Shown: positions 1 through 64,000 of the stretch, in pieces
Numbering within the stretch: the first letter of the stretch is position 1
Layout: each line of letters opens with the position of its first letter
DNA from: Colwellia sp.
GTDB lineage: Bacteria; Pseudomonadota; Gammaproteobacteria; Enterobacterales; Alteromonadaceae
Direction: 5' to 3'
DNA length: 64,000 nucleotides
NCBI GenBank assembly: GCA_016765685.1
Contig: JAESPR010000058.1
Coordinates: 5,425-69,424, forward strand
Made by a program: the position numbers and the translations under genes
Notes under the pieces: model-generated
The model's database searches: none
What the model saw: only the letters and a program-made list of their open reading frames with translations
What the model was told of the DNA's origin: nothing

Positions 1-192
1 ATTTTACCTTCTTTGAAAATTGAATCATTAATAGCGCCTATCCAACAGCAGAATGAAGAGGATATATTAAGTTCTATCGATAATTTTGGTACTAACTTGA
101 CTAACACCGACAACGTATTTTCTGAGTCATTGATTGATAGTTTTGAACAACTTGATTTTGATGAAATATTTGAAGATGAAATATTAAGATGA
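1..192 (+). CDS. Partial acidic protein, 3' part (N-terminus outside window)
   Basis: Frame 1 is open from the first base to a TGA at 190-192 and encodes about 63 residues rich in Asp, Glu, Ile and Leu, with a motif reading LPSLKIESLI near the left edge. The same type of motif (IIESLI after a WPQ) reappears in the next reading frame just downstream, which suggests the two segments belong to one repeat-containing protein broken by a frameshift. The family is not recognised. The following gene is an outer-membrane TPR-barrel protein, so a surface or exported passenger is possible, but that is only inference. Confidence 0.5.
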   Translation: MLPSLKIESLIAPIQQQNEEDILSSIDNFGTNLTNTDNVFSESLIDSFEQLDFDEIFEDEILR

Positions 193-430
193 AGAAACAG
201 AGTGGCCGCAGGTATCTTTCATAATTGAATCGTTAATAAAAAAGCCACAGGGTGTCGGAGTAAAAGGCGTTGAAGAGGCCATTATCAACCAACTCGATAA
301 GAGCAACTTAATGGACTTTGATGTTGATGAATATTTTTGGAAAATTGAATTAATTGAAAAAAAATCACTTTCGATCAAACCAAATATTTTAGATGAAATA
401 GACACGACAGACATCCCTTACGAGCCATAA
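188..430 (+). pseudogene. Out-of-frame continuation of the acidic protein
   Basis: Frame 2 is open from 188 to the TAA at 428-430 and gives about 80 residues (starting DEETEWPQ, ending IPYEP) with the same acidic composition and IESLI motif as the frame-1 segment before it. No good start codon with a ribosome binding site exists near its 5' end; the first in-frame ATG is at about 310 and would leave only 39 residues. A +1 shift near 187-190 would fuse both parts into one protein. This could be a real pseudogene or a one-base sequencing error. The end lies 5 nt before the next gene's GTG, so the two were probably cotranscribed. Confidence 0.45.
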
Positions 431-435
431 ACCGA

Positions 436-1779
436 GTGAATAAAATATTAATGATGAATAATTATACCTTGCTGAAAGCCGGTGCTTATTTAAATGTTTA
501 CTTAATACTGTTTGTTTTATTAATATTTTCTGACAATATCTGGGCAAAGCAACCTGATGATATTAACAAGTTTAAAAAAGCGATAGAGCTGAGAAAGAGT
601 CAAGAATATCAGCAAGCAATTGAATTATTAGAAATTTTAAAACAAAAACACTTTGATCATAAACGTATTAATATTGAGCTAGCAATAAATTTCATTAAAT
701 TAGAAAAATATGATGAGTCCATTGTAATACTGCAACACTTACAATCATTAATATTGAGTACTTCAGAAAAAACCAAGTTGAACTCTTTATTTGAGTTAGT
801 GCAGAGCAAGCTTGACGCCTATTCAAAAAAATCAAAGAAAAGTAATCAATCACCTTATAAATTTTTGGTAGATGCAACATTCTATTATGGTGTGGATCAG
901 TACTCTACCCAGTTTCCGATATATGAATATTTAGATCCATTTGATGAGGGGTTAGCATTTGAAGATAATTTTGAGTTTGATGAGGAACTCATTGAATTAA
1001 GGAGCGATGAGGTTGATAAACAAGAAAATAATTATTTTGCTCAGCAATTACAAAGTTATTACTTATATAAATTTCAAGAAAAAAAAGGTTATAAGTTTAT
1101 CTTCAGCGGATTAGCCGCTATTTATCAACGACAGATCAAAAAAAGTACTAATCTACATTACCGACAATATAAATTAGAGCCTGCTCTGTCACTTATTATT
1201 AATGATGAATGGCTGATTAATTTAAAAATAAGAAGTCGCTTCCACGAACAAAATAGTCGGTACATTTTGAGTGACAATAGCATGCAATTGTTCGCATCTC
1301 TCCCCCTGCTTGAAGGGCGAGTGAAGTTTGGTTACAACTATAGGAAAAAAGACAATAAAACGGCGGGAAATAATGCTTTCGATGCAACTATATCTTCTCC
1401 TTGGCTTGAATATGTGTGGCGCCCCGCTTCGAAAATTAAGTTTCAAATAGGTAGCCGTTATCGTATTTATAATACGGCGGATAAATTTAATCAGTATAGA
1501 AATGTAATGTTTTATAGTAGCTTAAATTATAAACTCTCAAACAATACCAGCGTGTATTTCTCATATAACAATAGTAATTTAGCTTACGTTATTGATGATC
1601 TTGAACTAGTTAATTGGGGGGATGAAACAAAACATTCTTTTTCTGCTGGTGGGAAGTTTAGGATAAATCAACAGCTTAGTTGGGGAATTAATGGTCATGT
1701 GATTGATAATCAATTAAGCCAAGATGCAGGGGAAGATCAATGGAAGCGTCTAGAAGTATATTTTACTTATCGATTTTAG
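436..1779 (+). CDS. TPR-containing outer-membrane beta-barrel protein
   Basis: A 447-residue protein begins with a signal peptide (hydrophobic run, cleavage likely after DNIWA). A helical TPR-like region follows at about residues 45-135 (pattern of paired helices, EYQQAIELLEIL and KYDESIVILQHL). The remaining 300 residues are beta-strand-like with alternating aromatic residues, and the chain ends in a C-terminal Phe (YFTYRF), the usual outer-membrane barrel signature. An N-terminal TPR plus C-terminal barrel resembles Slam (surface lipoprotein assembly modifier, DUF560) architecture, but I cannot confirm homology. The start used is a GTG at 436; ATGs at 451 and 454 are alternatives. It follows the broken acidic gene by 5 nt, as expected for a passenger/translocator pair. 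Confidence 0.6.
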   Translation: MNKILMMNNYTLLKAGAYLNVYLILFVLLIFSDNIWAKQPDDINKFKKAIELRKSQEYQQAIELLEILKQKHFDHKRINIELAINFIKLEKYDESIVILQHLQSLILSTSEKTKLNSLFELVQSKLDAYSKKSKKSNQSPYKFLVDATFYYGVDQYSTQFPIYEYLDPFDEGLAFEDNFEFDEELIELRSDEVDKQENNYFAQQLQSYYLYKFQEKKGYKFIFSGLAAIYQRQIKKSTNLHYRQYKLEPALSLIINDEWLINLKIRSRFHEQNSRYILSDNSMQLFASLPLLEGRVKFGYNYRKKDNKTAGNNAFDATISSPWLEYVWRPASKIKFQIGSRYRIYNTADKFNQYRNVMFYSSLNYKLSNNTSVYFSYNNSNLAYVIDDLELVNWGDETKHSFSAGGKFRINQQLSWGINGHVIDNQLSQDAGEDQWKRLEVYFTYRF

Positions 1780-1923
1780 CTACCAGTTTGAGCGCATCAC
1801 TAAGCTATACATTCTGATACAAACTGCGACATAGCGAAATAATATGCAAGTATAACGGCAATAAAAAAATGTTGTTGACCATGCTATTCTATAATTTAAA
1901 AGTATCTATTTGAGGTAATGGTA

Positions 1924-2262
1924 ATGGCTAGCGTGCAAGCAATATATCGAAGTACATTAATTATAATTTTTTTATTTTTTACTGTCGCTATAACAAGTGC
2001 AGCCAATGATATGAAGACAGTTGAAAATATTTATGGAATTAAAATGGAACAGAATAAATTGTTAATCAAAATGTTGTCTAATGGCTGCTCTGTTGAGCAT
2101 TCTTTTCAACTAATTTGGACTGATGAAAAGCTATTAACAGTTTACCGAGTATCGCCAGATCGTTGCCGAAGAGTCCCTTATGAAAAATGGTTTACGTTTT
2201 CATTGCCAGATAAGGTTAAAACTTTTACAGTCAGCAATATTTTTCGAGTGAATACTAATTGA
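1924..2262 (+). CDS. Small secreted hypothetical protein with two cysteines
   Basis: About 112 residues: a signal peptide (YRSTLIIIFLFFTVAITSAA) and a mature domain of roughly 80 residues with two cysteines (NGCSVEH and DRCRRVP) that could form a disulphide. I chose the ATG at 1924 rather than 1918 because GAGG at 1912-1915 is 8 nt from the former and only 2 nt from the latter. A TATAAT at 1890-1895 could be a -10 box, but no good -35 is placed correctly. The family is not recognised. It lies between the TPR-barrel gene and a response regulator, all on the same strand. Confidence 0.55.
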   Translation: MASVQAIYRSTLIIIFLFFTVAITSAANDMKTVENIYGIKMEQNKLLIKMLSNGCSVEHSFQLIWTDEKLLTVYRVSPDRCRRVPYEKWFTFSLPDKVKTFTVSNIFRVNTN

Positions 2263-2342
2263 ATGGGTGAATCACCGCTTAGTATTACACTAACAACCTT
2301 TCGAAGAGTGAGTATAAAAGGTATAGATAATAGGGATAATTA

Positions 2343-3047
2343 ATGATAGAAAATGTTAGTAATAAAATATTAATTGTCGATGATGATATCGAGTTATGCG
2401 AATTAATTAGCAATTATTTGGCATCAAATGGTTACCTTATCGAAGTTGTGCATAGTGGCGAGCAAGTTGAGCAGGCGATAGAGGATTTTTCACCTAATGC
2501 TATCATTCTTGATTTGATGTTACCTAATATCGATGGTCTCACTATATGTAAGAGTATTCGTGCTCGGTTTCAAGGGGCAATTATCATGCTGACCGCATTA
2601 GGTGATGATATTGATGAGGTGACGGGGCTAGAAGTCGGGGCTGATGATTACCTCGCTAAACCGGTAAAGCCAAGGGTATTATTAGCTCATCTTCGCGCTC
2701 AAATGCGAAGGTTTAGTCAAGTAAAAATATCAGCAATAGACCCTGTTATTTTTTGCCATGAACAAAGTATTTCTATTGATGCAAGTAAACGTAAGGTCAT
2801 TAATCAAGGAAATGATGTTTCTTTATCGAGTGCTGAATTTGACTTGTTATGGTTGCTTGCTGAGCAAGTCGGACAAATAGTTAAGCGTGATGTTTTGCAT
2901 GAAAAAATATTTAGATTACCTTATGACGGTATTGATCGATCAATTGATTTACGTATTTCTAGGATAAGAAAAAAGCTAAATGATAATTCAAAGGAAGCAG
3001 AAGTTATCAAAACAGTACGTAATGTCGGCTATTTATTAGCGTTGTAG
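2343..3047 (+). CDS. OmpR/PhoB-family response regulator (orphan here)
   Basis: A 234-residue protein with an N-terminal receiver domain: acidic pocket ILIVDDD, phospho-acceptor Asp in IILDLMLPNIDG, Thr in MLTALG and Lys in DYLAKPVKP. A C-terminal winged helix (about 135-232) has the usual SSAEFDLLWLLAEQ and DRSIDLRISRIRKKL elements, so it is a DNA-binding transcription factor of the OmpR class. AGGG about 8 nt upstream supports the ATG. No histidine kinase gene is adjacent; the hybrid kinase at 4874-8212 is separated by mdh and argR and carries its own receiver. The target genes are unknown; the neighbouring barrel and secreted-protein genes are possible targets. Confidence 0.9.
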   Translation: MIENVSNKILIVDDDIELCELISNYLASNGYLIEVVHSGEQVEQAIEDFSPNAIILDLMLPNIDGLTICKSIRARFQGAIIMLTALGDDIDEVTGLEVGADDYLAKPVKPRVLLAHLRAQMRRFSQVKISAIDPVIFCHEQSISIDASKRKVINQGNDVSLSSAEFDLLWLLAEQVGQIVKRDVLHEKIFRLPYDGIDRSIDLRISRIRKKLNDNSKEAEVIKTVRNVGYLLAL

Positions 3048-3081
3048 CGAGGGTATAATTCTAATGGTGTAAAATAAAGCG

Positions 3082-3214
3082 GTATGTCGATGCTGCCTCG
3101 ACAAGTTTCTTTGTCGTGCCTCACTTCGTTCGTGACGACCTACAAATACCAATGTTTAATTAAATGTAGGTCGATGCTTGCCTCGACAATATCGCAGCAA
3201 GCTAAGACCTACAT
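3082..3214. repeat. Interspersed GTAGGTCG-type repeat, double copy
   Basis: Two near-identical 23-24 nt units, GTATGTCGATGCTGCCTCG... and GTAGGTCGATGCTTGCCTCG..., begin at 3082 and 3167. Each is followed by an inverted partner (GACGACCTAC at 3134-3143 and AGACCTACAT at 3205-3214), so each could form a hairpin. Related sequence occurs at 11164-11233 and 48007-48060 in this window. It lies between the convergent response regulator and mdh genes. Confidence 0.6.
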
Positions 3215-3230
3215 ACTTGTGACTTAGCGT

Positions 3231-4166
3231 TTAGCTAGCCATAAAATCTACACCTTCTTGAATGTCTTTTTTCAAGGTTTCAAGCATTTCTTCTTTAGCT
3301 TTTTGTTCAAAAGCACTTAGTTCCCCATAAGATAAAACTTCACTCACGCCGTTAACACCTAAACGTATCGGCTGTGCGAAGAATGAAGCATCTTCCCCAT
3401 TACCTTCAACATAAGCGTAATCAACCACGTCTTCACCTTGTAAGCCTTTTACCAACGACATACAAAAACGTGCTGCTGCTGCGCCCATAGATAAAGTAGC
3501 TGAGCCGCCACCCGCTTTTGCTTCAACAACTTCAGTACCCGCATTTTGAATACGTGGTGTTAACGTTGCCACTTCTTCATCAGTAAAGGTAACGCCTTCA
3601 ACTTGTGACAATAAAGGTAGAATTGTAGTGCCCGAGTGACCACCAATAACCGGTACTTTAACAGTTGCTACATCTAAGCCTTTCAATTCAGCAACAAACG
3701 CTTCAGAGCGAATTACATCTAACGTAGTGATACCAAATACACGAGCTGCATCATAAGTGCCTGCTTTTTTGAATACTTGTGCAACGATTGGCACAGTACC
3801 ATTTACTGGGTTAGTGATAATACCCACTAGGGCTTTAGGACAAGCGGCAACAATACCTTCGGCTAATACTTTAATAATACCCGCATTTACATTGAATAAA
3901 TCAGCTCTGTCCATACCCGGTTTGCGTGGCATTCCTGCTGGAATTAATACAATATCGGCGCCAGTTAAGGCTGCATGTAAATCATCACGACCAAACCCGG
4001 CAACTTTTACATCGGTAGGGATATGAGATAAGTCAACCGCAACACCTGGTACAACAGGGGCAACATCGTAAAGTGATAACTCAGATCCTGCAGGCAATTG
4101 AGTTTTTAATAATAAAGATAATGCTTGACCAATACCGCCAGCGGCGCCTAAAACTGCTACTTTCAT
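3231..4166 (-). CDS. mdh: Malate dehydrogenase (NAD-dependent)
   Basis: A 311-residue enzyme of the proteobacterial homodimeric MDH type that interconverts malate and oxaloacetate with NAD in the TCA cycle, in the cytoplasm. It has the N-terminal nucleotide-binding loop [10 protein letters not shown], the substrate-binding arginine segment [12 protein letters not shown], the TNPVN motif and the catalytic histidine in IGGHSGTT. Length matches the E. coli enzyme (312). A GGAGAG motif precedes the ATG by a normal distance. It is divergent from argR across 237 bp, the same arrangement as in E. coli and many gammaproteobacteria. Confidence 0.97.
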
Positions 4167-4303
4167 GTGATCTCTCCGAGATTTTAATAGTGGGGTTAAA
4201 TTACATTTAATTTTTCAACAAAAAATTTGAGTAAATACGTAAAAATTTGCTGCGCAAAGATATAGTATAGACAATAAAAAAACAATCAATATTAACTTAT
4301 AGC

Positions 4304-4336
4304 GTATATTTATACCTATGATAGCGTATAATATAC
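4304..4336. promoter_or_regulatory. Candidate pair of ARG boxes in the mdh-argR intergenic region
   Basis: Two palindromic elements, GTATATTTATAC (4304-4315) and GTATAATATAC (4326-4336), both sit within a repeated TAGCGTATA context. Their centres are about 21.5 bp apart, two helical turns, the spacing typical of paired ArgR operators. They match the core of the gammaproteobacterial ARG box (G-AT-4N-AT-C) apart from the outer T and A; the second is one base short. The second contains a TATAAT that may be the argR -10. Autoregulation by ArgR is the inference. Confidence 0.45.
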
Positions 4337-4403
4337 TCGTACAAAAACCCAACTTCAGTATTAATTTATTACAATCAAAATTAAAAGGTTTTGATATAAA
4401 ACA

Positions 4404-4877
4404 ATGAATGGTCAACAAAAACAAGAAGCACTAATACAAACATTTAAAGATTTATTGAAACAAGAACAATTTGGCTCGCAAGGCGAAATTGTTGACGCTT
4501 TAAAAAGCATGGGTTTTGATAATATCAGTCAATCTAAAATATCTCGTATGTTAAGCAAATTTGGCGCAGTTCGCACTCGTAATGCCCGCCAAGAAATGGT
4601 TTATTGCTTACCTGCTGAGCTTGGTGTACCAACAGCACAGAGCCCATTGAAACAGTTAGTATTAGAAATTGAACACAATGGCATGATGATCATCATTCAA
4701 ACAAGCCCAGGTGCTGCACAATTAATTGCTCGATTACTGGATAGTTTAAGTAAAAGTGATGGGGTACTAGGCACTATTGCCGGTGATGATACGATATTTA
4801 TTGCCCCGACAGATGTTGAAAATATCAAAGAAACTATTAATAAATTAGAACGCCTTTTCTCTAAAACCTTAAGCTAA
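4404..4877 (+). CDS. argR: Arginine repressor ArgR
   Basis: A 157-residue arginine-sensing transcriptional repressor of the ArgR/AhrC family. The N-terminal winged helix-turn-helix (about 1-75) includes [21 protein letters not shown]. The C-terminal hexamerisation and arginine-binding domain includes [11 protein letters not shown], with the aspartate pair that contacts arginine. Start ATG at 4404, with AAAAGG upstream. It is transcribed divergently from mdh and overlaps the end of the convergent histidine kinase gene by 4 nt, with no terminator between them. Confidence 0.95.
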
Positions 4878-7800
4878 CTTGTTTCCAGCGCTAGCGCTTG
4901 TAATATATTGGTTAATAGCAATTGAGCCGTTACGGGTTTAGCAATATGTAGGTTCATACCTGCTGCTAAACTCCGTAGTTTATCTTCTTCACGAGCGTGA
5001 GCTGTCATTGCTATAATAGGAAGATTTTTATATTTTTCTACTTTTCTAATCTCAATGGTTGCTGTTAACCCATCCATAATAGGCATTTGAATATCCATTA
5101 ATACTACATCAAAATTTTCCTTTTCAAGTGAGTCTATGGCTCGTTGACCATTGTCTGCAATCACCACTTGCGCTTTCATGCTCGTTAACAGTTCTTTGGC
5201 AACCAACTGATTTACCAAGTTATCTTCTACTAATAACACCTTGATATTAGCTAGGTTTTCTTGACTTACACTTGTTGCGTGAGCTGTTATAGCAGATGAT
5301 TTGTTTTTTGTAGCGGTACTTTTAACTAATACTAAAGTCTCTTTTTCTACTAGCGTTTGTGTCAATACACTGGCAATTTGATCTAACGAATAACGATATA
5401 AAGGTGTATCAAGCAGAATATAAGTGGCGTTCATTTTATCTAACTGTTGGCATATTTCACTGCTTAATTCGTGCATAACCGGTTGGCAAAGACCAATTAA
5501 GTCAACATTTTGATACCAATCAACCACAGCGTTTTCCAAATTAGTTGGTTGCGGGCAGAGAACCTCTTCATTCATTAACAATACTACCTTAGCGTTAGAT
5601 AATGCTTTATTCGCAAACTGTTGACTGAATTCAAATAAATCATCAAATTGATGATAATGCCAAGACAAACAGTTAATGGTTTCTATACAGCTAGTTGATA
5701 ATGCTTGCTTAATAACACATAAATGAATAGTTTCTTTGTTATCGCTTGTTTTGTATTGAGAATCAAAATCTTGCTTTTCTTCCTCGCTAGGTTGAGAGAA
5801 AGGTAAAACAAAGCTAAATTCACAGCCTTTGCCTAAATCACTTTTTAAGGTTATTTCGCCGCCAAGTAACTTAACGATTTGCTGACAAATAGACAAGCCT
5901 AATCCTGAGCCACCATACTTTCTGGTCATAGAAATGTCAGCTTGTGAAAAAGCTTCAAACAAATGACCTTGCTTGTCCTTCGCAATGCCAATGCCGGTAT
6001 CTTTTACTTTAAACCGAACCAAAGCATTGATTGTACTTACCCCAATAACATCAATAAGCAAAGCCACTTCGCCTTGCTCAGTAAACTTAATGGCATTATT
6101 CAATAAGTTTGACAGTACTTGCACTAAGCGCATTTCATCACTCATCAGTAAACTGGGTACATTGGATGCTAACTCTATTCGCACATTTAATTTTTTTGTA
6201 TAAATATTAACCGCATTAAGTTTGAGAGCTTTATCAATAGTTGCCGGTAAGTTAATAACATCTTTAACAATAACCATTTTTCCCGCTTCAATTTTAGATA
6301 AATCAAGTAACTCATCAATAAGATGTAATAAAGAAAAAGCGGCGGTTTGAGCGCTGGCTAAATAATGTAACTGGCGTGAATCTAATAAGGTGCGAGTCAA
6401 TAAATCCATCATGCCTTGCATAGCATTAATGGGGGTTCTAATTTCATGACTCATATTTGCCAGAAACTGAATTTTTACTTGGTTGGCATATTCCGCTTGG
6501 TTTTTAGCATTTTCTAACGCCGATTGAGTTGCTTGTCGCTCAGTGACATTTTGCAAAATAGTAATAGTACCCAGTATTTCTCCTTGCTCATTAGTAAACT
6601 GATTACAAAATCCTTGATAACTTTCTTCTCCCGCTTCAATTAACGCTTGTTGTGGGTAGTCATTATCAGATACTGCATTTAAAGCATCAATCTCGCACGC
6701 CAACGCTTTAGGCATAAATTGACTCGATTGAAAACCTAACATCTTGCTTTCTAAACGACCACTTAATTGCTCAAATGCTTGGTTACAGCCCATTAATTTT
6801 CCTTGCGGATCATTAAAGATAATCAATTCAGGAATGGCATTCATAACCGATCGCAACAGCACATAATCCCGCTGATGTTTAGCACTGGTTTCTTGCAATG
6901 CTTGGGTTTTCTCAAATACTCGACTATCAAGCACTTCATTTTGCTCTTTTAATTGCAATAACAAACTGCGATTTTGGGTGAATATATCTTCTACTAATAC
7001 AAACCAATGTAACCAATCAGCATTCGCTTTCACTTTCCCTGGGTCACCTTGCGCGCAATACTCTATGTGGCTAATAAAATCATGGGTTGGTTTAATGAAA
7101 CTACGTCGCGTCATGGCATTCACTAACATTAAAAAAGCCAACAAGCCAATTAACAAGATGGTAAACATAAAAATAAAGTGGCTACGCAGTGGTCGAATAA
7201 AATTGGCATGGGGTTGATACTTTAATAAAGTCCAACCGTTCACCGACAACGTTTGCTTTTCAACTTGCCAATCGCCAATACGCACTGAATCGGGCAACAG
7301 TGCTAAACTTTCCTGCTTTAAATGATGCAAAGCCTTTGGCAATACTTTTTGCCATGATGCTCGATAACCCAGCGGTTCTTTGCCTTTTTGTTTAAAAATT
7401 AAAATATCGTTGTTTTGATTAAACAGTACCAAGCCTTGCTCTGCCGAGGGCAATTTTGACAAACTTTGCTGCAAACGAGCCAAGCTAATATCAATAACAA
7501 CAGCGCCAAGCATTTTTTTCCCTCGATAAACACCGATGCCCAACGAAGCATTCATACCAGTACCCGCAGCATCAATATAAGGAGATGACCAAATGACTCG
7601 GTTATTTTCAAAGCCTAATTTTTGTATTTTTCTGGCATGGACATTCGTTAACATGCGATCACTAAAACGCCAGCTATCACGGCCGATCCAAGGGAAAATA
7701 TTAACAAACTGCTCAGTAGACACATAATAAAACCAGTTGGCTTCTTCAATAACTTTTTGCGCGGCAACAAACGCTGGGGTTAAAGCATTGGCCATGGCTA

Positions 7801-8212
7801 TTTCTTGTTTTTTCAATAAAGAGAATTGGTCAACATAACCAAAGCCGGTAATGTTGCCACTAATGCGCTTGTATTGTTCAAAAGTGCTACGGTTAGGCTT
7901 ATCTAAAAAAAACAACGAGCCTTCTTGAATTAGGAGAGGTGCTTGTGAATATAATTCATCTGGATATTTGAGCGCATATTGAGCAAACTCTTGGATGCCC
8001 GTAATGGCTTGCTCACTTTGCACTAACATGGAATTTAACTGATGCGCTTGTGTGGTTAGCTGTATTAAACCTTGCTGTTTGTGTACTGACAATTCGCTGT
8101 AATAACGCAATGATGCTGCAGCTAGTGCAATAAAAACGATAATAATAAAAGCAACCACAACCGCTGTATTGTAGCGCCTAAATACCGTATTTTCCGCGTG
8201 TATATTTAACAA
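4874..8212 (-). CDS. Hybrid sensor histidine kinase (Cache-PAS-HisKA-HATPase-REC)
   Basis: A 1112-residue inner-membrane hybrid kinase. TM1 is at about 17-35, followed by an extracytoplasmic sensor region of about 300 residues (dCache-like size) and TM2 at about 345-366. A helical linker leads to a PAS domain (around 450-560) and HisKA with the phospho-acceptor in [10 protein letters not shown] (near 588). The HATPase has an N box (NLLNNAIKF, near 703) and G box ([12 protein letters not shown]), then a degenerate middle segment and a receiver near 985-1105 with Asp in [13 protein letters not shown]. No Hpt domain is visible, so it needs a separate phosphotransfer protein. The start is a TTG with AAGG 7 nt upstream; a later start would lose TM1. 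The ligand is unknown. Confidence 0.9.
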
Positions 8213-8387
8213 TATTTAGCCTTAGTATAGGATATAGACCCTAAAGTCTATTGAATTTTCATGTTTAACGTTATCATAACTAAGGCAGAAGCAAAAACTT
8301 ATCAATGCTGTTTCTAAAAGGTGAGTTAATGTCAGCACCCCCTAGTATGACTGTAAATTAAATACCTCCCTAACGAGAATGTTTATT

Positions 8388-8804
8388 ATGAACAAAAAAG
8401 ATCCTCCATTAACCATTGGCCGTTTAGCTAAAGCAGCCAAAGTAAATATTGAAACCATTAGGCACTATCAACGCAAAACGCTAATTGTTGAACCGGAAAA
8501 ACCTCTCAACGGTTTTAGACATTACCCAGTAACAACTATTGATGAATTAAAGTTTATTAAACGCGCTCAGCAATTGGGGTTTTCCTTAAAAGAAATAAAA
8601 CAATTATTGCTATTGGGTGAGCAACATTGTCATGATGTTCAGCAACTTGCTATTGAAAAGCGCGCCATTATTAACCGTCAAATCTCAGGATTACAGACTA
8701 TTCAAACCGCACTAGACCAGTTAATAGAGAAATGTTATTACGATGATACCGAAAAATGCAGTCTCATTAAGACTTTATCTGAACAAGGTTTTCTCGAAGA
8801 TTAA
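8388..8804 (+). CDS. merR: Mercury-responsive regulator MerR
   Basis: A MerR-family activator/repressor with an N-terminal winged helix (TIGRLAKAAKVNIETIRHYQ) and a dimerisation helix. Three cysteines (GEQHC, EKCYYDDTEKC; residues 81, 116 and 124 when counted from the chosen start) match the Hg(II)-binding triad of Tn501 MerR (82, 117, 126). I chose the second ATG (8388) because the first (8379) is poorly spaced from the AACGAGA motif; the alternative only adds MFI. Unlike Tn21/Tn501, merR points the same way as merTPA, with the operator between merR and merT. Confidence 0.9.
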   Translation: MNKKDPPLTIGRLAKAAKVNIETIRHYQRKTLIVEPEKPLNGFRHYPVTTIDELKFIKRAQQLGFSLKEIKQLLLLGEQHCHDVQQLAIEKRAIINRQISGLQTIQTALDQLIEKCYYDDTEKCSLIKTLSEQGFLED

Positions 8805-8841
8805 CCGAACAATCACCAAATAAATATTTTTCCTTTCACTG

Positions 8842-8873
8842 TTGACTCTGGGCTCTAGTCCAGAGTGTAAACT
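8842..8873 (+). promoter_or_regulatory. MerR-type promoter/operator of merTPA
   Basis: A -35 TTGACT (8842-8847) and a -10 TAAACT (8868-8873) are separated by 20 bp. The spacer region carries the dyad ACTCTGG (8845-8851) / CCAGAGT (8860-8866). An overlong spacer with a central dyad is the hallmark of MerR-activated promoters. It precedes merT by 42 nt. Confidence 0.75.
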
Positions 8874-8915
8874 GCCTCAACTGCTTTAATCAAAAACAGA
8901 AAATGAGCGCTTTTT

Positions 8916-9281
8916 ATGTCAGCATTACCCTCAGCAAAAAAATCATTACTCGTTGCAATTTTAGCGGGCATCGGCGCTTCAGCTTGCTGCATTGCCCCGC
9001 TACTTTTGCTATCACTTGGTTTAAGTGGCGCTTGGGTCGGTAACCTCACTGCAATGGAGCCTTACAGTGGTTATTTCACCGCAGCCACCATCATTATGTT
9101 GGCTATAGTTTTCCACCAGCTCTATATGAAATCGAACAACAGGCCGCAACCCTGTGCCAAAGGTAGCTTATGTGAAAACCCTAACGTACTAAAAAATCAG
9201 CGTATTATATTTTGGGTAGTCAGTATCATTTTGCTAGCGATGGTCAGTTTTCCGTATTATGCAGAATATTTATTAGGCTGA
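8916..9281 (+). CDS. merT: Mercuric ion transporter MerT
   Basis: A 121-residue inner-membrane protein with three hydrophobic segments. TM1 carries the vicinal cysteine pair GASACCIAPLLL, and the cytoplasmic loop carries a second pair (CAKGSLCENP); both are the Hg(II)-relay cysteines of MerT. It receives Hg(II) from periplasmic MerP and passes it to cytosolic MerA. It is followed by merP (64 nt) and merA on the same strand. The length is typical of the family (about 116). Confidence 0.93.
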   Translation: MSALPSAKKSLLVAILAGIGASACCIAPLLLLSLGLSGAWVGNLTAMEPYSGYFTAATIIMLAIVFHQLYMKSNNRPQPCAKGSLCENPNVLKNQRIIFWVVSIILLAMVSFPYYAEYLLG

Positions 9282-9345
9282 ATTCCCAATACTCCAAACA
9301 ATTAATATTTAATAATTAACAACTAACACCACTAAGGATATTTAC

Positions 9346-9669
9346 ATGAAAAACCTCTTTATCAGCGTTTCAATTTTATTGGCCTCTTTGCTAGTTAATG
9401 TAACCTACGCCGAGTCATCAACGTTAAGCCATGAAATGGCAAGCACACAAAAAACAGCTACTTTTACCATCAATAAAATGACCTGTAAAATGTGCCATAT
9501 CACCGTACGTAAAGCGATGGAGAAAGTAGATGGCGTTATCACCGCTTCTGTTGATTATGATAGTAAAACTGCCACCGTTGCTTTTGACTCTGCCAAAACG
9601 ACCACCGATGCTATTGCCCTAGCTTCAACTAATATTGGTTATCCGGCGGTATTAAAAGCAACAAACTAA
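9346..9669 (+). CDS. merP: Periplasmic mercury-binding protein MerP
   Basis: A 107-residue protein: signal peptide (cleavage near VTYA), a short linker, then one heavy-metal-associated (HMA) ferredoxin-like domain with MTCKMCHITVRKAM, the GMTCxxC-type Hg(II) site. It binds Hg(II) in the periplasm and hands it to MerT. AAGGA precedes the ATG at good spacing. The linker between signal and HMA domain is somewhat longer than in Tn501 MerP (91 residues in total). Confidence 0.93.
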   Translation: MKNLFISVSILLASLLVNVTYAESSTLSHEMASTQKTATFTINKMTCKMCHITVRKAMEKVDGVITASVDYDSKTATVAFDSAKTTTDAIALASTNIGYPAVLKATN

Positions 9670-9700
9670 TCTTTTAAAGCTTCATTTTAAGGAATAAACT

Positions 9701-11155
9701 ATGCCGTCATCGTCTTGTTGTGCGACTAAGCAGTCAGGCTCTCCTGTTTTACATGTCGCCATTATCGGCAGTGGCTCAGCCGCTTTTTCTTGTGCATTGA
9801 AACTACTTGAGCAAACAGGTAAAAATAACGCCAGAATCACCATTATTGAAGCAAATAAAAACATTGGCGGGTGCTGTGTTAATGTTGGCTGTGTGCCATC
9901 AAAAATATTGATTCGCGCAGCGCAATTGGCACAACAGCAGCGTAATAATCCATTTACGGGTATCGAGAACCATCCACCGTTGCTCAACCGCGCGTTATTG
10001 TCAGCGCAGCAAAACTCCCGTGTTGATGAATTAAGACAAGCTAAATATCAAAAAATGCTTAATGATAACCCTGATATTTCATTAGTGGCTGGTTTTGCTA
10101 AATTCAAAGATAAACAGACACTTACCTTAACGCTTAACGATGGTAGCGAGCAAACCATAACAGCTGATAAATTTTTAATTGCCACGGGCTCATCGCCCAC
10201 TATTCCTGACATTGAAGGTTTGCAAAAAACGCCCTATTGGACTTCAACCGAGGCCATTTTTGCGACCAAAGCACCACCGCATTTAGCGATTATTGGCTCA
10301 TCAGTTATTGCCTTAGAGATTGCTCAAGCTTACCGCCGCTTAGGCAGTGAAGTCACCCTTATTGCCCGTCATACTTTACTAACTAAAGAGGAGCCTCTAT
10401 TGGGCAAAGAGCTAACGTTAGCATTTGAAAATGAAGGAATAAAAGTACTAAGCAATTGCCAAACTAAACGTGTGTCGCATAATGGCGAACATTTCACTTT
10501 GTTGCTCGATGATCAAAAAGAAATACTATGTCAACAATTACTTATCAGCACAGGTCGGCACGCCAATACTAGTCAACTGAACCTCAGCGCTGCTGGCATC
10601 GAAACAGATCAAAACGGTAGTATTAGGGTTAATAACAAAATGGCAACCTCAACTGCTAATATATATGCCGCAGGTGACTGCGCTAATATGCCACAATTTG
10701 TTTATGTTGCCGCTGCGGCGGGTAGTCGAGCAGCTATTAACATGACCGGTGGTGATGCCATACTAGATCTAACGACCATGCCCGCAGTTATATTTACCGA
10801 CCCGCAAGTTGCTACTGTTGGTTTGACTGAAGCCCAAGCGCAGCAGCAAGGTATGAAAACCAAGAGCCGAGTATTAACCATGGAAAATGTGCCCAGAGCT
10901 TTGGCTAATTTTGCCACTGAGGGTTTTATCAAGTTAGTCGCCTTAGCAGACACAGGCAGAATTATCGGCGCACAAATTTTAGCCCATGAAGGGGGCGAGA
11001 TTATTCAAAGTGCCGCGCTTGCCATTCATAATAAAATGACTGTTGATGATCTCGCTAAGCAGTTATTTCCCTACTTAACTATGGTTGAAGGTTTGAAGCT
11101 TTGCGCCCAAACTTTTAGTAAAGATGTATCGCAACTGTCTTGTTGCGCCGGTTAA
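9701..11155 (+). CDS. merA: Mercuric reductase MerA (no NmerA domain)
   Basis: A 484-residue flavoprotein disulphide oxidoreductase that reduces Hg(II) to Hg(0) with NADPH. It shows the FAD-binding GSGSAAFSCAL, the redox-active pair in CCVNVGCVPSK, the NADPH-binding IGSSVIALEIAQ, the second FAD motif IYAAGDCAN, and the C-terminal vicinal cysteines LSCCAG that collect Hg(II). The N-terminal HMA (NmerA) domain of Tn501 MerA is absent, but a CC pair remains at residues 6-7 (SSSCCA). AAGGA gives a good ribosome binding site. It is the last gene of the mer operon. Confidence 0.96.
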   Translation: MPSSSCCATKQSGSPVLHVAIIGSGSAAFSCALKLLEQTGKNNARITIIEANKNIGGCCVNVGCVPSKILIRAAQLAQQQRNNPFTGIENHPPLLNRALLSAQQNSRVDELRQAKYQKMLNDNPDISLVAGFAKFKDKQTLTLTLNDGSEQTITADKFLIATGSSPTIPDIEGLQKTPYWTSTEAIFATKAPPHLAIIGSSVIALEIAQAYRRLGSEVTLIARHTLLTKEEPLLGKELTLAFENEGIKVLSNCQTKRVSHNGEHFTLLLDDQKEILCQQLLISTGRHANTSQLNLSAAGIETDQNGSIRVNNKMATSTANIYAAGDCANMPQFVYVAAAAGSRAAINMTGGDAILDLTTMPAVIFTDPQVATVGLTEAQAQQQGMKTKSRVLTMENVPRALANFATEGFIKLVALADTGRIIGAQILAHEGGEIIQSAALAIHNKMTVDDLAKQLFPYLTMVEGLKLCAQTFSKDVSQLSCCAG

Positions 11156-11163
11156 ATAAATAT

Positions 11164-11233
11164 TGTGTCGAGGTAAACGACCTACATTGTTCCTAATGTA
11201 GGTCATCACGAGCAGCGCGAGGCACGACTTTGT
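11164..11233. repeat. Interspersed GTAGGTCG-type repeat, single copy
   Basis: Located between the convergent merA and arsJ genes. It contains a perfect 10-bp inverted repeat, GACCTACATT (11179-11188) and AATGTAGGTC (11195-11204), flanked by GTGTCGAGG and GAGGCACGAC arms that match the unit at 3082-3214 in reverse orientation. The hairpin may also act as a bidirectional transcription barrier, but no T-tract follows the stem. Confidence 0.6.
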
Positions 11234-11248
11234 ACCTTGATCTATTAC

Positions 11249-12481
11249 CTAAGTGGCTCTTGATAATTTTGTTGAAATAAACGCCGCAAAACCAACAAAT
11301 AGCGCCGAAATCCACAAGCAGGCTTCTAAACCATAATGTTGATAAACCCAACCTGATAATACTGTACCAATTAATCGCCCCATCGCATTAGCCATATAAT
11401 AAAAACCGACATCAAGGGACACTCTGTCACTATCAGCGTAGCTAACAATTAAGTAACTGTGCAGTGATGAATTGATCGCAAAAACAACACCAAAAATAAA
11501 TAAACCCATGATTAACGTGGTTCGTATATAAAAGTCAAAATGTAATACCAAAGCAATCGCGACAGCAATAATAATGAGATAACTAGCCCATAAAAAAGCC
11601 GTTTGCCCGGTTGGTGTTTTATCCGTAGCTTTTTTACCGGTGATAAGTGGCGCGACTGTTTGCACAAAGCCATAGCCAATTACCCAAGTTGCCATAAACC
11701 CGCCAACCCACCAATGATCCCAATTAAAGGTGACCGCCAGATAGACAGGTAATGCCACCACAAACCACACATCTCTAGCACCAAATAAAAACATTCGTGC
11801 CGCAGAAAGTTTGTTAATAGCCGAGCTTTTTGACAACATTTCATTAAATTTAGGCTTGTTGTTTGCTTTACCTAAATCTTCTTTTAGCATCACTAAACTA
11901 AAGAGCCATACTAAGGCAAGTAATGCTGCCATTAACATAACGGCACCTTTAAAACCAAATACGGTTAATAATAAGCCACCAAGGAAAAAGCCAATGCCTT
12001 TTAAGGTGTTTTTAGAACCAGTGAGCAAAGCGACCCATTGATATAACTTACTCTCCGCCTTTTCATCACCTTGAGGCACGAGCAGTTTAATTGAACTTTT
12101 AGCGCTCATTTTATTGAGATCTTTAGCAATACCCGATAACGCTTGCGCTGCCATCACATAAACAACCGTTAACATATCAGCTGGAACGGCAAGCATAACA
12201 AGGGCTATTACCTGCAAAGCCAAACCAATATTCATTATTTTATTTAAACCAAGTCTTGCACCTAACCAGCCACCAACAAGATTTGTTACCACGCCAAAGA
12301 TTTCATAAAACAAAAACAACATCGCAATGTTTAATGGGCTATAACCTAGTTGATAAAAATATAACACCACCAACATACGCAACGCGCCATCAGTTAAGGT
12401 AAACGCCCAATAATTACCAGTAATAACAAGGTATTGTTTAAGTTGCGGTGATAACTTAGCTAAAAATTGTATCGGTAACAT
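11249..12481 (-). CDS. arsJ: ArsJ, 1-arseno-3-phosphoglycerate efflux MFS permease
   Basis: A 410-residue 12-TM major facilitator protein. Early sequence (YWAFTLTDGALRMLVVLYFY, then GYSPLNIAMLFLFYE) and the segment ALSGIAKDLNKMSAKSSIK are as I remember them from ArsJ. The gene directly follows a GAPDH gene with a 2-nt gap, the diagnostic pairing. In the published pathway, GAPDH arsenylates glyceraldehyde-3-phosphate and ArsJ exports the unstable 1-arseno-3-phosphoglycerate, which removes arsenate from the cell. Functional assignment rests on context plus family recall. Confidence 0.9.
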   Translation of the reverse strand: MLPIQFLAKLSPQLKQYLVITGNYWAFTLTDGALRMLVVLYFYQLGYSPLNIAMLFLFYEIFGVVTNLVGGWLGARLGLNKIMNIGLALQVIALVMLAVPADMLTVVYVMAAQALSGIAKDLNKMSAKSSIKLLVPQGDEKAESKLYQWVALLTGSKNTLKGIGFFLGGLLLTVFGFKGAVMLMAALLALVWLFSLVMLKEDLGKANNKPKFNEMLSKSSAINKLSAARMFLFGARDVWFVVALPVYLAVTFNWDHWWVGGFMATWVIGYGFVQTVAPLITGKKATDKTPTGQTAFLWASYLIIIAVAIALVLHFDFYIRTTLIMGLFIFGVVFAINSSLHSYLIVSYADSDRVSLDVGFYYMANAMGRLIGTVLSGWVYQHYGLEACLWISALFVGFAAFISTKLSRAT

Positions 12482-12483
12482 AC

Positions 12484-13521
12484 TTATTGATCGCTCATCC
12501 CAACCAACTGCACCAATTCAATAGTACGATTAACATAGCCCCACTCATTGTCGTACCACGCATAAAGTTTTAGTTGAGTACCATTAATTACCATGGTTGA
12601 TAAAGCATCAATAATGCTTGAGCGCGGATCGGTTTTATAATCAATTGAGACCAGTGGGCGCTCTTCATATCCTAAAATATCTTGCAGCTCGTTTTGTGAT
12701 GCTTGCTTAAATAATATGTTCACTTCTTCAACAGTAGTAGCGCGGTTTAACTCAAACACACAATCAGTTAATGATGCATTCGTTAGCGGTATTCGCACTG
12801 CATGACCATTTAACTTACCGGTTAACTCTGGAAAAATACTGGTGATAGCTTTGGCTGAGCCGGTGGTGGTTGGAATTAAACTCGTGCCACAAGAGCGCGC
12901 GCGACGTAAATCTTTATGTGGCGCATCAATAATGGTTTGGGTATTGGTAATGTCGTGAATTGTGGTCATTGAACCATGTTTTATACCAATATTTTCATGA
13001 ATAACTTTTACCACAGGCGCTAAACAGTTAGTGGTACATGACGCTGCGGTAACAATGCGATGTTTATCACTATTTTTATTACCCTGATATAAATGCTGAT
13101 TGACCCCCATGACAATATTTAAAATGTCTGTATCGTCCATGTCTTTTTTAGCAATTGGCGCAGTCACTACAATACGCTTAACCCCTTGCTCAAGATAAGC
13201 TTGTAATTTCTGAGCTGTTTTCATTTTTCCCGAAGCTTCAATGACCACATCACACTGTGACCAGTCGGTATCATTAATTGCGCTATTATTAGTTACTGCA
13301 ACTTTTTTACCGTTAACAATTATATTTAATTCATCACACTGAATAGCATGTGAACAACGGCCATGCACTGAATCAAACTCAAGTAGATGGGCATGGGTTT
13401 TAGCATCACCTGCGGGATCGTTTATTTGAACAATATCAATATTGGCTTGCTCAAGTGCCACGCGCATTGACAAACGCCCCATACGGCCAAAACCGTTTAT
13501 ACCTACTTTAATTTTTATCAT
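12484..13521 (-). CDS. Arsenate-module glyceraldehyde-3-phosphate dehydrogenase
   Basis: A 345-residue type I GAPDH with the NAD-binding motif [11 protein letters not shown], the catalytic [10 protein letters not shown] (Cys nucleophile), TTTGSAKA and the C-terminal WYDNEWGY. It shares a transcript with arsJ (2-nt gap), so it is probably the dedicated enzyme that makes 1-arseno-3-phosphoglycerate from arsenate rather than the glycolytic housekeeping copy. The ATG lacks an obvious ribosome binding site. No arsR lies beside it, unlike many GAPDH-arsJ operons. Confidence 0.9.
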
Positions 13522-13625
13522 ATTTCTAACATTTTCATTGGCAAAACTTGAATATCGCTAGGCTATCACTGACGTTTTTACTTTGCTAGTAAAGATGCAG
13601 TCTCGGTAATATTTAATATAAGCAC

Positions 13626-13655
13626 ATTAATAGCCAATTCATTAATAGCCAATTC
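13626..13655. repeat. 15-bp tandem repeat upstream of the GAPDH-arsJ operon
   Basis: ATTAATAGCCAATTC occurs twice head to tail (13626-13640, 13641-13655), flanked by AGCAC and GTGCT arms. It lies about 105-135 bp upstream of the GAPDH start and about 70 bp upstream of the small membrane ORF on the other strand, so it could be an operator for either. The regulator is unknown. Confidence 0.5.
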
Positions 13656-13726
13656 ATTCAAGTGCTAAATATTAAGCTTTAGTAACATAAACCTATTCAC
13701 TTATTGAAAGACCAAAAGGTTTTACC

Positions 13727-13912
13727 ATGATAAAAATATTCAGCCATAGATTTACCTTGATATTTATCGCACTACTCACTCTTATTGCCATTTTATTGCA
13801 TGGCTTCTACTTTGAAATTAGCTTATTTCATGGTTTAGTACTGCACCCCTTATTTTTACTCGCGGTTTTATTGCTATTGAGCTATATCGAAAAACGCTCA
13901 CAGAAAAAATAA
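13727..13912 (+). CDS. Small two-TM membrane protein
   Basis: A 61-residue ORF that is nearly all hydrophobic: two predicted transmembrane helices (about 9-28 and 33-52), separated by a short EISLFHG segment, and a basic tail (EKRSQKK). AAAAGG upstream gives a reasonable ribosome binding site. It is divergent from the GAPDH-arsJ operon and its 3' end overlaps the convergent AraC-family gene by 15 nt. No family is recognised; the position suggests a link with the arsenate module or the AraC regulator. Confidence 0.55.
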   Translation: MIKIFSHRFTLIFIALLTLIAILLHGFYFEISLFHGLVLHPLFLLAVLLLLSYIEKRSQKK

Positions 13913-14662
13913 ATTTACCGGCGTTTTAGCACTGACAATTTGTGATGGGTTGATACCGTACATTGCTTTAAATACTCGTGATAAATGTGCCGAATCAGCA
14001 AAGCCCGCATAATGGGCACCTTCGGTCAGCGATTGCTGAGTATAAGCGTGTTCTATGGCGTGTCTTAACCTTCGCCACAACGAATAACGCCGAATAGGAA
14101 TACCCATTTGTGCTTTGAATAAATGGGCTAACCGACTGGTTGATAAATTGACCATGCGCGCTAGAATTTCTATCGGAATTTGACTGGTTTTATTTTTATC
14201 TATCCGCTGCAAGGTTTGTAAAACTCGTCTATCAATGACTGGTTGACAACTTCCATGTAACGTAACTTTATCAATGAAATCATCTATGATCTGACTCACA
14301 TCATGACTGCCTTCTACCTGCCCTAAAGCAGCTAAACTGGCCAACAAGTCTTGAGGTAACAGTAAGGGCACAAAATGATTAAAGTCTAAATGACGGCAAG
14401 CAAGTTTAAGCTGCTTAAAAAACTTGCTGTGCACATCAATAAACAGTATCGCAATAAGGGTTTCGCTCGCATCAAGTTGATGAACAAAGTTGCTAGGAAT
14501 AATGGCTGATTGCGTAATGAGTTGCGAATTATTCTGAGCTATCAGCTTAATATTTCCTTCAAGACCGACACAAATTTGCACGCTAAGGTGGCTGTGCAAA
14601 ACAGTATCAAAACTTTCGCCGATGTAAAATATGCAATGAGGATGAAAAAACAGTTTATTCAT
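13898..14662 (-). CDS. AraC-family transcriptional regulator
   Basis: A 254-residue protein with an N-terminal cupin-like sensor half (begins FFHPHCIFYIGES) and a C-terminal double helix-turn-helix (about 155-245). Recognition elements are LARMVNLSTSRLAHLFKAQ and GAHYAGFADSAHLSRVFKAM, ending NPSQI, the standard AraC signature. The ligand and targets are unknown. It lies between the arsenate module and the CzcCBA operon and could control the adjacent small membrane gene or the 14913 operon. Confidence 0.85.
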   Translation of the reverse strand: MNKLFFHPHCIFYIGESFDTVLHSHLSVQICVGLEGNIKLIAQNNSQLITQSAIIPSNFVHQLDASETLIAILFIDVHSKFFKQLKLACRHLDFNHFVPLLLPQDLLASLAALGQVEGSHDVSQIIDDFIDKVTLHGSCQPVIDRRVLQTLQRIDKNKTSQIPIEILARMVNLSTSRLAHLFKAQMGIPIRRYSLWRRLRHAIEHAYTQQSLTEGAHYAGFADSAHLSRVFKAMYGINPSQIVSAKTPVNLFFL

Positions 14663-14764
14663 TTGTTTTTCACGTACTTACTATCCGAACTTAGGTGCTA
14701 TTAAACAATTAAAACATTAAATTACCAAGAAAGAAATAGATTATCACTGCTCACGTTTTTATCC

Positions 14765-14786
14765 TTAATTACAGTTTTAATTACAG
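14765..14786. promoter_or_regulatory. Direct repeat, candidate operator before the czc operon
   Basis: TTAATTACAG is repeated at 14765-14774 and 14777-14786 (12-bp period), in the 250-bp gap upstream of the CopL-like/CzcCBA operon. Tandem half-sites spaced one helical turn apart are typical of OmpR-class response regulators. A 9-bp hairpin (GTTATTTTT/AAAAATAAC, 14864-14887) lies closer to the gene. Both are weak candidates; nothing else is seen in this gap. Confidence 0.3.
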
Positions 14787-14912
14787 AATGAAACAATTTA
14801 TAATTGAATTTATCTTTACAAAAAAATTAAATTTTGCTATTTTCCGAGCATATTGTGATGGCTGTTATTTTTCTTTTTAAAAATAACATAACTGCTTTTT
14901 TAGGATAATTTG

Positions 14913-15263
14913 ATGTTTCAAAAATATTTACTGTGTATGTTAATAGCGCTGATTGCTTTGCAATCGGTTGATGCTATGGCAGATGCAGCCAAATATCATC
15001 AACCTAACTCGCAATATGCTGAAGCAGACTACTTTGTAAATATAATAGCTACAGCAAATCTTGCTGATTTCAGCAATAACTCAACGCAAAATAACGATGC
15101 AGATCATTGTTGCGCTTGCCATGCGCCTACTAGCATGCAGCCATTAAGCCACGAGCTGTTTTTTACCTCTCATCTACGACAAACTAATATAACAAACACC
15201 GGTATTTGTTATCTTTCGCAATTAATATCTCCTGATTTACGACCTCCCATTATCAACACTTAG
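14913..15263 (+). CDS. CopL-like small secreted Cys/His protein 1
   Basis: A 116-residue protein with a signal peptide (to about VDAMA), a polar region holding the cluster DHCCACHA, and a C-terminal LRPPIINT tail. The ORF track starts at a TTG; the ATG at 14913 has AGGA 7 nt upstream and is preferred. Two other proteins in this window (32064-32474, 45700-46107) share the layout: signal peptide, Cys/His patch, and an RPPI end. The layout resembles CopL/DUF2946-type proteins that precede copper operons; homology is inferred, not tested. It leads the CzcCBA operon. Confidence 0.6.
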   Translation: MFQKYLLCMLIALIALQSVDAMADAAKYHQPNSQYAEADYFVNIIATANLADFSNNSTQNNDADHCCACHAPTSMQPLSHELFFTSHLRQTNITNTGICYLSQLISPDLRPPIINT

Positions 15264-15370
15264 TAACTAAAACTAGGCGCTTTGCCTTGATTAGTTACTC
15301 AAATTCAAAAAAATCATAGCGACAATAAACAATTTATTGTCATATTTTACTTTGATCACGAGTGTTAACA

Positions 15371-16630
15371 ATGACATTTTTTTCAAAAAAACTGAACAGC
15401 GCAGCGTTGTGCTTAAGCCTGTCAGTTGGAGCTATTGCTTCACCAACTGCACCACATCAAAGCGTTTTAGCGGTAAATAAAAACGCTTGGTTAGTGCAGC
15501 AAATTAACCAACACCCCGATATTATTTCAGCACAAGCAAGCTTGAAAGCTGCATTTTCTAGTGCTGAAGGTCAGAAAAAAGCCCTTTACAATCCAGAGTT
15601 ATCTACTGATGTGGCTCGTGAAGGTGATTTCACTAATTTTACTGTCGGCATTAGTCAAACCATTGATTTATGGGATAAACGAGCGGTAAGAAGCTTACAA
15701 GCTGATGCCAGTTTGCAGCTTGCTCAACAAAACTTTAATTACCTTGTACAAGAAAAAACAGCACAAGCCCTGCAAGCCATCATTACTTGGCAAGCGGCAA
15801 ACAAGCTTGCTGTTATAGCCGCAGCGCAAGAGCAACAATTAGGTACCTTGCTTGATTTAGTCGCTAAGCTGCAAAAAGTAGGCGATTTGGGTCAAGTAGA
15901 TGCTGAACTAACCTTTTTAAGTTTATCGCAAACCTTAAATGAAACGGCTCAAGCACAAGTACGTCTCAAACAAGCGCAAGCTCAGTTAGCTGAATTACTG
16001 CCTGATTGGACGCCTAAAATGAAGGTTTTTCCTGCACAAGGTTTACCGTTAGCTAACCAACAAAACTCAATAATAATGCAGCAATGGTTAGCGCAGCATC
16101 CCTTAGTTTTAGCGGCTAAAGCGCAATGGCAAGCCAATAAAGGTAATGCTCAACAAGCACAACTAACAACTAAAGCAGACCCAACAATTGGACTTAATGC
16201 TGGCAAAGACGGTGGTGATAATAGCATTGGTTTAACGTTTTCAATGCCATTAAATGTGCGCAATAACTTTAGCGCTGAAGCGCGTGCTGCCAACCAACAA
16301 GCCATTGCTGCCGAGGCGAATTATCGCGCGGTATTTCGCCAGCAAAAATTTGCTATACAAGCAAGTTTAGACACGTTAAATACTTACCAAAAAAGCTATC
16401 AACGCTGGTCTACGTTGATGCAAGGGCGAGGTAAACGTAGCGAAAATTTATTGCAAAAACAATGGCAAAGCGGAGATATGAGCACCACCCAATATTTACT
16501 AGCGCTGCAACAACGTGCGAGTGGTTTAAATGCAGGTATTGAACTGCAAAGCCAATTTAAGCTAAGCCAAATAGACTGGCTGCTGCAAGTAGGGCAAATC
16601 AATAACGCCGTTAAACTGCTCGTTAAGTAA
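15371..16630 (+). CDS. czcC: CzcC-type outer-membrane factor (TolC family)
   Basis: A TolC-family outer-membrane channel subunit of an RND heavy-metal exporter, about 419 residues with an N-terminal signal peptide (cleaved near GAIA). Its two long helical repeats are rich in Gln and Ala (AQASLKAAFSSAEGQKKALYNPEL; LLPDWTP between the repeats). I prefer the ATG at 15371 over the upstream GTG at 15362; GAG at 15358-15360 lies 10 nt ahead. It is 36 nt before the adaptor gene and 107 nt after the CopL-like gene, so it sits in a copL1-czcCBA operon. Confidence 0.88.
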   Translation: MTFFSKKLNSAALCLSLSVGAIASPTAPHQSVLAVNKNAWLVQQINQHPDIISAQASLKAAFSSAEGQKKALYNPELSTDVAREGDFTNFTVGISQTIDLWDKRAVRSLQADASLQLAQQNFNYLVQEKTAQALQAIITWQAANKLAVIAAAQEQQLGTLLDLVAKLQKVGDLGQVDAELTFLSLSQTLNETAQAQVRLKQAQAQLAELLPDWTPKMKVFPAQGLPLANQQNSIIMQQWLAQHPLVLAAKAQWQANKGNAQQAQLTTKADPTIGLNAGKDGGDNSIGLTFSMPLNVRNNFSAEARAANQQAIAAEANYRAVFRQQKFAIQASLDTLNTYQKSYQRWSTLMQGRGKRSENLLQKQWQSGDMSTTQYLLALQQRASGLNAGIELQSQFKLSQIDWLLQVGQINNAVKLLVK

Positions 16631-16666
16631 CACTTAGCCAAATACAGAATTTAGGAAATTATAAAG

Positions 16667-18091
16667 ATGAAAAAAACAATTAAACTAATCGCACTAACTA
16701 GCTTATTTATTGGCTTAAACACCTTTAGCACCGCATTGTTAGCGGATAAAGTGCTAGTGACTAAAACAACATCAGAAAAAGCACATCAACATGAAGAAAA
16801 ACACGATGAGTCAGCTCATATCGCAAAAGATCAACACCAACATAAGACTGAAGCAAAAGATGACGGCCACGGGCATGGCGCTGAAAGTTCTGAAGCAAAA
16901 GACGACGGTCATGGACATGGCGCTGAAAGTTCTGAAGCAAAAGACGACGGTCATGGACATGGCGCTGAAAGTTCTGAAACAAAAGACGACGGTCATGGAC
17001 ATGGCACTGAAAGTTCTGAAACAAAAGACGACGGTCATGGACATGGCACTGAAGACGCCCACGAAGAAGGCAATGACGGTGTTAAGTTATCACCCGCGCA
17101 GCTTAATTTAGCCCAAATAAAAATTAGCACTCTTGAATATCAAACCATGACATACGATATTTATGCTCCCGGTGAAATCAAGGCTAATGACTATACCAGC
17201 TATTTAGTATCACCTAGAGTTGACTCTGTAGTGCTTAAACGCCACGTAGCATTGGGCGATCATGTAGAAAAAAACCAAGCATTAGTGACTTTATTTAGTG
17301 AGTCGGTCGCGGCAGCACAAGCAAGTTACCGCATTGCCAATGCTGAATACAAACGAGTACAAAAAATAGGCCGTAAAGCCGTTGGTGATAAACGCTACAT
17401 TGCGGCACAAACCAATTTTGAGGCTGATTATGGTCGTTTATTAGCGTTTGGTTTATCTAGCGATGCCATTAAAACCTTAACCAAAAAATCAACCCAATTA
17501 GGCCAATATACGTTGAATGCACAAATATCTGGCGCGGTATTGTCTGATAATTTTCGCCAAGGTCAACGTTTAGCCTCAGGCGATACTTTAATTGAATTAG
17601 CAGATGAGCAAACCTTATGGGTTGAAGCGCGTTTAGCGCCTACCATGCAACTGGCTTTACCTGTTGGCTCAATGGCACAAGTGGTGGTTGGTGATAAAAC
17701 CTACCAAGCTAAAGTGATCCAAAAGGCTCATACCATAGACCCAATCACCCGCACACGCATTGTACGTTTAGAAGTAAAAAATGACGACCATAAGCTTCAT
17801 TCCGGTTTATTTGCTGACATTTATTTTGCTTTTGAAACCCAACAACAAGTATTGGCAGTACCTGAAGAAGCGCTGATGCGTAGCAGTGATGCTTCACTTG
17901 GGGAAAATAAGTGGCAGGTATTTGTCGAAAATAACGGTGAATTCAACGGAGTAGAAATAGAACTTGGTAGAGCCTTGGGTAAATTTCGTGAAATTAGTGG
18001 CATTGCCGCAGGTACCCGCGTGGTAACTCAAGGTGCTTTTTATGTTGCTGCTGAGATCGCCAAAGGCGGCTTTGACGCTCACAACCACTAA
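16667..18091 (+). CDS. czcB: CzcB-type periplasmic adaptor with His-rich repeats
   Basis: A 474-residue membrane fusion protein linking the RND pump to the outer-membrane channel. After the signal peptide, residues of about 40-135 form a His/Asp/Gly-rich segment built from five 14-residue repeats (consensus EAKDDGHGHGAESS), a likely metal-binding arm. The core follows: barrel-sandwich (lipoyl) halves around VDSVVLKRHVALGDHVEKNQ and ISGAVLSDNFRQGQRLASGD, a short hairpin, and a beta-barrel region (VEARLAPTMQLALPVGS). AGGA precedes the ATG. CzcB-type proteins often carry His clusters, but a perfect tandem array of this length is unusual. Confidence 0.9.
   Translation: MKKTIKLIALTSLFIGLNTFSTALLADKVLVTKTTSEKAHQHEEKHDESAHIAKDQHQHKTEAKDDGHGHGAESSEAKDDGHGHGAESSEAKDDGHGHGAESSETKDDGHGHGTESSETKDDGHGHGTEDAHEEGNDGVKLSPAQLNLAQIKISTLEYQTMTYDIYAPGEIKANDYTSYLVSPRVDSVVLKRHVALGDHVEKNQALVTLFSESVAAAQASYRIANAEYKRVQKIGRKAVGDKRYIAAQTNFEADYGRLLAFGLSSDAIKTLTKKSTQLGQYTLNAQISGAVLSDNFRQGQRLASGDTLIELADEQTLWVEARLAPTMQLALPVGSMAQVVVGDKTYQAKVIQKAHTIDPITRTRIVRLEVKNDDHKLHSGLFADIYFAFETQQQVLAVPEEALMRSSDASLGENKWQVFVENNGEFNGVEIELGRALGKFREISGIAAGTRVVTQGAFYVAAEIAKGGFDAHNH
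16850..17056 (+). repeat. 42-bp in-frame tandem repeat (five units) within czcB
   Basis: Units begin at 16850, 16892, 16934, 16976 and 17018. Each encodes E(A/T)KDDGHGHG(A/T)ESS; the last unit is cut short and runs into EDAHEEG. Units 2-5 are almost identical at DNA level, which implies recent expansion by slippage or unequal recombination. The array also creates spurious ORFs in other frames. Confidence 0.95.
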
Positions 18092-18130
18092 GTTTCATAA
18101 GAGAAATATGTCACAAATTGGAGACAATAC

Positions 18131-21100
18131 ATGTTAAACAAACTTATTGACTGGTCTGTCACTAACCGATTATTGGTGATTATCGCCTTAATCGCGTTAA
18201 CTGCGTCAGCCTTTTTTATTATTCCAAAATTAAATTTGGACGCTTTTCCCGATGTAACTAATGTGCAAGTTGCCATTAATACCGAAGCACCAGGACTTGC
18301 TGCAGAAGAAGTAGAACAACTGATCACCTTTCCTATTGAAGCGGTGATGTATGCCCTGCCTGATGTGGAAGAAGTACGCTCTATTTCTAAAACCGGTTTA
18401 TCTGGCATTACTGTGGTTTTTAAAGAAGGCACTGACATTTATTTTGCCCGCCAACTGGTTTTTGAACGGTTGCAATCAGCAAAAGAAATGATCCCTGAAG
18501 GCGTTGGTACACCTGAAATTGGCCCTAATACTTCAGGTTTAGGTCAAGTCTATCAATACTTATTACTTGCTGATGAAGACTCAGGCTACGATACGATGTC
18601 GCTACGCAGTTTAAACGACTGGGTGGTAAAACTGTTATTAATGCCGGTTGACGGTGTTACCGATGTTTTAGCCTTTGGCGGTAACGTCAAACAATACCAA
18701 GTCAATGTGAATCCTTCGCGTTTATTAGCGTATCAATTAACGCAAGAAGATGTTGCTAATGCACTAGAAAACAACAACAGCAATGCTGGCGGCTGGTATA
18801 TGGACAGAGGTCAAGAGCAATTAGTGATTCGCGGCGTTGGCTGGTTAAATTCAGGCGAAGACGGTTTAAAAGAGTTGGCTCAAATTCCCTTAAAAACCAT
18901 TAACGGCACTGTCGTGCACTTGTCTGATGTGGCTAAAGTAGAATTTGGCAGCGAAATTCGCCAAGGTGCGGTTACCATGACCAAACGCACTTTTGATGAA
19001 AATGGCAATGCTAACGGCAGCCAATTCTTAGGTGAAGTGGTTTCTGGTATTGTCTTAAAACGCATGGGATCAAATACTAAAGTGACTATTGATGGCATAA
19101 AAAGCCGCATCCCGTTAATTCAACAAGCACTACCAAAAGGCGTAACCTTTGAGGCAATTTATGATCAAGCCGACTTAATTGAAAAAGCAGTTAATACCGT
19201 TGCTACGGCATTAATTCAAGCCTTTGTTTTTATTGTTATTGTTTTAATATTATTTCTACTTAATGTGCGTGCGGTGTTATTGGTTTTGATCTCAATTCCA
19301 CTGTCGGTTGGTATGGCGCTTGCGGTTATGTCTTTTAACGGTTTGTCTGCCAACTTAATGTCGTTAGGGGGTCTTGCTGTTGCCATTGGTATGATGGTTG
19401 ATGGCGCTGTGGTGATGATGGAAAATATCTTTAAGCACCTTTCTAACCATAAAGACCAACCTGATCGCCAACCCGAAGATGGTCATGATTTTACGGCGCA
19501 AAACGAGGCTATCCCCCCCGAAATGTCAGTGAGTTTACGTATTCAAATTGCCGCTCGTGAAGTCGCTAAACCGGTATTTTTTGCGGTCAGCATTATTATG
19601 GTGGTATTCGCACCTTTATTTACCTTAGAAGGCGTTGAAGGTAAATTATTCCAACCAATGGCGGTCAGCATTATGATTGCCATGGCCGCCTCTTTGCTGG
19701 TCGCCCTAATTGTCGTACCTGCTTTGGCAAGTTTCTTTTTTCAAAAAGGCCTTTCTTCTAGTAGCGGATCAGGTAACCAAAAAACACGTACTAGCCCGCT
19801 AGTAACAGTATTAGAAAAAGCTTATCGCAGCACATTAAGTCGCGCAATGAACGCTAAATCTGTGGTGTTAATTGGCGCAGGGGCGTTATTAGTTGGGGCA
19901 TTATTGTTAGTACCACAACTGGGCACTGAGTTTGTACCTGAACTTGAAGAAGGCACCATTAACTTGCGTGTGACGATGGCACCTTCAACAAGTTTAGCCA
20001 CCGCAATCAGTGTTGCCCCTAAACTGGAAAAAATTATTTTACAATTTCCAGAAGTCACTTATGCACTGAGCCGAATTGGTCGTGCCGAAATTGGTGGTGA
20101 TCCAGAGCCGGTTAGTAATATCGAAATATATATCGGTTTAAAAGATCATAACCAGTGGACTAGCGCACAAACCCGTCAAGAATTGCAAGGTTTAATGGAA
20201 GAAAAGCTAGAGCAATTCCCAGGGTTACTACTAAACTTCTCCCAACCTATTGCCACGCGGGTTGATGAACTGCTATCTGGCGTGAAAGCGCAATTAGCCA
20301 TCAAGCTTTTTGGCCCAGAACTTGACGTATTAGCTAGCCAAGGTCAAGCTATTGTTAAAGCAATACAAGGCGTTGAAGGTGCTCGTGATGTCGCAATGGA
20401 GCAAATTGCCGGTGAATCGCAATTAGTGATCAAACCTAATCGTCGCCAGCTATCTCGTTATGGGTTATCGGTGGGTGATGTCATGGCGCTAGTACGTGAC
20501 GGTATTGGCGGTCGCGAATCAGGTCAAGTGATTAATGGTAACGAGCGCTACGATATTTATTTGCGCCTTGCGAAAGAGTTTCGCGAAGACACCCAAGCCA
20601 TTGCTGATTTACGTTTGCAAGCGCCTACTGGTGCATGGGTACGCTTAGGTGACGTGGCTAGTATTGCTATTGAGTCAGGGCCACCCCAAGTGCGCCGTGA
20701 TGATGTGCAGCGCCGTGTGGTGATTCAAGCTAACGTGCAAGGGCGCGATATGGGATCGGTAGTACAAGATATTCGCCAAGCTATTAACGATAAAGTTGAT
20801 TTACCAACCGGCTATTCTATTGATATTGGTGGACAATTTGAAAACCAACAACGGGCTCAGCAACGCCTCGCGATAGTGGTGCCTTTATCTGTCGCCATGA
20901 TTGCCCTGCTGCTTTATTTTGCTTTTAATAGTGTCGGTCAAGCGGCGCTTATTTTAATTAATTTGCCATTAGCCATGATCGGCGGCATTGTTGCCTTATA
21001 TGTCAGTGGCCAGTATTTATCCGTACCTAGCTCTATTGGTTTTATTACGTTGTTTGGTGTCGCTGTGCTCAATGGTGTGGTGATGGTAGAGTCTATCAAT

Positions 21101-21382
21101 TTACGCATTAAAAACGGTAAAATAACCGGTGCAGAAAATATTGAAGAAGCCGTGTTTGAAGGCGCAATATCACGCTTACGGCCAGTATTAATGACCGCAA
21201 TAACCTCGGCATTAGGTTTAATACCGATGATTTTATCAAGCGGTGTTGGCTCTGAAATACAGCGACCACTGGCAACGGTTATTGTTGGCGGTTTAGTGAC
21301 CGCTATTTTCTTAACTTTGTTTGTATTACCTGTACTCTATGCACGATTTTCAAAAGGGAAAATAGCAGATATGCAAAGATAA
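18131..21382 (+). CDS. czcA: CzcA-type heavy-metal RND efflux pump
   Basis: A 1083-residue inner-membrane proton/metal antiporter of the HME-RND family. Twelve TM helices are expected, with TM1 near residues 13-33 and two large periplasmic loops. Typical sequences are NLDAFPDVTNVQV, GLSGITVVFKEGTD and GPNTSGLGQVYQY. The TM4 proton-relay region reads AIGMMVDGAVVMMEN: the DG and E are present, but the first Asp of the classic CzcA DFG motif is Ala. Metal specificity (Zn/Co/Cd versus others) therefore cannot be fixed from the name. GGAGA precedes the ATG; a terminator follows at 21425. Confidence 0.93.
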   Translation: MLNKLIDWSVTNRLLVIIALIALTASAFFIIPKLNLDAFPDVTNVQVAINTEAPGLAAEEVEQLITFPIEAVMYALPDVEEVRSISKTGLSGITVVFKEGTDIYFARQLVFERLQSAKEMIPEGVGTPEIGPNTSGLGQVYQYLLLADEDSGYDTMSLRSLNDWVVKLLLMPVDGVTDVLAFGGNVKQYQVNVNPSRLLAYQLTQEDVANALENNNSNAGGWYMDRGQEQLVIRGVGWLNSGEDGLKELAQIPLKTINGTVVHLSDVAKVEFGSEIRQGAVTMTKRTFDENGNANGSQFLGEVVSGIVLKRMGSNTKVTIDGIKSRIPLIQQALPKGVTFEAIYDQADLIEKAVNTVATALIQAFVFIVIVLILFLLNVRAVLLVLISIPLSVGMALAVMSFNGLSANLMSLGGLAVAIGMMVDGAVVMMENIFKHLSNHKDQPDRQPEDGHDFTAQNEAIPPEMSVSLRIQIAAREVAKPVFFAVSIIMVVFAPLFTLEGVEGKLFQPMAVSIMIAMAASLLVALIVVPALASFFFQKGLSSSSGSGNQKTRTSPLVTVLEKAYRSTLSRAMNAKSVVLIGAGALLVGALLLVPQLGTEFVPELEEGTINLRVTMAPSTSLATAISVAPKLEKIILQFPEVTYALSRIGRAEIGGDPEPVSNIEIYIGLKDHNQWTSAQTRQELQGLMEEKLEQFPGLLLNFSQPIATRVDELLSGVKAQLAIKLFGPELDVLASQGQAIVKAIQGVEGARDVAMEQIAGESQLVIKPNRRQLSRYGLSVGDVMALVRDGIGGRESGQVINGNERYDIYLRLAKEFREDTQAIADLRLQAPTGAWVRLGDVASIAIESGPPQVRRDDVQRRVVIQANVQGRDMGSVVQDIRQAINDKVDLPTGYSIDIGGQFENQQRAQQRLAIVVPLSVAMIALLLYFAFNSVGQAALILINLPLAMIGGIVALYVSGQYLSVPSSIGFITLFGVAVLNGVVMVESINLRIKNGKITGAENIEEAVFEGAISRLRPVLMTAITSALGLIPMILSSGVGSEIQRPLATVIVGGLVTAIFLTLFVLPVLYARFSKGKIADMQR

Positions 21383-21424
21383 GTTTGCTGGCTTTAGAAT
21401 AAATATTTTATAGAAAAAAATACT

Positions 21425-21454
21425 GGGTGTTACCTGCTAGTTAACACCCTTTTT
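21425..21454 (+). terminator. Rho-independent terminator after czcCBA
   Basis: Stem GGGTGTTA (21425-21432) pairs with TAACACCC (21442-21449) across a 9-nt loop and is followed by a TTTTTATTTT run. It lies 43 nt after the czcA stop and separates the czc operon from the second mer-like operon. Confidence 0.85.
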
Positions 21455-21517
21455 ATTTTCAAAAACTGGCCTCAGATAAAACCTAAATTTAATACCTAAA
21501 TATAATAGCTAAAACAG

Positions 21518-21548
21518 TTGACCTAGAGTTAACTCTAACAGTTATGCT
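21518..21548 (+). promoter_or_regulatory. MerR-type promoter of the second mer-like operon
   Basis: A -35 TTGACC (21518-21523) and a -10 TATGCT (21543-21548) are 19 bp apart, with a perfect 14-bp palindrome TAGAGTTAACTCTA (21524-21537) in the spacer. This is the layout of MerR-activated promoters. Transcription would start near 21555, so the ATG at 21558 of the ORF track has no leader; the ATG at 21588 is the better start. The MerR gene at the operon's end (23591-23980) is the likely regulator. Confidence 0.8.
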
Positions 21549-21587
21549 ATAACTTATATGAGTTTTGTCAGCAAGGTTTTTCAGGCA

Positions 21588-22412
21588 ATGAAATTATCAA
21601 ACGCTTTTCTTTTTACCTTTTTTTTATCCTGTTGCTTAATTATTAATGAGGTGAGTGCGCACGATCCCATTTTCAGCCCCGGCCCACATGTACTTTTTAA
21701 AGACGGCATTGAACTTCACACCGAATTCACCCAAGCTGCACAAGGGAATAAAAAACAGAAACAGCAAACACTTGCGTTTAAATACGGCCTGTCGGGAGAT
21801 TGGGTCGTCGGTGTAAAGTTACCCTACCAAACCAGTGAAAACAGTGTAGAAACAAAACAAGGCATTGGCGATATTAGCGTTTCAACCAAATATCGTTTTT
21901 GGCGCAAAGATAGCTTAGCCGTTCAAGAAAGTGCTGCGGTTATCGCCAAAGTAAAACTTAATACGGGCAAAGAACAAGTCAGCTCAGACACAACCGATGC
22001 TTTATTAGGTTTGTCATACGGCTTTGAAAGTTTAACTTGGTATCGCTGGGCAAGTGTTCGTTATCGTTTTAATCAAAATCGCGATCTTGACAACCAAGCA
22101 ACTTTACAACGAGCTGACCGGTTATTTGTGGATATTGCCGGTGGTTATCGACTTAGTGTCAATGATTATCGAGATATTGATACGGTTTGGCTACTTGAGC
22201 TTAATGGTGAATATGCACAAGCTAACCGTTTTAATAATGCTGATTTAGCCAATACTGGCGGTAGTCAGTGGTTTATATCACCCGGTGTGATGTGGACATT
22301 AAGAAATTTCGCTATTAAAGCCGGTGTGCAAATTCCAGTTTACTCAAACTTAAAAGGTGCCCAAGCTGATTCAGATTATCGAGCACTATTAGAGTTTGAA
22401 TGGCATATGTAG
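21588..22412 (+). CDS. Outer-membrane beta-barrel protein of the mer-like operon
   Basis: About 274 residues: a signal peptide from the ATG at 21588 (MKLSNAFLFTFFLSCC... cleaved near EVSA), then a beta-strand-rich chain beginning HDPIFSPGPHVLFKDG with alternating aromatic strands throughout. It looks like a 12-14-strand outer-membrane channel of the transporter/MetA-pathway type. The start is shifted from 21558 because the MerR-type promoter leaves no leader there. It heads a five-gene operon with MerP-like, MerT-like, thioredoxin-like and MerR proteins. It could let metal ions or complexes cross the outer membrane; substrate unknown. Confidence 0.6.
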   Translation: MKLSNAFLFTFFLSCCLIINEVSAHDPIFSPGPHVLFKDGIELHTEFTQAAQGNKKQKQQTLAFKYGLSGDWVVGVKLPYQTSENSVETKQGIGDISVSTKYRFWRKDSLAVQESAAVIAKVKLNTGKEQVSSDTTDALLGLSYGFESLTWYRWASVRYRFNQNRDLDNQATLQRADRLFVDIAGGYRLSVNDYRDIDTVWLLELNGEYAQANRFNNADLANTGGSQWFISPGVMWTLRNFAIKAGVQIPVYSNLKGAQADSDYRALLEFEWHM

Positions 22413-22458
22413 TGATAACAACGTAGATAAAACACAACTAAAACAAGAGGAATTTATT

Positions 22459-22797
22459 GTGACTTTTTTAAAAGAAACGCTGAGAATTTTTACCCCTATC
22501 GTGTTAATGCTGGCAATATTTAGTGTTGCAGCTCAAACTACTACACAAGAATCAATCTTTGAAATTAGAGCCGACGGTTTGGCTTGCCCTTATTGCGCTT
22601 ATGGTATTGAAAAAAAACTCATGGCAATTAACGGCGTTAAACATGTCGATATCAATCTAAAACAAGGTAAAGTATTAGTCACTGGCGACGAGGATCTGAA
22701 TTTTGAGGAGCAGCAATTAAAAACCTTATTTAACGATTCGGGTTTTACTTATCGCACTATGAAAAAAGTTTTACATGCAAAACAAGATAAAAAATAG
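22459..22797 (+). CDS. MerP-like periplasmic HMA-domain protein
   Basis: About 112 residues: a signal peptide (FLKETLRIFTPIVLMLAIF, cleaved near SVAA) and one HMA domain with GLACPYCAYGIEKKL, in which CPYC replaces the usual CxxC spacer of MerP. The ORF track starts at an ATG at 22396 inside the previous gene. The GTG at 22459 has AAGAGG 8 nt upstream and yields a clean signal peptide, so it is preferred. It probably binds a soft metal in the periplasm and works with the MerT-like protein encoded next. Zn, Cd, Cu or Hg cannot be told apart from sequence. Confidence 0.75.
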   Translation: MTFLKETLRIFTPIVLMLAIFSVAAQTTTQESIFEIRADGLACPYCAYGIEKKLMAINGVKHVDINLKQGKVLVTGDEDLNFEEQQLKTLFNDSGFTYRTMKKVLHAKQDKK

Positions 22798-22814
22798 CAA
22801 CGATTATTAAAGCG

Positions 22815-23258
22815 ATGTTAACTATGCCAACTCAAGAAACAGCAATAAAAAAAACATCTTTACTCGATGATAACGACACTAAAAAAGAAACTAGCCTCAC
22901 TTGGTTGGCACTGTTTGCCACCACCGGCACCTTGGTTTGCTGTGCCATACCTATTATTTTAGTCTCGCTTGGCATGGGAGCAACTGTGGCATCTCTAGTC
23001 AGTAATCTGCCTTCTTTAGTGATATTAAGTCAGCATAAAATCATTATTTTTTCTCTTTCTGGCGCGATGTTACTATTTGCCGCTTTTATTATGTATAACC
23101 CAAATCGCAGCTGTCCTGTTGATGCTAAGTTCAGTGAACTATGTAACAAAGCGCATGTTTGGAATCGTCGCATTTTTTGGTTTTCAGTATTATTATGGCT
23201 GATTGGTTTTTTTGCCGCTTTTTTGGCACTGCCGGTACAAATATGGCTTGAAGGGTAA
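22815..23258 (+). CDS. MerT-like membrane metal transporter
   Basis: A 147-residue protein with a polar N-terminus of about 30 residues and three hydrophobic helices. The first helix holds a vicinal cysteine pair (TLVCCAIPIILVSLG), and the loop after TM2 holds two more cysteines (SCPVDAKFSELCNK). This is the cysteine layout of MerT, and RRIFWFSVLLWL parallels its third helix. The gene sits between MerP-like and thioredoxin-like genes but no second merA is present, so the fate of the imported or exported metal differs from classic mercury detoxification. Start codon uncertain (22815 or 22824). Confidence 0.7.
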   Translation: MLTMPTQETAIKKTSLLDDNDTKKETSLTWLALFATTGTLVCCAIPIILVSLGMGATVASLVSNLPSLVILSQHKIIIFSLSGAMLLFAAFIMYNPNRSCPVDAKFSELCNKAHVWNRRIFWFSVLLWLIGFFAAFLALPVQIWLEG

Positions 23259-23266
23259 TAAAACTT

Positions 23267-23578
23267 ATGACTACCAAGCTTGTTATTGAATTGTTTTCAA
23301 CTAGCTATTGCCAGCGATGTGTCTCCGCTAAACAACAGCTTCAGCAGTTGGTTGAGGAAATAAATGCCAACAATAAATCGCTGAATTTAGTTTATCGCGA
23401 AATTGATGTAGTTGAAAATATCGATTATGCCGTACAAGTAGGTGTGCTCACCACACCCAGTATCGCTATTAATTCCAGTTTGGTTTTTAGCCAAATACCT
23501 TCAATGAAAGCGCTAAAAGAAAAAATAACCGCGACGCATGTTATCGTTAAACTGCATTCAAGCAAAAATACGCCATAA
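23267..23578 (+). CDS. Thioredoxin-fold protein with CxxC
   Basis: A 103-residue cytoplasmic protein with a thioredoxin/glutaredoxin-like beginning: a beta strand (LVIELFST) followed by SYCQRCVSAKQQL, a CQRC redox or metal-binding motif, and later the cis-Pro segment TTPSIAIN. It has no signal peptide. AGGG is spaced correctly before the ATG. Its position between a MerT-like transporter and a MerR regulator suggests it accepts metal from, or reduces, the MerT-like cysteines. This role is inferred. Confidence 0.7.
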   Translation: MTTKLVIELFSTSYCQRCVSAKQQLQQLVEEINANNKSLNLVYREIDVVENIDYAVQVGVLTTPSIAINSSLVFSQIPSMKALKEKITATHVIVKLHSSKNTP

Positions 23579-23590
23579 AGAAGTATCATA

Positions 23591-23980
23591 ATGTTCAAAA
23601 TTAGTGAAGTAGTTAAGCAATGTGCTATTAGCGCCGATACCTTACGCTATTATGAAAAAATACAATTATTACCACCCATTCATCGTAATGACTCAGGCAT
23701 ACGTTTGTATAATAAACAAGATATTTCAAGTATCAGTTTTATAAAACGTGCCCAGTACATGGGTTTCAGTTTGGCTGAAATTGCTAAATTACTTGCCTTT
23801 AGAAAAGATCCCCAACACGCTAAAACTGAAGTAAGGCAACTAGCCAATGATAAATTAATCGCTATTAACGAACATTTGAGCCAATTAAAAACGTTAAAAA
23901 ATGAACTAACTTTATTAGTGAATTTATGTAATGCTGCTGACGATGGCTGCCCTATTATTAAAGGTTTAGAAATTCCTTAA
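23591..23980 (+). CDS. MerR-family metal-responsive regulator of the mer-like operon
   Basis: A 129-residue protein with the MerR winged helix (KISEVVKQCAISADTLRYYEKI), a dimerisation helix, and a C-terminal metal loop LCNAADDGCPII with Cys113 and Cys120, close to the CueR/ZntR loop. The position that is Cys in MerR/ZntR and Ser in CueR appears to be Lys (HAKTEV), so the metal class is unclear. It is the last gene of its operon and probably acts on the promoter at 21518-21548. Confidence 0.85.
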   Translation: MFKISEVVKQCAISADTLRYYEKIQLLPPIHRNDSGIRLYNKQDISSISFIKRAQYMGFSLAEIAKLLAFRKDPQHAKTEVRQLANDKLIAINEHLSQLKTLKNELTLLVNLCNAADDGCPIIKGLEIP

Positions 23981-24180
23981 ATCATAGGACATAGGAAAAA
24001 GATAAACTTGGCTTCAACTGACTTCATTCGCATTATACTTGAACCATATCTATCGGCGCTCTGATCAAGCCTTATTCTAACTAACTGCTCTGTTGAGTGG
24101 TTGCCACATCAGGCTAACTCTCTTATTTTAAGGCCTGCCAGCTTTCAACCGCATGCCAACAAAAATGGTTCAGTTGTACA

Positions 24181-24777
24181 CTAGGGTGAAATTTTACGTT
24201 TAAACCAATAATCGATGCTGACATAACGACCTGCGCCAATAAAAAATAGTGCTAATAACATGATGAAATACGTAGCAGCAAATTCGATACCGTTATTAAG
24301 AATGACAATTTTGCCACTACTGGTTAACCAATCATAATGACCATGTTGCTGTAAAAGAAAGGTAATGGCTTCTTTTTTTTCTACCGAAGCAATGACGCTT
24401 TCATTAGCAAACGGTGCATTGGCATCGGCAATAGCCTGCCAACCGTATTGACCGTGTACTGAGGTCATCGCAATAATCATAGTAAACATCATAGGAATAG
24501 CCATTAACCTAACACCAAAGCCAATCAGTAAAGCTAGCGCGCCGATTACTTCTGCCGAAATAGCTAAAATGGCCAACAGTAGCGGAAAGGGTAACCCTAA
24601 ACCCCAGTCGTCATTGCCAAACCATTCAACCGTATTTTCAAAACCTTCGATTTTAAGTGTTCCTGCCATCCAAAATATAGGCACTAAATATAAGCGTAAA
24701 AGCAATGGTGCTAAAAAATCCATTTTTTTAGTTAAATTCAGATAAAACTCACCTTGTAGTATTAATTTTTTGATCAT
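24181..24777 (-). CDS. DoxX-family membrane protein
   Basis: A 198-residue inner-membrane protein with about four hydrophobic helices. It has the DoxX start (LLLRLYLVPIFWMAGTLKI), a GLPFPLLLAILAISAEVIGALALLIG helix pair and a C-terminal helix (FIMLLALFFIGAGRYVSID). AGGAA precedes the ATG. DoxX relatives include HvfX, found with copper-binding RiPP genes, but no such genes are adjacent. It stands alone on the minus strand between the mer-like operon and msrAB. The 200-bp gap upstream of its stop (23981-24180) contains nothing I can identify. Confidence 0.75.
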   Translation of the reverse strand: MIKKLILQGEFYLNLTKKMDFLAPLLLRLYLVPIFWMAGTLKIEGFENTVEWFGNDDWGLGLPFPLLLAILAISAEVIGALALLIGFGVRLMAIPMMFTMIIAMTSVHGQYGWQAIADANAPFANESVIASVEKKEAITFLLQQHGHYDWLTSSGKIVILNNGIEFAATYFIMLLALFFIGAGRYVSIDYWFKRKISP

Positions 24778-24889
24778 TAGTATTCCTAAACTTTATATAT
24801 ATGTAACAAATGTTATTCGTAAATAATTAGCCAATTGACCTGAGCAGCTAAAGATTAATTTCGGTTATTTCAATCTTTCAATAAAATGA

Positions 24890-25396
24890 TTATGCCAACG
24901 CTGATGAAGGTAAGACCCAATCGTCTCTCGGAAAATGACAAGTATAACCATTAGGTATTCTTTGCAAATAATCTTGATGTTCGACTTCTGCTTCCCAAAA
25001 ATTACCTGCTGGCGCTAATTCAGTTACTACAGGCCCCGGCCAAAGCTTTGTGGCATTAACATCATCGATAGTTTTTAACGCTTCAGCTTTTTGTTCGTCA
25101 GAGCAATAATAGATAGCTGAGCGGTATGAAGCCCCCCTATCGTTACCTTGTTGGAGCTTTGTTGTTGGATCATGTATTTGAAAGAAAAATTCAAGTAGGT
25201 TACGAAAAGTGACCTGCTCGTTATTGAAAACTATTTCTAGTGCTTCGGCATGACTGCCATGATTACGGTAAGTTGCATTGGCAACGTCACCACCCGTGTA
25301 ACCAACTCGAGTCGAGGTGACACCAGGCATAACTCGTATCAAATGCTGCATGCCCCAGAAACAACCGCCAGCCAAAATAGTGCGTTCAATTGTCAT
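24890..25396 (-). CDS. msrA: Peptide methionine-S-sulfoxide reductase MsrA
   Basis: A 168-residue enzyme that repairs the S-epimer of methionine sulfoxide in proteins. It has the catalytic GGCFWGMQ (Cys nucleophile), [12 protein letters not shown], the HAEALEI segment, FFQIHDPT and the C-terminal [10 protein letters not shown]. Position three after FW is Gln rather than the Glu of E. coli MsrA, as in a known MsrA subgroup. Its start codon overlaps the msrB stop by 4 nt (ATGA), so the two are translationally coupled. Confidence 0.95.
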
Positions 25397-25845
25397 TTTG
25401 TTATATCCTCTACGGTATTAATATAGTCGCCATAACCTTGGTTGACCATTTCATTTTGATGAATGAAACGCAAAGAGGCTGAATTAATGCAGTAACGTAG
25501 CCCACCGCTATTGCTTGGTCCATCAGTAAATACGTGTCCTAAATGACTATCACCATGACTCGAACGTACCTCAGTGCGAGCCATACTGTGACTAACATCC
25601 TTTAATTCTCGTACATTTTTAGGCGCTATCGGTTTAGTAAAACTTGGCCAACCACAGCCAGATTCATATTTATCAGAGGAAGCAAAAAGCGGCTCGCCTG
25701 AAACAATATCTACATAGATGCCCGGCAGCGTGGTATTAAGATGCTCACCGCTACCCGGGTGCTCAGTACCATTTTTCTGTGTTACTCGATATTGTTCTTT
25801 TGTTAGTGCTGCAATGGCCTCGGTAGACTTTTGATATAGGGTCAT
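25393..25845 (-). CDS. msrB: Peptide methionine-R-sulfoxide reductase MsrB (zinc-less type)
   Basis: About 150 residues, acting on the R-epimer of methionine sulfoxide. It shows the SGCGWPSF motif, [13 protein letters not shown] and the catalytic Cys in [11 protein letters not shown]. The two CxxC pairs that bind structural zinc in E. coli MsrB are absent ([13 protein letters not shown] replaces the first). The ATG at 25845 sits 7 nt after GGAG and is preferred over the GTG one codon upstream. First gene of the msrBA operon. Confidence 0.93.
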
Positions 25846-25982
25846 CACTTTTCTCCTATCTTGTTGTGCTAGCTTGTTTTAGCTAATATTAGGTTGATTT
25901 ACTATGATTTATACTTGCGTAAACAGGAATAATAATGTTAAAAGTACTTTATTCGCTTTCATAATAAACTCCGCTTTATTGT

Positions 25983-26987
25983 GTGAGATTTAACTATAAC
26001 AGTAACTGTTATTCACCCTTGGTATCTGAAATGCTCAAAAATGTTGCTCATCAACTCAAATGTTCAACCTCAGAGTTTAATGTGCTAGATGATGTTATTG
26101 ATACCTTGCGTTTTCGCGGCAGTATATTTTTTCATTCAAATCTCGCTGCGCCTTGGGGCATGTCATTATCATCGACCATGTTGCCAAGGTTTCATATTGC
26201 CTTAGCAGGCGGGTTTTGTGTCGGTACAGAGCAGAGTAAAGTAACGGTAGCGCCGATGGATATAATTATGATCCCAGACGGCGATATGCACTGGATAGCC
26301 GATCAAGTGGGTCGTGAGCTAGTTTCAAGTGAGCAAGCCGGTGATGCCTGCGCTTTAGGTTTGCCACTTTTTCAACAAGGTGAAATCACCAATAGGGTGA
26401 TGTGTGGTTTAGTGGAATACGATGAGGCTATTAAACACCCTATTCTCAGTGCATTGCCTTCAATAGTTCATCTTGCAAACATTAAAACGAATGATAACAT
26501 TTGGAAAACAGTAGAATTAATTGATGCTGAAATAAACCGAACCAACAGTAAAAAAAATAGCATTATCGACCGTTTAACCGAAGTATTATTCATTCAGTTG
26601 TTAGATAATTTCATCAATAAAAATGAGCATCTCACTGGCTTCTTAGCCGCGCTTAAAGAGCCACGTTTAAATAAAATATTGCAACTTATTCATCAACATC
26701 CCCAAAGGCAATGGACGCTAGACATTATCAGTGAGGCCGTAGGCATGTCTCGGGCAACTTTGCAGCGTAAATTTAAAGCGGGCATTGGCATTTCTCCCAT
26801 GGCTTATGTTAGTCGTTGGCGTATGGCAAAGGCTTATCAACTCTTAAAATACTCCAATTCATCACTTGAAGATATTGCTGATGTTATTGGCTTTGCTGAC
26901 GCGCGCACCCTTCGACATGCTTTTAGAGATCATTATGGTGATACACCGAGTCAATTTCGTAAAAAAACACGTTTGAAAATATCTTAA
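25983..26987 (+). CDS. AraC-family regulator with cupin sensor domain
   Basis: Up to 334 residues. The N-terminal half is an AraC cupin-6 type sensor (FHSNLAAPWGMSL, FHIALAGGFCVG, DIIMIPDGDMHW). The C-terminal half has two helix-turn-helix units (ISEAVGMSRATLQRKFKA and IADVIGFADARTLRHAF) ending DTPSQFRKK. The GTG at 25983 is the longest start; the ATG at 26031 is a plausible shorter one, and neither has a strong ribosome binding site. It is divergent from msrBA, so oxidant-linked control of those genes is possible. Confidence 0.85.
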   Translation: MRFNYNSNCYSPLVSEMLKNVAHQLKCSTSEFNVLDDVIDTLRFRGSIFFHSNLAAPWGMSLSSTMLPRFHIALAGGFCVGTEQSKVTVAPMDIIMIPDGDMHWIADQVGRELVSSEQAGDACALGLPLFQQGEITNRVMCGLVEYDEAIKHPILSALPSIVHLANIKTNDNIWKTVELIDAEINRTNSKKNSIIDRLTEVLFIQLLDNFINKNEHLTGFLAALKEPRLNKILQLIHQHPQRQWTLDIISEAVGMSRATLQRKFKAGIGISPMAYVSRWRMAKAYQLLKYSNSSLEDIADVIGFADARTLRHAFRDHYGDTPSQFRKKTRLKIS

Positions 26988-26992
26988 AAAAA

Positions 26993-27109
26993 TCAATCTC
27001 CCTTAGGGCCTGCTGATTTTTCAACTGGTACTACTGGGGGTTTATACAACCAAAACCACCACACAATCAGGGCAATTAATCCTAAACCCAGTAAATTAAT
27101 AATTAACAT
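26993..27109 (-). CDS. 38-residue single-TM protein, third gene of the copA operon
   Basis: Too short for the ORF track. ATG at 27109-27107, stop TGA at 26995-26993. The peptide is one hydrophobic helix (MLIINLLGLGLIALIVWWFW) followed by a Pro-rich polar tail (LYKPPVVPVEKSAGPKGD). AGGA is well spaced upstream of the ATG, and the gene begins 37 nt after the copA stop on the same strand. The helix recalls, from memory only, the N-terminal anchor of small membrane cupredoxin-type proteins near copper ATPases, but no cupredoxin domain follows here. It may be a regulatory subunit of CopA or a truncated anchor. Confidence 0.65.
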   Translation of the reverse strand: MLIINLLGLGLIALIVWWFWLYKPPVVPVEKSAGPKGD

Positions 27110-27146
27110 AATATTTTCCTTTTCTATCTATACATAATAAAGAGAA

Positions 27147-29453
27147 CTAGTGTTCTTGGGCTTTGAAAAAGCGTAGCCGGTTGGCGTTACTCACTACAGT
27201 TAATGACGAAAATGCCATAGCAGCACCCGCAATCACGGGGCTAAGTAACAAGCCAAAGAAGGGATACAAAATACCCGCAGCAAAAGGCACGCCAGCAACA
27301 TTATAAATAAAGGCGCCAAAAAGATTTTGCTTAATATTACGTAGCGTGGCTTTACTCACGGCAATAGCATCAGCAAGCCCATGCAATGAGCCGCGCATTA
27401 AGGTTACATCAGCACTTTCAATGGCCACATCCGTGCCGGTGCCAATAGCAAAACCGACATTGGCAAGTGCTAATGCTGGCGCGTCATTAATGCCGTCACC
27501 AGTCATGCCAACAATTTCACCGCTAGCTTGTAATTCAGCAATTTTTGTTGCTTTATCTTGTGGTAATACTTCAGCAAAAAATTCACTAATACCGACTTTT
27601 ATCGCAACGGCTTTGGCGGTTGCATGGTTGTCACCCGTTAACATCACCACGCGAATACCGCTATTTTGCAGACGTTTGATAGCAGAGAGTGAATCTTCTT
27701 TGATAGGATCAGCTACCGCGATAACCGCCGCTAAGTCATTATCTATGGCAAAATACATCGGCGTTTTCGCTGCACTAGCCAGGTGTTGCGCTTTAGCGAT
27801 AATGTCTGTTGTTAGTTCAATGCCTTGTTCTATCATCAATTTTTCATTACCAAAATAAAGTTGGCTATCATTCACAAGTCCTTTAACTCCGCGGCCGGCA
27901 ATTGCTTCAAATCCTTCAACTTTACTTAAGGGCAATTCTTTTTCATTGGCAAATTCAACAATAGCCTCTGCTAAAGGATGTTCAGAGCCTGTTTCAAGGC
28001 TTGCTACCAATGACAATATACTGTTTTCATCTAGGGTATTAAACACCATGATATCAGTCACTGATGGCGCGCCTTGGGTGATAGTGCCGGTTTTGTCTAA
28101 TACCATGGTGGTAATTTTTGACGAGGTTTGCAAGGCTTCACCATTGCGAATAAGCACCCCCGCTTCTGCGGCTTTTCCTACCCCAACCATCACCGACATG
28201 GGTGTCGCTAAACCTAAAGCACACGGACAGGCAATAATAAGTACGGTAGTGGCAGAAACCACGGCAAAAGCAATGGTAGGATCGGGGCCAAAATTGAGCC
28301 AGACAAGCGCACTGCTAATGGCGATGATCATAATAACAGGGACAAAATAAGCAGAGATAATATCAGCTAAACGACCAATAGGAGGTTTAGAATTTTGCGC
28401 GCGTTTAACCATATTAATGATTTGTGCCAACGCAGTATCTTTGCCGACCCGCGTTGCTTTAAAAAGTATTGAACCCGTTTTATTAATTGTACCGGCAACC
28501 ACTTCATCACCTGATGCTTTTTTAACGGGCATTGGCTCACCCGTCAACATTGATTCATCAATAAAGGTTTCACCTTCAAAAACAATGCCATCAACCGGCA
28601 CTCTTTCACCGGGGCGCACCCGCACAGAGTCATTTAATAGTACTTGCTCTATAGCGATATCAATTTCTTGCTTTTTACCCTGTAAGTCACGAATAACTCT
28701 GGCGGTTTTAGCTTGTAAACCAATCAAGCGTTTGATGGCTTCACTGGTGCGCCCCCGCGCTTTTACTTCCAACGCTAAGCCAAGGTTAATTAAACCAATG
28801 ATCATGGCGCTTGCTTCAAAGTACACATGACGCGCCATTTCTGGAACGATAGTGGGACTAATTACCACCACAATGGAATAAAGCCATGCGGTGCCTGTGC
28901 CAAGCGCAATTAAGGTGTCCATATTAGCACTGTGATTTACAAAGGATTTATACGCACCAACGTAGAAATGTTTACCGGCAAAAAACATCACCGCGGCACA
29001 GAGTAAACCGATAAATAGCCACACTGCTCGCTCTAAGTCAGAGTTAACCGTCATTGGTCCACCCAATAAACTATAAGCCATTAATGGCACACCTAAACCA
29101 AGACCGACCCACATTTGTAACATCAATTTTTTATAGTATTTTTGTTCCGTTATTTCTTTTTCATCTAGCAAGTCTTTATCACTAATATTGTGCGCGCTTC
29201 TGGCGTTATAACCGATAGATTCAACTGCTTTAATTAACTGTTGCGAGAGCTGCTGTGAGAACTGTAAAGGGTCACTATGATTATTATCGCTAAAAGTAAC
29301 AGTAACGGCTCTTAGGGCAAAATTCATTTCTGCATTATTGACCCCTTGCACAGCATTCAATACTTTTTCAATTTTGCCGACACAACTGGCACAACCGGCA
29401 CCTTCAATAATAAGTTCTTGAGTTAGTACCGAAGGGGATGATGAGTTATTCAT
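27147..29453 (-). CDS. copA: Cu(I)-exporting P1B-type ATPase CopA
   Basis: A 768-residue inner-membrane pump exporting Cu(I) from the cytosol. It has one N-terminal HMA domain ([15 protein letters not shown]), the actuator-domain motif MLTGEP, the transport-site [11 protein letters not shown] in TM6, the phosphorylation motif DKTGTITQG, the nucleotide-binding SEHPLAEA and the hinge [12 protein letters not shown]. Only one HMA domain is present, against two in E. coli CopA. It follows the MerR-type regulator with a 1-nt gap and precedes the 38-residue membrane ORF. The promoter is predicted at 29959-29989. Confidence 0.96.
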
Positions 29454-29454
29454 G

Positions 29455-29910
29455 TTAAAGCTCCTGTGCTGCTTTACTGATCTTTTCGTTTAGGTTCGGC
29501 TTAATATTTTCAGTAAAGCCCTCTATTAAGTGACAGATCATTTCACTGGAAGGCGCTTTATTAGGTTTGTTTTGCCAGTCGATAATCGCCGATTGCAATC
29601 GATTTCTTAACGCCAACGTTTGTTGAAATTGACGTTCTGTTTCAATGAGTTTCTTTTCAATAAGTTCTCGCACTAAATCACAAGCGGTATGCCCCTGATC
29701 GGCCTCTTGTAAAATATTAGCGATGTCATTAACACTAAAACCTAAATCTCTGGCACTAATAATAAAAGCTAACCTTTTTTGATCTTTCAAGGTATAGCTT
29801 TTATAACCATTTTCAGCATTTTTTAATGGCGTTAAAAAACCATTGCGGGTATAAAAGCGGACGGTGTCTGGGGTGATCGTTAAATTTTTTGCTAATTCAC
29901 TTACTTTCAT
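29455..29910 (-). CDS. MerR-family regulator of copA (CueR-like role)
   Basis: About 151 residues with a MerR winged helix ([23 protein letters not shown]) and cysteines in GHTACDLV and [11 protein letters not shown], rather than the CueR loop with two cysteines eight apart. The track starts at a TTG (29922); the ATG at 29910, with GGAG upstream, is preferred. Placement 1 nt before copA and the MerR-type promoter upstream indicate copper- or silver-responsive activation of copA, but the sensing site differs from E. coli CueR, so the specificity is inferred from context. Confidence 0.85.
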
Positions 29911-29958
29911 TTTAAACTCCAAGTAGATATTCAGAGGTTACTTTCTATTAATAAGCAA

Positions 29959-29989
29959 AGTTTACACCTATGTCTTACACACAAGTCAA
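29959..29989 (-). promoter_or_regulatory. MerR-type promoter of the regulator-copA operon
   Basis: On the minus strand, -35 TTGACT (29989-29984) and -10 TAAACT (29964-29959) are separated by 19 bp. The spacer contains an imperfect dyad with arms ACTTGTGT and ACATAGGT. The promoter drives the regulator and copA together, so the regulator is probably autoregulated. Confidence 0.75.
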
Positions 29990-30044
29990 ATTTATTCATA
30001 ACTATTTTTTCTTGGGGTAAAAAACTGAAAATAAGAAAGGCTTA

Positions 30045-30070
30045 TTAGCACCACACTCTTGTGGTACTAA
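30045..30070 (-). terminator. Hairpin terminator after the porin-cytochrome unit
   Basis: Arms TTAGCACCACA (30045-30055) and TGTGGTACTAA (30060-30070) pair at 10 of 11 positions around a 4-nt loop. On the minus strand the stem is followed by a T-rich stretch (CCTTTCTTATTTT). It lies 44 nt past the stop of the diheme cytochrome gene. Confidence 0.65.
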
Positions 30071-30113
30071 CAAACCTGATACTCCATTGTCACGAATGAT
30101 TTAGTTAGTTGAA

Positions 30114-30677
30114 TTATTCACTTTTTAAATAATCAACAATTGCTTGTTTGTCTGCAGTACTCATAGGATATCTTGGCATGGCTGATGCGGCATTATTAAA
30201 GGTAGGCTCTAACAGTTTTCTAATCACAAACTTTACACCTTTATCAGCAACCGTTGTATCAAGCTGAGGACCTAAAGTACCACCTTCACCTTTAATGATA
30301 TGACAACCTTGGCAGCCAAATACTGTTACTAGTTCTTCACCTGTACGTTGTGGTTTATCTTGTGTACTACTGTGATCATCATCTCTGATATCAGCCGTTA
30401 ACGTACTTGCTAGAAAAGCTTCAACCGCTAGCGCTTCTTTGCCTGTCATATGTGCTTTGGCGCGCATATGTGGCATAACCACCGACCATTCCCTTTTAGT
30501 GTATTCTTCTGCAGGACGCGGGTTATGACAACGACCACAGTTTTCACTGTATAGTTTTGCGCCTTTGGCAACCAAAGATCCATCACTGGCAGCTTGGGCG
30601 CTAACTGAAAATGTACTGAGGGTTAACGCACTCACAGTAATGATAATAAAAGGTAAGACTAATTTAATTAATTTCAT
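30114..30677 (-). CDS. Diheme c-type cytochrome
   Basis: A 187-residue exported protein: signal peptide (cleaved near SAQA) and two heme c sites, ENCGRCHNPRP (about residue 48) and GCQGCHIIKGEGG (about 123), each within a small cytochrome c fold. EWSVVMPHMR and AMPRYPMS offer methionine axial ligands. AAGGGG is a strong ribosome binding site. It follows the porin gene by 11 nt. Probably a periplasmic electron carrier; its partner is unknown, and the CopL-like leader of this unit points to a metal-linked role. Confidence 0.88.
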   Translation of the reverse strand: MKLIKLVLPFIIITVSALTLSTFSVSAQAASDGSLVAKGAKLYSENCGRCHNPRPAEEYTKREWSVVMPHMRAKAHMTGKEALAVEAFLASTLTADIRDDDHSSTQDKPQRTGEELVTVFGCQGCHIIKGEGGTLGPQLDTTVADKGVKFVIRKLLEPTFNNAASAMPRYPMSTADKQAIVDYLKSE

Positions 30678-30688
30678 GATTGTTCCCC

Positions 30689-31885
30689 TTAAAAACCGAA
30701 GGCTAGTTGTAAGAATATACGATCATCGGCAATAGGATCGTGACTTGCTGCTTCATTATCAATAGAGGTGCTTTCAGCACCAAATTTCAATACCGCACTT
30801 GGCTCTAACCAATAATTAATGCCATAATAAATACGGCTCCCCATTCTGCCACCATCTTCTTCTAATACATGAGATATACTACCGTCAAAATCAGATGCCG
30901 TTTTAGAGTAACGTAATACTAACTCGATAGGATTCAACCAAGCTTTACCTAGTTGGCGAGCTTGCCATGTACCTTGTACATAAAAACCATTTTTATTCAA
31001 ATCTTGTAAAAACTCTTCGTGCACCTCACTGCCATCTGGTAATTCAACCTCTTCTTCCCATTCCGTTCCCGCAGTAGAGCCAAAAATTTCACCGCGAACC
31101 GTGGCATAACTACCGATCCAATTAAAATCGATGGTGTAAGCAGTGTAATCTAGTTCACCATCATTACTGTAAGCCCCACTGTAATAAGAAAGCCCTATTT
31201 CCCATTGGGGTAAAAAGGCATAAGCCACTCGACCACCCAATGCCATTGAGTCATTGTTGTCGCCTTTTTTAACGTCCATATCAACACCACCACCATGATC
31301 ACCGGCTTCTTGACGAGGACCACTGACGACATAGAAGTCAGTGAATAATTTACCTGCATCACCTAAACTCCAAGTGTTAGAAATATTAACACCAGTATCA
31401 TTCATAATACCCGTAACACCTCCCATTGAGCCATTACCACCATGACCTCCATAAATACCGGGGTTACTGGCCGCTTTATTGATCCAACTTGGGTGTAAGT
31501 TCGCACCAAATTGACCAAACGGCAGTAAAAATCTACCTGCGGTGATAATGGTATTATCATTAAAAAAATAATGCATATTGGCATACTCTAATACCGTTTC
31601 TGTTTCACCATTCTCATCTACAGCAAATTCAAGTTCAGCTTCAATATGAATTTTTTCCGACATTTGGAATAGGAAAATAGGGATAAAACGAGCGACGACA
31701 TTATTTTGAATATCATTACCGTCAGCATCCTTTTTGTTAGGCTGATAGGTATAACCTACATCACCATAACCAGAGATGGCTAAACGACCGACATCAAGTG
31801 TCGAGGCATCGCTTGCATAAGCGACTGACGCACTTGATAATAACAAAGCAGTAGTGACTGCTTTGTATAAATATTTAGTTTTCAT
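30689..31885 (-). CDS. Outer-membrane porin-like beta-barrel
   Basis: A 398-residue protein: signal peptide (cleaved after ASVAYA) and a barrel-like chain with many alternating-aromatic strands, ending in the C-terminal Phe signal (FLQLAFGF). The beginning (LDVGRLAISGYGDVGYTYQ) and the segment TIITAGRFLLPFGQFG suggest a phosphate-selective or OprO/P-like porin fold. A Gly/His-rich loop (YGGHGGNGSMGG) and acidic loops could bind cations. AAGGAA precedes the ATG. It lies in a unit with the CopL-like gene (32064) and the diheme cytochrome. Confidence 0.75.
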   Translation of the reverse strand: MKTKYLYKAVTTALLLSSASVAYASDASTLDVGRLAISGYGDVGYTYQPNKKDADGNDIQNNVVARFIPIFLFQMSEKIHIEAELEFAVDENGETETVLEYANMHYFFNDNTIITAGRFLLPFGQFGANLHPSWINKAASNPGIYGGHGGNGSMGGVTGIMNDTGVNISNTWSLGDAGKLFTDFYVVSGPRQEAGDHGGGVDMDVKKGDNNDSMALGGRVAYAFLPQWEIGLSYYSGAYSNDGELDYTAYTIDFNWIGSYATVRGEIFGSTAGTEWEEEVELPDGSEVHEEFLQDLNKNGFYVQGTWQARQLGKAWLNPIELVLRYSKTASDFDGSISHVLEEDGGRMGSRIYYGINYWLEPSAVLKFGAESTSIDNEAASHDPIADDRIFLQLAFGF

Positions 31886-32063
31886 AGTAATTCCTTACTA
31901 AATTGAGGTTTCATGTTTTTATACTAGGTCGAGCAAGCAAAACGATAGTCGCTTTTCTTACCATCACCAACAAATATATGTTTTTTTAGTCTCTGTTTGA
32001 TAAGCGCTTGTATACATAAAGAGCAAGCTATTTATTCAAAACAAGTGAACGGATTGATACTAT

Positions 32064-32474
32064 TTAAGTTAATATCGGAGGGCGTAACGGATTGGTTTGA
32101 GGTTGAGAAATAAAATTAACCATCCGTTTTTCATAGATATCAGCATGACTTGGCAAATAAAGAATAAGGTCAACCTTAGTGATTAGTGCTGTAGTTATTT
32201 GACCAACAACGGGTATGGTACAATCACACTCAACGCAAGCACAACTTTCCATTTCTATTTCCATATACTGTTCATGTTCAGCAAAAAGATGCTCATTTAT
32301 GCTTTGATGTGATTTCGAATGATGATCATGTATTTTCAAAGCATCTAAAGCAGATAAAGTTGTCATATAATTGACAGCCATAGATTGGCAAAGGTGTACA
32401 GGCACGGCAAATAAATTACCGTTTACCAATAAATATATTAAAATACTTAATAGCCAGTTCAACCTATATGTCAT
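32064..32474 (-). CDS. CopL-like small secreted Cys/His protein 2
   Basis: A 136-residue protein: signal peptide (to about NLFA), a His-rich central part (DHHSKSHQS, AEHEQ), the cysteine cluster ESCACVECDC and a C-terminal LRPPILT. This is the same architecture as the proteins at 14913 and 45700. It is the first gene of the unit with the porin and diheme cytochrome (178 bp ahead of the porin). The ATG has no strong ribosome binding site. It probably binds Cu/Zn-type metals in the periplasm or acts as a metal-responsive leader; the function is inferred from CopL. Confidence 0.6.
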   Translation of the reverse strand: MTYRLNWLLSILIYLLVNGNLFAVPVHLCQSMAVNYMTTLSALDALKIHDHHSKSHQSINEHLFAEHEQYMEIEMESCACVECDCTIPVVGQITTALITKVDLILYLPSHADIYEKRMVNFISQPQTNPLRPPILT

Positions 32475-32727
32475 GGTATTAATACCTGCTAATTTACAAT
32501 TTTATTACAAGTAAAAGTATACAATTGACTCTATAAAAAGCATTGATCTCAATCAATGCCTTAAAGATATCTCAAAATATTTCCATTCAATTTTGATTTA
32601 AAACAAGTTTAGCATAAAAAATTAATAACCTTTTGTAATTGCAAACTTTTCTCTTTATTAGAAAGTAGCTTGTTAAAACTAAGTACGTTAATATTAATAA
32701 AAACTTACCAAACAAGCATAAAATCAA

Positions 32728-33420
32728 ATGTCTAACAGAAATATTCCCCTCGATTTAATGCGAACCCTTGCCATTGTATTGATGGTTATTTTCCACTTTA
32801 TCTATGATCTTCGTTATTTTGGTTGGGTTAACTGGGATATTCCTAACGGTGATGGCTGGCGGCATTTTCGCTATGTTATTTTAACGCTATTTTTTCTTTG
32901 TATTGGTGCCAGTTTGGTCTATAGCCACCAAGATAAGTTTCACTTTAAAAGCTTCTTTTTTCGCTTAGGGAAAGTCGCTATTGGCGCAATATTAATTACT
33001 TTGATGTCTTTAGTGATGTTTGCACAGCAGTGGGTTTATTTTGGGGTATTACAATTTATTATTGTCGCTAGTCTGTTTGGTGCTTTATTTATTTATTTAC
33101 CTAAAATTTCATTGATAACCGGCATCAGTATCATAATGATTGCCCTGCTAGGATGGATAAATAAACGCTGGCCTTTTGATTATATTAATGATTTATTACC
33201 TGACTATACCACTGATTTTGTGCCTCTATTTCCATGGTTAGGGGTCATATTACTGGGCATCACCTTAGGTCATAACAAAGCTTTTAATAGAAAAATATTC
33301 AATGAATCACCGTTAACCAATCTTTTAGCAAAACCGGGCAAGCATAGTTTAATTATATACTTACTTCATCAACCCTTAATGTTTGCTCTATTAACGCCAA
33401 TACATTGGTTATTGAATTAA
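32728..33420 (+). CDS. DUF1624-type multi-TM acyltransferase-like protein
   Basis: A 230-residue polytopic membrane protein with about seven hydrophobic helices. It begins NIPLDLMRTLAIVLMVIFHF with an HFIYDLRYFGW segment, and continues HFRYVILTLFFLCIGASL and FPWLGVILLGITLGH. These match the heparan-alpha-glucosaminide N-acetyltransferase-like (DUF1624/YeiB-related) family. The histidine in the first helix is the usual catalytic candidate. The acceptor is unknown. It ends 6 nt from the convergent formyltransferase-like gene. The 250-bp gap upstream of it (32475-32727) shows only AT-rich sequence. Confidence 0.8.
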   Translation: MSNRNIPLDLMRTLAIVLMVIFHFIYDLRYFGWVNWDIPNGDGWRHFRYVILTLFFLCIGASLVYSHQDKFHFKSFFFRLGKVAIGAILITLMSLVMFAQQWVYFGVLQFIIVASLFGALFIYLPKISLITGISIIMIALLGWINKRWPFDYINDLLPDYTTDFVPLFPWLGVILLGITLGHNKAFNRKIFNESPLTNLLAKPGKHSLIIYLLHQPLMFALLTPIHWLLN

Positions 33421-33426
33421 ACGGTG

Positions 33427-34257
33427 TTACTTATTATCATTCTGATTTTCAATAGCAGAAATCGACGATTTATGTATGCAAACTATGCCATCTAACGCAC
33501 TAATGGCTAATAAGTTGTTATCTTCAAAAAGTAACTTTCCGGGTAATAAATTATGTTGATAATCGATCACTTCTACTTGGGTGGTTTTCCATAATTTTTC
33601 ATTGAGTTTTATGATGACACCAAAATGACCAAAACTTCGAATCAAAGTCTTTAAGTTACTAATGGGTAAATGCCAGTCTAAAACTCTTTGTGAGGCATTA
33701 ATCATTGGCCAATGGGTATAATCACTTTGCGAACGAGCATCCTGATAATGTTTAGCCACATTTTCAAAAAAAACTTTTAATAACGTTACCGCTTCAAGGT
33801 GCATTTTTATCATTAGGGTCGTTAAACTTTCATCGCTAGATTGTGCGATTTTAGCCTGTAAAATAATATCCCCTGAGTCAAAATCCGCCGCGATTTTATG
33901 CAAGGTAACACCTGAAAATTCCGGCGATTTGATCAAGTACGGCAAAGGCGTGGGCCCTCTACCATTGGGTAAAAGTGTTGGATGTATATTTATCGCATAA
34001 CTCACATCGGTTATCGGCAGTAAATGTGAATACTCAGCAACGATAAACATTTGCGCGCCAAGTAAAATTAATTCATTCAGTTCACTAAGGCTGGGTTTAT
34101 GATCAGATTGAGGAATATTATTACCACACAATCTATCAATATTAGACGTATCATGAGGGGCACTGTTCTTATACACTCTTAGTATTTGATGCCCTTCAGC
34201 GATTAAATGCTGTAAACAAGCTGAGAACAAATTATTGCCAAAATATACTATTTTCAT
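33427..34257 (-). CDS. Formyltransferase-domain protein (Fmt-like)
   Basis: A 276-residue protein similar in layout to methionyl-tRNA formyltransferase and other 10-formyl-THF transferases. The N-terminal Rossmann-like domain includes the catalytic Asn-His in AINIHPTLLPNGRGPTPLPY and the Asp in KIAADFDSGDII; a C-terminal OB-like region follows. It is shorter than Fmt (about 315), with no def or rsmB neighbour, so it is probably a paralogue formylating a different amine (a sugar, amino acid or peptide). No ribosome binding site is obvious. Confidence 0.75.
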   Translation of the reverse strand: MKIVYFGNNLFSACLQHLIAEGHQILRVYKNSAPHDTSNIDRLCGNNIPQSDHKPSLSELNELILLGAQMFIVAEYSHLLPITDVSYAINIHPTLLPNGRGPTPLPYLIKSPEFSGVTLHKIAADFDSGDIILQAKIAQSSDESLTTLMIKMHLEAVTLLKVFFENVAKHYQDARSQSDYTHWPMINASQRVLDWHLPISNLKTLIRSFGHFGVIIKLNEKLWKTTQVEVIDYQHNLLPGKLLFEDNNLLAISALDGIVCIHKSSISAIENQNDNK

Positions 34258-34307
34258 AATTTTAAAATCGTTATTTTAAATTTTTGTTTTAAACTTTTTG
34301 CACTACG

Positions 34308-34342
34308 CACCACGCTAAACATTGTCATTATTTAGCGTGGTG
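34308..34342. repeat. Perfect 12-bp inverted repeat
   Basis: CACCACGCTAAA (34308-34319) and TTTAGCGTGGTG (34331-34342) form a perfect stem with an 11-nt loop, between the end of the NTF2-like gene (34377, minus) and the start of the formyltransferase-like gene (34257, minus). No T-tract follows on the minus strand, so it is a weak terminator candidate; it may stabilise the 3' end of the long Cus transcript. Confidence 0.5.
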
Positions 34343-34376
34343 AATAAAAAACAGCTAAAAATAATTTTTAGTGTTA

Positions 34377-34880
34377 TTAATGCTTATGTGCTTTCTTAGG
34401 ACGGTAATCACGACCTGATGAATGGCTATGTACTACTTTCCATTCACTGTCTATTTTACGAAAGAGAAAAGTTTGATAACCACTTTTATCTAATTCACGA
34501 CCACTTTTTTTCAATTTTGCTTTAAAACGCGTATCTGCAACTGCCCAAGCAAAGCTTTTATCGCTGCCTTCAATGTGCACTTCAATGTCATTAAAATCGA
34601 GTACCATGTATTCCATCGCCCCTTTTTCAGGCTCAACATGATGACTAACTAAGCTATCTAGTCCTGGATTTTGACCACCGTTTTCAATATAGCGTGCTCC
34701 TTTAAAATCAAGAAATGTTTTTCTAAACGGCGTACCGTCGCCATTTTCCCAACCATATTTAATGCCCGCAATAATATCAATAATGGCTTGTTTATCTTTG
34801 TCTGCATGTTTTTCGTCACTGTGAGCTAACGTTGAAAAACTCAGTATTAATAACATCATTGTGGTAATAATTTTAATCAT
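34377..34880 (-). CDS. Secreted NTF2/SnoaL-like protein
   Basis: A 167-residue protein with a signal peptide (cleaved near TLAHS) and an NTF2-like cone fold of the DUF4440/SnoaL kind ([20 protein letters not shown], then [20 protein letters not shown]). Both ends are His-rich ([17 protein letters not shown]). AAGGAA precedes the ATG. It is the last gene in the Cus-type series and lies 140 bp after the cytochrome gene. Role unknown; it may be a periplasmic metal- or ligand-binding protein. Confidence 0.65.
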
Positions 34881-35022
34881 TTTTTTTCCTTTATTTTAAT
34901 TGTTGTTAAAGTTGTTTTTAGTTTACCAATGTATACCCACTGGTTGTTTTTTCTGCAAAAACATGCTTTCCATGCCTGCAAAATTTATGTACCTGACCTG
35001 TGAATTTATTCGATTATTCTTA

Positions 35023-35562
35023 TTAATCTATTGCGGTCAATACTTGATACTGTTCTGGTGTCAAGTTTGGTAATTGTTTCATAAAAGCAACCATAGCCCA
35101 GATGCGTTGATCATCATGAGTTATACCCCAAGCAGGCATTCCTGAAGCTTTAATACCGTGTTTAATCACCCAGAAATTTTTCCGCGCAGTTTGATCTGCA
35201 TCATCATCGCCATGTTCTTCATGACCATGATCTTCGTGAGTAAGCGCCAAGTTAGGTGGCGCAGGATATAATCCCAAACTCATATCACTTTCTTTTTGGC
35301 CAGGTTTTAAATGACAAGTTGAACACATAAATTCGTAATCTGTACCTCCCGTTAGTAGTAATTCTGGGTCACTTAAATCTGGCACGACAATATTACGAGA
35401 TGCTTTAGCAATGGAATTTTCTCTGGTTTCTTCTAAAAGCCAATAGACTAAATCACTATGGGGTTCATCCGCAGCAACATTGACAATACCTGAATACATA
35501 ACGGTAGTGCCTGCACCTAAGCCCAACACTGCAAGCAGTAATAAAAGTTTACTTATTTTCAT
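35023..35562 (-). CDS. Monoheme c-type cytochrome with His-rich insertion
   Basis: About 179 residues with an N-terminal signal/anchor (LLLLLAVLGLGAGTTVMYS), one heme c site (MCSTCHLKPG) and a likely Met ligand in ASGMPAWG. Between them is a His/Asp/Glu insertion (HEDHGHEEHGDDDAD) suited to metal binding. The ATG at 35562 has GAGGAA upstream and is chosen over the GTG two codons earlier. It lies in the Cus-type gene series, next to the DHSKM protein and the PepSY-NqrF fusion, so it may accept or donate electrons there. Confidence 0.85.
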   Translation of the reverse strand: MKISKLLLLLAVLGLGAGTTVMYSGIVNVAADEPHSDLVYWLLEETRENSIAKASRNIVVPDLSDPELLLTGGTDYEFMCSTCHLKPGQKESDMSLGLYPAPPNLALTHEDHGHEEHGDDDADQTARKNFWVIKHGIKASGMPAWGITHDDQRIWAMVAFMKQLPNLTPEQYQVLTAID

Positions 35563-35639
35563 TCTCACTTCCTCACAAGTTATTGGCCACTGATTACTGA
35601 TGTTTTAAACACCAATAATAAGTGACTTATAATGATTAA

Positions 35640-35945
35640 TTAATGGTCCTGTGCGTTATGACCATCAGTTTTTTTGCTGCTGTGTTCATCTTTTTTCATT
35701 TTACTGTGATCCATACCTTTCATGGCTTTTTTAGCCGCTTTAGCTTGTTTCATGCATTTTTTCATCATGGCAACAGCAACGGGATCTTTCATATCCATTT
35801 TACTGTGATCCATACCGCTGCAATTCGCTTTCTCTGCCTTTTTCACATGAAACTTTGGATCATGTGCGTTAGCTGTTCCTGATAGAGTAGCTGATAAAGT
35901 AATGGTTGGTATTAATACCAAGGCGATTTTAGTTAACGTTTTCAT
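35640..35945 (-). CDS. Secreted Met/His-rich DHSKM protein
   Basis: About 101 residues from the ATG at 35945 (GGAGAGA upstream); the longer ORF of the track runs into the previous gene. It has a signal peptide (cleaved after TANA), then a mature chain containing GMDHSKM twice (CSGMDHSKMDMKD and MKGMDHSKMKKDEH), a Cys pair and a Lys/His-rich tail. MDHSKM-type Met/His motifs bind Cu(I)/Ag(I) in CopA- and CopB-type periplasmic proteins. It is likely a periplasmic copper buffer of the Cus-type series; the family name is unknown to me. Confidence 0.75.
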   Translation of the reverse strand: MKTLTKIALVLIPTITLSATLSGTANAHDPKFHVKKAEKANCSGMDHSKMDMKDPVAVAMMKKCMKQAKAAKKAMKGMDHSKMKKDEHSSKKTDGHNAQDH

Positions 35946-35979
35946 TTTTTCTCTCCTACTAGTTAGTAAATAAATATTA

Positions 35980-37842
35980 TTACGAGAATACATCGAAAGC
36001 AATATCGCTTTCTTGCACTCCTTTTTCTTTTAATAAGCTCATTGTTTCTGTCATCATGCTTTGTGGGCCACATAAATAGAACTCTAAATTATCAATGCTG
36101 TCCAAATTATCGAGATTCAACTCAAGTAGTTGTTGACCATATCCTGTCGCCCCTAACCACTCATCATTTGCCTGCGATAATGTCGGATAATAATGAAAGT
36201 ACTCATGCTCAAGTGCTAACTGATAAAACTCTTTTGCATAAAGTAAATCACTTTCCTTACGTGCGCCGTAGAAAAAATGAATAGGACGATTATTACCCCC
36301 TGCGTCATTCTTATTTTTCTCATTTATCGCTATTTGCTCTTCAATTAATGCTTTTAACGGTGCCATTCCTGAACCAGCACCTAACATGACCATGGTTTTA
36401 GTGCTGTTAGGGGCGGCAAAGAATTCTTCAAAAGGACCAATCGCGTCAATGGATGCTCCGAGTGATAAATTACAAAGATAACTAGAACCAACACCAGGTA
36501 TCACTTTATGATCCGGAGCCGTCTGAATTTTAACGGTAAAAACAAGTTCTCCATTATTTGTTGAAGGTTCAGCTAGTGAATAACTGCGCGTACAGGCGAG
36601 GTGTTCATATTCCAAGTGATCAATATGATGCCAGTGAGGTTTTAAATTCTCAGGCAAATTTAACGGAATTGAAACACCTTTAGCGGCAGGAATAAAAAAG
36701 CGCATAAAGGCACCCGCTTTATAAGGAAGTGCCGGTTCATCTTTAACTTTAAACCGTAACTCTTTCATGAACGGGCTAACAAAACGGCTAGCAGATAATA
36801 CCAAGGCATGTTTTTTTGCCTCGGTAACATCCATTAACGTCATGTGTTCAACATCAGTACTAAAATGCTGACAAGCTAGGCGGAAACCTTGTTGTAATTC
36901 TTTGTCGGTGAAGTGCAGCTGATCTGCTGATGTTGGTGTGCTCACTGGACTTATCATTACTTTACAACGACCACAGGTACCACCACCGCCACAAGTTGAA
37001 GGTAAGGCAATATCGTGTTCAATAAGACCATCTAACAAGTTTTTGTGATTTGAAAGCTTGACTGTACCCATGCTTTTTTGGTTTTTATCAAATAACTTCA
37101 CCCCTTGAACTTTTGAAAAATACTTAACTCGGTATTGTCCACGTAAACCAAGATCTATAGTCCAAATCAAGCCAGTAAGACTTAACCATAGAGTAACAAA
37201 GGCAAAAATTATTATTTGCAGACTATTAAAGCCCGGCTCTCCTCCTAAAAAGGAATAATCCATAAAGTGCAACATGAAAAAGAAATCAGCGAAACGTTTA
37301 TCCTCATCACTATGACCAACAAGTCGCCCTGAGCCTTGTTCTACATAAACACTGGTATAAATATTATCGGAAAAGTTAATTTGCCAAGTAGCATTTTTTT
37401 GCCTAGCAAAATCTTCTATCTTACCGGTAATTAACTCTGTGGAAACAATATTCCCAGGCCCCGTATATGATTTGAGTGCGATTTGTTGAGCAAAGCTTTG
37501 ATCAATCACTTTCTTCTCACCAGAATAGGCATCAACTAAGGTATATTCATTTTCAAAATTACGGTACAAACCTTTTACATGGGTTAACAAATAGAAAGGT
37601 TGTCCTAAAATGTTAGTAGGCGTTATTGATACACTGGGTTTGAACTTTTCAAGTACTTCTTTAAAGTCAACTAGACGGCTACTGTCAACATTCACCACCT
37701 GTTTTTGTGTGCTTCGGTATGTATGACCGCCCGCTTTAGTATGATCCATATTATTGAAAAATATACCGCTAGCTAACCAAAGTAAAAATTGGATACCGAC
37801 AAAAACAGAGGTCCATTTATGAATTTTTCGTATAAAAGGCAT
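35980..37842 (-). CDS. PepSY membrane domain fused to NqrF-like NADH reductase
   Basis: A 620-residue fusion. Residues 1-240 form a PepSY-TM unit: helix 1 with IHKWTSVFVG, a periplasmic domain, HFMDYSFLG (His192), and helix 2 near 208-230. Residues 245-340 form a [2Fe-2S] domain with Cys284, Cys290, Cys293 and Cys324 (CGGGGTCGRC), spaced as in NqrF. Residues 345-620 are a ferredoxin-reductase module: FAD-binding TRSYSL (418-423), NAD-binding GAGSGMAPL (488-496) and CGPQ (591-594). Predicted flow is NADH to FAD to 2Fe-2S, then across the membrane. His8 and His192 are candidate heme ligands. The start overlaps the previous PepSY gene (TAATG) and has GGAGGA. Confidence 0.88.
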   Translation of the reverse strand: MPFIRKIHKWTSVFVGIQFLLWLASGIFFNNMDHTKAGGHTYRSTQKQVVNVDSSRLVDFKEVLEKFKPSVSITPTNILGQPFYLLTHVKGLYRNFENEYTLVDAYSGEKKVIDQSFAQQIALKSYTGPGNIVSTELITGKIEDFARQKNATWQINFSDNIYTSVYVEQGSGRLVGHSDEDKRFADFFFMLHFMDYSFLGGEPGFNSLQIIIFAFVTLWLSLTGLIWTIDLGLRGQYRVKYFSKVQGVKLFDKNQKSMGTVKLSNHKNLLDGLIEHDIALPSTCGGGGTCGRCKVMISPVSTPTSADQLHFTDKELQQGFRLACQHFSTDVEHMTLMDVTEAKKHALVLSASRFVSPFMKELRFKVKDEPALPYKAGAFMRFFIPAAKGVSIPLNLPENLKPHWHHIDHLEYEHLACTRSYSLAEPSTNNGELVFTVKIQTAPDHKVIPGVGSSYLCNLSLGASIDAIGPFEEFFAAPNSTKTMVMLGAGSGMAPLKALIEEQIAINEKNKNDAGGNNRPIHFFYGARKESDLLYAKEFYQLALEHEYFHYYPTLSQANDEWLGATGYGQQLLELNLDNLDSIDNLEFYLCGPQSMMTETMSLLKEKGVQESDIAFDVFS

Positions 37843-38582
37843 TAAACACTTCCTCCTTGAACATTATCTTGACTGACAGCGGCAATGGTCTCTTTTTTAA
37901 ACACACGAAAATACGTTAAGATAAGTCCCATAACCGCCGCCACAATACTAAAAAGTGTGAACCAAAATAATAACCAGTTATCAATTTCACCATCACTGTA
38001 ATCCATCATATGAAAGTTAAACATCCAATCAAAAAGACGCCAAAACTCATGGCGTTTAGCCAATAATTTACCACTGGTTATTGAAATATAAAGTGATGGA
38101 CTACCGAAATTATCAAAATTTATCCGCCATGCGGGTAGTGAACTATAAACGCGACGACTTAACTCAAAAGGAGGATTGTCGGTAATTAATTCGGTATCAC
38201 GCACCTCACCACTCCCGGTGTACAAGTGTTTTGCGGCGGCTATAGCTTCACTTTCGGTTAATGGCGAAAGTTGTTTACCATTACTTGCCGTCACCAAAAA
38301 CTTTTCATCTTCTTGATTAAAACGATAAACTTCTTGATTAATAAAGATACCTAATTCAATTTTTTCCGCGTCTGGATAACGAATTAATAACTGCTTAAGG
38401 GAAAAATCAATCTTATTACTGTCAATTTTAGTTTGATGGTTTTCAATTAAGCTATCACCATGAATATAGTCAATATCAAAAAAGACCATATAAGCTCCGG
38501 TAACTGACCAAATTACAAATTGGACACCTAAAAATAACATTAACCACTTATGATATTTTCGACTAGTTTTTAATAAACTCAT
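37842..38582 (-). CDS. PepSY-domain membrane protein
   Basis: A 246-residue protein with two TM helices bracketing a periplasmic PepSY-like domain: helix 1 with YHKWLMLFLGVQ, the domain containing YTGSGEVRDTELI, FHMMDYSDG and helix 2 (LLFWFTLFSIVAAVMGLIL). It aligns by eye with the N-terminal third of the next gene (YTGPGNIVSTELI, HFMDYS), so it is a paralogue lacking the reductase. The HKW and FHMMDY histidines are conserved in both. It is coupled to the fusion gene by TAATG, which suggests a heterodimer in the inner membrane. Confidence 0.85.
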   Translation of the reverse strand: MSLLKTSRKYHKWLMLFLGVQFVIWSVTGAYMVFFDIDYIHGDSLIENHQTKIDSNKIDFSLKQLLIRYPDAEKIELGIFINQEVYRFNQEDEKFLVTASNGKQLSPLTESEAIAAAKHLYTGSGEVRDTELITDNPPFELSRRVYSSLPAWRINFDNFGSPSLYISITSGKLLAKRHEFWRLFDWMFNFHMMDYSDGEIDNWLLFWFTLFSIVAAVMGLILTYFRVFKKETIAAVSQDNVQGGSV

Positions 38583-38665
38583 TGCATTATTCCAAATATT
38601 TTTTTAATTAAATCGTCCTTAGATTAAACGAGAGTTGTGCTAGACAACCCTCGTTTCAGCTATAA

Positions 38666-41600
38666 CTAGCTTGATTCCGGTAAAGCTAAATCAACTTTAT
38701 TCTCTTCCTCAACATCTTTTTTCAAGCTTGTTGAGCGCCAAATGTAAAACAATACGGGTAGCACTAAAAGTGTCAGTAACATAGCACTGGCCATACCGCC
38801 AACCATAGGCGCGGCAATTCGGCTCATAACATTAGAGCCCGTACCCGTACCGTATAAAATGGGTAATAACCCAACAATAACGGTGCCACCTGTCATCATA
38901 ATAGGGCGAACGCGTAAACCAGCACCTTGTAACACGGCTTGCAGCAGATCAGCTTTGGTGGTGGTGATACCTTGCGCTTTATGCTCAGCCAACAAATGCT
39001 GATAAGCCTGATTTAAGTACACTAACATGATCACGCCTATTTCTACCGCAACCCCGGCTAAGGCAATAAAACCAACGCCCACCGCAACTGAAAAGTTAAA
39101 ACCTTCTAGGTACATTAACCAAATACTGCCAACCATGGCTAGCGGTAACGTACCCATGATCATGGCAACTTCAATGATATTTCTAAAATTCAAATATAAT
39201 AAAAAGATGATAATAGCCAAAGTTAATGGAATAACATAAGTGAGTTTTGCTTTCGCGCGCTCCATATATTCGTACTGTCCAGCCCATAAAATGGAATAAC
39301 CTGCAGGTAATACCAGCTCATCCGCAATCACTTGTTGAGCGTGTTGAACATAGGTACCGACATCTATGCCTTCAATATCAATGTACGCCCAACCATTTAA
39401 ACGCGCATTTTCAGACTTGATCGCCGGCGGTCCATCTTCAACATAAACATTAGCCACATCACCTAGCGAAATACGTTGACCATTCGGCGTAACAATTGGC
39501 AACAGTGATAATTGCTCAGGCGAATTACGGTAATCTTGTGGATAACGTATATTCACTGGATAACGCTCCAACCCTTCTACGGTTTGGGTGACGTTCATGC
39601 CACCAATAGCAGTAGCCACTACTTGTTGAATTTCTTTAATGTTCAAACCGTAACGGGCAGCTTTAGCTCGTTGAATATCCACTTTGATATAACGACCACC
39701 GGCAACTCGCTCTGAATAAACCGACGCGGTGCCAGGTACATCTTTTAAAATCACTTCAATTTGCTTGCCTATATCTTGAATAACGTTGAGTTCAGGCCCT
39801 GCTATTTTGATACCTACTGGGGTTTTTATCCCCGTGGCTAACATATCTATCCGGGTTTTTATCGGCATTACCCAAGCATTAGTGACCCCAGGTATTTTTA
39901 CTAAGGCATCAAGCTCTTTTTTCAAACTTTCTGTGGTCATGCCTTCACGCCATTCACTTTTAGGTTTAAGTTGAATAAAAGTTTCTATCATAGTTAATGG
40001 CGCAGGATCGGTTGCGGTTTCCGCACGGCCAATTTTACCAAAAACAGTTTTTACCTCAGGTACGGTTTTAATTAATTTATCCGTTTGCTGTAATAATTGA
40101 CGCGCTTGACCAATAGATATGCCCGGATAAGTAGTGGGCATATACATTAAATCACCTTCATCAAGCGGTGGAATAAATTCACTGCCAATTTTATCAATGG
40201 GATAAATACCAATCGCTAATACCGCTAACGCGGCAACTAAAGTAACTTTAGGCCAATGCAATACTGCATTTAACGCCGGCATATACAACTTGGTTAAAAA
40301 GCGATTTACCGGGTTTTTTTGTTCTGGTAGTATTTTACCGCGAATAAAATACCCCATTAATACCGGCACTAAGGTAATAGCAAGGGCAGCAGAAGCAGCC
40401 ATGGCATAGGTTTTAGTATAAGCCAGTGGCGAGAACATTCGTCCTTCTTGCGCCTCTAAGGTAAAAACGGGCACAAAACTTACCGTAATAATTAATAAAC
40501 TAAAGAATAACGCGGGACCTACTTCACTGGCGGCTTCCACTACTATTTTCCAGCGGTTTTCATCAGTTAATGGTGTCTTCTCCATATGTTTATGCATATT
40601 TTCTATCATAACAATAGCACCATCAACCATAGCACCAATGGCGATAGCAATGCCCCCTAACGACATAATATTAGCGTTCAATCCTTGCGCGTGCATGACA
40701 GTAAAGGCGGCTAATATACCCACAGGAATACTGATAATAACCACTAGCGACGAACGTAAATGGAATAAGAAGATAAGACACACTAAAGCGACTACGCCAA
40801 ACTCTTCTAACAATTTCATCGCTAAATTGTCTACCGCGCGCTCAATTAACGCAGAGCGGTCGTAAACAGGCACAATTTCCACGCCTTCAGGCAGGCCTTT
40901 TTTCAATTGTTCTAATTTGGCTTTTACGCCATTAATCACTTCTTGGGCATTTTCACCAAAACGCATTACTACAATGCCGCCAACGACTTCACCTTCACCG
41001 TTCAGCTCGGCAATACCACGACGCATTTGTGGGCCTGTGCCTATTTCAGCAACATCTTTAAGTAATAAAGGGGTGCCGTTGTTATTAACCCCTAGCGGGA
41101 TGTTTTCTAAATCTTCAACACTTTTGATATAACCCGTTGCTCTAACCATATATTCAGCTTCAGCCATTTCCACCACTGAGGCGCCAATTTCTTGATTACC
41201 TTCTTTGATCGCCATTTGGATCATCGACAATGGAATACCAAAAGCGCGTAATTTATCAGGGTTAATTTTTACTTGGTATTGCTTGACCATGCCGCCCAGT
41301 GCCGATACTTCGGAAACTCCCGCCACGGTTTGCAATTCAAACTTTAAGAACCAATCTTGAATACTGCGTAATTGACTTAAATCGTGCTTACCTGTTTTAT
41401 CTTGCAGCGCATAAATATAAACCCAACCAACACCCGTAGCATCGGGGCCTAATTGTGGTCTGGCTTTGGCGGGTAAATCAGGGGCTACTTGACTTAAGTA
41501 TTCTAAAACCCGCGAACGCGCCCAATATAGATCGGTATCTTCGTCAAAAATGACATACACATACGAATCACCAAAAAATGAGTAACCACGTACCGTTACC

Positions 41601-41836
41601 GCACCTGGCACCGATAACATAGCGGTGGTTAACGGGTAAGTGACCTGATCTTCCACTACTTGTGGCGCTTGGCCTGGAAAACTAGTTTTAATAATAACTT
41701 GTACGTCAGACAAGTCAGGCAAGGCATCAATGGGTGTATTCTTAACTGAATACAAGCCAGCGCCAACGATGATCATGGTGGCTAATATAACAAAAAATCG
41801 ATTTCCCACCGACCAGCGAATAATTGCTGCAATCAT
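38666..41836 (-). CDS. cusA: CusA-type Cu(I)/Ag(I) RND efflux pump
   Basis: A 1056-residue HME-RND inner-membrane pump. Diagnostic segments are LPDLSDVQVIIKTSFPGQAPQ, GVGWVYIYAL, TDPAPLTMIETFIQLKP, RIDMLATGIKTPVGIK and the TM4 relay AIGAMVDGAIVMIEN. These follow E. coli CusA closely, including methionines in the APLxMxET and RIDML contexts that correspond to the metal-binding Met cluster. AGGAG precedes the ATG. It is in operon order after CusC and CusB and before the PepSY genes. Confidence 0.95.
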   Translation of the reverse strand: MIAAIIRWSVGNRFFVILATMIIVGAGLYSVKNTPIDALPDLSDVQVIIKTSFPGQAPQVVEDQVTYPLTTAMLSVPGAVTVRGYSFFGDSYVYVIFDEDTDLYWARSRVLEYLSQVAPDLPAKARPQLGPDATGVGWVYIYALQDKTGKHDLSQLRSIQDWFLKFELQTVAGVSEVSALGGMVKQYQVKINPDKLRAFGIPLSMIQMAIKEGNQEIGASVVEMAEAEYMVRATGYIKSVEDLENIPLGVNNNGTPLLLKDVAEIGTGPQMRRGIAELNGEGEVVGGIVVMRFGENAQEVINGVKAKLEQLKKGLPEGVEIVPVYDRSALIERAVDNLAMKLLEEFGVVALVCLIFLFHLRSSLVVIISIPVGILAAFTVMHAQGLNANIMSLGGIAIAIGAMVDGAIVMIENMHKHMEKTPLTDENRWKIVVEAASEVGPALFFSLLIITVSFVPVFTLEAQEGRMFSPLAYTKTYAMAASAALAITLVPVLMGYFIRGKILPEQKNPVNRFLTKLYMPALNAVLHWPKVTLVAALAVLAIGIYPIDKIGSEFIPPLDEGDLMYMPTTYPGISIGQARQLLQQTDKLIKTVPEVKTVFGKIGRAETATDPAPLTMIETFIQLKPKSEWREGMTTESLKKELDALVKIPGVTNAWVMPIKTRIDMLATGIKTPVGIKIAGPELNVIQDIGKQIEVILKDVPGTASVYSERVAGGRYIKVDIQRAKAARYGLNIKEIQQVVATAIGGMNVTQTVEGLERYPVNIRYPQDYRNSPEQLSLLPIVTPNGQRISLGDVANVYVEDGPPAIKSENARLNGWAYIDIEGIDVGTYVQHAQQVIADELVLPAGYSILWAGQYEYMERAKAKLTYVIPLTLAIIIFLLYLNFRNIIEVAMIMGTLPLAMVGSIWLMYLEGFNFSVAVGVGFIALAGVAVEIGVIMLVYLNQAYQHLLAEHKAQGITTTKADLLQAVLQGAGLRVRPIMMTGGTVIVGLLPILYGTGTGSNVMSRIAAPMVGGMASAMLLTLLVLPVLFYIWRSTSLKKDVEEENKVDLALPESS

Positions 41837-41855
41837 AATTCAATTACTCCTATCG

Positions 41856-43601
41856 TTAGTGACTTGAATGATCAGATGATTCTTCATTTGAAGCGTCTGT
41901 CATTGGTTTAATTTCAGTAATGATGAAGTTGCCATCTCGAATTTCAAAGGTAAAATCAACCATCATGTCAACAGCTAAGCTTGTTAAATTAACGCCTTCA
42001 TCCGCGATGAAGTCAACCGTTTCTGCTGGTCTATCCCATTTATCAATGGCACCACGATTAATGGTGATCATGCCATGATCTGCCATTAATGCAGTGATGG
42101 TACCCATAACAGTAGCGCGACTTACTTGTTTTTCTCCTAGCTCTATTGCACTAACAACATAGTCCCCTGTATCGGTTTTCTGGATTTGCACTTGTACCGT
42201 CAACCCTTCACTTAAGTTTGAAAAATCAACATCTTGGTTGGCAATAAAGTCCATAGTCATTATTGGCCATCCCCATGCACTAATCGCTTCATGCTCTAGG
42301 GTTAACATTTTATGCCCTGCCATCATGCTGATAATATTAGCCTGTACCCATACCGAAGTAGGAGCCGCTTCATCAACACCGTCATCATGGTTCATGCGTT
42401 TAAAATCTGACGTTTTACTTGATTCTGAGTCCAATAAAAATTGCGCTGAACTCACAACCATTTCACCTTCACTAATACCCGAAAGAATTTCAACACTCTC
42501 GCTATCAAAGCGCCCTACTTTCACTTCTACAGATTTAAAACTACCTTCGCCCAGTGCTAGTACCACTCGGTCTTGATTACCGGTACGAATTAAAGCTTCT
42601 TTAGGAATTAATAACGCACTTTTATCCGCACTGGTATGAATAGAAATTTGCGCAAACATATTCGGTTTAAACTCACCATTAGCATTATTAAAACGAATAC
42701 GTACTTTAACCGTACGTGTTTTGGCATCTAATGTTGGGTAAACATAATCAATTTTTCCTTGATAAATTTGACCAGGCAAATAGTCTAAGATCATCGTTAA
42801 TGGGGTGCCTACTTGTACTTGCGCCGCTTGACGCTCAAATACTTCAGCTTCAACCCAAACTTCACTTAAATCACCAATAGATAAAATGGTCGCGCCTGGT
42901 TTAACAAAAAAACCTTCACGAATTTTCAAGTTTTCAACGACACCTTTTTGTGGAGCATAAAAGGTAATGTTTTGAGAAACTTTTCTGGTTTTCTTTAATC
43001 TTTTAATTGCCGAGGTTGGAATTTGCAAAGCCATTAATCTGTCTTCAGCTGCCGTTATCAAACGCTTATTTTTACGATCTAACGCCAGTAATAATTCCTC
43101 TTGAGCATTGACTAACTGAGGTGAATATATATCGTAAAGCGCTTGACCTTTTTCTACTGGGTCACCAATGGCTTTTACATAAAGTTTTTCTATCCAACCT
43201 TCAACGCGCGGATGGATATGCACTAACCTGTCTTCATCGTAAGCCACATAACCCACTGTGTCTATTTGGGTATGTAGGGCTTTATATTGAGCGGTAACGG
43301 TGCGAACACCCAAGTTATTGACCACATCAGGTGAGATACGAATAGTACCTTTTCCTTCGTCTGGGCCTGAGCCGTCGTTACCATAATAAGGAATAAGATC
43401 CATGCCCATAGGAGATTTACCCGGCTTGTCGCGGGTATAATTTGCATCCATTGGTGCAACCCAATAAAGCGGTTTTTTCTCAGCCGATGCAGTATTACTA
43501 CCCGACTCGCCACCCGTAGGCATTAACACATTATAAATACCAAAAGTAAGCACCGATCCTATGACCGCACCCAATAGAGTATGTTTCATTGTAGAGCTCA
43601 T
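41856..43601 (-). CDS. cusB: CusB-type adaptor with two C-terminal CusF-like domains
   Basis: About 581 residues. The ATG at 43601, with AAGGAA upstream, is preferred to the TTG at 43622. Order: signal/anchor, a heavy-metal-binding motif (WVAPMDANYTRDKPGKSPMG, with the usual Cys replaced), lipoyl and hairpin regions, a beta-barrel, then a C-terminal extension of about 150 residues with two CusF-like OB folds. The first keeps the CusF copper ligands in context (LEHEAISAWGWPIMTMDF: His, Trp, Met, Met). The second (NRGAIDKWDRPAETVDF) has lost all four. In E. coli, CusF is a separate protein. It starts one base past the cusC stop. Confidence 0.92.
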   Translation of the reverse strand: MSSTMKHTLLGAVIGSVLTFGIYNVLMPTGGESGSNTASAEKKPLYWVAPMDANYTRDKPGKSPMGMDLIPYYGNDGSGPDEGKGTIRISPDVVNNLGVRTVTAQYKALHTQIDTVGYVAYDEDRLVHIHPRVEGWIEKLYVKAIGDPVEKGQALYDIYSPQLVNAQEELLLALDRKNKRLITAAEDRLMALQIPTSAIKRLKKTRKVSQNITFYAPQKGVVENLKIREGFFVKPGATILSIGDLSEVWVEAEVFERQAAQVQVGTPLTMILDYLPGQIYQGKIDYVYPTLDAKTRTVKVRIRFNNANGEFKPNMFAQISIHTSADKSALLIPKEALIRTGNQDRVVLALGEGSFKSVEVKVGRFDSESVEILSGISEGEMVVSSAQFLLDSESSKTSDFKRMNHDDGVDEAAPTSVWVQANIISMMAGHKMLTLEHEAISAWGWPIMTMDFIANQDVDFSNLSEGLTVQVQIQKTDTGDYVVSAIELGEKQVSRATVMGTITALMADHGMITINRGAIDKWDRPAETVDFIADEGVNLTSLAVDMMVDFTFEIRDGNFIITEIKPMTDASNEESSDHSSH

Positions 43602-43602
43602 G

Positions 43603-45027
43603 TTAATTTCCTTTTTTAGCAAAACTTTGTTGACTTAAAACAAGCTCACCAATAAATAAATAGTTTAATTCCAGATAAATTTTTTGCTGCTCAGTATCTA
43701 TATTCAAGGCCTCAATTTCGGCATTTAATACCGCAATACGAGCTCGAACTACTTCGGCAAAGTCGCCATCATCATTGGTATACGCGGTTAATGACGCTTC
43801 CGCTTGATCATGACTTTGTACTAATAAAATTTCTCGATAAAGTTTTTGCCTGTCATTTAAACGCAGCAAACGACCTTTACCTTTTGAGTAAGCACCTAAC
43901 AACTGCCTGAGTAATAATAACTTTTCTGTTTTCACTGCTTCTGTTTGATAAACCGCTGCTTTTACTTCTTGATCTTGTCTATTTTCGGTAAATAAAGGTA
44001 AGTCAAAAGTCACTCCCGCAGAAAATAAATCAGCGCGACTTCTGCCCATGGGATCATCACCACGATAACCATAACTGGCGGTAACGCCCCATTCGGGTTG
44101 GTATTTTTGTTCCGCTAATTTTATTCCCGTTTTGGTGGCGGCAATTTTTTTATCAACGGCGATAACCGCGGGGTGTCGATTAAAATAGGGAATGAGTTCT
44201 TCGGCCTGTTGCCAGTGTTGAGAAAAAATCAGATCAGATTTTAATAAATCAATCGTTGGCAAATTTTTCCCTAAGTTCATACCGTGTAGAGCCATACTAT
44301 TAATAGTGATATTATTTTGAGCGGTAACATCGCCAGAATAGTCACTTATCCATTGTAATAACTGACCTTCTAAGTTATTTTTTTTCTGGCCTAAAAGATC
44401 TAAGCGTTCATCTAAGCGGGTTAATTCTAATTGAGCGCGAACAAGATCTTGTTGCCTAGTTTTACCTATGGCTGAAGAATAACTTGCTTGGGCAACATCA
44501 GCGAGTTGCTCAAACAATGAACGGTCTTTTTCAATTAAGGCAATAGTTTGTTGAATACGAAACGCATCAAGCCATAATTGACCAACCGTTACCGCAACTT
44601 TTGCTTGTCGGTCTTGGCGTTGAAAAGGATAAGCTTGGCTTGCTTTTAATAATTGTTCATTTTTTATCGCTAACGTGTCACCACGAGGAAACATTTGCGT
44701 TATGCCCACTTTAAATTGGGTCATGCCCTCTTGATTTAAGTCATAACCATCGATTGGTACATTCGCCATAGCAATAGATATCTTAGGGTCTGGCAAAGTA
44801 TTTGCCACTTTACTCATTGACACAATAGCACTTTGCTTATAACGGTTTCCTGTTAACCAAGGATCGTTGGTTTGCGCTACCTTAATAGCCTTGGCAAACG
44901 TTAGTGCTGCTACATTTTTTACTGTCGACAGGGAATTGTTATCGGCATAAGCGGTAAAACAAGCCAACGATAAAAGACTTAACGCGCCTAATTTATGACG
45001 TTTAAACTGTTTCTTTAAGGTAAACAT
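43603..45027 (-). CDS. cusC: CusC-type outer-membrane factor (TolC family)
   Basis: A 474-residue TolC-family outer-membrane channel: signal peptide (cleaved near FTAYA), two helical repeats with TNDPWLTGNRYKQSAIVS and LPDPKISIAMANVPIDGY in the first and HPAVIAVDKKIAATKTGIKLAEQKYQPEW in the second. No lipobox is present, unlike E. coli CusC. Its start overlaps the DUF411 gene stop (TAATG), and the cusB start follows 1 nt after its stop, so the three are translationally linked. Confidence 0.9.
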   Translation of the reverse strand: MFTLKKQFKRHKLGALSLLSLACFTAYADNNSLSTVKNVAALTFAKAIKVAQTNDPWLTGNRYKQSAIVSMSKVANTLPDPKISIAMANVPIDGYDLNQEGMTQFKVGITQMFPRGDTLAIKNEQLLKASQAYPFQRQDRQAKVAVTVGQLWLDAFRIQQTIALIEKDRSLFEQLADVAQASYSSAIGKTRQQDLVRAQLELTRLDERLDLLGQKKNNLEGQLLQWISDYSGDVTAQNNITINSMALHGMNLGKNLPTIDLLKSDLIFSQHWQQAEELIPYFNRHPAVIAVDKKIAATKTGIKLAEQKYQPEWGVTASYGYRGDDPMGRSRADLFSAGVTFDLPLFTENRQDQEVKAAVYQTEAVKTEKLLLLRQLLGAYSKGKGRLLRLNDRQKLYREILLVQSHDQAEASLTAYTNDDGDFAEVVRARIAVLNAEIEALNIDTEQQKIYLELNYLFIGELVLSQQSFAKKGN

Positions 45028-45545
45028 TAAAACTGTTCCTTATAAGATTGAACGTTGGCATAAATCTCATAATTACCATCTGACGTTAATAATAATACTT
45101 TGTAAGGGTGAAACTTGTCACCCACTTCCATGCCGGGACTACCCAGTGGCATCGCGGGTACAGCTAAGCCGAGCACATTATCCGCATGTGTTTCTTGTAA
45201 AAACTGCTGAATAAATTTTGCCGGTATATGGCCTTCAAAAATATAACCCTCTTTGGAAATAGCGGTATGACATGAGCGATAGCGAGGGGCAATGTTTTTT
45301 TCGTCTTTAATGGTGGATATGTCTTTTCGATCATGAATGTTAGATTGAAATCCATTTACCTCTAAGTGGTCTATCCATTTTGTGCAGCAGCCGCAGGTAG
45401 GGCTTTTATATACATCCATGATCACCGCTTGAACTTTACTATTTTGAGGTTCAGCTTTTAGTGCTTCACTATCAGTACAACTGGCGATCAAAGCGATCGC
45501 AGTAAAGGTGGTAACCACCTTTAAAATAAATTTAATTGCAAACAT
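45027..45545 (-). CDS. DUF411 metal-binding lipoprotein
   Basis: A 172-residue protein with a signal peptide ending in a lipobox (LIASC, Cys23), so it is probably an outer- or inner-membrane lipoprotein in the periplasm. The DUF411 domain shows YKSPTCGCCTKWIDHL (three cysteines), RSCHTAISKEGYIFEGHIPA, AVPAMPLGSPGME and HPYKVLL. DUF411/CopG-type proteins are linked to copper and silver resistance. GGAGGG precedes the ATG. It immediately precedes cusC and is probably a metal-binding accessory that delivers copper to the pump. Confidence 0.88.
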   Translation of the reverse strand: MFAIKFILKVVTTFTAIALIASCTDSEALKAEPQNSKVQAVIMDVYKSPTCGCCTKWIDHLEVNGFQSNIHDRKDISTIKDEKNIAPRYRSCHTAISKEGYIFEGHIPAKFIQQFLQETHADNVLGLAVPAMPLGSPGMEVGDKFHPYKVLLLTSDGNYEIYANVQSYKEQF

Positions 45546-45578
45546 AAGCCCTCCAAAGGGACATTAATTCATATTGTT

Positions 45579-45592
45579 AAGTTAGCTAACTT
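45579..45592. promoter_or_regulatory. 14-bp palindrome upstream of the DUF411-cusCBA genes
   Basis: AAGTTAGCTAACTT is a perfect palindrome about 35 bp upstream of the DUF411 start, in the 154-bp gap after the CopL-like gene. It could be an operator; no matching -35/-10 pair was identified with confidence. Confidence 0.3.
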
Positions 45593-45699
45593 TTTTAAAA
45601 ATGCTGTTTAGCTTGCTTATGGCAACAAACAACGGAGATCTAAAAAGCTTAGAACAGATTTTCTAAATGAGTCAAATTTTGGACACATTTATGCTGGTT

Positions 45700-46107
45700 T
45701 TAACTTAATATTGGAGGTCTATAAAGAGAGGTTAACTGTTGGCTGTGCGCCGAATTGGAAACGAAAGTTATTTTAGATGATAAAACGACCGATAAATTAC
45801 TGCTAACGTTTTTAGTCAGCGCAGCAATATTCGAACAACCACTAGTAGCGCAATCACATGAAGTGACACAGCAGTCTTCGATAGATTCTTCACTATGAGT
45901 GAGAGTTGAATTACTAGGAGTATTATGATCATGATAAGCTAGAGCGGCCATATCGTGTGATTGTTCTTGAGCAGAGCTATTTTCCATATCCATCATCCCT
46001 GACATGTTCATCACATGGTAAGGCATAATAGTAGACGCTATGGTTTGACCAACAAAGATCAAACATAACAGTAATACCATCAATGTTTTAGGAAAATTTG
46101 AAAACAC
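45700..46107 (-). CDS. CopL-like small secreted Cys/His protein 3
   Basis: A 135-residue protein: signal peptide (to about TIAST), a Met/His-rich section (MNMSGMMDMENS, AYHDHN), the cluster DCCVTSCDCATSGC and the C-terminal YRPPILS. It has the same layout as the proteins at 14913 and 32064. The start is a GTG (46107) with a weak ribosome binding site. It is the first gene of the long Cus-type series, 154 bp before DUF411. It may bind copper or silver, or act as a metal-sensing leader. Confidence 0.6.
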   Translation of the reverse strand: MFSNFPKTLMVLLLCLIFVGQTIASTIMPYHVMNMSGMMDMENSSAQEQSHDMAALAYHDHNTPSNSTLTHSEESIEDCCVTSCDCATSGCSNIAALTKNVSSNLSVVLSSKITFVSNSAHSQQLTSLYRPPILS

Positions 46108-46207
46108 AAGCGCTCACAATATTCTAATAATTACCGATCATTCTACCTAATGCAATATTGATAAGCAATTATAAAATTATTTATATAATACTCAGCTTAG
46201 TGGCTGT

Positions 46208-46357
46208 GTGATAATTGAAGATGATTTGATCCGTGCTAAATTATTGCTAGGCAACAAGAATGCAAAATACTGGCCATTACCGACTCTAACGGCAATTGAA
46301 TTAGGTGACTTAGCCGTAAATAATTTACAAAAACATGAAGAATTAATAGCCATTTAG
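46208..46357 (+). other. Short ORF of 49 codons, possible gene remnant
   Basis: In the 457-bp gap between the CopL-like gene and the symporter, a frame open from a GTG at 46208 to a TAG at 46355 encodes IIEDDLIRAKLLLGNKN followed by KYWPLPTLTAIELGDLAVNN. It looks protein-like, but it has no ribosome binding site and its frame stays open upstream of the GTG. It may be the C-terminal remnant of a lost gene. Unrecognised. Confidence 0.3.
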
Positions 46358-46416
46358 ATGTGGCAACTTAGGACGTATAAAAACGCGTTCACATCGAAAA
46401 AGCAACCAAATAAAAC

Positions 46417-46446
46417 CAACAACAACAACAACAACAACAACAACAA
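46417..46446. repeat. (CAA)10 trinucleotide microsatellite
   Basis: Ten perfect CAA units in intergenic DNA, about 120 bp upstream of the symporter gene. No other structure is seen in the rest of this gap. Such tracts can change length by slippage; an effect on the downstream promoter is possible but untested. Confidence 0.9.
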
Positions 46447-46564
46447 CCGTCTTCATGCACTGATACAACAAAGTGACAACTTATAAGGCACCAATCGTAT
46501 ATTAAAATAATGGTAGGTCTGTTTATGCTTTTCCTGCTAAGTTATTTACTATAATTTTAATAAT

Positions 46565-47974
46565 GTGACTCATATTATAATGTTAATTAATTTACAAAAG
46601 CGGACTGCTGCAATCAAATTTTTTTGGATTTTTATGCAGCTTGCATCCTCTGTTTATGCATTTCATACTAGCTTTGATGTTCTAGGATATATCTTACTTT
46701 TTGGCGCTCTTTATATCGTCAATGAAGGCTTTGGCTTGACCTTATTTGCCAAAATATCTTTAGCCTTACTATTAGGTGTGCTAATTGCCCTGTCTGGTTT
46801 GTATGATGGCGCTGATTTACAAGCGATACGCCCGGTTGGCAGTAAAATATTTATGAACTGCTTAACAATGGCATTAGTCCCTTTAGTTTTTTCTTCTATT
46901 GTAACTGGCGTTACCAATTTGAGCGATATTAACAAGCTACATAAAATAGGTATCAGAACTATTTCCTATTATATAATTACTACCGTTATCGCGATATCAA
47001 TCGGTTTAACCATGGCTAATATATTTCAGCCGGGAAAAAATTTAGATGCAGACACTAGAGCTCAATTTGAGCAATCTTTCCAGGTATCCGCAGAGTCTAA
47101 AGTGGTCACTGCACAAGAAAATAAACAGTCTTTATTTGAAGGTTTACAAGCGATATTTCCAGAAAATATTTTTCATTCTATTAGTCAAGCTAAGCCTGAT
47201 ATGTTGCAGCTTATATTTTTCGCCATAATCTGTGGCATTGCCCTTTTACAACTTGAATCGAAAATAGCAGCGCCAATAATTAACTTATTTGCCAGTATAA
47301 CTCAAATGACTATCAAAATTGTTATGATGGTAATGCGTATTGCACCTTATGGTGTTTTTGCCTTGATAGCTTCTACCGTCGCCAGCACTGAAGGGGTGGG
47401 TTTGTTGTTAACACTCATTCCTTTTTCAATTATTGTCGTGGTTTCGTTATTAATTCATGCCCTTGGCACTAATAGTTTATCACTCATCTTGCTCTCCCAT
47501 AAAAGCCCTAAGTGGTTTTTTTCAAGAATAAAAGAAGTGGCAATAACGGCATTTTCCACCTCATCTAGCGGTGCTACTATGCCGTTAACTCTTGAAGTAA
47601 CAAGAGATAAGTTAAAGGTTAAAAAAGAAATTTCAGGCTTTGTGATCCCGTTGGGAGCAACTATCAATATGGATGGAACCGCTTTATTTCAAGGCGTAGC
47701 CGCGATATTTTTGGCTAATATATACAACATAGATTTAACCCTTGCCGATCAACTTACCGTTGTTGGCCTAGCTGTGATGGCTTCAATAGGCACCGCTGCC
47801 GTGCCTGGCGTTGGTATTGTTATTTTGACCATGATCCTAGTTTCAATAGGAGTTCCTGCTGAAGGAATATTATTTATTCTACCGGTGAATAATCTATTAG
47901 ATATGTGCCGCTCTACCACTAATGTTGTTGGTGACATGACTTGCGCGGTGTATATTGATCAAAAAATCAAATAA
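46565..47974 (+). CDS. Dicarboxylate/amino acid:cation symporter (DAACS family)
   Basis: Up to 469 residues. A multi-TM secondary transporter with the DAACS reentrant-loop motif STSSSGATMPLTL, the substrate- and cation-binding NMDGTALFQGVAAIFLAN, GTAAVPGVGIV and LPVNNLLDMCRSTTNVVGD. Substrates are probably C4-dicarboxylates, glutamate or aspartate. The first about 60 residues are longer than in GltP/DctA and include two extra hydrophobic stretches. The start (GTG 46565 or ATG 46580) lacks a ribosome binding site, so a downstream start cannot be excluded. Confidence 0.88.
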   Translation: MTHIIMLINLQKRTAAIKFFWIFMQLASSVYAFHTSFDVLGYILLFGALYIVNEGFGLTLFAKISLALLLGVLIALSGLYDGADLQAIRPVGSKIFMNCLTMALVPLVFSSIVTGVTNLSDINKLHKIGIRTISYYIITTVIAISIGLTMANIFQPGKNLDADTRAQFEQSFQVSAESKVVTAQENKQSLFEGLQAIFPENIFHSISQAKPDMLQLIFFAIICGIALLQLESKIAAPIINLFASITQMTIKIVMMVMRIAPYGVFALIASTVASTEGVGLLLTLIPFSIIVVVSLLIHALGTNSLSLILLSHKSPKWFFSRIKEVAITAFSTSSSGATMPLTLEVTRDKLKVKKEISGFVIPLGATINMDGTALFQGVAAIFLANIYNIDLTLADQLTVVGLAVMASIGTAAVPGVGIVILTMILVSIGVPAEGILFILPVNNLLDMCRSTTNVVGDMTCAVYIDQKIK

Positions 47975-48006
47975 AACCATAACATACAATAATAATTGAT
48001 TATTTT

Positions 48007-48060
48007 GTAGGTAGATACGAGGTTAACGAGGCTCGACAAAAAATATCTTTTGTTGAGGCA
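48007..48060. repeat. Interspersed GTAGGTCG-type repeat, degenerate copy
   Basis: GTAGGTAGATACGAGG leads into GCTCGACAAAA and an inverted TTTTGTTGAGGC, so it has the same left end and CTCGACAA core as the copies at 3082 and 11164. It lies between the convergent symporter and PhoH2 genes. Confidence 0.5.
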
Positions 48061-48073
48061 AGAAACAATTTTA

Positions 48074-49453
48074 TCAGAAATTTCTTTCGGTAAAATCAGC
48101 CAGTGAGCTACGTTCAACTTCATCAAATATTAAAATAGAGCCTTTTTCATAATGCCTAAAAATATTCACTGCGGCACTAGCTCCAGAGCTAGCGGGTGTT
48201 ACAAAGCGATCATCTATTTGCGCTAAATTACCTAACACCACAGTCCGACAATTTCGACCGCCTCTTGATAACATGCCTTTCATTTGAGCACGGGTCATAT
48301 TCTGGGCTTCATCAATGATGAGTACCGCATCATCTATCGATCGTCCTCTAAAATAGGCCATTGAGGTAAATTCAATATTCGCTCTCTCAATAATATGTTC
48401 CACGGTTGCCCGCGTACTTTTTTCATCTTCATCGCCATGCATTGAAATCAAAGCATCGGTGATTCCGGCTAATAGCGGCATCGATTTTTCAGTTAAATCA
48501 CCCGGTAAAAAACCGGGGTCATCATCCATAAAATCTCGACTTCTCACCACCACAATTTTTTTGTACTGCTTTGTTTCTAATACTTGGTGTAAGGCAGCGG
48601 CTACGGCTAAAAACGTTTTACCTGAACCAGCAGGCCCCAAAATAACATTCAAGTCATAGCTGGCATCGGTAAGTTGACTTAACGCTACCGCTTGGCGTTG
48701 ATTCTTAGGTAATATTCCCCAAATTTTTTCATGCTTTCGTGGTAATAAACAGGTAAAAACATGTGTTTCAGTGATGTCAGTTATTCGCCCTATATGACCA
48801 ACGTTATCGTACCAGTACATATTAACTTGCACTTCATCGCTAAATAACTCGCGATTAAAACGATAGGTTTCACCACTTAAGGCAAAATCATTTTCATCTG
48901 AGCAACGATCAAATAAATCGCCATCAAACGCTTGTATACCCGTATATAAAAGATCGATATCAGCAATTTGATGATCTACTAAAACATCTTCAGCATGCAC
49001 GCCAATAGTACGAGCCTTCAAACGCATGTTGATATCACGACTAACAATAGTGACGTTTAGTTTTAGTTCTGTTTGTAGATGTAGAGCATAGTTTATGATG
49101 CGATTGTCCGCGTTACTACCAATACTATGTCTTAACGCCTTGGCAAAATCGAGTTGAGTATCGATGCCGATGAATAACTTACCTCTTTTTGCGGTTTCTG
49201 TTGACGGTAACTCAATGCCATCTTCCAATTCTTCTGCGCTATGACCATCAATAATATCTTCCAACATGCGAATAACAATACGTGCCTCAGCACTGACACT
49301 TTTTTCTCGACGTTCTTTTAAGTTATCTAATTCTTCAAGCACTGTTAAACAAATATAGATATCGTCTTGGTAAGCCAATAAACTTTTGGGATCATGAACT
49401 AAAGCAGAGGTATCTAATACCCTAGGATTAATATTTTCATTAACCTGTTTCAT
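48074..49453 (-). CDS. PhoH2-type PIN-PhoH ATPase/ribonuclease
   Basis: A 459-residue fusion of an N-terminal PIN RNase domain (VLDTSALVHDPKSLL with a catalytic Asp; CLTVLEELDNLKE; SRDINMRLKARTIG) and a C-terminal PhoH ATPase (Walker A GPAGSGKTFLAVAAA; Walker B AVLIIDEAQNMTRAQMK; Arg finger region GRSIDDAV). This is the PhoH2 architecture, described as an RNA helicase-ribonuclease toxin in mycobacteria. The start overlaps the stop of a short upstream ORF in a TAATG junction, which implies translational coupling. Confidence 0.93.
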   Translation of the reverse strand: MKQVNENINPRVLDTSALVHDPKSLLAYQDDIYICLTVLEELDNLKERREKSVSAEARIVIRMLEDIIDGHSAEELEDGIELPSTETAKRGKLFIGIDTQLDFAKALRHSIGSNADNRIINYALHLQTELKLNVTIVSRDINMRLKARTIGVHAEDVLVDHQIADIDLLYTGIQAFDGDLFDRCSDENDFALSGETYRFNRELFSDEVQVNMYWYDNVGHIGRITDITETHVFTCLLPRKHEKIWGILPKNQRQAVALSQLTDASYDLNVILGPAGSGKTFLAVAAALHQVLETKQYKKIVVVRSRDFMDDDPGFLPGDLTEKSMPLLAGITDALISMHGDEDEKSTRATVEHIIERANIEFTSMAYFRGRSIDDAVLIIDEAQNMTRAQMKGMLSRGGRNCRTVVLGNLAQIDDRFVTPASSGASAAVNIFRHYEKGSILIFDEVERSSLADFTERNF

Positions 49454-49608
49454 TACGCCGCCTCCGCTATAACAACTTCGAAAGGCAATTTGATAGCAAT
49501 AAAAAAAGACTTAAACACTATTTTTGTTATGGCAAAAGTGCAGATTGTTTTTTCTGAGGTGGCAGGGATTACAATGATTTTTTCATAATTCATATTTTCT
49601 TCAGCCAT
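49453..49608 (-). CDS. 51-residue ORF coupled to phoH2 (PhoAT-like position)
   Basis: The ORF track begins at 49641, but the ATG at 49608 has a perfect GGAGG six bases upstream, so the protein is 51 residues: MAEENMNYEKIIVIPATSEK, then CTFAITKIVFKSFFIAIKLPF and a short acidic end. It lacks a signal peptide. Its stop TAA shares the A with the phoH2 ATG. In mycobacteria, phoH2 is preceded by an overlapping antitoxin gene, phoAT. The position matches, but sequence homology cannot be claimed. Alternatively it is a translational leader that sets PhoH2 dosage. Confidence 0.65.
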   Translation of the reverse strand: MAEENMNYEKIIVIPATSEKTICTFAITKIVFKSFFIAIKLPFEVVIAEAA

Positions 49609-49785
49609 AAGCAACCTCCGTGAGTTACTGACAAAAAACAAACATAAAAGAGCAAAGCAGATATTACTAAATTTACCTTCTAACAGTGGCAGCTAAATAA
49701 AAACTTATCAAGGCGATTTTACAATTTCACCAAATCTTTTTTCTTTTACTATACTGTTATCAATAATAAATAATTATGTGATTTA

Positions 49786-50550
49786 ATGATTTTAAAAACG
49801 GTGCTATTTTTTTGTTTACTTTTCTCTTTATCTGCACAATCGATAGAGTGTAATGAACAACAAGCAAAAAAAATACTTTCCGATTATCAATGGTATACCG
49901 AAGATTACCCACCATACAATTATAGAAACAAACAAGAAAAATTAGTTGGGATTTTTCCTGACACCTTAAAGTTAATATATGAAGAACTTAATATTAACTT
50001 TAATGACGTAATAACAGTGCCATGGGCAAGATTATTCTACACCCTCGAAACATCTTCAAAACATGCAGCGTTCAGCATGTTTGAAACACCCGAACGAGCT
50101 AAAAAATTTCAATTAATATCATTACCTATCGTGACACAGGTATCTGTGATGATCTTAGCTGAAAACAAAAACATTTTGACGAAAAAACCTATTTCTGAGC
50201 TTACTTTTGCTGTTGTCCGTCAAGATATAGGTGAACATTTAATTACTAACATATTAAAGGCAACGAATAAGGTAGCAACAAACTCAGCAACCAGCATGAT
50301 AAATATGCTAACTTATCAAAGAGTTGAAGCGATAGCTTATTCTAGTCTGGTTGTTGATTTTCAATTAAATAGGCTTGGTATTACTGATAAAAAATTAATT
50401 TCTATCTATAATTTTCATGATAATTTCAAAACAGCCTTTATCTTTCACAAAAGTACTCCCGCTTGTGTCACCAAGTTATTCTCTAAAACCATTTTGTCTC
50501 TCGATGAAAAAGGAAAACTTACTAAGATATTTAAGCAATATCAGTACTAG
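49786..50550 (+). CDS. Periplasmic solute-binding protein, family 3
   Basis: A 254-residue protein: signal peptide (cleaved near SAQS) and an SBP_bac_3-type domain (WYTEDYPPYNYRNKQEKLVGIFPDTLKLI, VPWARLFYTLE, ERAKKFQLISLPI, FAVVRQDIGEHL, LSLDEKGKLTKIFKQ). It has no ABC transporter genes beside it, which fits the widespread lone family-3 proteins of marine gammaproteobacteria. The start ATG has no strong ribosome binding site. Ligand unknown, amino acid-like by family. The 194-bp gap after it shows only a GGAGAG ribosome binding site for rapA. Confidence 0.8.
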   Translation: MILKTVLFFCLLFSLSAQSIECNEQQAKKILSDYQWYTEDYPPYNYRNKQEKLVGIFPDTLKLIYEELNINFNDVITVPWARLFYTLETSSKHAAFSMFETPERAKKFQLISLPIVTQVSVMILAENKNILTKKPISELTFAVVRQDIGEHLITNILKATNKVATNSATSMINMLTYQRVEAIAYSSLVVDFQLNRLGITDKKLISIYNFHDNFKTAFIFHKSTPACVTKLFSKTILSLDEKGKLTKIFKQYQY

Positions 50551-50744
50551 TGCAAAATTATTGACTGATCTCATCTATTTTACTGAATTATTTAATGATC
50601 CTAACTATAATTAAGAGTAACATAGCGCCGCTTTTTCCCTGTTCAGTTGTATGCCTAAGCGACTTCAAAATGTTTGTTTCATTCGAAGTGGTTTGGGTAT
50701 AGAGAGGGAATAATAAAATTTTTAATTCTCGGAGAGTTTAGTTT

Positions 50745-53669
50745 ATGCCATTTCAGGTAGGTCAACGTTGGATCAGTGACAGTGAATCAGCTCAGGGGTT
50801 AGGAACCGTTACCGGTATAGAGCACCGCTTTGTTAATATCGTTTTTACTGCTACGGGTGAGTCTCGTCAGTATGCTAAAGCCAATGCGCCATTAACTCGG
50901 GTTATTTTTAACCACGGCGATACTATTCCAAGCCATGAAGGTTGGCTGTTAAAAGTAACATCAAGCAGTGAAGAGCACGGCACTATTACCTATCATGGTG
51001 TACGACAGGACACCTTAGCAGAAACATCATTAAAAGAAATAATGATAGATCACTTTATCAAATTCAATAAACCGCACGATCGTTTGCTTAACAACCAAGT
51101 TGACCGACTTGACTGGTTTCGTTTACGTAAAGATTGTTTACATCATCAATATCAACAACAACAATCTGAATTAATGGGCTTAACCGGCGCTCGTGTAAGT
51201 CTGATCCCACACCAACTTTACATTGCCGATGAAGTGGGTAATCGTTTTGCGCCCCGTGTTTTATTGGCCGATGAAGTGGGTTTAGGTAAAACCATCGAAG
51301 CGGGTTTGATCATTCATCAACAATTAGTCAGTGGCCGAGCGCAACGAATTTTAATCATAGTGCCCGAGTCCTTAATGCATCAATGGTTAGTTGAAATGCT
51401 GCGCCGCTTTAATCTTAAATTTAGTATTTTTGATGAAACCCGTTGTGTCGAAACTGCCGGTGAAGACGAAACTAATCCTTTTAGTACAGAACAACTGGTC
51501 TTAGTCAATTTAGGTTTTGTCACCAAACATCCAAAATGGTATGAAGAACTCATCCACGAAGATTGGGATTTAATGGTGGTTGATGAAGCGCACCACTTAA
51601 AATGGCAACAAGATAAACCTAGCCTTGAATATCAATGCATTGAACAGTTAGCACAAGAAATTCCTGGGGTATTATTGCTCACGGCAACGCCTGATCAACT
51701 TGGTCACGAAAGCCATTTTGCCCGTTTACGTTTGCTCGACCCAGATAGGTTCTTCGATTACGGTAAATTTACCGAAGAAGAGTCACACTATAGCGAAGTA
51801 GCTGATGCGGCCAATACGTTAGTGGAAGAAAGCCAATTATCAAACGAGCAAGAAAAGATTTTATCAGCACTGCTAAAAGAGTCAGATATTAGTGAACAGT
51901 TAATCGCGTTAAATAACAATGATGCCGTTATACAAAAAAATGTTCGTCAACAACTATTAGCACAATTATTGGATAGACATGGCACAGGTCGCATTTTATT
52001 TAGAAACTCACGTAATACCATTAAAGGTTTCCCAGCGCGTGAAATTCACCCCGCACCGTTAACCATGCCAGCGCAATATCAAGTAACATTAAATGAGTTT
52101 ATACTCAGCGGTTGTCCTGAAACGCTAGCAAATTCTAAGCAAGCTAAGTATGTTTTCAGCCCAGAAATGCTTTTTTCTTTAGCAAGTGAATTAGATCATC
52201 AAACGGAAAAGTGGACCAATTTTGATCCCCGCGTTGAGTATTTAATTGCTTTACTCAAATCGCTGAAAAAAGAAAAAGTTTTAGTCATTTGTGCCCATGC
52301 ACAAACCGCCATCGCTTTAGAAGCTGCTTTGCGTATTAAAGAAGGCATTCGTGCGGCAGTATTTCATGAGAATTTATCCATTTTTGAGCGCGATAAAGCT
52401 GCCGCTTATTTTGGTCAAGATGAAGACAGTGCCCAGTTATTATTGTGCTCTGAAATCGGCAGTGAAGGTCGAAACTTCCAGTTTGCGCATCACTTAGTAT
52501 TATTTGATTTACCCAGTAATCCTGATTTATTAGAGCAACGCATTGGACGTCTTGATCGCATTGGTCAAACCGAAATTATCCGCTTGCATATTCCTTATTT
52601 TGAAAACTCAGCCCAACATTTGTTATTTGACTGGTATCAGCAAGGCATGCAAGCGTTTGAGCATACCTGCATTACCGGTCGCGTTGTTTTTGAAGCGTAT
52701 GGTCAGCAGTTATTATCCTTAGCCTTAAGTGGGCAACAAACGTCTAGCGAGGCTGAACAATTAATTAGCGATAGCTGGCAAAAACATTGCGTAATAAAAG
52801 CAGAGTTAGAATCTGGTCGTGACAAGTTACTTGAACTTAACTCTTCTGGCCAAGGCCGCGCACATGAATTAGTGGAAAAAATCGAACGCAGCGACAGGCA
52901 AATAGACTTACCGCAATTCATGTTTCAAGCCTTAGATATTTTTGGTGTTCAACAAGACGATAAAGCCGATAATGCCATAGCACTGAATCAAAGTGAGCAC
53001 ATGCTTAACAGCAATTTTCCTTGTTTACCTGAAGATGGTACCACGGTAACTTTTGATCGCAATACCGCACTAATGAATGAAAACTACCAATTACTAACGT
53101 GGGATCACCCCATGGTTCGCGGTGTGATGGATTTAGTGCTGAGCGACGAAATTGGCAATGCTAGTATTGGCCTATTAAAAAATGATGCCTTACCTGTGGG
53201 GACTTTCTTTTTAGAATGTTTATTCACGGTAGAAGCAACCGCACCGCCACACCTACAATTAGGCCGATATTTACCGACCACACCTATTCGTATTTTGGTT
53301 GATAAAAGTGGTAATAATCTTGCTGACAAAGTGAGTGAAGCTATATTAGATAAACAGCTAGCGCCTGTTAAAAAAGCGATAGCATTACAGTTAATTAACG
53401 CGTTAAAATCACAAATTGGCCCACTAGTAACCAAAGCTGAAAACCATGGTGAGCAGAAAATTGCTGTTATTCAAGCAAAAGCGCTAGCCAATATGCAAAC
53501 GAAACTTGAGCTAGAACAGCAAAGATTAACGGCCTTAAAAGCAATTAACCCCAGTGTTCGCCAAGCAGAAATTGACTTTATAGGTCATCAACAGAGTGAG
53601 CTGAGTCATTATATAGATAAAGCACAGTTAACCTTTGAAGCAGTGCGTATGATAGTAGTAACACACTAA
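50745..53669 (+). CDS. rapA: RNA polymerase-associated SWI2/SNF2 ATPase RapA
   Basis: A 974-residue RapA/HepA. The N-terminal Tudor-like region starts PFQVGQRWISDSESAQGLGTV. The helicase core has Walker A LADEVGLGKTIEAGL, DEAH box MVVDEAHHLKW, motif III LLTATP and motif VI EQRIGRLDRIGQ; a long C-terminal RapA domain follows. It binds RNA polymerase and promotes its recycling after transcription. GGAGAG precedes the ATG. It heads the conserved rapA-rluA-djlA-lptD-surA-pdxA-rsmA-apaH block. Confidence 0.97.
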   Translation: MPFQVGQRWISDSESAQGLGTVTGIEHRFVNIVFTATGESRQYAKANAPLTRVIFNHGDTIPSHEGWLLKVTSSSEEHGTITYHGVRQDTLAETSLKEIMIDHFIKFNKPHDRLLNNQVDRLDWFRLRKDCLHHQYQQQQSELMGLTGARVSLIPHQLYIADEVGNRFAPRVLLADEVGLGKTIEAGLIIHQQLVSGRAQRILIIVPESLMHQWLVEMLRRFNLKFSIFDETRCVETAGEDETNPFSTEQLVLVNLGFVTKHPKWYEELIHEDWDLMVVDEAHHLKWQQDKPSLEYQCIEQLAQEIPGVLLLTATPDQLGHESHFARLRLLDPDRFFDYGKFTEEESHYSEVADAANTLVEESQLSNEQEKILSALLKESDISEQLIALNNNDAVIQKNVRQQLLAQLLDRHGTGRILFRNSRNTIKGFPAREIHPAPLTMPAQYQVTLNEFILSGCPETLANSKQAKYVFSPEMLFSLASELDHQTEKWTNFDPRVEYLIALLKSLKKEKVLVICAHAQTAIALEAALRIKEGIRAAVFHENLSIFERDKAAAYFGQDEDSAQLLLCSEIGSEGRNFQFAHHLVLFDLPSNPDLLEQRIGRLDRIGQTEIIRLHIPYFENSAQHLLFDWYQQGMQAFEHTCITGRVVFEAYGQQLLSLALSGQQTSSEAEQLISDSWQKHCVIKAELESGRDKLLELNSSGQGRAHELVEKIERSDRQIDLPQFMFQALDIFGVQQDDKADNAIALNQSEHMLNSNFPCLPEDGTTVTFDRNTALMNENYQLLTWDHPMVRGVMDLVLSDEIGNASIGLLKNDALPVGTFFLECLFTVEATAPPHLQLGRYLPTTPIRILVDKSGNNLADKVSEAILDKQLAPVKKAIALQLINALKSQIGPLVTKAENHGEQKIAVIQAKALANMQTKLELEQQRLTALKAINPSVRQAEIDFIGHQQSELSHYIDKAQLTFEAVRMIVVTH

Positions 53670-53675
53670 AAAAAG

Positions 53676-53775
53676 AGGCAAGCGACAAGTAGTAAGCAAA
53701 AGAGTGATAAACGCACGATTTATCGCTTGCTTGTAACTTACCGCTTTACACTTAAAACTTCGAGCGAAGCGAGAT
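53676..53775. repeat. AAGCAAG-type interspersed repeat with hairpin
   Basis: GCAAGCGACAAGTAGTAAGC is followed by the stem AGTGATAAA (53703-53711) / TTTATCGCT (53719-53727), then CGAGCGAAGCGAG. The first part matches GCAAGCCACAAGTTAGCGAT in the repeat at 55551-55640. It fills most of the rapA-rluA gap. Confidence 0.5.
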
Positions 53776-53779
53776 TGAT

Positions 53780-54493
53780 ATGAGTGCAAACCCAGACTTT
53801 ATTTACCAACCACCAATGACTCCTTATCTTAATATTATTTTTCAAGATGAGGACATTATAGTATTAGACAAAAGCAGTGGTTTATTAAGTGTGCCTGGCC
53901 GTTTGCCTGAACACCAAGACTGTTTACAAAATAGAGTGCAACGAGTTTTACCGACCGCGACCATAGTACACCGTTTAGATATGGCAACGTCGGGTTTAAT
54001 TATCATGGCATTAAACAAACCCGCCCATGTCGCTATTAGCAGACAATTTGAACAGCGAAAAACGAAAAAATGCTATATTGCCCGTGTTTTTGGTCATGTA
54101 AAAGAACAGCAAGGCAGCATAGACTTACCGCTAATATGTGACTGGCCCAATAGGCCAAAACAAAAAGTAGATTATGAAAATGGCAAGCAGTCATTAACCC
54201 ATTATCAAGTATTGGCATACAGTGACGTAAACTCAGAAAATAATCATTCCGTCAATGGCAGTTCAGGTGAGCAAAGCACCTTAGTTGAGTTAACTCCTAT
54301 TACAGGACGTTCTCATCAACTGCGTGTGCACATGCTTGCTTTAGGCCATCCCATTCTAGGAGACCGATTATATGCCCATGAGCAAGCGTTAACCGTTAGC
54401 CCTAGGTTGCAATTACATGCCAGAAATTTAAGTTTAGCGCACCCGGTCACGGGCGAATTACTGACTTTTAATGCCCCTTGCCCATTTAACTAA
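53780..54493 (+). CDS. rluA: Dual-specificity RNA pseudouridine synthase RluA
   Basis: A 237-residue RluA-family enzyme with the catalytic Asp in VHRLDMATSGLIIMA, LDKSSGLLSVPGR, the KKCYIARVFGHV strand and PITGRSHQLRVHMLALGHPILGD. RluA modifies 23S rRNA U746 and tRNA U32 in E. coli. The short length and lack of an S4 domain, plus the position directly after rapA as in E. coli, support RluA over RluC or RluD. It has an insertion of about 15 residues (SENNHSVNGSSGEQS). Confidence 0.92.
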   Translation: MSANPDFIYQPPMTPYLNIIFQDEDIIVLDKSSGLLSVPGRLPEHQDCLQNRVQRVLPTATIVHRLDMATSGLIIMALNKPAHVAISRQFEQRKTKKCYIARVFGHVKEQQGSIDLPLICDWPNRPKQKVDYENGKQSLTHYQVLAYSDVNSENNHSVNGSSGEQSTLVELTPITGRSHQLRVHMLALGHPILGDRLYAHEQALTVSPRLQLHARNLSLAHPVTGELLTFNAPCPFN

Positions 54494-54582
54494 AACGTTT
54501 TAATTAAACGTTTTAGCTAACAAGCCGATATAACCATCATAAGTCATAACAAACAAAGCTAAATTAATACTCAAGGAAAATC

Positions 54583-55527
54583 GTGCCAACGCTATTTAAA
54601 ATAACAATACTCAAACTACTTATCGCTGTTTTACTACTTAGTTGGGCAAGTGCTACTGCGTTAGCGCAACAAGATGAACAAACGACAGCAACGCAGCCAA
54701 CACCTACAACCAAAACAGAACCAAAACCTAAAGCGGTTCAAATTCCTTTGCCTGCGCCGCTAACTCAGCAATATAAAGAAGATTTAAAACATTACTTACC
54801 GAGCGACAAGATCAAACCTTTATTAGCCGGTCCCGATGATTACCTTACCTTAATCACAGAAAACACTCATATAAATAATAAAGGCGTAGCGATTTTATTG
54901 CCTGATTGGCAACAAGGGGCCACCAACCCTAAAGCTATTAATTTTTTGCGCACCCAATTACCACTGCAAGGCTGGACTACCATCAGTATTCAGCCCACTA
55001 GCACACCAGAGAATTACCCCTCTAGTGCATTAAAAATCAGTATACAGCAAGAAGAAAACCAAAAAACTATCGATGATTACACCCTGAAACTGGCTGCTAT
55101 GATCAATGCCGTTATCAGTAAAGCTAATGAATACCCTGGTATTGTAATGATTATTGCCCAAGGCAATCATGGCGCGATGTTGGTCGATCTTTTAGATCAA
55201 AGCAATGAACAAGTAAAAATTACCCAAACACCTAATGCCGTCATTTTATTGAGCAGTTATGTGTTAACTAATAACCAATTAATTGATGAAACTAATACCG
55301 CTTTTGCCAAAAAAATCGCTTATAGTGAATATCCCATTTTAGATTTGTACTTAAGATACGATCACGCCGTTGTGGTTGCTAAAGCCAAACAACGCTTAGC
55401 TTGGTCAACCAAAGAAATGAAAGTGTATTATCGCCAACGCCAATTGAACAACAATGCAACGGGCTATTATCCTGAACAAGAGTTACTAACGCAAATTAAT
55501 AGTTGGTTGAAATCTATTGGTTGGTAA
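54583..55527 (+). CDS. DUF3530-family secreted alpha/beta-hydrolase-like protein
   Basis: A 314-residue protein: signal peptide (cleaved near ALAQ), a Thr/Pro/Lys-rich linker (TATQPTPTTKTEPKPK), then an alpha/beta-hydrolase-like domain with GVAILLPDWQQGATNPKAIN and VMIIAQGNHGAMLVDLL, where GNHGA replaces the usual GxSxG. The start is a GTG with AAGGA at good spacing. It sits between rluA and djlA, an insertion relative to the E. coli order. Function unknown. Confidence 0.75.
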   Translation: MPTLFKITILKLLIAVLLLSWASATALAQQDEQTTATQPTPTTKTEPKPKAVQIPLPAPLTQQYKEDLKHYLPSDKIKPLLAGPDDYLTLITENTHINNKGVAILLPDWQQGATNPKAINFLRTQLPLQGWTTISIQPTSTPENYPSSALKISIQQEENQKTIDDYTLKLAAMINAVISKANEYPGIVMIIAQGNHGAMLVDLLDQSNEQVKITQTPNAVILLSSYVLTNNQLIDETNTAFAKKIAYSEYPILDLYLRYDHAVVVAKAKQRLAWSTKEMKVYYRQRQLNNNATGYYPEQELLTQINSWLKSIGW

Positions 55528-55550
55528 AGCAAAGAGCCGTAATTAAAGTT

Positions 55551-55640
55551 TCAAGAAGCAAGAATATCAAGAAGCAAGAGTATCAAGAAGCAAGCCACAA
55601 GTTAGCGATAAGCTCTCACTTGCAACTTGAAGCTTATAAC
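55551..55640. repeat. AAGCAAG-type repeat with three 16-bp direct units
   Basis: Three tandem 16-bp units start at 55551, 55567 and 55583 (consensus TCAAGAAGCAAGA-TA). Then follow GCAAGCCACAAGTTAGCGAT and an inverted-looking CACTTGCAACTTGAAGC. It lies between the convergent DUF3530 and djlA genes and is related to the element at 53676. Confidence 0.6.
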
Positions 55641-55646
55641 TTCTTT

Positions 55647-56465
55647 TTACTGTTTCGAAATCAAATCATACGCCGCTTGAATATCTTGGGTTTTTTCTTT
55701 CGCCGCTTCCATCATTGCCGGCGGTAAACCTTTAGCAATTAACTTATCAGGATGATGCTGCGACATTAGTTTACGATAGGCTTTTTTAATATCGCCTTTT
55801 GAATCATTCTGACTCACACCTAAAATCTTATATGCGTTATCAAGTTGCCCAGCATTGGTTGGTGCATTATCACCATTAAACTGTTGATAACTCTGCCCTG
55901 CTTGTTGATTAAAGGCAGCACTAGCAATAATCATTTCTAGTAAGTTGTTTAACTGACGAGCAGAATAGCCTAAAAATTTAGCAATGGTGTGCAGCACTTC
56001 ACGCTCTTTGGTGTCTAAATCACCATCAGAGAAAGCGACTTGAATTTGAATTTCTAAGAACATCAGTAACAAGTCATGACGGTTGCCACAAATACGTTTA
56101 AATTTCCTTAAGCGTTCTTTTAAGGGGAATCCGGTCGTTTTTCCTTCACGAAAAGCATCTTGTGCTTGTTGGCGTATTTCATCGGCCAGACCCAGTTTGT
56201 CCATATAATCACTAGCGAAAGCAATTTCATGGTTAGTTACTTGCCCTTTCGCTTTGGCGACATGCCCCATAACTGAAAAAGTAGTGTAGAAAAAAGCCGC
56301 TTGACGTGCAATATCATCGCCCTCACCACCCGACATACCATCAAAATCAAAACCTCGACCACGGTCAAACATGTGTCCTAACCACGCGCCTAACAAGGCA
56401 CCAAATAAGTTTTTACTCAACATAAAACCAAATAAGAAACCTAAAACCTTTCCCCATATACTCAT
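55647..56465 (-). CDS. djlA: Co-chaperone DjlA
   Basis: A 272-residue inner-membrane DnaJ-like co-chaperone: one N-terminal TM with glycine pattern (GKVLGFLFGFMLSKNLFGALLGAWLGH), a TerB-like helical domain (residues about 50-190), and a C-terminal J domain with KILGVSQNDSKGDIKKAYRKL and the HPD tripeptide in SQHHPDKL. It stimulates DnaK. The E. coli gene is also next to lptD (imp) and in the opposite orientation to it, as here. Confidence 0.95.
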   Translation of the reverse strand: MSIWGKVLGFLFGFMLSKNLFGALLGAWLGHMFDRGRGFDFDGMSGGEGDDIARQAAFFYTTFSVMGHVAKAKGQVTNHEIAFASDYMDKLGLADEIRQQAQDAFREGKTTGFPLKERLRKFKRICGNRHDLLLMFLEIQIQVAFSDGDLDTKEREVLHTIAKFLGYSARQLNNLLEMIIASAAFNQQAGQSYQQFNGDNAPTNAGQLDNAYKILGVSQNDSKGDIKKAYRKLMSQHHPDKLIAKGLPPAMMEAAKEKTQDIQAAYDLISKQ

Positions 56466-56574
56466 ACTTAATTTCTAACCTTAACTATTTACTCGCTAAC
56501 TCGTAGCTACAAAACGGTAATTGCTATATCATATACGCTTCATCGTGCATATTTAAGATAACATTTACAAATAA

Positions 56575-58908
56575 ATGCTTTTTTTCCGACAAATACTTTT
56601 TTCCCGACAAAGACTTTTCTGTACTGCATTATTTTTCATCGCATTGTCAATGTCAGCGTTAGCGCAAACAAATGCTTCTGCAGCAGTGCCACCGCAACTT
56701 CAATGTACTATTCCAACCTATTCTCCCATGGTAACAAATGTACCCGACGTAACGGATGACAGCATTAACATTACCTCAAAATACTCGAGTATTGAAAAAG
56801 ATAAAATAGCCAACTTTAGCGGCGGCGTTACGCTTATTGATAAAAGCCAAATAATCAAAGCAGACCAACTTGCCTTTGATCGTGTATTAATGACCTTTAA
56901 TGCCCAAGGTAACATTCACTATCAAAATCAAAGCATTGATATTCTCGCTAGTGAGCTCAATGCCAGTAAAAAAGATCAAAAAAGCACCATGTTTAATGCT
57001 GCCTACCAGCTGTATGGCAATCCGGGACATGGCAGCGCGAACGAATTACAAATAAGTTCAAAAGAAGGTTTGAGTTTATTAGATTCCACTTTTACTACTT
57101 GCGCAGGTGATCAACCCGATTGGCAAATAAAAGCCTCTGAAATTAAAATATCGGCTGATGGCAGTGTCGGCGAAGCATACCATGCTCAAATACGGTTATT
57201 CGACGTGCCTATTTTATATTTGCCTTATTTTAATTTTCCCGTCTCTAAACAGCGTAAAAGTGGCTTTTTATATCCTAAAATTGGTAGTTCAAGCAATTCA
57301 GGATTAGAAATTGAAGCACCGTTTTATTGGAACATATCCCCTAACATGGATGCCACAATTACCCCGCATTATATGTCTAAACGAGGAACCCAATTAAAAA
57401 CAGAGTTTCGCTATTTATCTGGGTTACAAAATGGCAGTGTTAATTTAGAATATTTAAACAAAGATAATGAAATAAAATCTAATAGCGAAGCTCGTTATCT
57501 AGCAAGATTTCAACATGTTGGCACAATTTCCGATAATTTCCGTGCCTACATTGATTATACTACTATTAGTGATGACAACTATTTAGTCGATATTGGCTCC
57601 AAGCAATATAACTCTAACGATGCTTACTTATATCAAATTGGCGAACTATCTTATTTTGGTCAGCAGTGGCAAACCACACTGAAATTGCAAGATTTTGAAG
57701 TATTAGGTGATAACCAAGCCAGTTATAAAACCTTACCTCATATTGAGATTTCAGCCCAACAACCTCTCGACTGGCCTTTAAAACAGCAATTATCAGGACA
57801 GTTTGAATTTTACTCTGAGCTCACCAGTTTTCAAGCGGCCACCAAACAAATCAGAGCTAATCGTTACCATGTTGAAGCGGGTGTAAACTTTCCCATTTCA
57901 ACACCGGCTTGGTTTTTAAATTCAGAATTTAAACTAATGCATACTTATTATCAGCAAAGTAATGTTCAAATTGGCAGTGAATTAAGTAAGAGCGTTAACC
58001 GTACTTTAGGGAAAATACGCTTTCATGGTGGCATTAATTTCGATAGAAGCACCTCGTTATTTGGTAATAGTTATACTCAAACAGTAGAGCCGCAAATTCA
58101 ATATTTGTATATCCCAGAAAAAGATCAAAGCAACATTGGTTTGTATGATACAGCCCGTTTACAAGATGATTTTAATGGCTTATTTAGAGACAGAAGTTAT
58201 AGTGGTTTAGACCGAATTGCCGGAGCTAATCAGTATACTTGGGGAGTTACTAGTAGAATACTTGATCAATCAAACTTAGAAGTGTTTCGTTTAAGCTTAG
58301 GGCGCATACAGTATTTATCAAGCAATAACAGCTTTGATGAAATAGTAGACAACACCCAAAACAACAATACCAGCGAGCAACAATCATCCGTTGCAGCAAA
58401 TTTATTTTATCGATTAAATCATCAGTGGCAAATCAGTAGTGATATACAATACAATACCATTGAAAGTTTCACTAACAAGAGTCAAGTTGCGCTAAATTAT
58501 CAAATTGATAAATATAATTCAGTTCAATTGAACCATAGGTATACTCGTAATGTCTCAGATAGTAGTTTGGAGCAAGTATCACTGTTAGCAAACGTTGCAC
58601 TTAATAAAAACTGGGCATTTGTTGGCCGACTCACTCAAGATTTAAAAGAGAATAGAAGCCTAGAAAGTTATGCGGGCTTGCAATATGAAAGTTGCTGTTG
58701 GGCGATACGTATAGCCTACCAAAGGCATATAAACTCAAACTTTAGCGACGATGGTTTTTTAACTGAAAACCGTGATGAATTTAATAGTGGTTTCAAGCTA
58801 GACTTCATTATCAAGGGGCTAAGCGGCAAGCAAGGCGCCATTGGCACACAAGAGATGTTTAATGCAAGTATTTTTGGCTATAAACGCCCTTACTACTTGC
58901 AAAACTAA
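56575..58908 (+). CDS. lptD: LPS-assembly outer-membrane protein LptD
   Basis: A 777-residue protein: signal peptide, an N-terminal OstA/LptD beta-jellyroll (about 60-220, with [22 protein letters not shown]), then the 26-strand barrel region. Cysteines lie at the expected places: one near the mature N-terminus (LQCTIPTY), one in [12 protein letters not shown], and the vicinal pair [15 protein letters not shown] near the C-terminus, which form the two inter-domain disulphides in E. coli. With LptE it inserts LPS in the outer membrane. It lies 30 nt upstream of surA. Confidence 0.96.
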
Positions 58909-58938
58909 TAATACACACTAACCAAGATGTAAGAATTC

Positions 58939-60252
58939 ATGAAAAATTTAGTTACTATTTTACTTAAGACGTTAATGCTCACCACTGTTCTATATGCTGG
59001 TGTACAAATAAAAGCCCACGCCAAAGCAGAACAGCTAGACAGAGTCACTGCCATTGTTAATAGTGGCGTTGTACTTGAATCTGAAGTGCAAGATTTACTG
59101 GCAAATATCAAGAAACAAGCAAAAAACAATAATCAATCGCTGCCTTCTGACAAAGCATTACGTACCCAAGTCATGGACAAGTTGATTAATAACAGTTTGA
59201 TTCTACAAATTGGCGAACGCATGGGCATTCAAGTGAGTGATGCGCAATTAGATCAAACCATAGGCAATATGGCTAAAGAGAGCAAGCTTACTTTATCTCA
59301 ATTTCGCCAGGCTCTTATTAGCGAAGGTGAAAACTATGAAAAATATAGAGAAAACATTCGCGTTGAATTAATCTCTGGCGAAGTCCGTCGTAATAGTGTT
59401 AGCCGCCGAATTTTTATTTCTCCTCAAGAAGTTTCTAACTTATTAACGCTAATGAAAGAGCAAACTACCAACGATGTTGAATACCACTTAGGTCATATCT
59501 TAATTGAATTTCCCACCGATGCGACCCAAGCAGATATGACCGCCAGTAAAACCCGCGCTGATAAGGTTATTGAATTGCTTAATAACGGCTCTGATTTTAA
59601 GAGAATTGCCATTGCTTCATCGGGTGGTGCCAACGCACTAGAAGGGGGTGACTTGGGTTGGAAAAATATTAATGAAATGCCAACGCTTTTTTCTGAGCTT
59701 ATTGCTGGCAAAGACAAGGGCACGGTGGTTGGCCCTATTCGAACGGGCTTAGGTTTTAGTATTGTCAAAGTGCTTGATATTCGTGGCCGGAGAATTGTTG
59801 AAGTAGAAGAAGTCAAAGCCAGCCATATTTTAATTAAGCCCTCCATTATTTTGAGTGAAGAAAAAGCACAAGCGCAACTGCAAGGCATGTTAGACCAAAT
59901 TGACGCAGGTGAAGCAACCTTTGCCGACCTTGCTAAAGAGTTTTCTGAAGGACCTACCTCGGTTCGTGGTGGTGATTTGGGTTGGGCTGACCCGACAAGT
60001 TATGATCCCGCCTTTAAAGAAGCATTAGCCACCATGAAAATAGGTGAATACCATAAACCATTTCGTTCATCTTTTGGTTGGCATATTATTCAATTAAACG
60101 ATAGACGCATGGTTGATGCCACTTCACAAATGAACCAAAATCGTGCTGGTCAAATTCTACACAATCGTAAATTCGGCATTGAAAGTGCTCGTTGGCTCAA
60201 AGAAACCCGCGATGAAGCTTATATTGAAATTTTTGAGCAGGATGGCAAGTAA
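58939..60252 (+). CDS. surA: Periplasmic chaperone/peptidyl-prolyl isomerase SurA
   Basis: A 437-residue protein: signal peptide (cleaved near KAHAKA), an N-terminal chaperone domain starting [17 protein letters not shown], and two parvulin domains ([15 protein letters not shown]... and [15 protein letters not shown]..., with GGDLGWKN and GGDLGWADP). It guides outer-membrane proteins including LptD to the BAM complex. The stop codon overlaps the pdxA start (TAATG). Confidence 0.96.
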
Positions 60253-61235
60253 TGACTAAACGCATTGCCATTACTCCAGGTGAACCTGCCGGTATAGGCC
60301 CTGATTTAGTGATAACTATTGCTCAACATTCTTGGCCGGTGCAAATTGTGGTGGTTGGCTCTAAAGCACTAATGACACAACGCGCCAAGCAATTAAAGTT
60401 ACCTATTACCTTGATTGACTATGATGCTAGCATTGAAGCCAGCCCGCAAACTGAAGGCACCTTAACTATAGTCGACATTCCTTTAACACAGCCATGTATC
60501 GCTGGCACCCTTGATGCCAACAATGGTGCCTATGTTGTTGAAACCTTAAAAGTGGCTAGTGACAAAAATATTTCAGGCGAGTTTGATGCTATTGTGACTG
60601 GGCCTGTACACAAAGAATTAATCAATAAAGCCGGCATTCCTTTTAGCGGTCATACTGAATATTTTGCCCATCAAGCAAATTGCTCTGATGTAGTTATGAT
60701 GCTGGCAACTAAAGGCTTACGTGTTGCCTTAGTTACTACGCATATCCCCTTAGCGTATGTCGCCAAAGCAATAACCTTTGAGCGTTTACAAAAAGTAACT
60801 CGCATTCTTCACCAAGACTTACAGGGTAAATTTGGCATCAAATCACCTAAGATTTATGCCTGCGGCATTAACCCTCATGCGGGTGAAGGGGGTCATTTAG
60901 GTCGCGAAGAAATTGAAATAATGGCACCGGCTTTTGCAGAGTTAAAAAAAGAAGGGATTAACATCATTGGTCCCTTGCCTGCCGATACTATTTTTCAAGA
61001 AAAATATTTAAAAGACGCCGACGCTATTTTAACTATGTATCACGACCAAGGTTTACCCGTATTAAAATATAAAGGCTTTGGCTCCTCGGTTAATATAACC
61101 TTAGGATTGCCTTTTATTCGTACCTCGGTTGACCATGGCACCGCAGTCGAGCTTGCCGGCACAGGTGAGGCAGATTCGGGTAGTATGATAGAAGCCATAA
61201 AAAGCGCTATTAGTTTAGTGAATAACAGCCAATAA
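60252..61235 (+). CDS. pdxA: 4-hydroxythreonine-4-phosphate dehydrogenase PdxA
   Basis: A 327-residue metal-dependent enzyme of pyridoxal-phosphate synthesis (DXP-dependent route). It has [24 protein letters not shown] (first metal His), [17 protein letters not shown] (second) and [16 protein letters not shown] (third). Length matches E. coli PdxA (329). Its ATG shares an A with the surA stop, indicating coupling, as in the E. coli surA-pdxA-ksgA operon. Confidence 0.96.
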
Positions 61236-61303
61236 TTGTCGTAAGCTTTCGCCTTACAAGTGAAACGCGTGTGAGATTTTAGCCTAACAACTAGAGAAAA
61301 CTT

Positions 61304-62194
61304 ATGAACAGTAAAACCCACTTAGGCCATCAAGCAAAAAAACGTTTTGGTCAAAACTTTCTTCATAATGAAGCCGTCATTAGCGATATTATTGATGCCA
61401 TCAATCCTGAACCAGGTGAAAATTTAGTTGAAATTGGTCCAGGTCTTGGTGCATTAACCGAGCCGGTAGTCGAACGTGCAAAAAAACTATCGGTCGTTGA
61501 GCTAGACAGAGATTTAGCCAAAAGATTACGTCACCACCCTTTTTTAGCGCCGCATTTAACTATTTATGAAACAGATGCCTTAAATTTTGATTTTGCTCAG
61601 TTAGTAAAAAGCGACGATGGCACAGAAAAGCCCTTACGTATATTTGGCAACTTGCCTTACAATATTTCAACACCGCTTATTTTTCATCTGTTAACCTTTA
61701 AAGATAAGGTTAAAGACATGCACTTTATGCTGCAAAAAGAAGTGGTAGAACGAATGGCATCAGGACCAGACTGTAAAGCCTATGGCCGTTTATCCATCAT
61801 GACACAATATCAGTGCCAAGTAATGCCAGTGATGGAAATAGGCCCAGAAGCATTTAAACCGGCGCCTAAGGTTGACTCTGCTATTGTGCGTTTAATACCT
61901 CACCACGAAATTAAAAACCCAGTAAAAGACATTAACGCACTGAACACGGTTTGCTTAGCGGCATTTAACCAACGTAGAAAAACCATTCGTAATGGCTTTA
62001 AAAAGCTCATCAGCGTTGAACAATTAACTAGCCTTGATATTGATGCGAACCTGCGCCCTGAAAATTTAACTCTAGATGATTACATCAAACTGGCCAATTT
62101 TATTGTTGATAACCCGCCAGTTGAACAGCATGAAAAAAGTGATAAAAAACCATCTAGACGAGCAATGAAAAGAGCGCAAGAACAAGCGCAATAA
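61304..62194 (+). CDS. rsmA: 16S rRNA dimethyladenosine transferase RsmA (KsgA)
   Basis: A 296-residue SAM-dependent enzyme that dimethylates A1518 and A1519 in 16S rRNA. It has [16 protein letters not shown] motif [12 protein letters not shown], acidic motif [12 protein letters not shown], catalytic [15 protein letters not shown] and [15 protein letters not shown]. The C-terminus has a basic extension ([18 protein letters not shown]). An AGAGAAA motif precedes the ATG. It is followed after only 32 nt by apaH, without apaG between. Confidence 0.96.
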
Positions 62195-62226
62195 ATACTT
62201 TTAAAAACATTCATGGTTAAAACTCA

Positions 62227-63063
62227 ATGGCTATTTATCTCGTAGGTGATATTCAAGGTTGTTATCACGAACTTAACGCCCTGCTAAAACAAGTCGCCTT
62301 TAATCCTAACATCGACCAACTCTATTTAGCCGGTGATCTTGTTGCCCGAGGACCTGATTCCTTAGCAACCTTACGCTTGGTAAAATCACTCGGACACTCA
62401 GCAAAAATAGTACTTGGCAACCATGACTTACACCTGCTTGCGGTTTATGAAGGAATAAAAAAAGTAAAAAAACAAGACACACTTGACCCGTTACTCAATG
62501 CTCACGATATTGATGAGCTGATGAACTGGCTAGCACAGCAACCGTTATTACAGCAAATTGGCAATGACAATGCTTACATGAGTCATGCCGGCATCAGCCC
62601 ACAATGGAGTTTGCAACAAGCCATAATACAAGCTGACTTTGTTCATCAACGACTTAGTTCTACCAATAGAAAACAATGGTTATCTGTTATGTATGGTGAA
62701 AAACCCAATGATTGGCAACAAGCCAAAACTGACATAGAAAAATTCCGTTATAGTGTTAATGCTTTTACCCGCATGCGTTACTGTTATAAAAATAAACAAC
62801 TGGAATTTGAACATAAATTAGCACCTGATGCCTACTTTGAAAAGGAAGAAAACACCCTAGAACTGCTACCTTGGTATCAACTATCATCAACCGTTAATAA
62901 TACAACATGGGTGTTTGGTCACTGGGCGACGTTAATGGGAGTGTGTTCGCATTCAAACGTTTACGCATTAGATACCGGCTGTGTTTGGGGAAAACATCTC
63001 ACTATGCTGCGTTGGCACGATAAAAAAATATTGGTCGAACCAGCACATAAACTTAACAATTAA
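62227..63063 (+). CDS. apaH: Bis(5'-nucleosyl)-tetraphosphatase ApaH
   Basis: A 278-residue symmetrical Ap4A hydrolase of the metallophosphatase fold: VGDIQGCYHELNALL, LAGDLVARGPDSLAT, VLGNHDLHLLAV, SHAGISPQW and the closing VFGHWATLMGV. It cleaves Ap4A (and can decap Np4-capped RNA in E. coli). Last gene of the conserved block. The 294-bp gap after it (63064-63357) is AT-rich with no recognised element. Confidence 0.96.
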   Translation: MAIYLVGDIQGCYHELNALLKQVAFNPNIDQLYLAGDLVARGPDSLATLRLVKSLGHSAKIVLGNHDLHLLAVYEGIKKVKKQDTLDPLLNAHDIDELMNWLAQQPLLQQIGNDNAYMSHAGISPQWSLQQAIIQADFVHQRLSSTNRKQWLSVMYGEKPNDWQQAKTDIEKFRYSVNAFTRMRYCYKNKQLEFEHKLAPDAYFEKEENTLELLPWYQLSSTVNNTTWVFGHWATLMGVCSHSNVYALDTGCVWGKHLTMLRWHDKKILVEPAHKLNN

Positions 63064-63357
63064 GCTCATTTAGGGGTGAAAAAGCTGTGCAGCTTGATAT
63101 ACTCAATTTATTGCTGGGGTTTTATTGTTAAATATCTGTTAACTATCTATTAACTATTCATTAGGAATACTAAATATATGCGCATGATAGCCGATATAAA
63201 TACTGCCAGTCGTTAATCAGCTTATATATGGATAATAAGCGAAGAAAACTTACTGAACATAATAAAAATGAACTAACATAAGAGAATAAGACTTAATAAC
63301 CTTGTTTTCACTTGCTCTATAACTAATGCATTTGCTTAAAACTACTTGGTGGTATCT

Positions 63358-64000
63358 ATGAATTTAACTGTAGCCATGAAAATTATTGGTGGTTTTGCCA
63401 TCATTTCAATTCTACTTATTTTAACTAGTGTGATTTCTTTACTGAACTTGAACACCATTGATGAGTCGACTAGCCAACAAAATCAATTAGCAATTCCGAC
63501 GTTGAAGGGCAGTAACAAGCTTTCCTTGCAATTAGGCCAAATGTCAAATTCAGCGCTGAAAGGCTTTTACCAGAATGATCTTACCCTATTAAGCGAAAAC
63601 CTCAGCGCCTATAAAAAAATAGAAACTCAATTCACACCAGCATTTAAACAGCTTAAAATTTTAGTGCAAAATGAAAATAATTTACTGAGTAACTTAAATA
63701 AACTGACTCAAATATATGCAGCATTTGATGAGGAAGCAAATGCGGTATTCGCCAACAGAAAAACATCAATTGAACAAGGCATAATTTTAAGTGATAAAGT
63801 TAGTAGCTTAGAAGAAAAAGCAGACGATGCCGTCACCGTTTTATTAGATTTAGCCGACCACCGCCTAGCCGAGACTAAATTACAACGCGCCCTCAGCTTA
63901 AGTGAGCAGTTAGAAAATCAATTTAATGCCATTGTTTCTTCTGCTTTTGAATATCGAGATACATTATCTAACAATACTGCCGAACTAATAGAAAGTGAAG
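63358..64000 (+). CDS. Methyl-accepting chemotaxis protein, N-terminal part (runs off window)
   Basis: The frame is open from the ATG at 63358 to the window end (214 codons). It encodes TM1 (MKIIGGFAIISILLILTSVI) and a long helical periplasmic sensor with heptad-like Leu patterns (SLEEKADDAVTVLLDLADHR, SLSEQLENQFNAIVSS). The layout fits the four-helix-bundle or HBM-type sensor of chemotaxis receptors; HAMP and signalling domains would lie outside the window, so a histidine kinase or GGDEF receptor cannot be excluded. It is missing from the ORF track because it lacks a stop codon. Confidence 0.7.
   Translation, partial: MNLTVAMKIIGGFAIISILLILTSVISLLNLNTIDESTSQQNQLAIPTLKGSNKLSLQLGQMSNSALKGFYQNDLTLLSENLSAYKKIETQFTPAFKQLKILVQNENNLLSNLNKLTQIYAAFDEEANAVFANRKTSIEQGIILSDKVSSLEEKADDAVTVLLDLADHRLAETKLQRALSLSEQLENQFNAIVSSAFEYRDTLSNNTAELIESE

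Follow-up and report, generated by a model that had tools for sequence, protein, structure and literature searches.

The operon for Cu(I)/Ag(I) export in this Colwellia sp. genome carries, directly behind the pump gene cusA, two genes that probably encode an NADH-driven reductase of periplasmic Cu(II). The enzyme would be a split FoxB-type heterodimer docked on CusA that supplies Cu(I) to the Cus pump, a reading to which we give a probability of about 60%. It builds on features read directly from the sequences, namely the domain make-up of both proteins, their invariant cysteines and histidines, the constant pairing of the two genes, their operon linkage and the fusion of one of them to CusA in relatives. 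Cus pumps move Cu(I), and copper reaches the oxic periplasm largely as Cu(II). If true, a PepSY reductase that draws on NADH and is fused to CusA would account for the missing step from Cu(II) to Cu(I), and would be an example of an RND exporter that contains its own redox partner. CcoG was the only specific bacterial cupric reductase listed in a 2020 review (PMC7558416).

A PepSY-reductase gene pair within a Cus operon

The window (the whole stretch of 64,000 nucleotides analysed) contains a one-strand series of ten genes, which runs from a CopL-like gene to one for an NTF2-like protein and includes CusCBA, the DHSKM protein and the cytochrome c of the preliminary description. In their order along the series, these genes are:

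45700..46107, minus strand, metal-binding protein of the CopL family, first gene of the series (NF033807, 47.6 bits, cut-off 40)
45027..45545, minus strand, DUF411 protein (domain match)
43603..45027, minus strand, CusC-like outer-membrane factor, OEP/TolC (domain match)
41856..43622, minus strand, CusB adaptor, with a heavy-metal-binding domain at the N-terminus and two CusF domains at the C-terminus (domain matches)
38666..41836, minus strand, CusA, Cu(I)/Ag(I) RND pump (TIGR00914, 1266 bits; alignment with PDB 3t51)
37842..38582, minus strand, subunit B of 246 aa, which provides the N-terminal half of a PepSY_TM unit with H11/H191, without reductase
35980..37842, minus strand, subunit A of 620 aa, in which the C-terminal half of the PepSY_TM unit precedes [2Fe-2S] and FAD/NADH reductase domains of NqrF type
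35640..35948, minus strand, small exported Met/His-rich DHSKM protein (from sequence; cluster found in 10/80 related loci)
35023..35568, minus strand, cytochrome c with a Cytochrome_CBB3 domain (domain match; cluster in 11/80 related loci)
34377..34880, minus strand, NTF2/SnoaL-like protein with an apparent signal peptide (domain match; cluster in 16/80 related loci)

The window CusA retains the Cu(I)/Ag(I) methionine triad M573/M623/M672 of E. coli CusA, as read from the alignment with PDB 3t51. In CusB, the sequence of the first CusF domain keeps the W..M.M motif and that of the second is devoid of MxM copper ligands. The operon thus resembles CusCFBA in its CusA methionine triad, CusB, CusF domains and CusC-like factor. 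However, PepSY-reductase genes follow CusA here and CusA-B fusions exist in relatives, whereas we know of no electron-transfer partner in the E. coli operon. Promoter-like sites were no commoner than in shuffled sequences and terminator-like sites numbered 15 against 10.5 expected, so that these counts are of no help for the operon limits. A viral-contig scan gave no match.

Several other genes of the window deserve mention. The same metal island contains a mer-like group (8379-11155; MerR, a small MerT-like membrane protein, MerP-like and MerA-like proteins, named from sequence). A second RND metal pump, of CzcCBA type (15362-21382), has a His-rich DDGHGHG..ES repeat close to the N-terminus of its adaptor. 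MsrA- and MsrB-like genes, which bear on the methionine-repair alternative weighed below, lie near the island (24890-25848). Three small exported Cys/His-rich proteins (14910-15263, 32064-32474 and 45700-46107) end in a similar RPPI motif; the scan covered the last of them, which gave the CopL family match.

Both open reading frames of the pair were found with the TAATG coupling described earlier, the B stop codon and the A start codon overlapping by one base. Fer2 (37.3 bits), NAD_binding_1 (62.1) and FAD_binding_6 (22.0) pass the Pfam cut-offs in A, which upholds the proposed fusion of a PepSY-TM unit with a [2Fe-2S] domain and an FAD/NAD reductase, with PepSY_TM itself sub-threshold in A (22.6 bits, cut-off 28.8) and just above threshold in B (29.3 bits). 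Residues 5-228 of A and 8-223 of B are 29% identical (E=3e-19), and B was rightly recognised as a second PepSY protein with the same HKW and H.MDY histidines (H8/H192 in A, H11/H191 in B). In the AlphaFold model of A (mean pLDDT 89.4), two helices, at ~2-31 and ~208-233, flank a PepSY-like domain, and the reductase follows the second helix. In the topology that we infer for A and B, the PepSY domain of A, between its transmembrane helices, would be periplasmic and the [2Fe-2S] domain cytosolic.

The reductase tail of subunit A

Cys284/290/293/324 of A, proposed in the preliminary description as [2Fe-2S] ligands, are invariant in 15 diverse fusion homologues, and so are the flavin and NADH motifs R419/Y421/S422, G488/G490/G492 and C591-G592-P593. 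This tail is closest to NqrF of the Na+-NQR, with which it shares the order of the [2Fe-2S]-FAD-NADH reductase and which provides the best PDB and NCBIfam matches of A (PDB 8a1t, E=1.8e-47); NqrF also ranked first in a Foldseek search with the A model (7xk3_F, E=2.8e-34). However, the PepSY_TM part of A replaces the NqrF membrane anchor and A is not encoded with nqrABCDE. We rejected the idea that A is an ordinary NqrF, since its score against the nqrF profile TIGR01941 (209.7 bits) is below the cut-off of 295 and nqr neighbours are absent.

Subunits A and B as one split FoxB-type unit

In two related loci (L102 and L104), A and B occur in a single chain without reductase. The natural B-A chain of L102 (493 aa) covers positions 2-290 of the 295 of PF03929 with 68.4 bits. 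Since these natural fusions match the whole PepSY_TM profile, B and A together correspond to one split FoxB-type unit. Comparison of profile A1 with PDB sequences yielded no match, so the kinship with FoxB was established through an intermediate alignment: the pair matches single-chain PepSY_TM proteins from relatives in a profile-profile comparison (96.7% probability), and this single-chain family in turn matches FoxB (7abw) at 1.6e-29. We aligned these single-chain proteins and found four invariant histidines. Positions of the B H191, A H8 and A H192 type corresponded, in this order, to the second, third and fourth of them in one profile comparison, and in another one A H8/H192 aligned also with the first and second.

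Among 98 distinct sequences of each subunit, A H8, A H192, B H11 and B H191 are 100% conserved. Based on the alignment with the invariant histidines of the single-chain PepSY_TM/FoxB family, each predicted heme would sit between the subunits, held by one histidine from A and one from B. The heme site within A formerly assigned to His8/His192 would thus give way to pairs with one histidine per subunit. Candidates for periplasmic metal ligands are other histidines conserved in the same sets (A H177, 91%; A H34, 82%; B H41, 97%; B H178, 93%). When A and B were aligned jointly to the natural B-A chain with MAFFT, both fell on one half and, for this reason, the chain was modelled with A-type rows only; this L102 model had a pLDDT of 75 with a poor N-terminal half, and FoxB was not among its fold-search matches.

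Characterised PepSY_TM proteins reduce metal complexes directly, and the known members of the superfamily are ferrisiderophore reductases. The unit described here resembles the siderophore reductases of FoxB/FpvG type (FoxB, 7ABW) in its PepSY_TM family, four conserved putative heme histidines and presumed electron transfer to the periplasm, but it is split in two genes, includes an NADH-FAD-[2Fe-2S] donor and occurs in linkage with copper export.

Pairing and Cus linkage in relatives

B lies directly upstream of A in 86/86 related loci. The module occurs in five architectures: the pair alone, the pair with only Fer2 on A (L049, L100, L101, L105 and L117, all in Cus operons), the pair with the full reductase, a single B-A-reductase chain of about 820-850 aa, and B-A without reductase. 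The reductase state has changed at least eight times on the tree. CusA was present within the fetched stretch in 41/52 loci of the reductase-bearing two-gene form (window counted), in 5/5 Fer2-only, 18/41 tail-less and 0/8 single-chain loci, as against 0/20 loci within ~10 kb of true nqrF genes used as a control. Some copper gene accompanies ~47/52 of the reductase-bearing two-gene loci, including most of the 11 that are devoid of CusA. The genome survey called for in the preliminary description, of whether the fusion goes with cusCBA or with siderophore or unrelated genes, therefore favours Cus for the two-gene form, and this Cus/Cop setting led us to reject a siderophore reductase.

Seen from the pumps of one family, the pair follows 15 of 40 sampled unfused CusA of Cu/Ag type and none of 20 CzcA-type pumps, the other 25 Cus pumps being without it; as all these counts share ancestry, the linkage p-values (8e-4 for this comparison, and 3e-10) are guides only. 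The stronger Cus association of reductase-bearing than of tail-less forms is only suggestive, because independent pairs are too few and the correlation was not significant on phylogenetically independent pairs. Tail-less forms also occur in Cus operons, so that the reductase tail either is not required or has a substitute acting in trans.

Cus operons are not the only setting of the module, since some forms lie beside TonB receptors and hut genes or beside housekeeping genes. The latter holds for the main single-chain clade. Single-chain B-A-reductase proteins of about 820-845 aa (L175, L176, L178, L180, L182 and L183) have a conserved housekeeping neighbourhood without copper genes; in L178, judging from sequence starts, it comprises hemL-like, carbamoyltransferase-like, chloride-channel-like and ErpA-like genes. 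Elsewhere, hutU/hutH or a HutC-like regulator accompanies the pair, often with a TonB receptor (L034, L036, L037, L041, L172 and L192), and a HutC-like regulator is also found in L039, L040, L043, L044, L046-L048 and L108; in several alteromonads such a regulator adjoins the pair.

Translational fusion of CusA and subunit B

In 13 loci (L039, L040, L041, L046, L047, L048, L065, L084, L106, L107, L109, L190 and L191), B is fused through a short linker to the C-terminus of CusA. Full-length chains have 1278-1299 aa; the open frames of L040 and L047 are shorter, the former because the contig ends. ACR_tran and PepSY_TM were found in one chain in the two fusions tested with Pfam (L039 and L106), with PepSY_TM in L039 just below cut-off (27.0) and PepSY above its own. 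In an evenly drawn sample of 60 genomes of one family, 6 of 147 RND metal pumps had open frames of 1294-1302 aa. The presence of the fusion in 13 loci, including isolates of several genera, and the short linkers led us to discard a frameshift artefact. Fused loci do not form one clade (AU p=2e-75) and require at least six changes on the tree. The join is topologically feasible: from RND topology the CusA C-terminus is expected in the cytosol, as is the B N-terminus if the topology above is correct.

These fusions suggest that copper may be reduced at the pump entrance before export. Tentatively, at somewhat less than even odds, we propose a pump coupled to its reductase, in which a heme/[2Fe-2S]/FAD enzyme is physically joined to an RND exporter and NADH reduces Cu(II) at the periplasmic entrance, with the Cu(I) exported at once.

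Proposed mechanism and alternative explanations

Under the preferred reading of a Cu(II) reductase serving Cus, A and B would form one split PepSY_TM heterodimer docked on CusA. Electrons would move from cytosolic NADH through FAD to the [2Fe-2S] cluster in the tail of A and then across two hemes, the first on the cytoplasmic side between A H8 and B H11 and the second on the periplasmic side between A H192 and B H191, before reaching Cu(II) in the periplasmic cavity. CusA and the CusF domains of CusB would receive the resulting Cu(I) for export. In this scheme, heme binding and the inter-subunit heme pairs are predicted from the alignment with the FoxB family, the direction of flow is the one expected from NADH/FAD chemistry, and copper is the substrate that the gene context points to. 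We infer docking on CusA also in the window organism, where B and CusA are encoded by separate genes. The trans-membrane metal reductase serving Cus, as first proposed, therefore stands as a well-supported hypothesis, with the CusA linkage (41/52 against 0/20 for nqrF) and the CusA-B fusions in its favour, but without its heme site within A.

The gene context fits Cu(II) reduction and other reduction at the pump alike. One alternative is that the pair acts in copper acquisition or redox handling of imported chelates such as Cu(II)-histidine, freeing Cu(I) from a chelate taken up through a TonB receptor, its placement in Cus operons being secondary. The pairs of Xanthomonadaceae, Massilia and Indioceanicola do follow a TonB receptor, mostly in copper islands; hutU/hutH lie near the pair in Xanthomonas, L172, Indioceanicola and the Colwellia locus L041, with HutC-like regulators in many loci; and the PepSY_TM protein CrpH, whose gene adjoins that of a TonB copper importer, supports oxidases (PMC13038864). 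These recurring hut genes and TonB receptors make a link to Cu(II)-histidine handling possible. However, the operons that contain the pair in Alteromonadales serve export, and fusions to the exporter CusA are scattered over the tree; we consider this explanation unlikely. Quite unlikely, too, is a repair role, in which A-B would supply electrons for oxidised methionines, or for further oxidised groups, in Met-rich CusF and CusA, as MsrPQ does for CusF in E. coli. The MsrPQ system of E. coli is induced in a CusSR-dependent manner and repairs CusF methionines (PMC9302797), and the heme membrane protein MsrQ is of a similar kind and can be compared in structure with PepSY_TM (PMC11334425). MsrPQ delivers electrons to the periplasm. 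Fusion to the pump would also fit local repair. Nevertheless, MsrPQ requires the catalyst MsrP, and we recognised no MsrP-like periplasmic protein among the recurring neighbour families, judged from cluster representatives; moreover, PepSY_TM proteins of known function act directly on metal complexes.

A different substrate, either Ag(I), Hg(II) or Au, or a general ferric reductase carried along, is very unlikely. Cus exports Ag(I) too, mer-like and Czc-like genes are present within the window and ferrisiderophore reductases are known in the superfamily, but the linkage is specific to Cu/Ag-type CusA and absent from the 20 CzcA-type pumps, and among the neighbour clusters we recognised no recurring family of siderophore synthesis or of mer type. 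The least probable option is that the pair exports electrons to the cytochrome c of the operon without direct metal chemistry: a cytochrome c gene does occur in the window series and in 11/80 related loci, but most pair loci have none.

Related systems and spread of the module

That no characterised system has this composition, as initially stated, held in the literature searched (subscription journals being thinly covered), in which no paper described a PepSY reductase as part of a Cus operon or as a fusion with CusA. The parts are of known kinds; their combination and the pump fusion are new within that literature. Close kin are 1,077 PepSY-like genes with an NAD-binding domain in flavinylation clusters (PMC8238504) and CrpH of Bordetella pertussis, a proposed periplasmic copper reductase of the PepSY_TM superfamily (PMC13038864). 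CrpH is likewise a PepSY_TM protein tied to copper, but it is a single chain encoded next to a TonB copper importer, is repressed by copper and supports respiratory oxidases (PMC13038864), and no reductase tail or pump linkage has been reported for it. In contrast with the trait of the CrpH subfamily (a single chain beside a crtA-type TonB importer), A and B are separate subunits, and the Cus series that encodes them contains no TonB receptor. The cupric reductases CcoG, STEAP, Fre and Dcytb share with the proposed role the membrane-bound reduction of Cu(II) but belong to other families, CcoG working via iron-sulfur clusters and the others being eukaryotic (PMC7558416).

Four loci (L088, L090, L091 and L114) whose genomes bear the names of different genera have an identical PepSY part of A, a sign of recent transfer or of binning error in MAGs (two of the four are isolates). 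Plasmids of Glaciecola, Salinimonas, Xanthomonas, Massilia and Indioceanicola carry the same pair, with copper genes around it in the regions read, and in the last three it comes after a TonB receptor. These plasmid versions, some of them in Xanthomonas copper islands, suggest that the module spreads with copper resistance.
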